Below, one piece after another: positions 1 through 64,000 of a stretch of DNA of 64,000 nucleotides (its first letter is position 1; each line of letters begins with the position of its first letter). This stretch comes from Mesostigma viride (taxonomy: Eukaryota > Streptophyta > Mesostigmatophyceae > Mesostigmatales > Mesostigmataceae): positions 315,001 through 379,000 of the forward strand of contig RPFO01000041.1 in NCBI GenBank assembly GCA_009746045.1, in the 5' to 3' direction. The notes under the pieces were generated by a model, which saw nothing but the letters and a program-made list of their open reading frames with translations, ran no database searches and was not told where the DNA came from. Both the position numbers and the translations under genes were made by a program.

Positions 1-408
1 GGGAGGGAGGGAGGGAGGAGGGAGGGAGGGAGGGAGGGAGGGAGGGAGGAGGGAGGGAGGGAGGGAGGGAGGGAGGGAGGAGGGAGGGAGGGAGGGAGGG
101 AGGGAGGGAGGGAGGGAGGGAGGGAGGGAGGGAGGAGGGAGGGAGGGAGGGAGGGAGGGAGGGAGGGAGGGAGGGAGGGAGGGAGGGAGGGAGGGAGGAG
201 GGAGGGAGGGAGGGAGGGAGGGAGGGAGGGAGGGAGGAGGAGGGAGGGAGGGAGGAGGGAGGGAGGGAGGGAGGGAGGGAGGGAGGGAGGGAGGAGGGAG
301 GGAGGGAGGGAGGGAGGGAGGGAGGGAGGGAGGAGGGAGGGAGGGAGGGAGGGAGGGAGGGAGGGAGGGAGGGAGGGAGGGAGGGAGGGAGGGAGGGAGG
401 GAGGGAGG
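1..408. repeat. (GGGA)n microsatellite
   Basis: Almost pure GGGA tetranucleotide repeat with occasional GGA interruptions. It runs from the window edge up to the first base of the Element A LTR. The purine/pyrimidine strand bias is complete, so the G-rich strand could form G-quadruplex or triplex structures (inference). Confidence 0.97.
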
Positions 409-851
409 AGTTAATAAACGAGTGGACCTCTCAATGCTCAATGGCCTAACGCATGTGTTTATTACAATAAATCACAAGCCCCGCACCCAACGTGCACAAG
501 GGCATTTAGCATTGTCGACAAGCAACGCTCTGCCTGGCTGCCACGTCTGGAGCAGCCGACAGTGGCCGTTGGGCTCTGTGGTGCAGCCTGAGTGGCGCGA
601 CGCCACTGCTAGACTCTCAGGACCTTAGTCCAACATCCGACACCTCAATGTCAGTCCCGAGTGGGTACTGGCGACGCCGTACCGCCAATCCTACTTGGGT
701 ACTGGCGTCCGTCACCAGGACTCGGCTATCGAATAGTCTAGCCTGCCGAATCACATATAGCCGGGACTTCTGACCGAGCCTACACGTGCGAAACCCCAGA
801 TAGCACATTGCTATCTGGTACTTAGCCTATGTCCACGACTAGAGGCTAACT
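409..851 (-). repeat. Element A LTR, 3' copy (minus orientation)
   Basis: 443 bp, matching 22983-23425 except for one base seen near 628. It contains two direct copies of GGGTACTGGCG around 663-706, with an inverted partner between them. Small open frames inside it occur in both copies and are not taken as genes. Confidence 0.95.
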
Positions 852-1220
852 CCAGTTTTATTCTTTTTTTTTTTTTTTTTTTTTTTTAAGGCATCAGTGC
901 TGCACCTCCAGTTTTTATTCCTTTTTGTTTTTTTTCAGGTACTTGGCAATATCATGAATAAGACATTGGTACAGGAAAACTCATATCAGACCACAATGGA
1001 CGTTGTGAATTAAAGCGCCCACAGACCCCATTGCCTTTAAATCTGACAGTGTCTTTGAGGTTTCTGAACCTAGGATCCCCTGTTTGTACAAGTCAGTGGA
1101 GTGATGAGTGGCTATGGAAAAACCAGGGGGCACATCAAGAAATTATTATGTTTGTTGCCAAGTTGCCACCAGCTGGGAAAGACCATAGTCTGCACCATTA
1201 GTCTGGAGTGCCCTATTTCA
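852..1220 (-). other. Element A 3' noncoding region and polypurine tract
   Basis: Lies between the pol stop and the 3' LTR. On the minus strand the A-rich run (864-887) followed by AAAACTGG immediately before AGTTAG is a plausible polypurine tract priming plus-strand synthesis. No other coding signal is seen. Confidence 0.6.
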
Positions 1221-4200
1221 TCATCCATTTGTCTGACTAGACAGATAGGGATTCATTGCATCACACAGAAGCTGGTACTGGGTTGCTGCTAATGACGGAA
1301 TCTTGGTCAATGCGTCAGCCAGGTTCTCCTCGTCTGGCAGATGCTGCCAGCTGGAAAAATAGCTTGTTTCCTGTTTCAAAATCACCCAGTCCAGATCAGT
1401 ATGCACAGCAGCAGTCACAGATTTCTTGTTAAGGAAACTAATGACTGACTGACTGTCAGTGTGTAAGTGAGCATGCACATCAGCCTTGCTGCCAGCCTGA
1501 GTTTGCAACCAGGTTAGTATGTGCTGAAGGGATCGAGCATGCTGCACAGCAGACACCACCGCACGGCACTCAGCAGAGTTACTGCCAACAGCTTTTCTGC
1601 GATGCAATCTGCTGTACCACGACACCATGGACATATAGTCTCCCTTGTTGGTAAGGAAGAACACCCCAGCCTCCCTGGCATCCATTTTTGTTATTACCCT
1701 ACTCTCCATGGAGCTGTCCATCAGACAGTTAATGTGAATATCTTCCATGAGGTTGAGTGGATGAATGACAAGGGAAGGTCCAGCCTTTAGTAGCTTCTGG
1801 AGATCCTTAGGTTTCATGGTTTGTAATACTGTGTCATCAATCCTGCTGACCACTGCCAGATGAGGTGCACAGATAGCACTCAGCCACCCTAATTTTCCTT
1901 TGACAGTAGCACACATGTGAGCAGGAATGCACGGAATATCAAGCAGCTCTAGGCATTCTTCTAAGTACTGGGCAGGCGGGGATAGAGTACACACCCACTG
2001 TTCCTGTTGCTCTTCCAGTGCTAGCATTATGCCACAGAACTGTAGGGGTTCTGGCCCCAGCTCTGTCTGCTTTCCAATCTCATATGACTGCTGAACCTGC
2101 TGAATGAACTTGTCAACTTCAGCTCTTGGTCCACAAATCAGTTGGTCATCACCATGCCACACAAACAGGAGCAAGCCAGAGGGTGTGGGCACAGCAAAGA
2201 GACAAGGGTCCAGATCATCATAAGTGGCATTAAGTTTCTTGAACACCTCTTCTGCTGATTTTCTGAAGATAGTGGGAGCACTTTGCAAACCTTCCACCCC
2301 TAGATTTAGGAGTAGATATGGCTCATCAATATCATGTGCCCATGCAGCAGGGGTGGGAACCACATAGACCTGACCCTTCCACACATCTTGCGCTTTATCA
2401 GGGTCCCCTCTAAGGAAAGCCCTTTTGATATCAGTAGCTTTGCAGGCATAATCTTGGCCAGCATTGAGATGGTGGAGGAAGACAGAGAGCAGTATCCTGA
2501 GGGATGTTTGCTGCAGCCCAGGAGTGTAGAGTTCACCCTTGGACAGTTTTGACATGCCTTTTAATTCTGTCACACATGGCCTAGCATGATATATAGGTGA
2601 GCCTACTGGCTGTGCCTTGTGTTTTAGCACAAACTTGAGTCTCAACTTTTTGGCACCTTCTGGAATTTCCCAGACAGGAGTGACAGGTGGCTTATAGTCA
2701 GGATGCTTAGGGTTTGGCAGCACCCACTCTTCGCGGGCTTGGTGCCTAATGGCTTGGATCCATTTTTGAAACCCTTTTTGTGTTTTGCATTGTTGGATTA
2801 GAGCATCATAGTTGTGAGGAGAGTGCATGGCTAAGTCCCACTTTCCAACCCCAAAGGACTGCGGGTGTGGCCTTTGATTGTGCACCTTTTTCTCTAGGTC
2901 AGGGATTTCACCTGGCCCATATTTGATGTTAATGGCCTTGATATAGGCATCTAATCCATGAACCAGTTGGGACAATGGAATCTTGTAGTGATCCAAGGGA
3001 ATGGCTCCTACCCCAGTCACACGCAGCTGGCTAGCAGTGATGGTGACACCTGGGTAAGAGATAAAGGGTTCTCCCAACAAAGCATTGCCCATGTACCCTT
3101 CCACTACCTGGAAAGGTGTCTGGATGCCAAGTATGGGGATCATTACTTGACTCAACACATCTAAGGTTGTTTTGCCTGAAAAATCTTGCACCTGTGTCCA
3201 TGGTGAGGGTGCAAGTTGCAGACCAGGAATGGCTTGTGCACTGATCACACTGACCTGTGCCTGAGTGTCCACAGCTAGGATGCAGGATTCCTGGCTATAA
3301 TCGGAGCACACAGCAGAGACCTTGGCCAAACCTGAGGCTTGTTTAGCCTTGCTCTTGTGAGCCTTATGCAGAGCTGCCAGGGCTTTTTCTAGCTTGGATT
3401 TGAACTCAGCTGGATTGCCTTTGTTTTGCTCTGGTACCTCATGCCTGGTTGAACTCTGCCCAGAGGGACTTACACCAGGTTGTGGGGTGACACGTACCTC
3501 ACTGAGGGGTGGAGGAATGACAGAGGGTGTGGTAGTGCCATCATCAGCTCCTGGTGTTGGAATGCTGGGTGGTTCTGCTTGCTCACCAGAGTTAAGGAGG
3601 GAATCCATGTTCAAGGACTCTTCCCCTGGCACGTCTGCCAAAGGAGGGAAATACTTCTTAACTCTATGACTGCTCACCCTGTGTTTTCTCCCTGTTTCCA
3701 AACTTCGAATATCCATATTTTTTCCTTTTTTGGTCATTCTTAGAACAGTGCACGGACCATACCACATGCCTGTCTTGCCATGTTTGGTTTCTTTGAAATA
3801 TAGGACTTGTTCACCCAGTTGGAATACTGTTCTGGGGTGTGTTATGTCCTTTTCAGCTAGCTTATCAGCCACTTTAGCTCTTACTGTGTTATACAGAGCT
3901 AATACCTCTGGAGGGTACACACCTGCCTGTAAGCCAATGGGAAGGATTTCCCCCCATGGTGCATGCAACACAGGTCTAAGGTTAAGTGTAGCACAGATTT
4001 CACTGCACCACAGTGCTCTGTCAGCATAGCTTCCAGATGTGGCTTTCAGGTCAGTGGATTTCGCCACTAAAGTTTTGACTGACCTGATGGTTCTTTCAAT
4101 GACACCCTGCCCTTCATGATCTTGCAATCCAGCAATCTCAATATTAGCATCCCATCCTTCACACTCAGCCAGACAGCTAAACTGTTGATCAAGCAGTATA

Positions 4201-5180
4201 GTGTCAACTGGGTAGAATCTGGGCAATGCTATCACAAGTGCTGCACGCAGTTGCTCTTTAGCCATTCCAGGTAGGGGTTCCATGACAGTGAATCTGGACC
4301 ATGTGTCTTTTAGGATCAGATATTGTTCACCATCGATATGCACGACATCACCCACAAGTATTCCCCTTTGGGTGGGTGGTGTTGCGACATGCCATTTGGG
4401 AGGTTTTGGGCCATGGAACTGACATTGCTGGCAGTGTTTTCTAGCCAACCTGACAGCATTCCTGAGTCGTGAGCCTCCTGCTCTTCTGGCAATCTTTTCT
4501 GCCACCACCTCATGACCCATGGCTATGTGGAGCTGGGTTGCTAGTTCCCTTAAGTCTACTGTGTCAACAGCAGCTGGGGTAAGAGCTTTGAGGTAGGGCA
4601 GTATCACATTATACGTGGAGGAGATTTTCTGAGCTGCCTCAAAATCTAGCAGTCCCTTGTCTTTATCCCCAATGATAATGAGATCATATAAATCCACATA
4701 GGCGTGCTGTGAGGACGTACATCCTTTTGGAGCCTTGTCCTGCCGGTCGCACCACGTGCCGGGGGGCAGATGGCGGGGGTGCTTGCAACCGAAGCAGAGG
4801 TCCACGTCGCCTACTGCGGGGTTCCACTTGCAGTCCGCCCGCTGGTGTCCCTTGGTGCCACACCGGGTGCACTTGTTCTTGGGACCTGCATGGGGGGGCT
4901 GAGCAGTGGGTGCAGGGGTGGGTGGGGCAGGTGTGGGGGGGTGGGCCGCCTCCACTGGTTTGGCTTGAGCTGAGCAGGCTGTCCCGGCTGGCCTTGGGGC
5001 TGGTTGCCCTTGGCCTTCTTGGACTGGCCGCCCTGCTGCCCCCCTAGCTGGCGCTTTTTTCCTTGCCCCTTCCCTTGGGTCTGTTGGACCTTGGGGGTTG
5101 GGGTTGCAGACGGAGCACCTATAGCCAGGGGAGTCAGGCAGTCTTGGATATGGTTCATCCCCGCCCGGAAATCGTTCCAC
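1221..5180 (-). CDS. Element A pol polyprotein (zinc knuckle, integrase, protease, RT, RNase H)
   Basis: This 1319-residue frame replicates and integrates the element. Seen in order: zinc knuckle CTRCGTKGHQRADC (104-117); a second Cys/His cluster (129-144); integrase HHCC (H218, H223, C250, C253) and acidic residues D278, D331, E362; a GPY/F-like tail (about 455-510, with WYGPCTVL); an aspartic-protease-like module with VDTQAQVS (D638) and ALLG (700-703); copia-type RT with DIKRAFLRG (917-925) and WHGDD (1008-1012); RNase H acidic residues D1155, E1204, D1242, D1289 ending near ADALTK. Known copia elements place protease before integrase, and only about 70 residues separate the zinc knuckle region from integrase here. 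The frame overlaps gag in the -1 frame, so the first ATG is probably not the real start; entry is likely by frameshifting at 5054-5060. No internal stop is present. Confidence 0.92.
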   Translation of the reverse strand: MERFPGGDEPYPRLPDSPGYRCSVCNPNPQGPTDPREGARKKAPARGAAGRPVQEGQGQPAPRPAGTACSAQAKPVEAAHPPTPAPPTPAPTAQPPHAGPKNKCTRCGTKGHQRADCKWNPAVGDVDLCFGCKHPRHLPPGTWCDRQDKAPKGCTSSQHAYVDLYDLIIIGDKDKGLLDFEAAQKISSTYNVILPYLKALTPAAVDTVDLRELATQLHIAMGHEVVAEKIARRAGGSRLRNAVRLARKHCQQCQFHGPKPPKWHVATPPTQRGILVGDVVHIDGEQYLILKDTWSRFTVMEPLPGMAKEQLRAALVIALPRFYPVDTILLDQQFSCLAECEGWDANIEIAGLQDHEGQGVIERTIRSVKTLVAKSTDLKATSGSYADRALWCSEICATLNLRPVLHAPWGEILPIGLQAGVYPPEVLALYNTVRAKVADKLAEKDITHPRTVFQLGEQVLYFKETKHGKTGMWYGPCTVLRMTKKGKNMDIRSLETGRKHRVSSHRVKKYFPPLADVPGEESLNMDSLLNSGEQAEPPSIPTPGADDGTTTPSVIPPPLSEVRVTPQPGVSPSGQSSTRHEVPEQNKGNPAEFKSKLEKALAALHKAHKSKAKQASGLAKVSAVCSDYSQESCILAVDTQAQVSVISAQAIPGLQLAPSPWTQVQDFSGKTTLDVLSQVMIPILGIQTPFQVVEGYMGNALLGEPFISYPGVTITASQLRVTGVGAIPLDHYKIPLSQLVHGLDAYIKAINIKYGPGEIPDLEKKVHNQRPHPQSFGVGKWDLAMHSPHNYDALIQQCKTQKGFQKWIQAIRHQAREEWVLPNPKHPDYKPPVTPVWEIPEGAKKLRLKFVLKHKAQPVGSPIYHARPCVTELKGMSKLSKGELYTPGLQQTSLRILLSVFLHHLNAGQDYACKATDIKRAFLRGDPDKAQDVWKGQVYVVPTPAAWAHDIDEPYLLLNLGVEGLQSAPTIFRKSAEEVFKKLNATYDDLDPCLFAVPTPSGLLLFVWHGDDQLICGPRAEVDKFIQQVQQSYEIGKQTELGPEPLQFCGIMLALEEQQEQWVCTLSPPAQYLEECLELLDIPCIPAHMCATVKGKLGWLSAICAPHLAVVSRIDDTVLQTMKPKDLQKLLKAGPSLVIHPLNLMEDIHINCLMDSSMESRVITKMDAREAGVFFLTNKGDYMSMVSWYSRLHRRKAVGSNSAECRAVVSAVQHARSLQHILTWLQTQAGSKADVHAHLHTDSQSVISFLNKKSVTAAVHTDLDWVILKQETSYFSSWQHLPDEENLADALTKIPSLAATQYQLLCDAMNPYLSSQTNG
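5054..5060 (-). promoter_or_regulatory. Candidate -1 frameshift site A AAA AAG in gag-pol overlap
   Basis: On the minus strand, in gag phase, the codons read GGA AAA AAG, a canonical X XXY YYZ heptamer. A -1 slip moves gag into the open pol frame just upstream of the zinc knuckle. Element B has gag, knuckle and integrase in a single frame, so a one-base indel in A is the alternative. Confidence 0.55.
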
Positions 5181-5463
5181 AGAGGTTTGAGACCTGCAAC
5201 CACAGTGGCGTACACAGCTTTGTCCAGGTTAGCATTTGACAACCATGAATACAGCAGGTAGCTAGCAGGCAGACCCCTGAGATCAGGGTCCTTTTCTACA
5301 GCCAACCTATAATTCTTGCAATCAGTGGCATAGTCTTGCTTGTTGACCTGGTAAGCATTAAGCCAGTTGAAACCACGGATGGATTCAAACTGTGTCCTAT
5401 CCACCAGCAAGTGCTTAAGCTCATCCATGAAGGCTGGCCACAATGCAATTGCTAGGTTAGGTG

Positions 5464-5468
5464 TCCCA
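5464..5468. repeat. Target site duplication of Element B, left copy (TCCCA)
   Basis: TCCCA directly precedes the 5' LTR of B and is repeated at 21172-21176 directly after its 3' LTR. The 5-bp length fits Ty1/copia integrases. Confidence 0.93.
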
Positions 5469-5923
5469 AGTTAGATGAGATGCTTAGGCTGACACACGGA
5501 TTTCCGGCCTGCGCGCCGCGTATTGCCTACCGCGGCTGAGCGGGACACCTCAGTACAGTACGGCAGGGTGTACGGTACTGAGGTGTCATGTGGACCGATG
5601 TGCGGTTAGTGCCAGACTGTTCCTAGGTGCTAGCTCGACCCGCCAGGTCCGGTGTAGCCGGGCCTGACGGGCCGAGTCTTAGCTGGTTGCTAGTGACGTG
5701 GTCGCATGGCATTGCGGTGTACACTTGTCCACTGGTAGTGTGCTGCAGGTAGCACCGCCATAGGCATATAGGCGTAGCACTGGGGAGTGCCACAGCACCC
5801 GAGTCTGCCCAGTTCCATTCTGAGCCCTCAGCTTTCATCGCTCTCTCATTGTATTATTGTAATACAATCATCATTCGCTCTCAGCTTTCGCAGTTGTTCG
5901 TCGTCCCTAGTCTCCATCCAACT
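5469..5923 (+). repeat. Element B 5' LTR
   Basis: 455 bp. It includes a perfect 11-bp inverted repeat, CACCTCAGTAC (5546-5556) against GTACTGAGGTG (5575-5585), that could fold as an RNA hairpin. The last 75 bp (TTGTATTATTG... to the end) recur at 21097-21171 on the far side of transposon C. Confidence 0.95.
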
Positions 5924-5968
5924 TGGACTGAAAAGTTCGATATTTTTTTTAAGCAAAAAAAAAAAGAT
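5924..5968 (+). other. Element B primer-binding site and leader
   Basis: TGGACTGAAAAGTTCG begins immediately after the LTR. A TGG start is expected of a site complementary to the CCA end of a tRNA. T-rich and A-rich runs follow, then the first plausible gag ATG at 5969. Confidence 0.6.
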
Positions 5969-7242
5969 ATGGCGTCCAACAACGGCAACAACGGCAACAA
6001 CAACAAGGGGAAGGCGCCTGCCAGGCGCACCTCACCCCGCCTTTCGCCGGAGGGCACGCCCTCCACCACCGATGCGAGGGTGACGCCCAACGTCCCTTCC
6101 GCACGGTGGTCGCTGACCAACCCAGGCGTCGGGGCCCGCAGGTGGGGCCCGGCGCCCGGGGGATGGCGAGCGGGCGGCCGTTTGCCACTGGCGGTTTGTC
6201 CGCCATGGCACCTGGGGGGCAGGTCCCCCGGGCACGACGTTCACCCGTCGCAGGTGACGGGGGTCGTGAGCGGAGTGATTCCTCCGAGGAGGATGGCGAG
6301 GTGCCGCCTGCGAGGCCTCGGCCTTCGCTTGAGCTTTCGTCGCAGACACCTGCGACGTCTGGCAACCTTTCCGTGGGCCGACAGATGGCCACCATGGACA
6401 TTGACCGGTATGGGGAACATGTTCCGCCCCCGGTCATGTTCGGGCGCCCACCCCATTTTCTCCCCCTTGGGGAGGACGACATCCCGGCGTTCATTGCGGT
6501 GAACGGCCGGATCTTGCTCGATCGTTTTCAGTTGCTTCCAGATGAGCAGATACACGCGATAGAGGTTCATCGGGTGCACTCGCTGATCGAGGGGCGTCTT
6601 AGGATGCAGCTCCCACTGGTTCAGGTGGCGGTTTGGCTGTACTGTTTCGCCAATCGGCCGCGGCACAACCCCGGCACTGTTGATCAGTGGGCGTCCAGGC
6701 AGCGCCAGAGAGAGGCGCTGCGCGTGGTCTCCAGACCAGAGATCGCGCTGACTCCGTTGCCAGCGTGGCCCCAAGTCACGCCAGTTGGCTGGGGCCCGGA
6801 TAGGCGTGAGGCGGCTGCGATGCCGCCTGCGACGGGGCGCGGGGCGGCAGACGCCCCCAACACGCCCATGGGTGGTGAAGCCACCCAGGACCCTCTGGCA
6901 GGTCAGAGGGTCCAACCTCAGCCGCAGGCTCCCCCGCCCCGCGTGGGGGGCCAGGTGGCTGAGGAGGCCACCGGGGTCGCAGGGACCCCGGCGGCGACAC
7001 AAGCGCCCGGGGTCGCAGGGACCCCGGCAGCGACGCCGGCGCCTCCGGCGCTGGCGGGGGATGCAGCCCCCATGGAGGGTGTCACGGGCACCTCCAGCGG
7101 CTCTGGGGGGCAGGCCCCCTCTAGTCGCACAAGGACAAGTCCCTGGCAGGGCCGGAGGGGCCCCAGGGTCCCACCGCAGCTGGGCAGCAACCAGCACTGC
7201 TGGAGGGCGACCTGCAAGGTCGCGACTTCATCACCCTGGTGA
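5969..7242 (+). pseudogene. Element B gag N-terminal region (frame switches)
   Basis: The likely gag start is MASNNGNNGNNNKGKAPAR, with the ATG at 5969 just after the A-rich leader. The protein-like reading moves to a second frame near 6106 and stays there to about 7150-7240 (GRQMATMDIDRYGEHV, then a proline/alanine-rich stretch with repeated GVAGTPAAT). It then returns to the original frame, which carries the rest of gag. Two compensating indels, or an alternative start at 6106, would explain this. The region is GC-rich and low in complexity, so frame choice from composition alone is uncertain. I recognise no named domain. Confidence 0.55.
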
Positions 7243-8644
7243 TGAGGCCGTGTGGCGTGCCATACAGACAGCCACAGCCTCCTTCCGTGGGCTGGCCGAC
7301 AGGAGCCAGCAGATGCATGTCGCGGAGGCGGGCAGCCTGGTGTGTGCAATCATCACGCACATCCTGGGCCTGCCCAACCTCCAAGAGGGCACACGCAGGG
7401 TGTGCGACGACCTGCTGCCTGCCCTGCAGGCTCTCCTCTCAGGGAGGAGGGTGCAGGGCAGCAGGGTGCGTCTGGTGCGTTTGCTGGAGCTCCTACACAA
7501 CGCCATCCTGAGAGGGGCGGGTAGGTGGCTAACTCTGCCTACCTGGTTGCATCACAATCTTACTAACCCTACTGACGATGACGTGTCCCTCTCTCCCACC
7601 TTCCATGATTGGGAGGAGGCCCGCAGCAGGAGGCGGGAAGTGACACACACTCACACCCCCAACCAGCCCACCCCTATGTTGTCTAACCCTCCTACACAGC
7701 CCATGTTTGCCCATCCTGCTCAGCTCACTCAAGTAGCACTTCCCTCTCAGCAGGTCTCTCCTGTGAATGCTGCAGCAGCAACACCATCTTCTCCCTCTCC
7801 CCCTGCATCCCCCTCTAGGTTGCCCACTTACAATGAAAACCGTCCTGTGGATAGGATTAATGTCAGGGGGCTGCCTGAGGGGTATACTAGGGAGCAGGGG
7901 AATCATGCACTTCTCTCTCTGCAGCTGGCTAGGGAGGAACTGAATGTCAAGAATTGGTTTGGATCTCTCATGCAGGGGGATTTTTACCATCAGTCCTCTT
8001 CTCAGATTCAGAATCTCATTCTTGTCTTCCAGCGTAGGTATCCCAAGTGGCAGGACACGCAGGCTAGGGCAGTTTGGGAGGCTTTCATGAAGGAGCTAAC
8101 TGACCTCCTCTCCACCCCCTCATCTGTGGACATCTATGGGGCATTCAGGTGGGTAGAGGAATACAGGGTCACATCAGTGGACTATGTGGCTGAGACAAAG
8201 AAATATGAGCTAGCCATCAAAGCACGTCCTGATGTCCAGCAGCTAGATCACAAGTTCTTGCTGCGTTCCTTCCTTGAGAAACTCAAACTTGACAAAAACA
8301 CCTACGCCATGCTTGCAACAGGAATGGCAAAGTACTGGGAGGACATGAAGGAGGCATTGGATTATATCAAGCTGGCCTTGGCTCCCCTTAGCCAGGGGGC
8401 CATGGGCACCTCTGTAAAGAGGGTCAGGGGGGAAGAGAGGGAGGAGGAGGATAGGGAGAGGGAAGACAGGAGCAAGAGACCTGTCACTATGGCAGAAGTC
8501 AAGTCCCTGCTGGGACAAATGTTTAAGGGCAAGGGCAAGGGCAAGGGCAAGGGCAAGGGCAAGGGCAGGGGCTGGGGCAAGGGCAAGGGTAAGGGGCAGT
8601 CTCCCTCCAAGGGGGGCAGCTCCAGCAACAACAACAACAACAGT

Positions 8645-8692
<48 letters not shown>

Positions 8693-10681
8693 AACAACAA
8701 CAACAACAAGAAGCAGGACAAGGAGGACAAGTCTTCTCAGCGGTGCACCCGCTGTGGCATGAAGTACCACCTGCGGCCCACCTGCCGCAAGAACGTGGAC
8801 GAGCTGGGGCATTTGGACGTCCTGTGCCACAAGTGCCACGGGCCGCCCCACGGTGACCCCAAGGACTGCAAGCGGCCTCCTTACGGCAAGAAGTGTGAGT
8901 CTCCCTCTCATGCTGGCTTGAGTGTGCCTGCTTCACCTTCTTCTTCTGCATGCCCCACTGTCAGAGCAGTGAGCAGTTCTGGAAAGGTGCTACAGCTGGT
9001 TTCAGAAGATTATGTCTCTAAACCAACCTTCACATCTATGGTTCCCAAGGTGTGCAGAGTGTCCCCAGCAGAGGATGCTCAGATCAGTTTTCAGGAGCTT
9101 GCTTTGCAGTTGCATTTCCTTTATGGGCATGAAGTGAGTGCAGAGGTGGTGGCAGCAGCAATAGGGGGGGCAGCACTCAGACGTGCATGCCAGGTGGTCA
9201 GATCCCACTGCCAGCATTGTCAGTTCAATGCACCCAAACCCCCTAAGTGGCATGTAGCTACCCCACCTAAGAGCAAGGGCAGGGTGGTAGGAGATGTCTT
9301 TCATATCAAAGGACAATCTTACTTGGCACTTAAAGATGCATGGTCAAGGTACACAACCATTGAACCATTACCTGGAATGGACAAGACACAGTTGCTCAGG
9401 GCTCTCTTGATTGCTCAGGCCAGGTACTACCCTGTGGAGGCATTGTTACTGGATCAGCAGTTCACATGTCTTGCCAATGAACCAGGGTGTGAGGCTATTG
9501 ATCTGGCTGGGCTAGAAGATCATGAGAGGCAAGGCATTATTGAAAGGGCCATCAGGTCCATTAAAACCCTTGTAGCCAAAGAAGATGGCAATCTGCTGGC
9601 TGACAGTGGGTCCTATGCTGACAGAGCTCTGTGGTCCACCAGGTTGTGCCAAGTCCTCAACAGGAGGCCACTCATGAAAACCCCACAAGGGGTGGTCATT
9701 ACACCAGATGGATTGCATGCAGGCATTTATCCACCTGAGGTACTAGCCCTCTACAACGCACAGCGAGCACAGACAGCTAGCAGGTTAGCTGTCAAGGATG
9801 CAAAGCATCCACGTCCCACCTTCAGAGAAGGGGATCAGGTCCTATTCTACAAGGAGTCGGGACTAGGCAAGGTGGGTACCTGGCATGGGCCAGCCACCAT
9901 CCTAAAGTTTAACACCACTGGCAGGACAGTGTTAGTTAAACACAATGACACGGGAAAAATTCACAGGTGTTCACCTCACAGGATGAAATTGTATTTTCCA
10001 ACTGTGTCAGACGTGGCAGAGGAGGAAGAGCTGTTGGCCGACAGCCCTGTACAGTTGCCTGGCATCCCAGCGTTGCCCAGTGAGTGGTTGTTTGGAACAC
10101 CCACTGGTGAGTGTGAGAGCCACACCCACTGTGACACCCAGGTCACCCTTGATGATTGCAGGCAGTCACTGCAGGATTGGCCCCCTGCAGCAGAGGGTCA
10201 CATTGGCAAAACAGGTGATCAGCAACCTATCACCTCTACAAGTGTGAACATAGCTCAGCCACTAGCTGCACCTTCCAAACGCAGCCTAGCAGACGCTGTT
10301 CGCATTTTACAAGCAGCTCATAGAGCCAAAGCTCAAACTGCTGCAGGATCAGCTAAGGTGGGGAAGGTTGGGCAGAATGACAATAGCCCATTTATGGTTG
10401 CAGTGGACACACAAGCCCAGGTCAGCATTATCAGTGCCCTGGCTGTGCCCCATTTGCCTTTGGAACCTTCACCCTGGCACCATGTGGCTGATTTCTCAGG
10501 GCAGTCATCCCTCAAGGTATTAGGTCAGGTCATGTTGACTATACTCGGTATCCCCACCCTTTTCAGGTATTGGAAGGTTATAAAGGGAATGCTTTGTTGG
10601 GGGATCCTTTTCTCTGTTACCCTGGTGTCCTCATATCCAGTGATAGACTATCCATCCAGGACATGGGTGGTGTTGATCTGA
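6785..10681 (+). pseudogene. Element B gag-pol: gag core, zinc knuckle, integrase, protease
   Basis: The meaningful part starts near 7190. Gag core: GLPEGYTREQ (about 7872) and a helical segment similar to that of A. Next come a Lys-Gly repeat (8524-8600), a polyAsn tract from AAC repeats (about 8624-8709), zinc knuckle CTRCGMKYHLRPTC (8744-8785) and a second Cys/His cluster. Integrase: HHCC near 9109-9220, then acidic residues near 9293, 9449 and 9545. A GPY/F-like tail follows (about 9826-9995, with WHGPATIL). The protease-like motif VDTQAQVS is at about 10403. The protein text ends in nonsense after about 10560, where the frame breaks; the partner frame continues with RT at 10561. The integrase precedes the protease, as in A. 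Confidence 0.85.
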
Positions 10682-12453
10682 ATCATTTCAAAATTTCTCT
10701 TGAAAAACTTCTTAACACCAACATTGCTTCTGTAAAATTTGCTACACCCAAGTATGCCCCAGGGCAAGAACCCTGTGTGGCAGACCTGGTTCACAACCAA
10801 AAACTTCATCCCAACTCATTTGGATTGGGCAAGCATGATGTGGCTAAAATGTCTCCTCTTTCTTATGAACAGATAGAGCAAGACTGTCGCACACACATAG
10901 GATTCCTAAAATGGGTGGAGGCCTTTAACAAGGCCAGGGAAGAATGGGTAGTGCCAGATCCTCTTAGTCCTTCTCATACTCCCCCTGTCACACCTATTGA
11001 CAAAAAGCCTGCAGGGTGCAAGCACTTGCGCCTGAAGTTTGTGTGTAAACATAAGCCAGCAGCAGATGGGTCAGTCATCTTTCATGCTAGACCTTGTGTG
11101 ACAGAGTTCAAGGGCACCACTGATCTGACAGAGGCAGAGTTGTACACGCCAGGCATTCAGCAAACATCCCTAAAAATCTTGCTGTCTGTCTTTGTGGGTC
11201 ATCTCAATGATGGGGATGACTATATCTGTAAGGCTACAGACATTAAAAGGGCTTTCCTGAAAGGCTCACCTGAGATAGCACAACAAGTGTGGCATGGTCA
11301 GGTGTACGTAGTCTCCACTCCCAGAGTTTGGGCAAAACACATCCCTCAGCAGTACCTGAAAGCTAACATAGGTGTTGAAGGGCTGCAATCAGCTCCTCGC
11401 ATTTTCAGGATGTCAGCTCAGGCTGTGTTTGAAAAGTTAGGGGCTAGATATGATGACATAGACCCTTGCTTCTTTGTGGTCCCACACCCTCATGGCATTC
11501 TCACCTTTGTGTGGCATGGGGATGATCAGCTGATTGCTGGGCCAAGGCGTGCTGTGGATGATTTTATTCAACAAGTGTCACAGCATTTTGAGATTGGCAA
11601 GCAAGTAGAGCTGGGCACCACTGCCATAAAATTTTGTGGCACAATGTTACAACTCCAGCAGCATCAAAACCAGTGGGTGTGTGCACTCTACTCTCCCAAT
11701 GATTACATGCACAGCTGCTTGGAGGTTTTGCAAACAAAAATCAAACCTGGAGCCTGTCCTACCATTAGAGGCAAGCTGGGGTGGTTGTGCTCAACGTGTG
11801 CACCTCACCTGGCTGTGGTTAGCAGAGTTGATGATGATGTCTTGATGCAAGTAGGTCACAAAGCCATCACCAAAACTCTCCAGGAGGGCCCTCCCCTTAT
11901 CTTGCACTCCTTGGATCTCCACAAAACCATTCACATCCAAGCTATGATGGATAGTTCCATGGAGTCCAGGCAGATTACCAAGATGCAGGCAAGGGAGTCA
12001 GGCTTGTATTTTGTGCAGAATGATGATGCACCCTTGTCTCTCATTTCATGGTACAGCCGGTTGCATAGACGCAAGGCTGTCAGCAGCAATGCTGCTGAGT
12101 GCAGGGCAGTGGTGTCAGCAGTGCTTCATGCCAGGTACTTGAATCATGTGCTGGTTTGGTTGCAGATGCAAGCAGGCAGCAATGCTGGGGTGGTGGCACA
12201 CTTGCTCACTGACAGTCAGTCAGTCCTCAGTTTCCTTGCTAACCCCTATGCTGTCCACACTGATCTTGACTGGGTGGTCCTGAAACAGGAGTCCACCTAC
12301 TGGGAGTCCACCCGTCACGTGGAGGACAAACACAACGCTGCTGATGCACTCACTAAAGTGCCTCAGCAGGCAGCTGAACAATATCAGCTGTTGTACCACT
12401 TGATGAACCCCTATGGCAAGCAGGCAACCCTGCCCCATAGGGGGGACGCCTAG
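10561..12453 (+). pseudogene. Element B pol: reverse transcriptase and RNase H
   Basis: The ATG at 10570 is not a true start: the homologous frame of A continues through this point, so this is the downstream piece of one polyprotein. It contains the end of the protease module (GNALLGDPF), copia-type RT with DIKRAFLKG (about 11240), WHGDD (about 11512-11526), and RNase H with MDSSMESR (about 11947), AAECRAVV (about 12088), LTDSQSV (about 12208) and AADALTK (about 12338). Full-length similarity to residues 690-1319 of the A polyprotein is evident by eye. The break at 10559-10563 (CCCTTTT) is best explained by loss of one base; no canonical slippery heptamer is in phase. Confidence 0.9.
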
Positions 12454-13517
12454 CAGGGTCCTGTTCACCAGGGCCGCCTAGGTCACCCAGTACCCCTTGG
12501 GCAGGTCCAAGGGGTAGGTTGTGGCTTCCAGCAGGGGGGTTGGTTGGAGTCTGTTTTCATACATCTGCGTGCCCTATGCCCAATAAAATCTGTTTTGATT
12601 TTCTCAACACCATGGAATTTCGTTATGCACACCTTCATAGGTGGGCATGGGATGTATCTCACACCTTTATTCCCTAGGGCGTATGCCTTGGTGGAATGGC
12701 CTTGAGCTCAGTGGCTCAGGTGCCCCCATTCAAGTGGAGGGTCAAAGCTCCCTTGACAGGTGGTTACCCAGGACCCCAGTTCACTGTGGATATCCTGGGC
12801 CACCTGGCCTTACTGTTCAGTGGCAGTAAGGCATGGGTGCTGTCATGTTGTCTAGTACAACGTGCTCAGCACAGGTGCAGGATGAAATATTCCTGTCACC
12901 TGTCACCAGGACTTCAGTCACCCATGTGCAGGGCAGGGGTGGCTGGTCTCCCACGTTGTGCAGGTGCAATGTGGCCAGGTCCAGGATGTCATAGTCCTGT
13001 CACCTGTCACTCGGACTTCAGCCCCCTCTGTGCAGGGCAGGGGTGGCTGGTCCTCACATGTTGTGCAGGTACAACATGGACAGTGCAGGGTGCAATAAAC
13101 CTGTCCACTGTCACTCCTCAGGTTGCAGGTAACCTGAGCTCAGTTGACCCAGCCTGGCTGGGTATTTTCTCTCTGAGTGGGCGATGATGATGGAACAACA
13201 TGGAACCTCTTAAACGGTTACCTTGGCATTTTTTTACAAGGGCTCTCTTGGCTGGTGGTGCACTCCCTGGATAGGCAGACAGGCATAGCTATCTCCCTTG
13301 TGAGCTCGCGAGGAGGAGGAACTCCCCGGGCATGTTGAGCTAAACGTGATGCCATCACAAGTATTGCACGAGTTCTGGGGCCCATCTTTTTCAGTCCAGA
13401 TGTTGCAGTATGGGTGTCAGTTGCTCAGCACCTCAGTCAGCTTGGAGTCAGTCTCCTAGCTGGGCAGGGTCAGGCTTGAAGTCGCTAGCCTTCAACCTGA
13501 AAGGAAAACATAATGGG
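12454..13517 (+). other. Element B 3' noncoding region with ~105-bp imperfect repeats and polypurine tract
   Basis: About 1 kb follows the pol stop. An imperfect repeat recurs at roughly 105-bp spacing; for example GTGCAGGGCAGGGGTGGCTG appears near 12925 and 13030. A polypurine-like stretch, GAAAGGAAAACATAATGGG, directly abuts the 3' LTR and probably primes plus-strand synthesis. Open frames here have no recognisable domain. Confidence 0.65.
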
Positions 13518-13897
13518 AGTTAGATGAGATGCTTAGGCTGACACACGGATTTCCGGCCTGCGCGCCGCGTATTGCCTACCGCGGCTGAGCGGGACACCTC
13601 AGTACAGTACGGCAGGGTGTACGGTACTGAGGTGTCATGTGGACCGATGTGCGGTTAGTGCCAGACTGTTCCTAGGTGCTAGCTCGACCCGCCAGGTCCG
13701 GTGTAGCCGGGCCTGACGGGCCGAGTCTTAGCTGGTTGCTAGTGACGTGGTCGCATGGCATTGCGGTGTACACTTGTCCACTGGTAGTGTGCTGCAGGTA
13801 GCACCGCCATAGGCATATAGGCGTAGCACTGGGGAGTGCCACAGCACCCGAGTCTGCCCAGTTCCATTCTGAGCCCTCAGCTTTCATCGCTCTCTCA
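13518..13897 (+). repeat. Element B 3' LTR, first 380 bp
   Basis: Matches 5469-5848 with no difference that I can see. It is interrupted after CTCTCTCA by transposon C; the remaining 75 bp are at 21097-21171. Confidence 0.95.
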
Positions 13898-13928
13898 GAG
13901 GGGATTCATAAGTGTTTGCTCAATTTCA
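13898..13928 (+). repeat. Element C left terminal inverted repeat
   Basis: 31 bp, starting GAGGGGATTCATAAGT. It is the perfect reverse complement of 21063-21093. Confidence 0.95.
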
Positions 13929-14004
13929 TAAATTTTACTCAATTTTTCCACATGTGATTAAATCCTTATATTTGTCAATAAAGCAGGGGTCATCCAGCCT
14001 TCAG

Positions 14005-15055
14005 ACCATGAAAATAGACCACCCACAAAAATTGGGCTCATTCTGAGCTCAAATGGTGACATGTGACAGCATACATGTGCAGTTTTTCGTCATTTCCCCC
14101 CTTTACTTACATGAAACAAATATGAATAGTGAACAAATGAACTCATATCAGGCTGGATTCTTGCAGGCAGCATGTATACCATGAAAATAGACCACCCACA
14201 AAAATTGGGCTCATTCTGAGCTCAAATGGTGACATGTGACAGCATACATGTGCAGTTTTTCGTCATTTTCCCCCTTTTCTTACATGAAACAAATATGAAC
14301 AGTGGACAAATGAACTCATATCAGGCTGGGTTCTTGCAGGCAGCATCTAGACCATGAAAATAGACCACCCACAAAAATTGGGCTCATTTTGAGCTCAAAT
14401 GGTGACATGTGACAGCATACATGTGCAGTTTTTAGTCATTTTCCCCCTTTTCTTACATGAAACAAATATGAATAGTGAACAAATGAACTCATATCAGGCT
14501 GGATTCTTGCAGGCAGCATGTCGACCATGAAAATAGACCACCCACAAAATTTGGGCTCATTCTGAGCTCAAATGGTGACATGTGACAGCATACATGTGCA
14601 GTTTTTCGTCATTTTCCCCCTTTTCTTACATGAAACAAATATGAATAGTGAACAAATGAACTCATATCAGGCTGGATTCTTGCAGGCAGCATGTAGACCA
14701 TGAAAATAGACCACCCACAAAATTTGGGCTCATTCTGAGCTCAAATGGTGACATGTGACAGCATACATGTGCAGTTTTTAGTCATTTTCCCCCTTTTCTT
14801 ACATGAAACAAATATGAATAGTGAACAAATGAACTCATATCAGGCTGGATTCTTGCAGGCAGCATGTAGACCATGAAAATAGACCACCCACAAAAATTGG
14901 GCTCATTCTGAGCTCAAATGGTGACATGTGACAGCATACATGTGCAGTTTTTCGTCATTTTCCCCCTTTTCTTACATGAAACAAATATGAATAGTGAACA
15001 AATGAACTCATATCAGGCTGGATTCTTGCAGGCAGCATGTAGACCATGAAAATAG
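14005..15055 (+). repeat. Element C left subterminal array (173-bp unit)
   Basis: Units start at 14005, 14178, 14351, 14524, 14697 and 14870, with a partial at 15043. The period is exactly 173 bp. Each starts ACCATGAAAATAGACC and contains GAGCTCAAATGGTGACATG. The same unit is found inverted at 19601-20990. Such arrays are plausible transposase-binding regions (inference). Confidence 0.95.
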
Positions 15056-15794
15056 ACTGTTTACAGCTCAAAAGGTGACAAATGAAAGGAAAACAATGCA
15101 GTTTGATGCCATTGCCACTGTTCTCTTGAATAAAACATTTTTGTGCGACCAAATGAACTCGATCGATCATGTCAGGCTGGAAACTTGCAAGCATCAACTG
15201 AATCATGAAACTTCATGATTCAATCTGAGATGAAATGGGATGGCACAAGAGCAACCCAGGCCATCGACAAGGCACATGTCTCGGCTGCCAGTGGCACGCC
15301 ACGTACTCTTTCAGTCCAGCATGAATATACAATAAGTACTAAGACATCACCTTCTACTAGAAGCACTGGCTCACTTAATAATACATCAGAAACTAGTATA
15401 AGCTTAGCTGGTAAACCAGTCATTGCTCATAGTCCAGTCATTGGAGAAGTTTGGCCACTGCTGCAATGGGCGGCCGACACCATAGTTGGGCGGAGCTGAC
15501 ACGGATGATGGCACCCACGTGGTCACCGGGCGCCATCGTGGCACGGGCGTCGTGTTCCCAGACATGGCCAGTGTCGCAATTGAGTTGAGCGCAGCCACCG
15601 CCACAGAGACCGTGCCAGAGAAGGGGTCAATGGATGGGAGCCGGCGTCCACCAACCTGCACACCACCACCCAGCACATCAAGCCAGCATGCCTTAGGGCA
15701 CGGTATATGAAGGAATAATCAACAAACCAAACAAATATATCCTATATACTCCAACAAACTATTCACAAAGGCAGATTATGTTGATTCAAAGAAA
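15056..15794 (-). other. Region downstream of the PHD-like gene, with a possible second exon (15404-15676)
   Basis: On the minus strand a frame of about 90 codons ends at 15404 and contains TPVPRWRPVTTWVPSS. A splice donor AG|GTATGT sits upstream at 15811-15816, near the end of the polyQ exon, and AG acceptors occur around 15660-15700. A spliced C-terminal exon is therefore plausible; the join was not verified. The rest (15056-15400) shows nothing I can identify. Confidence 0.4.
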
Positions 15795-16122
15795 TCACAA
15801 TAGGAAAGGACATACCTGGGGAAGTTGCATCTGAGCCAGCATTTGCTGCACTTGCGCGAGGGGCGCTACTTCGGCGTCCCCGTCAATTACTCGTGTAGTC
15901 GTTGTAGCGGCAGGGAGTGGGAGGCGATAGTGTTGCTGTTGTTGCAGCAGCTGCTGCAGTTGCTGCAGCACCAGCTGCTGCGGATGCTGCTGCTGCTGCA
16001 GCTGCTGTAGGAGCGGCTGCAGCAGCTGCTGTAGTTGCTGGTGCGGCGGCGGCGGCTGCTGCTGCAGCTGCTGTAGGAGCTGCTGCAGCAGCTGCTGCTG
16101 CTGTGGCGGCGGCGCCGGCTGC

Positions 16123-16164
<42 letters not shown>

Positions 16165-17969
16165 AGGAGCTGTGAGAGCTGCAGCAGCTGCTGTGGCTGC
16201 AGCAGCTGCTGCGGCGGCGGCTCCTGCTGCTGCTGTTGCAAAGGCTGCTGCTGCTGCTGCATTTGCTGCTGCTGCTGCAGCTGCTGTAGGAGCTGCTGCT
16301 GCTGCTGTTGGTGCTGCTGCTGCTGCTGCTGCTGTTGCTGTTCCATCTCCTGCATCTTGCGTTGCAGCTGCGCAACCTCCGCGTTGTACTGCTTGTGCTG
16401 GTCCGTTGTACTGCTTGTGCGGCGTAGCTTCGCTACTTCTTGGTCCGAGTCGCGTTCTTCACCCGAGTCATCGCAGCGTACATATACCGAGCTCGAGGGA
16501 GGCCTCTTGTTGCGAACACCACTCGCCCTGGCTTCGGTGCTCGGCTTGACTGGCACTTGAACACCGCACTTGGGCTCTGCAGTTGGCTGCTGGCTGTCCG
16601 CCTTCACACGCTTGGAGCGTGTGGGGTGAACCAGCTGCGCCTCTGGCACGCTTTTGTTAGCGCGAGGTTGGCTGGAAGTGGCAGCTGGTGGTGGTGCCGT
16701 GGCAGCTGGTGGTGGTGCGACGCGCTTTGGGAAGTCCTTTACCAAGTCAAACTTGACGGCCTCGCCTTTGTTTGTGTAGATCAAGCCACCAGATGTGGCT
16801 CGAAGCGCCGCCAGACCTGCGTTTGGCAGGTATTCGCACACAGCATCTAGCCGGTCGCGCAGGACGGTCAGGTCGCCAACCGTGGCGACAGCACCATCCT
16901 CCATGAAGACGGGCCGAAGGGCCTGGGATTGCTGAGCCCAGTTCACGTAATATGCTGGGGGATCAGGCGTCAGCTTGGCCCCCCCGCTCTTGACAGCCTT
17001 TTCCATGATGTCCTTTCTTCCGTACGGTGTGTTGGCCAGGAAGATCCCCGCTCCTCCAGGGTACAAATGAAACCCAAGAATTACCTTGGGGAAGAGGGGT
17101 TTGCCAAACTCCTTATGAGGGATGGAGACGCGAACCAATTGTCCAACACGGAGATGGCCAGGGGAGGGGCCATCAGGGGAGGGAAGCCACGTCATAAACG
17201 CTGGAGCTTCCGACGCAAGTTGGTCGCCGGACTTGAGGTTCGCTGCATCAAAGCTGGCGCGCCGTGTCGCACTGCTAGCGCTGCCAGGCATGGCAGCTGC
17301 TGCCGGCTGGGCCTCGTCAAGGTTAGCGTGGTCTCCATGTTCTGCACCGCCTGCACAGGGGGGAGTCGCGGAGTCGCGGGGGTGTGAGGAGTCGGGTAGG
17401 TCATCGTCCACCACCCCCGCGGTCGACTTTTCATCACTCGATTGAACGCCCTTGCTGGCATCAGCCGGAATTGACGGCACGTCCTCCTTGCTGCGTGCAT
17501 CTGATTCCTGGGTGGCATGGCCGTCGGTAGTACGAGGAAACACTAGCTTCCTGCCGGGTGCCTGGTGATGTGCTTTCTCGAAGTCGTCAACGGCCTTGCA
17601 TCCGGAATCATCCATCAACATGCGCCGGTCTTTGTCGGTGTTTGGAAGAAACTTGTTAGCAGCGGACCCCAGGGCCGGGGGGGGAGTGCCGACCTCATGA
17701 TGACCGTTCGAACCCGAAGCTTGGAGATTGGCAACTTTCACGCCACCGGGGTCACGGCATCCTGGGCACCACCACTCCTCCCCATTTTTATTCCCGTCAA
17801 TTGCCTTGACGCAGATCGCATGAGCAAATAGGTTGCAGCTTTCACCATTTCGGCCCCGACAGTTGTTGTCTGCCCCATCGGCATGGCCTAAGAGGCAAAC
17901 ACCCGCAGTTCGTCCATAACACAGTCGTTCTGCCCGCAGCCTCTCTGTTTCACTCAGATACTCCGCCAT
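15795..17969 (-). CDS. PHD-like zinc-finger, polyglutamine protein carried by Element C
   Basis: 724 residues as one open frame from MAEYLSETER. Residues 17-71 form a Cys/His cluster (C25, C37, C45, H50, C53, C68, C71; HxxC and WWCPGC) resembling a PHD finger, a chromatin-reading fold, although the first spacings are atypical. Residues about 270-435 form an ordered region (VGQLVRVSIPHKEFGKP, NKGEAVKFDLVKDFPKR) that I do not recognise. A short coiled coil (about 525-550) leads into a long Gln-rich tract with some Pro and Leu (about 550-700), encoded by CAG repeats at 15940-16340. A donor-like GTATGT near the 3' end suggests that the last few residues are intronic. It is the largest gene of the transposon and may assist transposition or target chromatin (inference); it shows no DDE motif. 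Confidence 0.7.
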
Positions 17970-18231
17970 ATCCCCTACAATTTAGCGGACGACGAACTTC
18001 ATCGTCGACGACGTCATAGGCTGGCACGTTCTCGTTGTGTTCGTGCGCGCATGCCCTGCAGTGTTTTCTTGGCAGACTAGTGCACGCACCTCCACCCGCG
18101 CGCGCGCAAAGACGACGGTCACTGCGCTTTGTTCATTCAAATGCCATTTGCATGCGAGGCTCGGACAACGCCGCGGACTGTTTCACTTTTTGGATGGTCC
18201 TTCGTTTCTCGCATGTTCAGCCCAGTTCAGG
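17970..18231. other. Upstream region of the PHD-like gene
   Basis: GC-rich segment containing an alternating CG run (CGCGCGCGC, about 18098). It probably holds the promoter of the minus-strand gene. No TATA-like element is obvious. Confidence 0.4.
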
Positions 18232-18715
18232 TTGTACGGTCAGTGTTGGGGGTCGGTGAATGGGTTCTCAATGGAATTCTCAATGGAATGCCGCAACAGC
18301 CCATTTTCATTGAGAATGCAAGTCCTTTTCGCATGTTCAGCCCAGTTCAGGCTGTACGGTCAGTGTTGGGGGTCGGTGAATGAGTTCTCAATGGAATTCT
18401 CAATGGAATGCCGTTACAGCCCATTTTCATTGAGAATGCAAGACCTTTTTGCATGTTCAGGCTGTACGGTCAGTGTTGGGGGTCGGTGAATGAGTTCTCA
18501 ATGGAATTCTCAATGGAATGCCGTTACAGCCCATTTTCATTGAGAATGCAAGACCTTTTTGCATGTTCAGGCTGTACGGTCAGTGTTGGGGGTCGGTGAA
18601 TGAGTTCTCAATGGAATTCTCAATGGAATGCCGTTACAGCCCATTTTCATTGAGAATGCAAGACCTTTTTGCATGTTCAGGCTGTACGGTCAGTGTTGGG
18701 GGTCGGTGAATGAAT
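18232..18715 (+). repeat. 110-bp tandem repeat in Element C
   Basis: The landmark CAGTGTTGGGGGTCGGTGAA starts at 18241, 18361, 18471, 18581 and 18691 (spacing 120, 110, 110, 110). Each unit holds TCTCAATGGAATTCTCAATG and an inverted partner TTCATTGAGAATGCA. It lies between the PHD-like gene and the rightward open frames. Confidence 0.93.
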
Positions 18716-18720
18716 TCTGA

Positions 18721-19043
18721 ATGGAACTCTCATGCGCCGCGCTGAGGCGGCGGAAGATCGAGCCACAAACGAGGCAGGAGAGGCATAATTGGGAGAGGCG
18801 TGCCAACATAATTGCGAGAGCTGCCATGGGCGGTCGTGAAGGTTCAGACTATTGGAGGCGCCGTGACGAATATGGTGGGGGGCGCTGGAATTTTCTGTCG
18901 TTGGAAATTGAAAAAGACCCTTGCCCCAGGCCCCCTGTTTTAGCCGGGGATGAGGCAGCTTGCTGGAGAATGTTCGTTGCCGTTTTGGTGTTGCTGCTCT
19001 TACGTCCCGACCACCAGGGGCCTGTCTCGTACAAGGGGAATTG
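18721..19043 (+). other. Short open frame, unrecognised
   Basis: About 107 codons rich in Arg/Glu that end just past the left arm of a 16-bp inverted repeat. It could be an upstream exon of the frame that follows, but no splice sites were confirmed. Confidence 0.25.
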
Positions 19044-19676
19044 ATGCCCAGGCAGCGTCGATTCCCCTTGTACGAGGCCTACAACGTCGTAGTAGACGTT
19101 GATCATGACGATCAGGTCGACCATCTGGATATCGGCAGTGATGACGATGATGATGTAGGTGGTGGGTGCCGCACAGCAGGATTCAAATCATCAGCAACAA
19201 CAGTACTGAAATACGCCTGTAATGCCCATGTGATCGCGGCAGAGCTGCGCGGGCGGTGTTGTAAACATAGATGCATACAAGATCCCCAGAGCCCCCTGTC
19301 ATCCTTTGTAATATGGGAGGCGGCACGTAGCAAATATTGGGGGCTGTCCTGCAATGAACGCCGGCAGCTGGTGGTGGGGCTCTTTGTCGCTGCCGGCCTG
19401 GAGCATGTGACAGTCACCTTGCCAGAGTTTGGCCGACACCATGGGAAATACGAATGCTCGGTGCCGGTTGTGGCGGAGGTGCTGGTGCATGGGCGACGGC
19501 ACCACGTGGAGGGGTGCCACCATGCGATACGACGCATGTTTGGCATCGCCCACTCCACGTGGAGTTGCGACATGGCCCATCTGCTATACTGTTTGATGGT
19601 CTACATGCTGCTTACAAGTTTCCAGCCTGATCTGAGTTCATTTGTTCAATATTCATATTTGTTTTATGTAAGATAA
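19044..19676 (+). pseudogene. Possible truncated transposase N-terminus in Element C
   Basis: The frame opens at MPRQRRFPLYEAYN, passes through an acidic run (GSDDDDDVGGG) and then reads ELRGRCCKHRC followed by ARSKYWGLSCNERRQLV. A CC.+C motif followed by a Trp- and Arg-containing helix recalls N-terminal zinc-binding segments in various uncharacterised eukaryotic transposase-like proteins; this is a weak memory-based resemblance. From about 19600 the frame runs into the 173-bp array (MVYMLLTSFQPDL), so any catalytic domain is missing. Best read as a decayed transposase fragment, or else a novel small protein. Confidence 0.35.
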
Positions 19677-20990
19677 CCGAGAAAATGACGAAAAACTGCA
19701 CATGTATGCTGTCACATGTCACCATTTGAGCTCAGAATGAGCCCAATTTTTGTGGGTGGTCTATTTTCATGGTATAAATGCTGCCTGCAAGAATCCAGCC
19801 TGATATGAGTTCATTTGTCCACTATTCATATTTGTTGCATGGAAGTTAACCGAGAAAATCACGAAAAACTGCACATGTATGCTGCCACATGTCACCATTT
19901 GAGCTCAGAATGAGCCCAATTTTTGTGGGTGGTCTATTTTCATGGTCTAGATGCTGCCTGCAAGAATCCAGCCTGAAATGAGTTCATTTGTTCACTATTC
20001 ATATTTGTTTCATGTAAGAAAAGGGGGAAAATGACGAAAAACTGCACATGTATGCTGTCACATGTCACCATTTGAGCTCAGAATGAGCCCAATTTTTGTG
20101 GGTGGTCTATTTTCATGGTATAAATGCTGCCTGCAAGAATCCAGCCTGATATGAGTTCATTTGTTCACTATTCATATTTGTTTCATGTAAGAAAAGGGGG
20201 AAAATGACGAAAAACTGCACATGTATGCTGTCACATGTCACCATTTGAGCTCAGAATGAGCCCAATTTTTGTGGGTGGTCTATTTTCATGGTATAAATGC
20301 TGCCTGCAAGAATCCAGCCTGAAATGAGTTCATTTGTCCACTATTCATATTTGTTTCATGTAAGTAAAGGGGGAAAATGACGAAAAACTGCACATGTATG
20401 CTGTCACATGTCACCATTTGAGCTCAGAATGAGCCCAATTTTTGTGGGTGGTCTATTTTCATGGTCTACATGCTGCCTGCAAGAATCCAGCCTGATATGA
20501 GTTCATTTGTTCACTATTCATATTTGTTTCATGTAAGAAAAGGGGGAAAATGACGAAAAACTGCACATGTATGCTGTCACATGTCACCATTTGAGCTCAG
20601 AATGAGCCCAATTTTTGTGGGTGGTCTATTTTCATGGTCTACATGCTGCCTGCAAGAATCCAGCCTGATATGAGTTCATTTGTTCACTATTCATATTTGT
20701 TTCATGTAAGAAAAGGGGGAAAATGACGAAAAACTGCACATGTATGCTGTCACATGTCACCATTTGAGCTCAGAATGAGCCCAATTTTTGTGGGTGGTCT
20801 ATTTTCATGGTCTACATGCTGCCTGCAAGAATCCAGCCTGAAATGAGTTCATTTGTCCACTATTCATATTTGTTTCATGTAAGTAAAGGGGGAAAATGAC
20901 GAAAAACTGCACATGTATGCTGTCACATGTCACCATTTGAGCTCAGAATGAGCCCAATTTTTGTGGGTGGTCTATTTTCATGGTCTACAT
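19601..20990 (-). repeat. Element C right subterminal array (173-bp unit, inverted)
   Basis: Eight copies of the same unit in inverse orientation; CTATTTTCATGGT ends at 19773, 19946, 20119, 20292, 20465, 20638, 20811 and 20984, exactly 173 bp apart. The first copies are the most diverged (for example AGATAACCGAG in place of AGAAAAGGGGG). Confidence 0.95.
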
Positions 20991-21062
20991 GCTGCCTGCA
21001 ACAGTCCAGCTTTAGGTACCCTCAGATCTGAAAGATTTTTTTTTTACTCATTTGAAGACTTG

Positions 21063-21093
21063 TGAAATTGAGCAAACACTTATGAATCCCCTC
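21063..21093 (-). repeat. Element C right terminal inverted repeat
   Basis: Perfect 31-bp reverse complement of 13898-13928, followed by the TCA duplication. Confidence 0.95.
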
Positions 21094-21096
21094 TCA

Positions 21097-21171
21097 TTGT
21101 ATTATTGTAATACAATCATCATTCGCTCTCAGCTTTCGCAGTTGTTCGTCGTCCCTAGTCTCCATCCAACT
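21097..21171 (+). repeat. Element B 3' LTR, last 75 bp
   Basis: Matches 5849-5923 and ends CATCCAACT. It is followed by the right TCCCA target duplication at 21172-21176. Confidence 0.95.
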
Positions 21172-22951
21172 TCCCAGCCTTTTCTTGGTAAATCTGGACC
21201 AAGGTTTTAATGGCTGGGGCTGACCTATGGATGGTGGTGGATGCACGCAAGGCACTGAACCAGTTCTGGACATTCAGAGACTCAAAACAGTAGTTCAGGC
21301 TAAACAAAAATTCCTTGGCCTGTTCCTGGGTGTAACCCTCAGGTAAGCCAGGGATTTCTATTTTAGATTCTTTTTGTTTTGGGTTAAACGTACCTTTGAC
21401 CGGGTCCTTCTTTTCAGCCAAGAAAGTCTTGACTGCTTGTTGAAGATCAGCCTCCTCCATGTTCGCCCTGCCCCTTTCCAGCTGGGAGATACTGGCCAGG
21501 AGGCCATCCAGCTGGGTGCGCGACAGGTCGTCCATGGGGTTGGTGGCCATGGTCTTGAGCTGTGCCGTGAGTATGGCAAGCAGCTCTTGGACGTCCCCCT
21601 TAAGGGTGGGTGGGGTTGGGTCCACTGGGGTCCCTTTTGCCACCGCCTTGCTCTTATCTGACTGCCCTGGTGTGGGTGCAGTCTGCTGGGCCTCCGCAGA
21701 AGGTGGTTGTGTTCCAGCTTGCTGTGCTAGTGCAGTGGCTGGTGGTGTTCCAGCTGCAGGCGCAGGGTCTTGTTCCCCTTGCCTTACTCCACTGCTGGTA
21801 GGAAAACCCTTGGCCTGGCCAAGCTGCTGCAGCGCTGCTGCTTGGGCTGCCAGGCCGCCCTCACGGGCTATCATGGCCTGTAGGAGTTTATTCTCCACCA
21901 CCTTGCGGCGGGGGAGCTCCTGGGCATCCGGGTCACTTGGGGGTTTGCTGGGGGAGCTGGGGACAGTGCCCTGGCTCTTGCCCTGCAGCACCCTTGGTGA
22001 CACGGCCCCTCCAACCACCCTTTGGCTCAAATCAGTGCCAGGGGTGGGGAGGGTATGTGCAGGGAGTGCAGGCGTTTCTGTTGCCTGCATCTTCTCCTGC
22101 AGCTTGGTCAGCTGCAACAGGAGGGAATTGAGTTGGTCCGCTGTTAGCGTGACCCCCTCGTCCCCCTGTGCAACAACCAGCTCATTGAAGAGGCGCTCAT
22201 GGAGCACCTCTCCAGCTTGCATGGCAGCCAGCTGCTTTTCAGCAGTCATGTTGCGGGCCGCTGTCTTTTTGCAGTCCCGCTCTTGCTGTGCAAGACGGCG
22301 TGCCTCTACAAACTGGGCGGCGGCCTGTTCGACCGCCTGATTGAGTGGATTCATCTCAATCTCCCCATCAGAAACCCCTGGGGAGAGGGTGACCTCGTCA
22401 TCAGACAGCTGAATGCTGCCGATGACGGGTCCTGGGACCTTCTTGGTCCGCATTTTGAACATGTATGCGTCCCTCTTCAGCTTCCTCTCGTACCCCCCCG
22501 CTTTCTGAGCGGATGAGGGGACGATCGGCACCCCCGCTTGTTCTCCACCGCTTTTGGCTATTCCGCCCTCCTCCTGAGGAGGTTGGGACGGTGCCTTAGC
22601 GGGGAGGTCAGCGGGGCTTGCCTGAGGGCTGGGGGACCGCATACTGCTTACGGATTTTTGCGAGCTAGCTGGGCTAGAAAAAACAGATTTTTCGGCCTGT
22701 TCGGCCAAGGAGGTTACCTGTTTTTGCAGGGCTGCCAGCTGCCGCTCTTGGGCGGCTGCCTTGACGCTTTGCTGAGCCATCGCTGTCGCTAGCTGCCTAG
22801 CCACTAGCTGTTCCTGCTCCGCCTGCGCCCTTCTTGCTTTTTTAATTTTCTTGGCCGCAGCCTTCTCCTCTACTGTTGGCACCGTCTGCCAGCCAGCATC
22901 ATCTATCCGCTTCTTTTTGAATTTCAGGCCTGGCATAATAGGATCTCCCAT
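21172..22951 (-). pseudogene. Element A gag, N-terminal part, severed by Element B
   Basis: Begins MGDPIMPGLKFKKKR at 22951, 31 bp inside the 5' LTR. Residues about 28-90 are a charged, Ala/Gln-rich coiled coil (AEQEQLVARQLATAMAQQ). A long Pro/Ser/Ala/Gln-rich middle follows, then the conserved IPGLPEGYTQEQAKEFL and LNVQNWFSALR, matching gag of Element B. The frame runs out in the B LTR; its continuation is at 4811-5468. It forms the structural particle protein. There are no internal stops, so disruption by B is the only visible lesion. Confidence 0.88.
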
Positions 22952-22982
22952 GATTTTGTCTATGGTAAACGACTTTAATTCA
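22952..22982 (-). other. Element A leader and presumed primer-binding site
   Basis: On the minus strand the bases after the LTR are TGAATTAAAGTCGTTTACC and then the gag ATG. The start is TGA rather than the usual TGG, so the primer is unclear; an internal tRNA fragment, as known for some copia elements, is possible. The leader is very short. Confidence 0.45.
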
Positions 22983-23425
22983 AGTTAATAAACGAGTGGA
23001 CCTCTCAATGCTCAATGGCCTAACGCATGTGTTTATTACAATAAATCACAAGCCCCGCACCCAACGTGCACAAGGGCATTTAGCATTGTCGACAAGCAAC
23101 GCTCTGCCTGGCTGCCACGTCTGGAGCAGCCGACAGTGGCCGTTGGGCTCTGTGGTGCAGCCTGAGTGGCGCGACGCCACTGCTAGACTCTCAAGACCTT
23201 AGTCCAACATCCGACACCTCAATGTCAGTCCCGAGTGGGTACTGGCGACGCCGTACCGCCAATCCTACTTGGGTACTGGCGTCCGTCACCAGGACTCGGC
23301 TATCGAATAGTCTAGCCTGCCGAATCACATATAGCCGGGACTTCTGACCGAGCCTACACGTGCGAAACCCCAGATAGCACATTGCTATCTGGTACTTAGC
23401 CTATGTCCACGACTAGAGGCTAACT
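22983..23425 (-). repeat. Element A LTR, 5' copy (minus orientation)
   Basis: 443 bp with AGTTA/TAACT ends. It matches 409-851 apart from one base near 23194. Confidence 0.95.
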
Positions 23426-25150
23426 GAGTACATTGTAATGCTATTCACTAGAACAGTTCCGGATGTAGCGTTAGTGATGATGTTGTACAATATATTTCAA
23501 TCACGTTTGTCAGAGTGTGCGTTTTTCCGACATGTAGGGCAGGTTGTACAACATTCTGTGCGCCAACCATGTGTACTACATGTATCGATTAGTATCACTA
23601 CATGTATATTCCATCATGATCTCAGGATTAGTAACTACTGGGCTACATGTTAGTGTACCCTTACTAGGCTACTATGTAGAACCTTCAGAACCTGATTCTA
23701 CCTTCCAAAATTCTAATTATGCGCCATGGATCAGTTCTGAAATGTAGAACGAGCCTACGTGGAGGGCATGACATCAGTCCAGCTGGCACCGCCGCGCACC
23801 ATGACCGAGGGAACACGCCGTCACGTGCATGTAATGCAATGTTTGGAGACGACGGGCATGCATGCATGGTTAAGGGGACTCGGCGCGGCGAATATTTTCC
23901 GCGCCAAAAAAATTCCGCGGTACCCTCCGTACCGTGAAAAGTGGGTGCACGGTGCGCGCACCCCTTGCGGAAGTGGCCATGGCGACTGCTTTTAGACGAA
24001 ACGTGACAAATCTGGCTCGCGGAAAGCAGAAAAAATGCTCGATTCTTGGAGAAAATTAGTTACTGATTCTAATTTATGGTGGGATAGTTGCGATCTATAA
24101 TGTCGCGGGCTCTTTTTCTTTACCATCGGCAGGGGGGGTCCGGCCTGAATTTCTGTCGGGATGAATAAAGTATAATTGATGCCTGCAGGTGTGATTGTCG
24201 ATTGTTGCCAGTTTTGATGGTCGTAAGGAAAGCTAGTTTAATGATGTTTCTAAAGCCGTAAAAATTCCCGCTGCTATCTTTACCTTTCCCGTCATTTTGC
24301 GGTAAGATAACATTAGGCCTGCGCGATGCGCGCCCGACCTCTCCATGAAAGGGTGGCCTTTCTTGTGCGCCTGGGCACGAATAAATGCCCGTTATGGTAC
24401 GTTCTTGTATTAAACGTCCTAAGATAGCGCTTTCCTGCTTTCTTAGCTCGTTGAGCGTAAGCTTTTTGCCTTCTTTCCGGCCAGATGCAGCCATGAAGTT
24501 GCGGGTCCTGGCGCTGCATCGCTGGATTCCTGGATGTTTTTAAGCAAGTTCGTCTGTGACGTGGCTGGCTTGCTGCAGCGCGTGGCCCACAACCTGTCGG
24601 GAAGGTGTAATGCTTTTATTTCCATGCTTCTCTGAAATTTCTTGTGCTTTATAGACAGTTGTGTTCGAGGAAATTCACGCGGTCTTCCTAAGCAGCGGCA
24701 TCATTTTCCCCAGACACTGACGAGCTGGCACCTGTCTCCTAAAGAGAGCGGCTCGTGCTTGTTAGAAAGGAGGCAGTGTGCATTTTGCGGGACACAATGC
24801 TTTGGTGGCACATGCGTCAGGTAGGCTGTTCCAATGGTCTATTCACCTTTCCCACTGAGTAAATGTTAGCATTTGTCATGCTAACCAGAGCAGCTAGCCA
24901 CAGGTTGGCTGGATAAAAAGTCAGCTTATTTTCTCTTTATATACTGCGTGTGTGGTCCTCCACGTGTCCGGCTTGTTGGGCATTTTGGAAGAGGGTTTAT
25001 AATGTGTTGTTGGGTGGAACAACTTGGTTGTTGGCACAAAATCACACATTATTAGCCTGAGATAGGCATGACATATGCTGCTCAGGCGTGTCGTCCTACC
25101 AGCCTTGTTGTTAAGGGTAGACTCACAAGGCTGGCTGTGCCGATGGAGGG
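23426..25150. other. Unassigned sequence right of Element A
   Basis: About 1.7 kb with no long open frame, no recognisable domain and no repeat matching the rest of the window. Small GC-rich inverted segments occur near 23880-23940 (GGCGCGG...CCGCGCC). The minus-strand frame at 24120-24494 shows no known motif and is not called. Confidence 0.6.
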
Positions 25151-25612
25151 GTGGGGCGTGCTAGCCCCCCCCCCCACCCACGCATGCATGCTAGCCCACC
25201 CCCACACCCACGCATGCATGCTAGCCCCGGCCCCGGCCCCCCCACACCCGCGCATGCATGCTAGCCCCCCCCCACACCCACGCATGCATGCTAGCCCACC
25301 CCCACACCCACGCATGCATGCTAGCCCACCCCCACACCCACGCATGCATGCTAGCCCCCCCACACACCCACGCATGCATGCCAGCCCCCCCACACACCCA
25401 CGCATGCATGACAGCACCCCCCACACCCACGCATGCATGCTAGCCCCCCACACACACCCACGCATGCATGCCAGCCCCCATACACACCCACGCATGCATG
25501 CCAGCCCCCCCCACACTTACGCATGCATGCTAGCCCCCCCCACACACCCACGCATGCATGCCAGCCCACCCCCACACCCACGCGTGCATGCCAGCCCACC
25601 CCTAGCTTGAGC
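25151..25612. repeat. 30-bp minisatellite
   Basis: About 15 copies of a 30-bp unit combining CACGCATGCATGCTAGCC with a C-rich arm of variable purity. GCATGCATGC and GCTAGC are palindromic. All frames stay open for hundreds of bases purely because of the repeat. Confidence 0.95.
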
Positions 25613-25873
25613 GTGCTTGTAAAGTTTTTGCATGGTTTATTAAAATGAGTGGAATATGTATTTATTGCATTAAATGTTAATTTTATCATGAATGAAAATG
25701 GTCAACATTGCCGAAGTGCCCCTAAATTGCTCAATATTGTGTGCTCAAGAATTCAATGAGGATTGTCATCATGGAAACCCGCACAAATTCACGATTCCGG
25801 GCATGCATGTGAAAGTATCAAGAACAATTTTCAATTGAGAATGGTATCTCATTGTTCCATGAATCAATATGAC
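25613..25873. other. Unassigned AT-richer sequence
   Basis: Lies between the 30-bp minisatellite and the large satellite. Nothing recognised. Confidence 0.5.
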
Positions 25874-28800
25874 TCCATGTACGTAGGCCAGCCATGATGA
25901 CACCATGGGAGCCTGAATCCTCATCATTTTTTTTTCTTTGACATCCATGTACGTAGGCCAGCCATGATGACACCATGGGAGCCTGAATCCTCCTCATTAA
26001 TTACATACATGCCATCCATGTACGTACACGGGCCATGATGACACCATGGGAGCCTGAATCCTCATCATTTACTATTCCTTGACATCCATGTACGTAGGCC
26101 AGCCATGGAGACACCATGGGAGCCTGAATCCTCCTCATTAATTACATAAATGCCAACCATGTACATAGACAAGCCATGATGACACCATGGGAGCCTGAAT
26201 CCTCATCATTTACTATTCCTTGACATCCATGTACGTAGACGGGCCATGATGACACCATGGGAGCCTGAATCCTCATCATTAATTACATAAATGCCATTCA
26301 TGTACGTAGACGGGCCATGATGACACCATGGGAGCCTGAATCCTCATCATTAATTACATACATGCCATCCATGTACGTACACGGGCCATGATGACACCAT
26401 GGGAGCCTGAATCCTCATCATTTACTATTCCTTGACATCCATGTACGTAGGCCAGCCATGGAGACACCATGGGAGCCTGAATCCTCCTCATTAATTACAT
26501 AAATGCCAACCATGTACGTAGACAAGCCATGATGACACCATGGGAGCCTGAATCCTCATCATTTACTATTCCTTGACATCCATGTACGTAGACGGGCCAT
26601 GATGACACCATGGGAGCCTGAATCCTCATCATTAATTACATAAATGCCATTCATGTACGTAGACGGGCCATGATGACACCATGGGAGCCTGAATCCTCAT
26701 CATTAATTACATACATGCCATCCATGTACGTAGGCCATGCAGCCATGATGACACCATGGGAGCCTAAATCCTCCTCATTAATTACATAAATGCCAACCAT
26801 GTACGTAGACGGGCCATGATGACACCATGGGAGCCTGAATCCTCATCATTTTTTTTATGAGACATCCTTGTACGTAGGCCAGCCATGATGACACCATGGG
26901 AGCCTGAATCCTCGTCATTATTTTTTCTTTGACATCCATGTACGTAGACAAGCCATGATGACACCATGGGAGCCTGAATCCTCATCATTAATTACATACA
27001 TGCCATCCATGTACGTAGGCCAGCCATGATGACACCATGGGAGCCTAAATCCTCCTCATTAATTACATAAATGCCAACCATGTACATAGGCCAGCCATGG
27101 AGAGTCACACCATGGGAGCCTGAATCCTCCTCATTAATTACATAAATGCCAACCATGTACGTAGACAAGCCATGATGACACCATGGGAGCCTGAATCCTC
27201 ATCATTTACTTTTCCTTGACATCCATGTACGTACACGGGCCATGATGACACCATGGGAGCCTGAATCCTCATCATTAATTACATAAATGCCAACCATGTA
27301 CGTAGACGGGCCATGATGACACCATGGGAGCCTGAATCCTCATCATTTACTTTTCCTTGACATCCATGTACGTAGACGGGCCATGATGACACCATGGGAG
27401 CCTGAATCCTCATCATTAATAACATAAATGCCATCCATGTACGTAGGCCAGCCATGATGACACCATGGGAGCCTAAATCCTCCTCATTAATTACATAAAT
27501 GCCAACCATGTACGTAGACAAGCCATGATGACACCATGGGAGCCTGAATCCTAATCATTAATTACATACATGCCATCCATGTACGTACACGAGCCATGAT
27601 GACACCATGGGAGCCTAAATCCTCCTCATTTTTTTTTTCTTTGACATCCATGTACGTAGACGGGCCATGATGACACCATGGGAGCCTGAATCCTCATCAT
27701 TTACTTTTCCTTGACATCCATGTACGTAGACGGGCCATGATGACACCATGGGAGCCTGAATCCTCATCATTAATAACATAAATGCCATCCATGTACGTAG
27801 GCCAGCCATGATGACACCATGGGAGCCTAAATCCTCCTCATTAATTACATAAATGCCAACCATGTACGTAGACAAGCCATGATGACACCATGGGAGCCTG
27901 AATCCTCCTCATTAATTACATAAATGCCAACCATGTACATAGGCCAGCCATGGAGAGTCACACCATGGGAGCCTGAATTCATCCTCCTCATTAATTACAT
28001 AAATGCCAACCATGTACGTAGACAAGCCATGATGACACCATGGGAGCCTGAATCCTCATCATTTACTTTTCCTTGACATCCATGTACGTAGACGGGCCAT
28101 GATGACACCATGGGAGCCTGAATCCTCATCATTAATTACATAAATGCCAACCATGTTCGTAGACGGGCCATGATGACACCATGGGAGCCTGAATCCTCAT
28201 CATTTACTTTTCCTTGACATCCATGTACGTAGACGGGCCATGATGACACCATGGGAGCCTGAATCCTCATCATTAATAACATAAATGCCATCCATGTACG
28301 TAGGCCAGCCATGATGACACCATGGGAGCCTAAATCCTCCTCATTAATTACATAAATGCCAACCATGTACGTAGACAAGCCATGATGACACCATGGGAGC
28401 CTGAATCCTAATCATTAATTACATACATGCCATCCATGTACGTAGACGGGCCATGATGACACCATGGGAGCCTGAATCCTCATCATTATATACAAAAATG
28501 CCATCCATGTACGTACACGGGCAATGATGACACCATGGGAGCCTGAATCCTCATCATTAACTACATACATGCCATCCATGTACGTAGACGGGCCATGATG
28601 ACACCATGGGAGCCTAAATCCTCCTCATTAATTACATACATGCCATCCATGTACGTAGACAAGCCATGATGACCCCATGGGAGCCTGAATCCTCATCATT
28701 TTTTTTTTCTTTGACATCCATGTACGTAGACGGGCCATGATGACACCATGGGAGCCTGAATCCTCATCATTAATTACATAAATGACATCCATGTACGTAG

Positions 28801-29149
28801 ACGGGCCATGATGACACCATGGGAGCCTGAATCCTCATCATTAATTACATACATGCCATCCATGTACGTACACGGGCCATGATGACACCATGGGAGCCTG
28901 AATCCTCCTCATTAATTACATACTTGCCATTCATGTACGTAGACGGGCCATGGAGACACCATGGGAGCCTGAATCCTCATCATTAATTACATAAATGCCA
29001 TCCATGTACGTAGACAAGCCATGATGACACCATGGGAGCCTGAATCCTCATCATTAATTACATAAATGCCATCCATGTACGTAGACGGGCCATGATGACA
29101 CCATGGGAGCCTGAATCCTCATCATTAATAACATAAATGCCATCCATGT
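25874..29149. repeat. ~70-71-bp satellite array, segment 1
   Basis: The monomer has a constant core (CATGTACGTAG, then CCATGATGACACCATGGGAG and CCTGAATCCTC) and a variable AT-rich linker (TAATTACATAAATGC, TTACTATTCCTTGA, T-run plus CTTTGA, TATATACAAAAATGC). It reads as open frames on both strands only because of its sequence; it is not coding. Confidence 0.97.
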
Positions 29150-29766
29150 AGTTGAATGAGAGTTTACCACCGAGGGAATCCATGGCTCTTGCAGGAAAGT
29201 TGCCTTTATTATAATGAGCAAACACAGACGTAAGTCACGTCAAGTCCGAGACTGCACGTAGCACAGACGACAGGGTCGTTATGCCAAGAGAGCGTGCACG
29301 CAAGAGCTAGCGTCCCGGTGCGACCAAGTCACACATATAGCTTGCTAGGGACGCGTCCAAGTATTCAGCTGCACTGTCACAGCTGAACTGTCAATCAATT
29401 GATTACACAGACTCTGGCACGCCTTTGGCGCGCAGATCTATCAATTGTCCATACGGCTAGTCCTGTGGACCTATCCGTACACTACTCAGCATCAATTGTC
29501 TCATAGGTCCTGGCGCGCTACAGTGCGCCTACCTATCAATTGACCATCAAGTCCTGTACAAGTCCTGTCAACGTCCTGCGGACTATCAAAGTGACACTTG
29601 TACATCCTGTGTCCGTACGCGCCCACAGTGGCGCGCCGGGTACTGTCGGCACAGCCTAGGAAACGTCATAACTTTTACGTTCCTTAACCAAATGAGGCGT
29701 TCAAGGTGCCGTTGGAAAGAGCGTAACAATCTCTATCCATCTAACGTAAATCCTTTACGTTAACTC
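29150..29766. mobile_element. Probable solo LTR in the satellite
   Basis: 617-bp insert that begins AGTTGAATGAG and ends CGTTAACT, flanked by CATGT on both sides (29145-29149, 29767-29771). The ends match the AGTT...AACT style of Elements A and B, and the duplication is 5 bp. No coding region is present, as expected after LTR-LTR recombination. It contains TTTATTATAATGAGCAAACAC, which recalls TTTATTACAATAAATCACA in the LTR of A. Confidence 0.8.
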
Positions 29767-29899
29767 ATGTACGTAGGCCAGCCATGATGACACCATGGGA
29801 GCCTAAATCCTCCTCATTTTTTTTTTCTTTGACATCCATGTACGTAGACGGGCCATTATGACACCATGGGAGCCTGAATCCTCATCATTAATTACATAA
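29767..29899. repeat. ~70-bp satellite array, segment 2
   Basis: About two monomers between the solo LTR and the next insert. Confidence 0.95.
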
Positions 29900-31150
29900 T
29901 CGGGGTTCTTTGAACGGAGTTTCTTCTATACGTGAATGCGGGAACAAGAGGCCGCTGGATGAGCGGCTTATAGGTCGCAGTGTTTACTCGTAGCTGTTTG
30001 GCTAGAGCTTTTGTGATTAGTAGATGCAATATAGTGCATGGTTGAAAAATGAATTAAATAAAATGTGCGTTCCGCGCTTGGGTTGATTATACCCGGGCGG
30101 AACGGGGCGTGAGGTGCAGTGCCCCTGAAAAGAACAACCTACGCATTATTTAATACTAGCCGTGCAGATTCGGGATATTCTACCCCCGGTCTGTACGGTT
30201 AGCGTCTTACTAGCATCCACTAAACATAAGGGTTTAATGACGTCAGTTAGCTAGGGATAAGGGAGGTTTTGCGACTAAAAGCCGCTCTGGCTGGTTTTGT
30301 CGGCCTCTTTCTTTGCTCGTTGTCGTTGCGGCGGCAGCCGCAGCTATGGGTGCTGCGGAGCAAAATCCCAAAAGCACTGGTTGCACTGGCCACTTGGCCA
30401 GTGGTGAGACTTCCAGTTGTTAACCGGCCAGGCGTAGTTCCTCGCCCGGTTAACTAAAAGAAAAGAAAAAGATTACCTCCGGTCCGCACCTTTTCCCCAG
30501 CTTGGGGTCTTTGGTGGGCCGGATGCCGTGACAGGTGCTCAACTGTCGCTTGGTCGGCCCAGTGCGCGAGCTGGTGCTCCGTACCTGGGGATGCTTGCAC
30601 CCCGGGTTGGAGCCGGATGGCTGGCACTGGCGACCCGTGTCTCGGTCCGCGGCCTGCGGCTTTTTCTTCGGAAATTGCTGCTGGCCAGCAAACTTTGCAA
30701 TTGCCTTCCGCCGAGGGGGGGGTGGTTGGGGCTGGGGACGGCGATGGGAAAAGCGTCTAAGCTAGAAATTTTTTTCCCCACGCATAGAAACCTCGGGGGG
30801 GAATGCGGTCTTGGCTGAACGGACTCTCGTTCAGCCAGGTGCCTGGGCTGTGGCCTCGGGCATCCGGGCTGGCGGGGCCTGGGCTAGGTCCACGTTTTTT
30901 CTCGAAGCACCCCGGGTCTATGGGGGAGGCCATAGCGGTACCGACTCGGGGCCCCGAGAGGGGTCATGATAGGCTGGCCGTGCGCAATCGCAGTGCAAAT
31001 GCGCTGGGCCTTTTTGGGCCTGGCCATGCATCCACAGCCGCCGGGCACACGCCTCCGATGTGGGGGGCTCCCGTTTTGCGGCAGGGCGGTCACTTGTGAC
31101 AACAAGCAAGGTGGAGTGCGGCTTCAAGGGAAAGCCAGGGCGGGCCTGAT
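29900..31150. mobile_element. Unclassified 1251-bp insert in the satellite
   Basis: Non-satellite sequence flanked by a 21-bp direct repeat starting TCCTCATCATTAATTACA (29879-29899, 31151-31171). Because the target is itself repeated, the duplication is suggestive only. It contains strong potential hairpins: CGTTCCGC...GCGGAACG near 30068-30105, and TGGCTGAACG...CGTTCAGCCA near 30811-30838. No convincing gene and no poly(A)-like tail. An uncharacterised non-autonomous element is the simplest reading. Confidence 0.5.
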
Positions 31151-34100
31151 TCCTCATCATTAATTACATAAATGCCATCCATGTACGTAACAAGCCATGA
31201 TGACACCATGGGAGCCTGAATCCTCATCATTATATACAAAAATGCCATCCATGTACGTAGACGGGCCATGATGACCCCATGGGAGCCTGAATCCTCATCT
31301 TTAATTACATAAATGCCATTCATGTACGTAGGCCAGCCATGATGACACCATGGAGCCTGAATCCTCATCATTAATTACATACTTGCCATTCATGTACGTA
31401 GACGGGCCATGGAGACACCATGGGAGCCTGAATCCTCATCATTTACTATTCCTTGACATCCATGTACGTAGACGGGCCATGATGACACCATGGAGCCTGA
31501 ATCCTCATCATTTACTATTCCTTGACATCCATGTACGTAGACGGCCATGATGACACCATGGAGCCTGAATCCTCCTCATTAATTACATAAATGCCAACCA
31601 TGTACGTAGACGGGCCATGATGACACCATGGGAGCCTGAATCCTCATCATTACTTACATAAAGGCCATCCATGTACGTAGGCCAGCCATGGAGACACCAT
31701 GGAGCCTGAATCCTCCTCATTAATTACATAAATGCCAACCATGTACGTAGACAAGCCATGATGACCCATGGAGCCTGAATCCTCATCATATATACAAAAA
31801 TGCCATCCATGTACGTAGACGGGCCATGATGACACCATGGGAGCCTGAATCCTCATCATTAATTACATAAATGCCATTCATGTACGTAGGCCAGCCATGA
31901 TGACACCATGGGAGCCTGAATCCTCATCATTAATTACATACTTGCCATTCATGTACGTAGACGGACCATGGAGACACCATGGGAGCCTGAATCCTCATCA
32001 TTTACTATTCCTTGACATCCATGTACGTAGACGGGCCATGATGACACCATGGGAGCCTGAATCCTCATCATTACTTACATAAAGGCCATCCATGTACGTA
32101 GACGGGCCATGATGACACCATGGGAGCCTAAATCCTCCTCATTAATTACATAAATGCCATCCATGTACGTAGGCCAGCCATGGAGACACCATGGGAGCCT
32201 GAATCCTCCTCATTAATTACATAAATGCCAACCATGTACGTAGACAAGCCATGATGACCCCATGGGAGCCTGAATCCTCATCATTAATTACATAAATGCC
32301 ATCCATGTACGTAGACAAGCCATGATGACACCATGGGAGCCTGAATCCTCATCATTATATACAAAAATGCCATCCATGTACGTAGACGGGCCATGATGAC
32401 CCCATGGAGCCTGAATCCTCATCATTAATTACATAAATGCCATTCATGTACGTAGGCCAGCCATGATGACACCATGGGAGCCTGAATCCTCCTCATTAAT
32501 TACATAAATGCCAACCATGTACGTAGACAAGCCATGATGACACCATGGGAGCCTGAATCCTCATCATTTACTTTTCCTTGACATCCATGTACGTACACGG
32601 GCCATGATGACACCATGGGAGCCTGAATCCTCATCATTAATTACATAAATGCCAACCATGTACGTAGACGGGCCATGATGACACCATGGGAGCCTGAATC
32701 CTCATCATTAATTACATAAATGCCATTCATGTACGTAGGCCAGCCATGGAGACACCAGGGAGCCTGAATCCTCCTCATTAATTACATACATGCCATCCAT
32801 GTACGTAGACAAGCCATGATGACACCAATGGAGCCTGAATCCTCATCATTAATTACATAAATGCCATCCATGTACGTACACAGGCGATGATGACACCATG
32901 GGAGCCTAAATCCTCCTCATTAATTACATACATGCCATCCATGTACGTAGGCCATGCAGCCATGATGACACCATGGGAGCCTAAATCCTCCTCATTAATT
33001 ACATAAATGCCAACCATGTACGTAGACGGGCCATGATGACACCATGGGAGCCTGAATCCTCATCATTTTTTTATGAGACATCCTTGTACGTAGGCCAGCC
33101 ATGATGACACCATGGGAGCCTGAATCCTCGTCATTATTTTTTCTTTGACATCCATGTACGTAGACAAGCCATGATGACACCATGGAGCCTGAATCCTCAT
33201 CATTAATTACATACATGCCATCCATGTACGTAGGCCAGCCATGATGACACCATGGGAGCCTAAATCCTCCTCATTAATTACATAAATGCCAACCATGTAC
33301 ATAGCCAGCCATGGAGAGTCACACCATGGGAGCCTGAATCCTCCTCATTAATTACATAAATGCCAACCATGTACGTAGACAAGCCATGATGACACCATGG
33401 GAGCCTGAATCCTCATCATTTACTTTTCCTTGACATCCATGTACGTACACGGGCCATGATGACACCATGGGAGCCTGATTCCTCATCATTAATTACATAA
33501 ATGCCAACCATGTACGTAGACGGGCCATGATGACACCATGGGAGCCTGAATCCTCATCATTTACTTTTCCTTGACATCCATGTACGTAGACGGGCCATGA
33601 TGACACCATGGGAGCCTGAATCCTCATCATTAATAACATAAATGCCATCCATGTACGTAGGCCAGCCATGATGACACCATGGGAGCCTAAATCCTCCTCA
33701 TTAATTACATAAATGCCAACCATGTACGTAGACAAGCCATGATGACACCATGGGAGCCTGAATCCTAATCATTAATTACATACATGCCATCCATGTACGT
33801 ACACGGGCCATGATGACACCATGGGAGCCTAAATCCTCCTCATTTTTTTTTTTTCTTTGACATCCATGTACGTAGACGGGCCATGATGACACCATGGGAG
33901 CCTGAGTCCTCATCATTTACTTTTCCTTGACATCCATGTACGTAGACGGGCCATGATGACACCATGGGAGCCTGAATCCTCATCATTAATAACATAAATG
34001 CCATCCATGTACGTAGGCCAGCCATGATGACACCATGGGAGCCTAAATCCTCCTCATTAATTACATAAATGCCAACCATGTACGTAGACAAGCCATGATG

Positions 34101-37100
34101 ACACCATGGGAGCCTGAATCCTAATCATTAATTACATACATGCCATCCATGTACGTAGACGGGCCATGATGACACCATGGGGAGCCTGAATCCTCATCAT
34201 TATATACAAAAATGCCATCCATGTACGTACACGGGCAATGATGACACCATGGGAGCCTGAATCCTCATCATTATATACAAAAATGCCATCCATGTACGTA
34301 CACGGGCAATGATGACACCATGGGAGCCTGAATCCTCATCATTAACTACATACATGCCATCCATGTACGTAGACGGGCCATGATGACACCATGGGAGCCT
34401 AAATCCTCCTCATTAATTACATACATGCCATCCATGTACGTAGACAAGCCATGATGACCCCATGGGAGCCTGAATCCTCATCATTTTTTTTTTCTTTGAC
34501 ATCCATGTACGTAGACGGGCCATGATGACACCATGGGAGCCTGAATCCTCATCATTAATTACATAAATGACATCCATGTACGTAGACGGGCCATGATGAC
34601 ACCATGGGAGCCTGAATCCTCATCATTAATTACATACATGCCATCCATGTACGTACACGGGCCATGATGACACCATGGGAGCCTGAATCCTCCTCATTAA
34701 TTACATACTTGCCATTCATGTACGTAGACGGGCCATGGAGACACCATGGAGCCTGAATCCTCATCATTAATTACATAAATGCCATCCATGTACGTAGACA
34801 AGCCATGATGACACCATGGGAGCCTGAATCCTCATCATTAATTACATAAATGCCATCCATGTACGTAGACGGGCCATGATGACACCATGGGAGCCTGAAT
34901 CCTCATCATTAATAACATAAATGCCATCCATGTACGTAGGCCAGCCATGATGACACCATGGGAGCCTAAATCCTCCTCATTTTTTTTTTCTTTGACATCC
35001 ATGTACGTAGACGGGCCATGATGACACCATGGGAGCCTGAATCCTCATCATTAATTACATAAATGACATCCATGTACGTAGACAAGCCATGATGACACCA
35101 ATGGAGCCTGAATCCTCATCATTAATTACATAAATGCCATCCATGTACGTACACAGGCGATGATGACACCATGGGAGCCTAAATCCTCATCATTTACTTT
35201 TCCTTGACATCCATGTACGTAGACGGGCCATGATGACACCATGGGAGCCTGAATCCTCATCATTAATAACATAAATGCCATCCATGTACGTAGGCCAGCC
35301 ATGATGACACCATGGGAGCCTGAATCCTCATCATTAATTACATAAATGCCATCCATGTACGTAGACGGGCCATGATGACACCATGGGAGCCTGAATCCTC
35401 ATCATTAACTACATACATGCCATCCATGTACGTAGACGGGCCCTGATGACACCATGGGAGCCTGAATCCTCCTCATTAATTACATACTTGCCATTCATGT
35501 ACGTAGACGGGCCATGGAGACACCATGGGAGCCTGAATCCTCATCATTAATTACATAAATGCCATCCATGTACGTAGACAAGCCATGATGACACCATGGG
35601 AGCCTGAATCCTCATCATTATATACAAAAATGCCATCCATGTACGTAGACGGGCCATGATGACCCCATGGGAGCCTGAATCCTCATCATTAATTACATAA
35701 ATGCCATTCATGTACGTAGGCCAGCCATGATGACACCATGGGAGCCTGAATCCTCATCATTAATTACATACTTGCCATTCATGTACGTAGACGGGCCATG
35801 GAGACACCATGGGAGCCTGAATCCTCATCATTTACTATTCCTTGACATCCATGTACGTAGACGGGCCATGATGACACCATGGGAGCCTGAATCCTCATCA
35901 TTTACTATTCCTTGACATCCATGTACGTAGACGGGCCATGATGACACCATGGGAGCCTGAATCCTCCTCATTAATTACATAAATGCCAACCATGTACGTA
36001 GACGGGCCATGATGACACCATGGGAGCCTGAATCCTCATCATTACTTACATAAAGGCCATCCATGTACGTAGGCCAGCCATGGAGACACCATGGGAGCCT
36101 GAATCCTCCTCATTAATTACATAAATGCCAACCATGTACGTAGACAAGCCATGATGACCCCATGGGAGCCTGAATCCTCATCATTATATACAAAAATGCC
36201 ATCCATGTACGTAGACGGGCCATGATGACACCATGGGAGCCTGAATCCTCATCATTAATTACATAAATGCCATTCATGTACGTAGGCCAGCCATGATGAC
36301 ACCATGGGAGCCTGAATCCTCATCATTAATTACATACTTGCCATTCATGTACGTAGACGGACCATGGAGACACCATGGGAGCCTGAATCCTCATCATTTA
36401 CTATTCCTTGACATCCATGTACGTAGACGGGCCATGATGACACCATGGGAGCCTGAATCCTCATCATTACTTACATAAAGGCCATCCATGTACGTAGACG
36501 GGCCATGATGACACCATGGGAGCCTAAATCCTCCTCATTAATTACATAAATGCCATCCATGTACGTAGGCCAGCCATGGAGACACCATGGGAGCCTGAAT
36601 CCTCCTCATTAATTACATAAATGCCAACCATGTACGTAGACAAGCCATGATGACCCCATGGGAGCCTGAATCCTCATCATTAATTACATAAATGCCATCC
36701 ATGTACGTAGACAAGCCATGATGACACCATGGGAGCCTGAATCCTCATCATTATATACAAAAATGCCATCCATGTACGTAGACGGGCCATGATGACCCCA
36801 TGGGAGCCTGAATCCTCATCATTAATTACATAAATGCCATTCATGTACGTAGGCCAGCCATGATGACACCATGGGAGCCTGAATCCTCCTCATTAATTAC
36901 ATAAATGCCAACCATGTACGTAGACAAGCCATGATGACCCATGGGAGCCTGAATCCTCATCATTTACTTTTCCTTGACATCCATGTACGTACACGGGCCA
37001 TGATGACACCATGGGAGCCTGAATCCTCATCATTAATTACATAAATGCCAACCATGTACGTAGACGGGCCATGATGACACCATGGGAGCCTGAATCCTCA

Positions 37101-40100
37101 TCATTAATTACATAAATGCCATTCATGTACGTAGGCCAGCCATGGAGACACCATGGGAGCCTGAATCCTCCTCATTAATTACATACATGCCATCCATGTA
37201 CGTAGACAAGCCATGATGACACCAATGGAGCCTGAATCCTCATCATTAATTACATAAATGCCATCCATGTACGTACACAGGCGATGATGACACCATGGGA
37301 GCCTAAATCCTCCTCATTAATTACATACATGCCATCCATGTACGTAGGCCATGCAGCCATGATGACACCATGGGAGCCTAAATCCTCCTCATTAATTACA
37401 TAAATGCCAACCATGTACGTAGACGGGCCATGATGACACCATGGGAGCCTGAATCCTCATCATTTTTTTTATGAGACATCCTTGTACGTAGGCCAGCCAT
37501 GATGACACCATGGGAGCCTGAATCCTCGTCATTATTTTTTCTTTGACATCCATGTACGTAGACAAGCCATGATGACACCATGGGAGCCTAAATCCTCATC
37601 ATTAATTACATACATGCCATCCATGTACGTAGGCCAGCCATGATGACACCATGGGAGCCTAAATCCTCCTCATTAATTACATAAATGCCAACCATGTACA
37701 TAGGCCAGCCATGGAGAGTCACACCATGGGAGCCTGAATCCTCCTCATTAATTACATAAATGCCAACCATGTACGTAGACAAGCCATGATGACACCATGG
37801 GAGCCTGAATCCTCATCATTTACTTTTCCTTGACATCCATGTACGTACACGGGCCATGATGACACCATGGGAGCCTGAATCCTCATCATTAATTACATAA
37901 ATGCCAACCATGTACGTAGACGGGCCATGATGACACCATGGGAGCCTGAATCCTCATCATTTACTTTTCCTTGACATCCATGTACGTAGACGGGCCATGA
38001 TGACACCATGGGAGCCTGAATCCTCATCATTAATAACATAAATGCCATCCATGTACGTAGGCCAGCCATGATGACACCATGGGAGCCTAAATCCTCCTCA
38101 TTAATTACATAAATGCCAACCATGTACGTAGACAAGCCATGATGACACCATGGGAGCCTGAATCCTAATCATTAATTACATACATGCCATCCATGTACGT
38201 ACACGGGCCATGATGACACCATGGGAGCCTAAATCCTCCTCATTTTTTTTTTCTTTGACATCCATGTACGTAGACGGGCCATGATGACACCATGGGAGCC
38301 TGAATCCTCATCATTTACTTTTCCTTGACATCCATGTACGTAGACGGGCCATGATGACACCATGGGAGCCTGAATCCTCATCATTAATAACATAAATGCC
38401 ATCCATGTACGTAGGCCAGCCATGATGACACCATGGGAGCCTAAATCCTCCTCATTAATTACATAAATGCCAACCATGTACGTAGACAAGCCATGATGAC
38501 ACCATGGGAGCCTGAATCCTCCTCATTAATTACATAAATGCCAACCATGTACATAGGCCAGCCATGGAGAGTCACACCATGGGAGCCTGAATTCATCCTC
38601 CTCATTAATTACATAAATGCCAACCATGTACGTAGACAAGCCATGATGACACCATGGGAGCCTGAATCCTCATCATTTACTTTTCCTTGACATCCATGTA
38701 CGTACACGGGCCATGATGACACCATGGGAGCCTGAATCCTCATCATTAATTACATAAATGCCAACCATGTACGTAGACGGGCCATGATGACACCATGGGA
38801 GCCTGAATCCTCATCATTTACTTTTCCTTGACATCCATGTACGTAGACGGGCCATGATGACACCATGGGAGCCTGAATCCTCATCATTAATAACATAAAT
38901 GCCATCCATGTACGTAGGCCAGCCATGATGACACCATGGGAGCCTAAATCCTCCTCATTAATTACATAAATGCCAACCATGTACGTAGACAAGCCATGAT
39001 GACACCATGGGAGCCTGAATCCTAATCATTAATTACATACATGCCATCCATGTACGTAGACGGGCCATGATGACACCATGGGAGCCTGAATCCTCATCAT
39101 TATATACAAAAATGCCATCCATGTACGTACACGGGCAATGATGACACCATGGGAGCCTGAATCCTCATCATTAACTACATACATGCCATCCATGTACGTA
39201 GACGGGCCATGATGACACCATGGGAGCCTAAATCCTCCTCATTAATTACATACATGCCATCCATGTACGTAGACAAGCCATGATGACCCCATGGGAGCCT
39301 GAATCCTCATCATTTTTTTTTTCTTTGACATCCATGTACGTAGACGGGCCATGATGACACCATGGGAGCCTGAATCCTCATCATTAATTACATAAATGAC
39401 ATCCATGTACGTAGACGGGCCATGATGACACCATGGGAGCCTGAATCCTCATCATTAATTACATACATGCCATCCATGTACGTACACGGGCCATGATGAC
39501 ACCATGGGAGCCTGAATCCTCCTCATTAATTACATACTTGCCATTCATGTACGTAGACGGGCCATGGAGACACCATGGGAGCCTGAATCCTCATCATTAA
39601 TTACATAAATGCCATCCATGTACGTAGACAAGCCATGATGACACCATGGGAGCCTGAATCCTCATCATTAATTACATAAATGCCATCCATGTACGTAGAC
39701 GGGCCATGATGACACCATGGGAGCCTGAATCCTCATCATTAATAACATAAATGCCATCCATGTACGTAGGCCAGCCATGATGACACCATGGGAGCCTAAA
39801 TCCTCCTCATTTTTGTTTTCTTTGACATCCATGTACGTAGACGGGCCATGATGACACCATGGGAGCCTGAATCCTCATCATTAATTACATAAATGACATC
39901 CATGTACGTAGACAAGCCATGATGACACCAATGGAGCCTGAATCCTCATCATTAATTACATAAATGCCATCCATGTACGTACACAGGCGATGATGACACC
40001 ATGGGAGCCTAAATCCTCATCATTTACTTTTCCTTGACATCCATGTACGTAGACGGGCCATGATGACACCATGGGAGCCTGAATCCTCATCATTAATAAC

Positions 40101-43100
40101 ATAAATGCCATCCATGTACGTAGGCCAGCCATGATGACACCATGGGAGCCTGAATCCTCATCATTAATTACATAAATGCCATCCATGTACGTAGACGGGC
40201 CATGATGACACCATGGGAGCCTGAATCCTCATCATTAACTACATACATGCCATCCATGTACGTAGACGGGCCCTGATGACACCATGGGAGCCTGAATCCT
40301 CCTCATTAATTACATACTTGCCATTCATGTACGTAGACGGGCCATGGAGACACCATGGGAGCCTGAATCCTCATCATTAATTACATAAATGCCATCCATG
40401 TACGTAGACAAGCCATGATGACACCATGGGAGCCTGAATCCTCATCATTATATACAAAAATGCCATCCATGTACGTAGACGGGCCATGATGACCCCATGG
40501 GAGCCTGAATCCTCATCATTAATTACATAAATGCCATTCATGTACGTAGGCCAGCCATGATGACACCATGGGAGCCTGAATCCTCATCATTAATTACATA
40601 CTTGCCATTCATGTACGTAGACGGGCCATGGAGACACCATGGGAGCCTGAATCCTCATCATTTACTATTCCTTGACATCCATGTACGTAGACGGGCCATG
40701 ATGACACCATGGGAGCCTGAATCCTCATCATTTACTATTCCTTGACATCCATGTACGTAGACGGGCCATGATGACACCATGGGAGCCTGAATCCTCCTCA
40801 TTAATTACATAAATGCCAACCATGTACGTAGACGGGCCATGATGACACCATGGGAGCCTGAATCCTCATCATTACTTACATAAAGGCCATCCATGTACGT
40901 AGGCCAGCCATGGAGACACCATGGGAGCCTGAATCCTCCTCATTAATTACATAAATGCCAACCATGTACGTAGACAAGCCATGATGACCCCATGGGAGCC
41001 TGAATCCTCATCATTATATACAAAAATGCCATCCATGTACGTAGACGGGCCATGATGACACCATGGGAGCCTGAATCCTCATCATTAATTACATAAATGC
41101 CATTCATGTACGTAGGCCAGCCATGATGACACCATGGGAGCCTGAATCCTCATCATTAATTACATACTTGCCATTCATGTACGTAGACGGACCATGGAGA
41201 CACCATGGGAGCCTGAATCCTCATCATTTACTATTCCTTGACATCCATGTACGTAGACAAGCCATGATGACACCATGGGAGCCTGAATCCTCATCATTAA
41301 TTACATAAATGCCATCCATGTACGTAGACGGGCCATGATGACACCATGGGAGCCTGAATCCTCATCATTAATAACATAAATGCCATCCATGTACGTAGGC
41401 CAGCCATGATGACACCATGGGAGCCTAAATCCTCCTCATTTTTTTTTTCTTTGACATCCATGTACGTAGACGGGCCATGATGACACCATGGGAGCCTGAA
41501 TCCTCATCATTAATTACATAAATGACATCCATGTACGTAGACAAGCCATGATGACACCAATGGAGCCTGAATCCTCATCATTAATTACATAAATGCCATC
41601 CATGTACGTACACAGGCGATGATGACACCATGGGAGCCTAAATCCTCATCATTTACTTTTCCTTGACATCCATGTACGTAGACGGGCCATGATGACACCA
41701 TGGGAGCCTGAATCCTCATCATTAATAACATAAATGCCATCCATGTACGTAGGCCAGCCATGATGACACCATGGGAGCCTGAATCCTCATCATTAATTAC
41801 ATAAATGCCATCCATGTACGTAGACGGGCCATGATGACACCATGGGAGCCTGAATCCTCATCATTAACTACATACATGCCATCCATGTACGTAGACGGGC
41901 CCTGATGACACCATGGGAGCCTGAATCCTCCTCATTAATTACATACTTGCCATTCATGTACGTAGACGGGCCATGGAGACACCATGGGAGCCTGAATCCT
42001 CATCATTAATTACATAAATGCCATCCATGTACGTAGACAAGCCATGATGACACCATGGGAGCCTGAATCCTCATCATTATATACAAAAATGCCATCCATG
42101 TACGTAGACGGGCCATGATGACCCCATGGGAGCCTGAATCCTCATCATTAATTACATAAATGCCATTCATGTACGTAGGCCAGCCATGATGACACCATGG
42201 GAGCCTGAATCCTCATCATTAATTACATACTTGCCATTCATGTACGTAGACGGGCCATGGAGACACCATGGGAGCCTGAATCCTCATCATTTACTATTCC
42301 TTGACATCCATGTACGTAGACGGGCCATGATGACACCATGGGAGCCTGAATCCTCATCATTTACTATTCCTTGACATCCATGTACGTAGACGGGCCATGA
42401 TGACACCATGGGAGCCTGAATCCTCCTCATTAATTACATAAATGCCAACCATGTACGTAGACGGGCCATGATGACACCATGGGAGCCTGAATCCTCATCA
42501 TTACTTACATAAAGGCCATCCATGTACGTAGGCCAGCCATGGAGACACCATGGGAGCCTGAATCCTCCTCATTAATTACATAAATGCCAACCATGTACGT
42601 AGACAAGCCATGATGACCCCATGGGAGCCTGAATCCTCATCATTATATACAAAAATGCCATCCATGTACGTAGACGGGCCATGATGACACCATGGGAGCC
42701 TGAATCCTCATCATTAATTACATAAATGCCATTCATGTACGTAGGCCAGCCATGATGACACCATGGGAGCCTGAATCCTCATCATTAATTACATACGTGC
42801 CATTCATGTACGTAGACGGACCATGGAGACACCATGGGAGCCTGAATCCTCATCATTTACTATTCCTTGACATCCATGTACGTAGACGGGCCATGATGAC
42901 ACCATGGGAGCCTGAATCCTCATCATTACTTACATAAAGGCCATCCATGTACGTAGACGGGCCATGATGACACCATGGGAGCCTGAATCCTCATCATTTA
43001 CTATTCCTTGACATCCATGTACGTAGACGGGCCATGATGACACCATGGGAGCCTGAATCCTCCTCATTAATTACATAAATGCCAACCATGTACGTAGACG

Positions 43101-46100
43101 GGCCATGATGACACCATGGGAGCCTGAATCCTCATCATTACTTACATAAAGGCCATCCATGTACGTAGGCCAGCCATGGAGACACCATGGGAGCCTGAAT
43201 CCTCCTCATTAATTACATAAATGCCAACCATGTACGTAGACAAGCCATGATGACCCCATGGGAGCCTGAATCCTCATCATTATATACAAAAATGCCATCC
43301 ATGTACGTAGACGGGCCATGATGACACCATGGGAGCCTGAATCCTCATCATTAATTACATAAATGCCATTCATGTACGTAGGCCAGCCATGATGACACCA
43401 TGGGAGCCTGAATCCTCATCATTAATTACATACTTGCCATTCATGTACGTAGACGGACCATGGAGACACCATGGGAGCCTGAATCCTCATCATTTACTAT
43501 TCCTTGACATCCATGTACGTAGACGGGCCATGATGACACCATGGGAGCCTGAATCCTCATCATTACTTACATAAAGGCCATCCATGTACGTAGACGGGCC
43601 ATGATGACACCATGGGAGCCTAAATCCTCCTCATTAATTACATAAATGCCATCCATGTACGTAGGCCAGCCATGGAGACACCATGGGAGCCTGAATCCTC
43701 CTCATTAATTACATAAATGCCAACCATGTACGTAGACAAGCCATGATGACCCCATGGGAGCCTGAATCCTCATCATTAATTACATAAATGCCATCCATGT
43801 ACGTAGACAAGCCATGATGACACCATGGGAGCCTGAATCCTCATCATTATATACAAAAATGCCATCCATGTACGTAGACGGGCCATGATGACCCCATGGG
43901 AGCCTGAATCCTCATCATTAATTACATAAATGCCATTCATGTACGTAGGCCAGCCATGATGACACCATGGGAGCCTGAATCCTCCTCATTAATTACATAA
44001 ATGCCAACCATGTACGTAGACAAGCCATGATGACACCATGGGAGCCTGAATCCTCATCATTTACTTTTCCTTGACATCCATGTACGTACACGGGCCATGA
44101 TGACACCATGGGAGCCTGAATCCTCATCATTAATTACATAAATGCCAACCATGTACGTAGACGGGCCATGATGACACCATGGGAGCCTGAATCCTCATCA
44201 TTAATTACATAAATGCCATTCATGTACGTAGGCCAGCCATGGAGACACCATGGGAGCCTGAATCCTCCTCATTAATTACATACATGCCATCCATGTACGT
44301 AGACAAGCCATGATGACACCAATGGAGCCTGAATCCTCATCATTAATTACATAAATGCCATCCATGTACGTACACAGGCGATGATGACACCATGGGAGCC
44401 TAAATCCTCCTCATTAATTACATACATGCCATCCATGTACGTAGGCCATGCAGCCATGATGACACCATGGGAGCCTAAATCCTCCTCATTAATTACATAA
44501 ATGCCAACCATGTACGTAGACGGGCCATGATGACACCATGGGAGCCTGAATCCTCATCATTTTTTTTATGAGACATCCTTGTACGTAGGCCAGCCATGAT
44601 GACACCATGGGAGCCTGAATCCTCGTCATTATTTTTTCTTTGACATCCATGTACGTAGACAAGCCATGATGACACCATGGGAGCCTGAATCCTCATCATT
44701 AATTACATACATGCCATCCATGTACGTAGGCCAGCCATGATGACACCATGGGAGCCTAAATCCTCCTCATTAATTACATAAATGCCAACCATGTACATAG
44801 GCCAGCCATGGAGAGTCACACCATGGGAGCCTGAATCCTCCTCATTAATTACATAAATGCCAACCATGTACGTAGACAAGCCATGATGACACCATGGGAG
44901 CCTGAATCCTCATCATTTACTTTTCCTTGACATCCATGTACGTACACGGGCCATGATGACACCATGGGAGCCTGAATCCTCATCATTAATTACATAAATG
45001 CCAACCATGTACGTAGACGGGCCATGATGACACCATGGGAGCCTGAATCCTCATCATTTACTTTTCCTTGACATCCATGTACGTAGACGGGCCATGATGA
45101 CACCATGGGAGCCTGAATCCTCATCATTAATTACATAAATGCCATCCATGTACGTAGGCCAGCCATGATGACACCATGGGAGCCTAAATCCTCCTCATTA
45201 ATTACATAAATGCCAACCATGTACGTAGACAAGCCATGATGACACCATGGGAGCCTGAATCCTAATCATTAATTACATACATGCCATCCATGTACGTACA
45301 CGGGCCATGATGACACCATGGGAGCCTAAATCCTCCTCATTTTTTTTTTTCTTTGACATCCATGTACGTAGACGGGCCATGATGACACCATGGGAGCCTG
45401 AATCCTCATCATTTACTTTTCCTTGACATCCATGTACGTAGACGGGCCATGATGACACCATGGGAGCCTGAATCCTCATCATTAATAACATAAATGCCAT
45501 CCATGTACGTAGACGGGCCATGATGACACCATGGGAGCCTAAATCCTCCTCATTAATTACATAAATGCCAACCATGTACGTAGACAAGCCATGATGACAC
45601 CATGGGAGCCTGAATCCTAATCATTAATTACATACATGCCATCCATGTACGTAGACGGGCCATGATGACACCATGGGAGCCTGAATCCTCATCATTATAT
45701 ACAAAAATGCCATCCATGTACGTACACGGGCAATGATGACACCATGGGAGCCTGAATCCTCATCATTAACTACATACATGCCATCCATGTACGTAGACGG
45801 GCCATGATGACACCATGGGAGCCTAAATCCTCCTCATTAATTACATACATGCCATCCATGTACGTAGACAAGCCATGATGACCCCATGGGAGCCTGAATC
45901 CTCATCATTTTTTTTTTCTTTGACATCCATGTACGTAGACGGGCCATGATGACACCATGGGAGCCTGAATCCTCATCATTAATTACATAAATGACATCCA
46001 TGTACGTAGACGGGCCATGATGACACCATGGGAGCCTGAATCCTCATCATTAATTACATACATGCCATCCATGTACGTACACGGGCCATGATGACACCAT

Positions 46101-49100
46101 GGGAGCCTGAATCCTCCTCATTAATTACATACTTGCCATTCATGTACGTAGACGGGCCATGGAGACACCATGGGAGCCTGAATCCTCATCATTAATTACA
46201 TAAATGGCATCCATGTACGTAGACAAGCCATGATGACACCATGGGAGCCTGAATCCTCATCATTAATTACATAAATGCCATCCATGTACGTAGACGGGCC
46301 ATGATGACACCATGGGAGCCTGAATCCTCATCATTAATAACATAAATGCCATCCATGTACGTAGGCCAGCCATGATGACACCATGGGAGCCTAAATCCTC
46401 CTCATTTTTTTTTTCTTTGACATCCATGTACGTATGATGACACCATGGGAGCCTGAATCCTCATCATTAATTACATAAATGACATCCATGTACGTAGACA
46501 AGCCATGATGACACCAATGGAGCCTGAATCCTCATCATTAATTACATAAATGCCATCCATGTACGTACACAGGCGATGATGACACCATGGGAGCCTAAAT
46601 CCTCATCATTTACTTTTCCTTGACATCCATGTACGTAGACGGGCCATGATGACACCATGGGAGCCTGAATCCTCATCATTAATAACATAAATGCCATCCA
46701 TGTACGTAGGTCAGCCATGATGACACCATGGGAGCCTGAATCCTCATCATTAATTACATAAATGCCATCCATGTACGTAGACGGGCCATGATGACACCAT
46801 GGGAGCCTGAATCCTCATCATTAACTACATACATGCCATCCATGTACGTACACGGGCCATGATGACACCATGGGAGCCTAAATCCTCCTCATTAATTACA
46901 TACTTGCCATTCATGTACGTAGACGGGCCATGGAGACACCATGGGAGCCTGAATCCTCATCATTAATTACATAAATGCCATCCATGTACGTAGACAAGCC
47001 ATGATGACACCATGGGAGCCTGAATCCTCATCATTAATTACATAAATGCCATCCATGTACGTAGACGGGCCATGATGACCCCATGGGAGCCTGAATCCTC
47101 ATCATTAATTACATAAATGCCATTCATGTACGTAGGCCAGCCATGATGACACCATGGGAGCCTGAATCCTCATCATTAATTACATACTTGCCATTCATGT
47201 ACGTAGACGGGCCATGGAGACACCATGGGAGCCTGAATCCTCATCATTTACTATTCCTTGACATCCATGTACGTAGACGGGCCATGATGACACCATGGGA
47301 GCCTGAATCCTCATCATTTACTATTCCTTGACATCCATGTACGTAGACGGGCCATGATGACACCATGGGAGCCTGAATCCTCCTCATTAATTACATAAAT
47401 GCCAACCATGTACGTAGACGGGCCATGATGACACCATGGGAGCCTGAATCCTCATCATTACTTACATAAAGGCCATCCATGTACGTAGGCCAGCCATGGA
47501 GACACCATGGGAGCCTGAATCCTCCTCATTAATTACATAAATGCCAACCATGTACGTAGACAAGCCATGATGACCCCATGGGAGCCTGAATCCTCATCAT
47601 TATATACAAAAATGCCATCCATGTACGTAGACGGGCCATGATGACACCATGGGAGCCTGAATCCTCATCATTAATTACATAAATGCCATTCATGTACGTA
47701 GGCCAGCCATGATGACACCATGGGAGCCTGAATCCTCATCATTAATTACATACTTGCCATTCATGTACGTAGACGGACCATGGAGACACCATGGGAGCCT
47801 GAATCCTCATCATTTACTATTCCTTGACATCCATGTACGTAGACGGGCCATGATGACACCATGGGAGCCTGAATCCTCATCATTACTTACATAAAGGCCA
47901 TCCATGTACGTAGACGGGCCATGAGGACACCATGGGAGCCTAAATCCTCCTCATTAATTACATAAATGCCATCCATGTACGTAGGCCAGCCATGGAGACA
48001 CCATGGGAGCCTGAATCCTCCTCATTAATTACATAAATGCCAACCATGTACGTAGACAAGCCATGATGACCCCATGGGAGCCTGAATCCTCATCATTAAT
48101 TACATAAATGCCATCCATGTACGTAGACAAGCCATGATGACACCATGGGAGCCTGAATCCTCATCATTATATACAAAAATGCCATCCATGTACGTAGACG
48201 GGCCATGATGACCCCATGGGAGCCTGAATCCTCATCATTAATTACATAAATGCCATTCATGTACGTAGGCCAGCCATGATGACACCATGGGAGCCTGAAT
48301 CCTCCTCATTAATTACATAAATGCCAACCATGTACGTAGACAAGCCATGATGACACCATGGGAGCCTGAATCCTCATCATTTACTTTTCCTTGACATCCA
48401 TGTACGTACACGGGCCATGATGACACCATGGGAGCCTGAATCCTCATCATTAATTACATAAATGCCAACCATGTACGTAGACGGGCCATGATGACACCAT
48501 GGGAGCCTGAATCCTCATCATTAATTACATAAATGCCATTCATGTACGTAGGCCAGCCATGGAGACACCATGGGAGCCTGAATCCTCCTCATTAATTACA
48601 TACATGCCATCCATGTACGTAGACGGGCCATGATGACACCATGGGAGCCTGAATCCTCATCATTAATAACATAAATGCCATCCATGTACGTAGGCCAGCC
48701 ATGATGACACCATGGGAGCCTGAATCCTCATCATTAATTACATAAATGCCATCCATGTACGTAGACGGGCCATGATGACACCATGGGAGCCTGAATCCTC
48801 ATCATTAACTACATACATGCCATCCATGTACGTACACGGGCCATGATGACACCATGGGAGCCTAAATCCTCCTCATTAATTACATACTTGCCATTCATGT
48901 ACGTAGACGGGCCATGGAGACACCATGGGAGCCTGAATCCTCATCATTAATTACATAAATGCCATCCATGTACGTAGACAAGCCATGATGACACCATGGG
49001 AGCCTGAATCCTCATCATTAATTACATAAATGCCATCCATGTACGTAGACGGGCCATGATGACCCCATGGGAGCCTGAATCCTCATCATTAATTACATAA

Positions 49101-51695
49101 ATGCCATTCATGTACGTAGGCCAGCCATGATGACACCATGGGAGCCTGAATCCTCATCATTAATTACATACTTGCCATTCATGTACGTAGACGGGCCATG
49201 GAGACACCATGGGAGCCTGAATCCTCATCATTTACTATTCCTTGACATCCATGTACGTAGACGGGCCATGATGACACCATGGGAGCCTGAATCCTCATCA
49301 TTTACTATTCCTTGACATCCATGTACGTAGACGGGCCATGATGACACCATGGGAGCCTGAATCCTCCTCATTAATTACATAAATGCCAACCATGTACGTA
49401 GACGGGCCATGATGACACCATGGGAGCCTGAATCCTCATCATTACTTACATAAAGGCCATCCATGTACGTAGGCCAGCCATGGAGACACCATGGGAGCCT
49501 GAATCCTCCTCATTAATTACATAAATGCCAACCATGTACGTAGACAAGCCATGATGACCCCATGGGAGCCTGAATCCTCATCATTATATACAAAAATGCC
49601 ATCCATGTACGTAGACGGGCCATGATGACACCATGGGAGCCTGAATCCTCATCATTAATTACATAAATGCCATTCATGTACGTAGGCCAGCCATGATGAC
49701 ACCATGGGAGCCTGAATCCTCATCATTAATTACATACTTGCCATTCATGTACGTAGACGGACCATGGAGACACCATGGGAGCCTGAATCCTCATCATTTA
49801 CTATTCCTTGACATCCATGTACGTAGACGGGCCATGATGACACCATGGGAGCCTGAATCCTCATCATTACTTACATAAAGGCCATCCATGTACGTAGACG
49901 GGCCATGAGGACACCATGGGAGCCTAAATCCTCCTCATTAATTACATAAATGCCATCCATGTACGTAGGCCAGCCATGGAGACACCATGGGAGCCTGAAT
50001 CCTCCTCATTAATTACATAAATGCCAACCATGTACGTAGACAAGCCATGATGACCCCATGGGAGCCTGAATCCTCATCATTAATTACATAAATGCCATCC
50101 ATGTACGTAGACAAGCCATGATGACACCATGGGAGCCTGAATCCTCATCATTATATACAAAAATGCCATCCATGTACGTAGACGGGCCATGATGACCCCA
50201 TGGGAGCCTGAATCCTCATCATTAATTACATAAATGCCATTCATGTACGTAGGCCAGCCATGATGACACCATGGGAGCCTGAATCCTCCTCATTAATTAC
50301 ATAAATGCCAACCATGTACGTAGACAAGCCATGATGACACCATGGGAGCCTGAATCCTCATCATTTACTTTTCCTTGACATCCATGTACGTACACGGGCC
50401 ATGATGACACCATGGGAGCCTGAATCCTCATCATTAATTACATAAATGCCAACCATGTACGTAGACGGGCCATGATGACACCATGGGAGCCTGAATCCTC
50501 ATCATTAATTACATAAATGCCATTCATGTACGTAGGCCAGCCATGGAGACACCATGGGAGCCTGAATCCTCCTCATTAATTACATACATGCCATCCATGT
50601 ACGTAGACAAGCCATGATGACACCAATGGAGCCTGAATCCTCATCATTAATTACATAAATGCCATCCATGTACGTACACAGGCGATGATGACACCATGGG
50701 AGCCTAAATCCTCCTCATTAATTACATACATGCCATCCATGTACGTAGGCCATGCAGCCATGATGACACCATGGGAGCCTAAATCCTCCTCATTAATTAC
50801 ATAAATGCCAACCATGTACGTAGACGGGCCATGATGACACCATGGGAGCCTGAATCCTCATCATTTTTTTTATGAGACATCCTTGTACGTAGGCCAGCCA
50901 TGATGACACCATGGGAGCCTGAATCCTCGTCATTATTTTTTCTTTGACATCCATGTACGTAGACAAGCCATGATGACACCATGGGAGCCTGAATCCTCAT
51001 CATTAATTACATACATGCCATCCATGTACGTAGGCCAGCCATGATGACACCATGGGAGCCTAAATCCTCCTCATTAATTACATAAATGCCAACCATGTAC
51101 ATAGGCCAGCCATGGAGAGTCACACCATGGGAGCCTGAATCCTCCTCATTAATTACATAAATGCCAACCATGTACGTAGACAAGCCATGATGACACCATG
51201 GGAGCCTGAATCCTCATCATTTACTTTTCCTTGACATCCATGTACGTACACGGGCCATGATGACACCATGGGAGCCTGAATCCTCATCATTAATTACATA
51301 AATGCCAACCATGTACGTAGACGGGCCATGATGACACCATGGGAGCCTGAATCCTCATCATTTACTTTTCCTTGACATCCATGTACGTAGACGGGCCATG
51401 ATGACACCATGGGAGCCTGAATCCTCATCATTAATAACATAAATGCCATCCATGTACGTAGGCCAGCCATGATGACACCATGGGAGCCTAAATCCTCCTC
51501 ATTAATTACATAAATGCCAACCATGTACGTAGACAAGCCATGATGACACCATGGGAGCCTGAATCCTAATCATTAATTACATACATGCCATCCATGTACG
51601 TACACGGGCCATGATGACACCATGGGAGCCTAAATCCTCCTCATTTTTTTTTTTCTTTGACATCCATGTACGTAGACGGGCCATGATGACACCAT
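31151..51695. repeat. ~70-71-bp satellite array, segment 3 (main block)
   Basis: About 290 monomers in ordered linker patterns. Long blocks recur, for example the pattern at 35126-36478 again at 39956-41308 (offset 4830), and 26782-29000 again at 37396-39610 (offset 10614). Monomers at about 31180-33310 carry many single-G losses (CCATGGAGCC for CCATGGGAGCC). Confidence 0.97.
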
Positions 51696-51788
51696 TAATT
51701 AATTAATTAATAGACACGTGACTGCGTCACGTGAGCATAAGTCCTCAGTGGGAGGGGAACATGGGATGGAATGGATGGTATAAGCTAT

Positions 51789-52702
51789 CTAGGTCCTAGT
51801 TACAGGGGTGTGGGCACCGCGGCCCGAATCGCTATGAATGCCATACTTGGTCACACGCGGAGCCCCCACAGGCTTGGGGGTGGTCTCCTTCATCACTACT
51901 TGCCATCTATCCTTGCGCACCATCTGCCTCCATATTACAGACAAACCAGGAGGCTGCCCGGGGGTGAGCCCGTCACGTCTAGTGTAGCACATGTCCATGC
52001 CGAGTCTATCACGAAAAGTCCACGGGTGGCGGCCCTGCCGCGCGCGGCCGGGGGCACGCCAGGTGAGGACATATCGCCCAGGCTGGGCGGGCTTGGTGCC
52101 AGCTAGTCTATCTGATGTATCTACCTGATCTGTGCGGGCCAGGTGCCCGGCTAGGCCCAGGCGCCTGTGCCTAATAATGTGGGAAACATAGGGCAAATCA
52201 GCGTACAAATCCTCATTACTAATGTGCAAACCAAAGGGGATGTTAAGGGCCTTGCGCAGCATCTTGGTGACGGCGCCGTCGAGTCGTTGCTCCAGCTCCT
52301 GCATCAGTGTCCACGTCTCGGCGCCGTAGGTCAGGATCGTCAGAATGACGACCTTGAAGAGGTCACGCTTGACGATCCGGGGTAGGGCGGGGTTGCTCCA
52401 CCAGCGGCGGTGGTCATGGAGGTGCGCCCACGCCATGCCGATCCGTGTCGTCATGTCGTCCTCGCAGTCAGGAAGCCAACTGCCGAGCAGCTTGAAGCGG
52501 CCTGAAGTAGGGTAGTTGACCTCGGCATCGTCTAAGAGGCGGAGTGTGGGTGGGGGCCCTGCCATGCCGAGGGCCAGGGCCTCCGTTTTGGGGCTGATTT
52601 CTAGACCAACCGCCCGAGCCTCGAGCGCCAGGCAGTCCAGCCAAAGTTGGGCAGACTCCGGCTTCTCGATGAGCGTGATGTCGTCGGCATAAATGAGGTC
52701 AG
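51789..52702 (-). pseudogene. LINE reverse transcriptase, C-terminal part with YADD
   Basis: This frame is open from the break, reading LADLIYADDITLIEK (YADD at 52680-52691), then SGRFKLLGSWLPD, YGAETW and a C-terminal HRRLGLAGHLART region that is typical downstream of LINE RT. The first in-frame ATG (52565) lies after the catalytic motif, so it is the tail of the broken polyprotein and not a separate gene. The stop is at 51789, leaving a 3' noncoding end under 100 bp. Confidence 0.85.
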
Positions 52703-54040
52703 CTAGTAAATTCTGCTTGTTAGTCGGCCCCCTTCCCCAAGCTCGTTCGTGATCGCTAGGCCAGGGGCACGGCCTGCAATGCTAGCAAAGCGAGCACGTG
52801 CCTGGCGCATAACATAATCCACTACAATAATAAACAGGTACGGCGACAGGACGCAACCCTGCCAGACGCCGGTCTGCAGTGGGCAGGGCGGGGTTATGCC
52901 GTGCTGAGTGCGCACCGAAGTGGTGGACCCCTCATACAGCGTGCGGATGACGGTAATCAGGGGAGTGGGGACGCGAGCGCGAGCAAGTACAGCCCATAGA
53001 GCGTCCCAGAGGACAGAATCAAAAGCCTTGATGAAGTCGACGAAGATCAGGATGGCGGGAAACTCACCAGGTTGCAGGAGAGCGATTTCCTCGAAGAGGC
53101 GACGCGCGACGAAGATGGCCATGACGGTGTTGCGCCCAGGACGGAAGCCCATTTGACTTTCCCCAAGGTGACAGTCGAGAGCAGAACGAAGGCGGTTGAG
53201 GATCATGCGCATGAACAACTTAAGTGCGGCGCTCTGGATGCAGACTCCTCTGTAGTTGGCGGGGTCGTCAGGGGAACCTTTGTTTTTGTACAGCATAATA
53301 CGGTAGCTGTGCTGCCACTCCGGAATCGGCGGCGCGTCGGCAAGCAGGATCCGGTTGCAGACGTCAAGCAGGAACCCCGTGAGCGCCGTCAGCTTAATCA
53401 CCGGGGCTGGGAGCTGGTCAGGTCCAACGGCAGCATAGAAGCGGAGTTGCTTGGCGGCGGTGCTCAGCTCGAGCTCGGTGAACGGCGGGAGCTCGTTGGG
53501 GTGGGCCAGGGGTTCCGTCAGGGCTGGGTACGTGTAGTCCTGCTCAGCGGCGGGTGGCGTGGGCGGCGCAGGGACGTCCGCCGGTGCTACTGCCAGGCGT
53601 GCGGCCGCCAGAGGGCCAAGCGGCGGAGGCGGCGGGGGGGCGCCGAGCAGCCGGGACTGGGAGGAATACCACTGGTTGAGCTGCTGCTGCGGTGAGCCAG
53701 AGAGCGTCCGCGGCGCCGGCTGCGCGCCGCCGGCGGGCCGTTGGGCGTGACGCAGGCGGGTCCAGGCGTACTTGCCGTGCTGGTCCTTGAGGTGGGCGAA
53801 GTACTCGCGGACATGAAGGTCCTCCTGCTCCTTGGTCGCCTGCCGGATGGCCGAGTGGTAATCGGCTTTGAGGCGGGCGTAGCGGGCGGGGTCGCGGTTG
53901 TCGCGCAGGGCTTGCCGGGCCTGGATGACGGCGGGGAGCCGGTGCAGGCTGGTGAAGCGGGGCGGGCGGCGGGGGGGCAGTAGGGCCCCGGCCGCGGGCA
54001 GCTTGTCAGCGAGGTGCCGAAGGGCCGATGCCACCATGGG
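52703..54040 (-). pseudogene. LINE reverse transcriptase, N-terminal and central part
   Basis: The open frame formally begins in satellite sequence (first ~11 residues), so that ATG is not native. Residues 12-200 resemble the linker before a LINE RT (Pro-rich at 140-180). RT blocks: PANYRGVCI (271-279), QMGFRPGRNT (307-316), FVDFIKAFDS (344-353, catalytic Asp D346) and GVWQGCVLSPYLF (402-414). The frame stops at 52703, just before the catalytic YADD, which is found in the adjacent frame. A one-base change near 52705-52715 would reunite them. Confidence 0.88.
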
Positions 54041-56295
54041 TGATGACACCATGGGAGCCTGAATCCTCATCATTTACTTTTCCTTGACATCCATGTACGT
54101 AGACGGGCCATGATGACACCATGGGAGCCTGAATCCTCATCATTAATAACATAAATGCCATCCATGTACGTAGGCCAGCCATGATGACACCATGGGAGCC
54201 TAAATCCTCCTCATTAATTACATAAATGCCAACCATGTACGTAGACAAGCCATGATGACACCATGGGAGCCTGAATCCTCCTCATTAATTACATAAATGC
54301 CAACCATGTACATAGGCCAGCCATGGAGAGTCACACCATGGGAGCCTGAATTCATCCTCCTCATTAATTACATAAATGCCAACCATGTACGTAGACAAGC
54401 CATGATGACACCATGGGAGCCTGAATCCTCATCATTTACTTTTCCTTGACATCCATGTACGTACACGGGCCATGATGACACCATGGGAGCCTGAATCCTC
54501 ATCATTAATTACATAAATGCCAACCATGTACGTAGACGGGCCATGATGACACCATGGGAGCCTGAATCCTCATCATTTACTTTTCCTTGACATCCATGTA
54601 CGTAGACGGGCCATGATGACACCATGGGAGCCTGAATCCTCATCATTAATAACATAAATGCCATCCATGTACGTAGGCCAGCCATGATGACACCATGGGA
54701 GCCTAAATCCTCCTCATTAATTACATAAATGCCAACCATGTACGTAGACAAGCCATGATGACACCATGGGAGCCTGAATCCTAATCATTAATTACATACA
54801 TGCCATCCATGTACGTAGACGGGCCATGATGACACCATGGGAGCCTGAATCCTCATCATTATATACAAAAATGCCATCCATGTACGTACACGGGCAATGA
54901 TGACACCATGGGAGCCTGAATCCTCATCATTAACTACATACATGCCATCCATGTACGTAGACGGGCCATGATGACACCATGGGAGCCTAAATCCTCCTCA
55001 TTAATTACATACATGCCATCCATGTACGTAGACAAGCCATGATGACCCCATGGGAGCCTGAATCCTCATCATTTTTTTTTTCTTTGACATCCATGTACGT
55101 AGACGGGCCATGATGACACCATGGGAGCCTGAATCCTCATCATTAATTACATAAATGACATCCATGTACGTAGACGGGCCATGATGACACCATGGGAGCC
55201 TGAATCCTCATCATTTATTACATACATGCCATCCATGTACGTACACGGGCCATGATGACACCATGGGAGCCTGAATCCTCCTCATTAATTACATACTTGC
55301 CATTCATGTACGTAGACGGGCCATGGAGACACCATGGGAGCCTGAATCCTCATCATTAATTACATAAATGCCATCCATGTACGTAGACAAGCCATGATGA
55401 CACCATGGGAGCCTGAATCCTCATCATTAATTACATAAATGCCATCCATGTACGTAGACGGGCCATGATGACACCATGGGAGCCTGAATCCTCATCATTA
55501 ATAACATAAATGCCATCCATGTACGTAGGCCAGCCATGATGACACCATGGGAGCCTAAATCCTCCTCATTTTTTTTTTCTTTGACATCCATGTACGTAGA
55601 CGGGCCATGATGACACCATGGGAGCCTGAATCCTCATCATTAATTACATAAATGACATCCATGTACGTAGACAAGCCATGATGACACCAATGGAGCCTGA
55701 ATCCTCATCATTAATTACATAAATGCCATCCATGTACGTACACAGGCGATGATGACACCATGGGAGCCTAAATCCTCATCATTTACTTTTCCTTGACATC
55801 CATGTACGTAGACGGGCCATGATGACACCATGGGAGCCTGAATCCTCATCATTAATAACATAAATGCCATCCATGTACGTAGGCCAGCCATGATGACACC
55901 ATGGGAGCCTGAATCCTCATCATTAATTACATAAATGCCATCCATGTACGTAGACGGGCCATGATGACACCATGGGAGCCTGAATCCTCATCATTAACTA
56001 CATACATGCCATCCATGTACGTAGACGGGCCCTGATGACACCATGGGAGCCTGAATCCTCCTCATTAATTACATACTTGCCATTCATGTACGTAGACGGG
56101 CCATGGAGACACCATGGGAGCCTGAATCCTCATCATTAATTACATAAATGCCATCCATGTACGTAGACAAGCCATGATGACACCATGGGAGCCTGAATCC
56201 TCATCATTATATACAAAAATGCCATCCATGTACGTAGACGGGCCATGATGACCCCATGGGAGCCTGAATCCTCATCATTAATTACATAAATGCCA
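54041..56295. repeat. ~70-bp satellite array, segment 4
   Basis: About 32 monomers. It continues in phase from segment 3 once the LINE and its duplication are removed. Confidence 0.97.
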
Positions 56296-56512
56296 ATACA
56301 TTTCTTGTTTTTGGTCCATTGGAGTTCCTTCCCACCAAGAGAAACATTTATTTTACATTTTTGTGTGCTAGGCTTTATACGGACAGCCTATACCACACCT
56401 TCAAACTCAGTGCACATCATTATCAAGTTGGTTATTGTAGCACCATGCTGGGGGCCCAGCATACTCGAACACAAGGTGTTGCCCCTCTTAGCAGCGTGGG
56501 TGGGTGGGTGGG

Positions 56513-56850
56513 AGCTGAAAAGAGGCCTCCCTACGTCCCCTACACCACTCTAAGTACTGACTATCATTCACATTGCGCCACGCAGGCCTGCCGGCTGGCG
56601 CAGGTACAAGGTGTACTGACTGCCAATCACAGTTGCGCCACGCCTGGCGGCTGGCGCAGGTAACAAGGTCTAGTGACGTACGTTAGAAGCTACCTAGGCC
56701 TGCACTCCGGAACCACACTCAGCCTAGGCACAAAAAGGGCCGGCCGGTGCAGTACCCTCGTGACAAGCGCTAGTCTTACGCTACCTACGGCAGGTCGGTC
56801 CCCTTTGAGCCCGTCCACGCGTCATATATAAAATGAGCGAAGCTCAGCAA
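56513..56850 (-). repeat. Split direct repeat, B1 (partner 58082-58419)
   Basis: 338 bp containing two imperfect ~60-bp subrepeats (TTGCGCCACGC then GGCTGGCGCAGGTA, twice) and a TATA-like CATATATAAAATGAGCG near its right end. Confidence 0.9.
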
Positions 56851-57040
56851 ATACATTTCTTGTTTTTGGTCCATTGGAGTTCCTTCCCACCAAGAGAAAC
56901 ATTTATTTTACATTTTTGTGTGCTAGGCTTTATACGGACAGCCTATACCACACCTTCAAACTCAGTGCACATCATTATCAAGTTGGTTATTGTAGCACCA
57001 TGCTGGGGGCCCAGCATACTCGAACACAAGGTGTTGCCCC

Positions 57041-58081
57041 CACACCTCCTTCTTGGCCACCAAGGCTGTCGCCAACCTTGGTGCCGATTTTCTTTCCGCC
57101 CATGGCCCCCCTCCTGCACGCTGCCACGGCTGTACTGCCGCCCCCGTGTGGCCGCTACGGTTTCCCGGCGGACGCAGGGCGGCACCCATGTCGTTCCCCC
57201 CGTTAGGGGGGCGGTTTCCAGCGGCTGCTCATTAGGCCTTACGCCCCCGGACCGTCTCTCACAAGCCCAGGACCCATCACCAGCCCCACCCCCGAGGCTG
57301 GGATTTCCCGGCATTGAAACCTTTGTGGCGATAGGCCCTCTACCCTACCAAGGCCTTGGCTTGGAAACTGCTTAGCCAAGGCCCTGACCAGGGCTTGTGT
57401 TGTTGTAGGAAATTTTTTATGGCATAGATATGCCCCCCTGGCTGAACCGAACTCTTTATCGCTTTTCCTATAATGCATCATACAGGATAAAAACAAGGCG
57501 ATAAAACAGCAAGAATTTCAGCCCCGCCAGGCGAACATTCTTTGCTGAAAAACTGGGCAATGATGAAGAGCGCGCTCCTCCCACCAAGATTCGCTCCAGC
57601 CCCGCATCCTCCCCGAAACTCCCGTCTGGCCACAGGCCGAAAGATCGGGTCCGCTGTCAGGCTCCTGGCAGTTATGGGCTACCCTGGCACCCCGCGCTAG
57701 CCATCTCCACGTTTAAGGCAGATTCGCCTCCACCTGTGATTCTTTCCACCGTAGCCGCTGGCCCTGGCCTGTATGGCTCCTTCCCTGACGTTGTCCGACT
57801 AAAATCGCAGCTTCCCCAGTGTCAGGAAGCCGCTTGCCGCACCCAGGGGTAGAGGGGAATCGTCAGTGGGCCCAGCGCCGGAAATCACACCATTTTACTC
57901 AAAACGTAGAGCCCCCCACCCAACAACCATTACCGTGGCCTGTAACGGTGGGTGGCGAACATAAAGAATTTTATTCCAGGCCTCTCCACGCCCGGAGAGG
58001 CCGATAGCATCGTCTTACATTCAGCGCAGCCGCCATAGCGGCCAGCCGACCTTGCCAGCAAATGCTGGGATCAAGTTGCGA
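57041..58081. other. Internal region of the split-repeat element
   Basis: 1041 bp, GC-rich in its first third. No RT, RNase H, tyrosine recombinase or other domain is recognisable on either strand, so the element presumably depends on proteins encoded elsewhere. Confidence 0.6.
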
Positions 58082-58419
58082 AGCTGAAAAGAGGCCTCCC
58101 TACGTCCCCTACACCACTCTAAGTACTGACTATCATTCACATTGCGCCACGCAGGCCTGCCGGCTGGCGCAGGTACAAGGTGTACTGACTGCCAATCACA
58201 GTTGCGCCACGCCTGGCGGCTGGCGCAGGTAACAAGGTCTAGTGACGTACGTTAGAAGCTACCTAGGCCTGCACTCCGGAACCACACTCAGCCTAGGCAC
58301 AAAAAGGGCCGGCCGGTGCAGTACCCTCGTGACAAGCGCTAGTCTTACGCTACCTACGGCAGGTCGGTCCCCTTTGAGCCCGTCCACGCGTCATATATAA
58401 AATGAGCGAAGCTCAGCAA

Positions 58420-60079
58420 TTCATGTACGTAGGCCAGCCATGATGACACCATGGGAGCCTGAATCCTCATCATTAATTACATACTTGCCATTCATGTACG
58501 TAGACGGGCCATGGAGACACCATGGGAGCCTGAATCCTCATCATTTACTATTCCTTGACATCCATGTACGTAGACGGGCCATGATGACACCATGGGAGCC
58601 TGAATCCTCATCATTTACTATTCCTTGACATCCATGTTAACGTAGACGGGCCATGATGACACCATGGGAGCCTGAATCCTCCTCATTAATTACATAAATG
58701 CCAACCATGTACGTAGACGGGCCATGATGACACCATGGGAGCCTGAATCCTCATCATTACTTACATAAAGGCCATCCATGTACGTAGGCCAGCCATGGAG
58801 ACACCATGGGAGCCTGAATCCTCCTCATTAATTACATAAATGCCAACCATGTACGTAGACAAGCCATGATGACCCCATGGGAGCCTGAATCCTCATCATT
58901 ATATACAAAAATGCCATCCATGTACGTAGACGGGCCATGATGACACCATGGGAGCCTGAATCCTCATCATTAATTACATAAATGCCATTCATGTACGTAG
59001 GCCAGCCATGATGACACCATGGGAGCCTGAATCCTCATCATTAATTACATACTTGCCATTCATGTACGTAGACGGACCATGGAGACACCATGGGAGCCTG
59101 AATCCTCATCATTTACTATTCCTTGACATCCATGTACGTAGACGGGCCATGATGACACCATGGGAGCCTGAATCCTCATCATTACTTACATAAAGGCCAT
59201 CCATGTACGTAGACGGGCCATGATGACACCATGGGAGCCTAAATCCTCCTCATTAATTACATAAATGCCATCCATGTACGTAGGCCAGCCATGGAGACAC
59301 CATGGGAGCCTGAATCCTCCTCATTAATTACATAAATGCCAACCATGTACGTAGACAAGCCATGATGACCCCATGGGAGCCTGAATCCTCATCATTAATT
59401 ACATAAATGCCATCCATGTACGTAGACAAGCCATGATGACACCATGGGAGCCTGAATCCTCATCATTATATACAAAAATGCCATCCATGTACGTAGACGG
59501 GCCATGATGACCCCATGGGAGCCTGAATCCTCATCATTAATTACATAAATGCCATTCATGTACGTAGGCCAGCCATGATGACACCATGGGAGCCTGAATC
59601 CTCCTCATTAATTACATAAATGCCAACCATGTACGTAGACAAGCCATGATGACACCATGGGAGCCTGAATCCTCATCATTTACTTTTCCTTGACATCCAT
59701 GTACGTACACGGGCCATGATGACACCATGGGAGCCTGAATCCTCATCATTAATTACATAAATGCCAACCATGTACGTAGACGGGCCATGATGACACCATG
59801 GGAGCCTGAATCCTCATCATTAATTACATAAATGCCATTCATGTACGTAGGCCAGCCATGGAGACACCATGGGAGCCTGAATCCTCCTCATTAATTACAT
59901 ACATGCCATCCATGTACGTAGACAAGCCATGATGACACCAATGGAGCCTGAATCCTCATCATTAATTACATAAATGCCATCCATGTACGTACACAGGCGA
60001 TGATGACACCATGGGAGCCTAAATCCTCCTCATGAATTACATAAATGCCAACCATGTACATAGGCCAGCCATGGAGAGG
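58420..60079. repeat. ~70-bp satellite array, segment 5 (right end)
   Basis: About 24 monomers. The array stops abruptly at CCATGGAGAG, near 60079. Confidence 0.95.
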
Positions 60080-60850
60080 GGTGGTTTTACCGGATTAGGA
60101 TACATTTTTTTGTCTAGGATACATTTGATGCACTGTGCAGTTTTCAGATGTGTTTGTGGGGGTTGATTGCGCCTAGCATGCATTTTATTGAAGCAATGAG
60201 TTTCCCAAGATATACATTATATAAACTAAGACAATTGACCCATTAACGCAATGAGACAACATCAATGAGACAACATATGCCAATTGAAGGCTGCCCGCAA
60301 CTTTATTCCAAGTTCATTATTATATGATTCCAAGACCATAACTCTTCCAAGACCGTACATCTTCAAGATATAGCACTACAGACACCCACGCGGCTTCCGC
60401 GGTCATCACGCTCCTCCTCCAAGACAACTCAACCTTACAGGACGTTGGGCCATCATACGTCCGGAATAATTGTGTCACTTATTACATAACCAAACTTTTT
60501 GAGGGATCGCCATGGTTGCATGGTTTCAACACATGCGCCCTGCACTCATGTGCATCAAAGGTGTTGCGTAGTGCCAACTCAGTGTCAAAGAACTGATTCA
60601 ATAATATTTCCCGTATGGCCATGAAGGCCCACATGAGTTAAACATGGCCGAGAGTGATTGCATCATCCTTCTTGGCGACATCGGTCTTGACGACGTCGAT
60701 GGGGAAGACGGCAGCACCTGCATGTGAACAAAAGAATCCATGAACTGTGGCATCCAAAGGCAACAACATATTAGCATCCCATTGAACACGAAGCCACGCT
60801 GACCCGGCCATCCAGCCGCCCACGCAGCCACAGAGCCAGCCAGCCACGCA
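60080..60850. other. Unassigned sequence right of the satellite
   Basis: AT-rich to mixed composition with a short direct repeat (AATGAGACAACAT, near 60250-60280). No gene is recognised. A minus-strand frame extending in from the minisatellite is not supported as coding. Confidence 0.5.
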
Positions 60851-61808
60851 GTGACGCACCCACCCAGCCACACATCCACGCATCCACGCACCCGGCACCC
60901 CCCCCCCCCCCAGCCAGCCACGCAGCCACGCAGCCACGCAGCCACGCAGCAGCGCAGCCACGCAGCCACACAGCCACGCACCCTCCTTTCCAGCCACGCA
61001 GCCACGCAGCCACGCAGCCACGCAGCCACGCAGCCACGCAGCCACGCAGCAGCGCAGCTACACGCAGCCACACAGCCACGCACCCTCCTTTCCAGCCAAG
61101 CAGCCACGCAGCCACGCAGCCACGCAGCCACGCAGCAGCGCAGCCACGCAGCCACACAGCCACGCACCCTCCTTTCCAGCCACGCAGCCACGCAGCCACG
61201 CAGCAGCGCAGCCACGCAGCCACACAGCCACGCACCCTCCTTTCCAGCCAAGCAGCCACGCAGCCACGCAGCCACGCAGCCACGCAGCAGCGCAGCCACG
61301 CAGCCACACAGCCACGCAGCCACGCAGCCACGCAGCAGCGCAGCCACGCAGCCACGCAGCCACGCAGCAGCGCAGCCACGCAGCCACACAGCCACGCACC
61401 CTCCTTTCCAGCCACGCAGCCACGCAGCCACGCAGCCACGCAGCCACGCAGCCACGCAGCCACGCAGCCACGCAGCCACGCAGCCACGCAGCCACGCAGC
61501 AGCGCAGCCACGCAGCCACACAGCCACGCACCCTCCTTTCCAGCCAAGCAGCCACGCAGCCACGCAGCAGCGCAGCCACGCAGCCACACAGCCACGCACC
61601 CTCCTTTCCAGCCACGCAGCCACGCAGCAGCGCAGCCACGCAGCCACGCAGCAGCGCAGCCACGCAGCCACACAGCCACGCAGCCACGCAGCCACGCAGC
61701 AGCGCAGCCACGCAGCCACGCAGCCACGCAGCCACGCAGCCACGCAGCAGCGCAGCCACGCAGCCACACAGCCACGCACCCTCCTTTCCAGCCAAGCAGC
61801 CACGCAGT
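60851..61808. repeat. 8-bp CAGCCACG minisatellite
   Basis: Runs of CAGCCACG with regular variants (CAGCAGCG, CAGCCACA) and a recurring CACCCTCCTTTCCAGC motif that marks higher-order units of variable length. Because 8 bp does not divide by 3, every frame encodes an eight-residue periodic peptide; long open frames on both strands are artefacts. Confidence 0.95.
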
Positions 61809-61884
61809 CACACAGTCAAACCCCCCCTACACCCCCCCCCCACACACACCCCCCACCCCACCCACTCAACACTACACGAATGAC

Positions 61885-62020
61885 TCACAAAGAACTGCTG
61901 CACCACCGATGATCCCTGCGGGAACTGCTCTGCTGCCGACGGTCCCTGCGAAAACTGCTGCAGTGCCGACAATGCCTGTGGAAACTGCGACATTGCCGAC
62001 GCTGCCTGCGGGAACTGAAG

Positions 62021-62098
<78 letters not shown>

Positions 62099-62147
62099 AG
62101 TTGTTGCTGCAGTTGCTGCTGCAGTTGCTGCTGCAGTTGCTGCTGCA

Positions 62148-62186
<39 letters not shown>

Positions 62187-62534
62187 GCTGGACCACTTGT
62201 TTCTGCACCTCTTGACGCAGCTGCAAACCAAGCTCTTCAACCTTCTTGCTTTGGTTCTCCATAGCTCGTTGCATCTCTCTCATCGTCTGTTCCACGCCCA
62301 CCAGTACGGGGGTCGGCGGCGGCAGCGGCTGGGTACGCTCTGGCTGGGTGCGCTCTGGCTGCCGTGCAGGACCTTGCCACATCGGCCGGCGCATTGGTGG
62401 TTTGCACCGGCCAAAAAATCTACTTTCATGGCACCAGATTTCTTTCCTAGCACCCATTTTCTACAATCGTCCCCGGCATAACACAAATCAATCAATTCGT
62501 CCATGTCATCGCTTCGGCTATCAGCATCGGGCAT
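61885..62534 (-). pseudogene. PolyQ coiled-coil protein, probable 5' exon with frame breaks
   Basis: The best start is at 62534, MPDADSRSDDMDELIDLCYAG, giving an acidic N-terminus. Near the six-T run at about 62416 the sensible reading passes to another frame (GRCKPPMRRPMWQG), followed by PVLVGVEQTMREMQRAMENQ and a heptad-like coiled coil into a long Gln tract (CAG repeats, 62022-62184). After the tract a third frame gives a Q/F/P/S-rich repeat (LSALQQFSQGPSAAEQF) that ends at a donor-like GTGAGT (61883-61888). So one gene is likely, with two one-base breaks (real or sequencing error) and further exons not identified. Function unknown; layout resembles the Q-rich protein of Element C. Confidence 0.5.
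62022..62184. repeat. CTG/CAG trinucleotide tract
   Basis: About 25 CTG units, then four TTGCTGCTGCAG 12-mers, then more CTG. It lies in the polyQ exon and is probably length-variable. Confidence 0.95.
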
Positions 62535-62639
62535 AGTTCCCGTGGCTAGTGCCCATCATTCTTTCCACCTTGAGCGGGGCGAAGTCACGAATTCAAGCGC
62601 GAAGTGCATTTGAATCAAGCGGGAACTGGGTGACACTGC

Positions 62640-63935
62640 TTGAAGACGTGCAGCTCCAAGGCATGCAAATGATGCAATGTATGAAAGATACGATACGCAA
62701 AGTTCAGGTGTTCAGGTGAAGCCGTGAAGACGTGGTGAAGACAGGTGAAGACGCGGTGAAGACGTGAAGACGTGAAGACGTGAAGACGTGAAGACGTGAA
62801 GACACGATACGGCAAGTTCAGGTGAAGTTCAGGTGTTCAGGTGAAGCCGTGAAGACGTGAAGCCGTGAAGCCGTGAAGACGTGGTGAAGACAGGTGAAGA
62901 CGCGGTGAAGACGTGAAGACGTGAAGACGTGAAGACGTGAAGACGTGAAGACACGATACGGCAAGTTCAGGTGAAGTTCAGGTGTTCAGGTGAAGCCGTG
63001 AAGACGTGAAGCCGTGAGGCCGTGAAGACGTGGTGAAGACAGGTGAAGACGCGGTGAAGACGTGAAGACGTGAAGACGTGAAGACGTGAAGACGTGAAGA
63101 CACGATACGGCAAGTTCAGGTGAAGTTCAGGTGTTCAGGTGAAGCCGTGAAGACGTGAAGCCGTGAAGCCGTGAAGACGTGGTGAAGACAGGTGAAGACG
63201 CGGTGAAGACGTGAAGACGTGAAGACGTGAAGACGTGAAGACGTGAAGACACGATACGGCAAGTTCAGGTGAAGTTCAGGTGTTCAGGTGAAGCCGTGAA
63301 GACGTGAAGCCGTGAAGCCGTGAAGACGTGGTGAAGACAGGTGAAGACGCGGTGAAGACGTGAAGACGTGAAGACGTGAAGACGTGAAGACACGATACGG
63401 CAAGTTCAGGTGAAGTTCAGGTGTTCAGGTGAAGCCGTGAAGACGTGAAGACGCGAAGACGTGAAGACGTGGTGAAGACAGGTGAAGACGCGGTGAAGAC
63501 GTGAAGACGTGAAGACGTGAAGACGTGAAGACGTGAAGACACGATACGGCAAGTTCAGGTGAAGTTCAGGTGTTCAGGTGAAGCCGTGAAGACGTGAAGC
63601 CGTGAAGCCGTGAAGACGTGGTGAAGACAGGTGAAGACGCGGTGAAGACGTGAAGACGTGAAGACGTGAAGACGTGAAGACACGATACGGCAAGTTCAGG
63701 TGAAGTTCAGGTGTTCAGGTGAAGCCGTGAAGACGTGAAGACGCGAAGACGTGAAGACGTGGTGAAGACAGGTGAAGACGCGGTGAAGACGTGAAGACGT
63801 GAAGACGTGCATGCAAGGTATCAAAGATACGATACGCCGCAAGTTCAGGTGAAGTCGTGAAGACGTGAAGACGTGAAGACGTGAAGACGTGAAGACGTGA
63901 AGACGTGAAGACGTGAAGACCAGGACTGACACGTG
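62640..63935. repeat. 8-bp GTGAAGAC minisatellite with ~141-150-bp higher-order units
   Basis: Core GTGAAGAC (8 bp) with variants GTGAAGCC and GTGGTGAAGACAG. The marker ACACGATACGGCAAGTTCAG recurs near 62802, 62951, 63100, 63248, 63389, 63539 and 63680. Minus-strand frames reading VFTSSRLH periodically are repeat artefacts. The last 65 bases of the window are outside the array. Confidence 0.95.
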
Positions 63936-64000
63936 AAGACTGGGACGTGAAGGCAAGTTGCAGCACTCGGCCGCTGCAGTCGCACGCAGGTAGAAACGAG

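Follow-up and report, generated by a model that had tools for sequence, protein, structure and literature searches.

Where does the protease lie in the pol gene of an element whose reverse transcriptase (RT) is of the Copia type? Families of LTR retroelements are compared by markers that include the order of their domains, and in the available part of the comparative study the Copia order is stated as uniform (PMC2774666); there, Llorens et al. 2009 report that pr precedes int in every known Ty1/Copia genome. The question is raised by a stretch of 64,000 nucleotides from Mesostigma viride (the window), in which the pol of an element here called A is a single frame that reads, in order, zinc knuckles, integrase (IN), a protease-like module (PR), Copia-type RT and RNase H (RH). 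A second element, B, has the same domain order, but with a change of frame inside the protease near 10564-10570. The features of the two elements are the following.

409..851, minus strand: 3' LTR of A, 443 bp, 99.77% identical to 22983-23425, ends AGTTA..TAACT
1221..5180, minus strand: open reading frame of A pol, 1319 aa
1266..1715, minus strand: RNase H of A, pol residues 1156-1305, from motifs and colinear hhalign to protein P0002
2061..2810, minus strand: Copia-type RT of A, pol residues 791-1040, WHGDD, Pfam RVT_2 E = 7.5e-9
2976..3302, minus strand: protease-like domain of A, pol residues 627-735, DTQA at 638-641, LLG loop, gag-asp_proteas E = 0.0036, below cut-off
3636..4568, minus strand: integrase of A, pol residues 205-515, HHCC, D278-D331-E362, C-terminal W-GP module, from the four-family alignment and hhalign to P0002
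4749..4871, minus strand: two zinc knuckles (nucleocapsid) of A, zf-CCHC, then a spacer of about 60-75 aa up to the integrase
4811..5443, minus strand: C-terminal part of A gag, by frame reading in a different frame from pol in the window copy
21172..22951, minus strand: N-terminal part of A gag, on the far side of the B insertion, from the match layout
22983..23425, minus strand: 5' LTR of A, pairing with 409-851
5469..5923, plus strand: 5' LTR of B, AGTT..AACT, target site duplication TCCCA at 5464-5468 and 21172-21176
8744..8880, plus strand: zinc knuckles of B, by alignment with A
9062..9988, plus strand: integrase of B, rve E = 0.0046, sub-threshold, 57% identical to A
10253..10564, plus strand: protease-like domain of B, piece 1 (DTQA), gag-asp_proteas E = 0.032, the better of two sub-threshold matches
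10570..10728, plus strand: protease-like domain of B, piece 2 (LLG), in a different frame from piece 1, by frame reading and alignment to A
11002..12399, plus strand: RT and RNase H of B, RVT_2 E = 8.5e-10, 62% identical to A
13518..13897, plus strand: 3' LTR of B, part 1, the rest at 21091-21171 past element C; matches of 380 bp and 82 bp to the 5' LTR side, each at 100%

The window is a series of nested insertions, with B lying within A and C within B, and a stretch starting with TGG, which may be a tRNA primer binding site, follows the 5' LTR of B. The insertion sites are the gag of A (for B) and an LTR of B (for C), and the pol of both elements is untouched. Unlike in the window copy, gag and pol share one frame at locus L034. 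The CCHC of A at residues 102-118 matched zf-CCHC with E-values of 0.03 (whole ORF) and 0.0027 (segment), both under the curated cut-off.

The IN-PR-RT-RH order was read in four families (A, A', B and D), all drawn from the one genome of Mesostigma viride. A' is 73% identical to A, and D is 39% identical to A over the protease end, RT and RH. Since A and B are 62% identical in RT-RH, a one-off rearrangement is excluded. The sequence-only reading had placed integrase after the zinc knuckles and a protease-like module between integrase and RT in A and B, and had taken the sharing of this order by two diverged families to speak against chance; both statements were confirmed and now extend to A' and D. 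The order was complete in 25 of the 30 A-family loci read (the best 30 of 64 rows, window copy included) and in all four additional loci, three of A' and one of A. Three of the remaining five A loci lack knuckles and HHCC, and two show the protease onwards only within the fetched stretch. One frame holds the whole order in the window copy of A, in L031-L034, in 17 of the 25 complete A loci, and in the D copy L035, whose 1224-aa open frame runs through protein P0001; the frame changes between integrase and protease in 8 of the 25. Among the matches listed, 65 of 70 D rows carry a 797-aa open frame, which is too short to hold integrase and protease together, and in the single such copy read (L036) the two lie in different frames. 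Full-length matches among the 64 rows listed numbered at least 38 for A (at 99-100%) and at least 19 for A' (at 73%), and all 70 D rows among the matches listed stood at 100%. A, A' and D are near-identical, high-copy families. No report of the IN-PR-RT order was found in the literature searched, to the extent that its text was available.

Downstream of the protease, RT and RNase H are Copia-like. RVT_2 was matched above the cut-off in A (residues 837-1037) and B, in agreement with the initial description of pol as Copia-like, and below it in A' (E = 3.1e-5); the RT of D (P0001) had no Pfam match at E up to 10. RVT_2 was the sole RT family matched and integrase precedes RT, whereas Ty3/Gypsy elements have another RT type and integrase after RNase H. 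Alignment of the four families assigned H218, H223, C250, C253, D278, D331 and E362 to the integrase of A. The Pfam rve family was matched only in B and sub-threshold (E = 0.027 and 0.0046), and a four-family integrase profile aligned with the integrase of P0002 at an hhalign E-value of 2.7e-4. A C-terminal W-GP motif is present in the integrases of A, A' and B, and GP in D; Ty1/Copia integrases are described as devoid of the GPY/F module in the part of the source available (PMC2774666), but a stretch similar to W-GP also occurs in P0002, which bears RVT_2. AlphaFold2 modeled the integrase with a pLDDT of 40.7 from a 2-row alignment. P0002 (source label lgn) is colinear with these elements in integrase and in RT-RH (hhalign E = 3.7e-9), but nothing between its integrase and RT matched a protease; its sequence lacks its start, so that a protease of its own is not seen. 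NCBIfam and PHROGs profile searches returned nothing relevant, and NCBIfam metallo-beta-lactamase matches to the RNase H region, far under their cut-offs, were rejected as chance. Protein searches, each scoring about 8000 candidates, yielded P0001 (strong) and P0002 and P0003 (weak) with RT-RH, no match with pol residues 150-1319, and none at E up to 10 with IN and PR combined. No relative was found in the viral contigs and genome contigs scanned.

The order of domains and its recurrence in four families are shown by the sequences, as is purifying selection on the protease segment. On the reading that we consider probable, the four families are LTR retrotransposons that combine a Copia-type RT-RNase H with the order nucleocapsid, integrase, retropepsin-like protease, RT and RNase H. 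We read them as a lineage with a Copia-type RT whose protease, lying between integrase and RT, was perhaps captured from a non-Copia source. The protease usual between nucleocapsid and integrase would have been lost and, ahead of the divergence of the four families, a retropepsin would have been inserted between integrase and RT. This retropepsin was probably of a non-Copia type because the second loop of the module is LLG in all four families, as in the ILG-type loop of clan AA retropepsins. It is possible, though we think it rather unlikely, that the Copia protease of the ancestor changed its place from one side of the integrase to the other without outside capture, an explanation that fits the Copia-like RT and RNase H and needs a single move; yet nearly all Ty1/Copia proteases are reported to keep LLS (PMC2774666), and the Pfam family matched by the segment is gag-asp_proteas.

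The active site of the module reads DTQA, and not the DT/SGA of clan AA retropepsins, in all four families: it was found in 34 of 34 loci read and in B and both D loci, with CAG or CAA as the Gln codon. The sequence-only reading had remarked on neither this exchange of Gly for Gln nor the LLG loop. The segment agrees with the DTG/ILG template of the clan, as given in the available part of its description (PMC2642776), at D, T and LG. The Gly of DT/SG in that canonical template is thus Gln in every family, and from this sequence change catalysis may be altered or absent. An unlikely reading, somewhat less likely than the move of a Copia protease, is that the segment derives from a retropepsin but is catalytically dead and kept for dimerization or spacing, Gag-Pol being cut by a host protease or working uncut. 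The replaced Gly speaks for it, but Asp, Thr and Ala of the motif, a flap-like DFSG/DFAG stretch and the LLG loop are all conserved across families, and purifying selection acts on the segment about as strongly as on RT. Values of dN/dS between A and A', which are rough because dS is 0.9-3.0, were 0.10 for PR, 0.09 for RT, 0.17 for IN, 0.06 for RNase H, 0.21 for the linker and 0.54 for the spacer (residues 150-205). Identity between A and D is likewise higher in the protease (49%) than in the integrase (38%). A dead domain is also disfavored by the lack of any alternative protease candidate in A or B: upstream of integrase neither has an in-frame D[STC][GQ][AS] after a hydrophobic residue, and no protease was detected there. 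The estimate of some 70 residues between zinc cluster and integrase in A, too few for a conventional protease, agrees with the spacer of about 60-75 aa, and the second protease that could have overturned the initial reading did not appear in A or B. The longer knuckle-integrase spacer of D (L035 and L036) contains LDTGA; we rejected it as a working protease, as it has no Pfam protease match and lies 18 residues from the next VLG, and it may be a decayed remnant of an older protease.

Is the segment a retropepsin at all? In A and A' (E = 0.19 in the latter) the segment matched a single Pfam family, the aspartyl protease gag-asp_proteas, over model positions 12-90 and 9-89 of 92, respectively, while none of 10 shuffled or reversed controls matched any Pfam family. 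No protease match in any family reached the curated cut-off, and the D segment had no Pfam match at E up to 10. The retropepsin fold expected from the initial reading was not confirmed by structure prediction, in which AlphaFold2 gave a mean pLDDT of 44.3 with a 4-row alignment; PDB sequence and profile searches returned no retropepsin, only nothing or chance-level matches. A different conserved domain that carries DTxA by chance would suit these poor scores, but the nature of the sole match, the clean controls and the motif order of D-T-x-A, flap-like glycine and LLG make this improbable. That the order is an artifact of chimerism, nesting or misassembly, as a nest of insertions might suggest, is hardly credible given that pol was spared and that the order was read at many separate loci of four families.

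Under the preferred reading of a relocated, retropepsin-like protease, one Gag-Pol polyprotein would be produced, and two copies would pair in the particle, which would bring their protease segments together as a retropepsin dimer centered on the Asp of DTQA. The protease would then sever its own links to the flanking integrase and RT, and would also cut the joints of Gag and Pol.

The elements resemble Ty1/Copia (Pseudoviridae) in their RVT_2-type RT, RNase H after RT, integrase before RT, LTRs, CCHC knuckles and 5-bp target duplication (here for B), and differ from the family, as described in the available text, in carrying integrase upstream of protease, in LLG instead of LLS and in DTQA. 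The same text offers two partial parallels (PMC2774666). Gmr1-like Ty3/Gypsy elements also have an integrase at a place unusual for their RT lineage, but there it lies downstream of the protease, Copia-like, in a Gypsy element. In Petunia vein clearing virus (PVCV), a caulimovirid, integrase is likewise reported ahead of other genes, but it precedes gag, whereas here it follows nucleocapsid. A separate LTR-element lineage has recently been argued for Troyka elements, which were first reported within Metaviridae/Gypsy and are distinct from Copia by phylogeny; the part of their description available mentions no relocated protease (PMC12440569). Only tentatively would we propose such a lineage here, a mosaic in which Copia-type RT-RNase H is combined with an integrase that precedes a retropepsin, the latter taken from a non-Copia source and active with Gln for Gly.

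The elements are an unusual variant of a well-known element type: protease and integrase lie in an unexpected order, and the active-site motif is changed. They form a recently active group in a green alga. That families of near-identical copies in high number have an additional domain order suggests that a swap of integrase and protease is compatible with mobility, and annotation built on the expectation of PR-IN-RT may misread such elements. Four natural protease-like families depart from the active-site template of clan AA, so that the need for its conserved glycine is directly testable.

The polyprotein (pol) of LTR retrotransposon A (1221-5180, minus strand) is a single open frame of 1319 aa. 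Between its zf-CCHC zinc knuckle (residues 102-118, here and below in A pol numbering; Pfam, under the curated cut-off) and its RVT_2 reverse transcriptase (RT) domain (837-1037; E 7.5e-9, over the cut-off), we placed an integrase (205-515) and then a protease-like segment (627-735). Element B, of a second and diverged family, shows the same domain order, its protease being interrupted by a frame change near 10564-10570. The single frame of A and the identical arrangement of B bear out the order zinc knuckle, integrase, protease-like segment and RT that the sequence-only reading had proposed for both elements.

Features of the nested elements and their surroundings in the window
409-851 and 22983-23425, minus strand: LTRs of element A, 443 bp, 99.77% identical
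5469-5923, plus strand: 5' LTR of element B, inserted within gag of A
5464-5468 and 21172-21176: target duplication TCCCA of B
about 13898-21090: element C, which splits the 3' LTR of B
14003-15057: 173-bp array of C, 6.1 copies
15795-17969, minus strand: polyQ ORF of C, weak PHD-finger match (E 0.55)
19592-21010: 173-bp array of C, 8.2 inverted copies
52703-54073, minus strand: LINE-type RT ORF between satellite arrays (RVT_1, E 1.3e-21)

No target duplication of A was recognisable, and its left flank is a GGGA repeat. In place of the usual TG..CA, the LTRs of both elements carry AGTT..AACT at their ends (A at 409 and 851, B at 5469 and 5923). Element C (13898-21090) has a terminal inverted repeat, GAGGGGATTCATAAGTG.., and inverted 173-bp tandem arrays close to both ends. 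Between 25874 and 60073, most of the sequence is a 71-bp satellite.

The protease-like segment of A matched a sole Pfam family, gag-asp_proteas (E 0.047 with the whole ORF and 0.0036 with the segment alone), over positions 12-90 of the 92 in the model. Since this match lies below the curated cut-off, it is suggestive rather than decisive in marking a protease. Nine shuffled versions and one reversed version of the segment matched no Pfam family at E up to 10. The same family was the best Pfam match of the first protease piece of B (E 0.032) and the only one of the protease segment of A' (E 0.19), a further family found elsewhere in the genome. The protease segment of family D, also located elsewhere, and the RT-RNase H protein of that family (P0001) had no Pfam match; D is tied to the other families by 39% identity to A across the protease end, RT and RNase H. 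At the profile level, the evidence for the retropepsin-like module claimed from sequence inspection is suggestive in A, A' and B, where every match lies below the cut-off, and D is without a match.

The active site reads DTQA in all 34 A and A' loci examined (34/34), as it does in B and the two D loci, with CAG as the Gln codon of A and A' and CAA as that of B and D. The clan AA template at that position is DT/SG (PMC2642776). According to Llorens et al. 2009 (PMC2774666), Ty1/Copia proteases retain LLS with very few exceptions, pr precedes int in every Ty1/Copia genome known, and Ty1/Copia integrases are without the GPY/F module. In contrast, the second signature loop of our segment is LLG, and the integrase lies upstream of the protease. 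The W-GP module of these integrases is a weak difference, because P0002, an RVT_2-bearing protein with its start cut off, shows a W-GP-like stretch. Protease activity of the DTQA segment is putative.

Comparison of A with A' gave dN/dS values of 0.06 (RNase H), 0.09 (RT), 0.10 (protease), 0.17 (integrase), 0.21 (linker) and 0.54 (spacer ahead of the integrase), all of them rough given a dS of 0.9-3.0. For A against B, with synonymous sites close to saturation, pN/pS was 0.35 in residues 627-706 versus 0.36 in RT. With values close to those of RT in both comparisons, the protease segment is most likely functional and not debris.

The putative integrase rests on a four-family alignment and on a colinear profile match to the integrase part of P0002 (188 columns, E 2.7e-4, hhalign probability 41%). 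Pfam rve was matched by B only, under the cut-off (E 0.027 with the ORF, 0.0046 with the segment). The HHCC residues, D278 and D331 are invariant in the alignment; at the third acidic position, A, A' and B have Glu and D has Asp. In the D integrase (L035:940-1881) the motif is GMIDRT versus GVIERT, Asp replacing the third catalytic Glu at both D loci examined (L035 and L036). A later candidate for the first catalytic residue, in HID of A, is replaced by Lys in B and by Gly in D, and we therefore assign this role to the Asp of the GD pair. W-GP is found in the C-terminal module of A, A' and B, and GP in that of D; this part of the integrase forms a local block of pLDDT 56-85 within an otherwise poor structure model.

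The sequence-only reading saw no room for a conventional protease between the zinc cluster and the integrase of A, and the searches in A and B agree. Upstream of the integrase there was no in-frame D[STC][GQ][AS] after a hydrophobic residue; the remaining matches to this motif fall within the integrase, RNase H or another frame. Nor did Pfam detect any protease in what is present of A gag, or in the knuckles and spacer of either A or B. An LDTGA motif lies in the D spacer from knuckles to integrase (L036:1-960), which at about 190 aa is longer than the A spacer of about 60-75. We rejected LDTGA as a working protease, as the spacer had no Pfam protease match and only 18 residues separate the motif from the next VLG; the motif may be what remains of a protease once encoded there.

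Searching the genome (439.9 Mb, 2243 contigs) with the protease-RT-RNase H part of A returned at least 64 matches, namely at least 38 full-length at 99-100% (window copy included), at least 19 full-length at 73% (A') and at least 7 partial; these are lower bounds, as scoring covered 63 of 8444 candidates. Of the 30 best A loci, 25 show the succession of knuckles, integrase motifs, protease, RT and RNase H, eight of them with a frame change between integrase and protease. Three of the 30 lacked knuckles and HHCC in the stretch examined, and two were visible only from the protease onwards. The full order in one frame was also present in three A' loci and one additional A locus. P0001 (EukProt jgi/Mesvir1/3679) was matched at 100% identity over its full length by 70 of the 70 matches listed in this genome; its label points to Mesostigma viride, and this streptophyte green alga is very probably the host. 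At the D locus L035, integrase and protease share a frame that continues into P0001 (open frame, 1224 aa). The claim that separate families share the order holds beyond the window, in A' loci and in D. An open frame of 797 aa occurs in 65 of the 70 D copies among the matches listed; in the single copy of this class examined (L036), integrase and protease are in different frames. Among A-family copies, open frames of 888, 1335 and 2018 aa recur as distinct classes (L001-L030 and matches listed). Such recurrent classes in A and D suggest inherited breaks amplified in trans, a frameshift used during expression, or errors of the assembly within base runs.

The cycle of LTR elements, comprising Gag-Pol processing, reverse transcription and integration, is established. 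By analogy with other LTR elements, Gag-Pol would be translated, packaged and cut by a protease dimer, RT would copy the RNA, and the integrase would insert the DNA with a 5-bp duplication, such as that observed for B. Peculiar to this order, the protease would need release not just from RT but also from the integrase, which adjoins it N-terminally. A linker of about 110 residues precedes the protease, with 26% identity between A and B over residues 515-595, a variability that would fit a flexible tether.

Our search of papers in PMC found no report of the order integrase-protease-RT-RNase H; a description may exist elsewhere, such as in subscription journals or Repbase. The families A and D, near-identical and high in copy number, and the LTRs of A and of B, each pair almost identical, point to recent transposition of DTQA-bearing elements, though copies could be served in trans and many carry frame breaks. 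We rate these elements as carrying a Copia-type RT-RNase H together with a domain order and a protease loop that do not fit the criteria for Copia.
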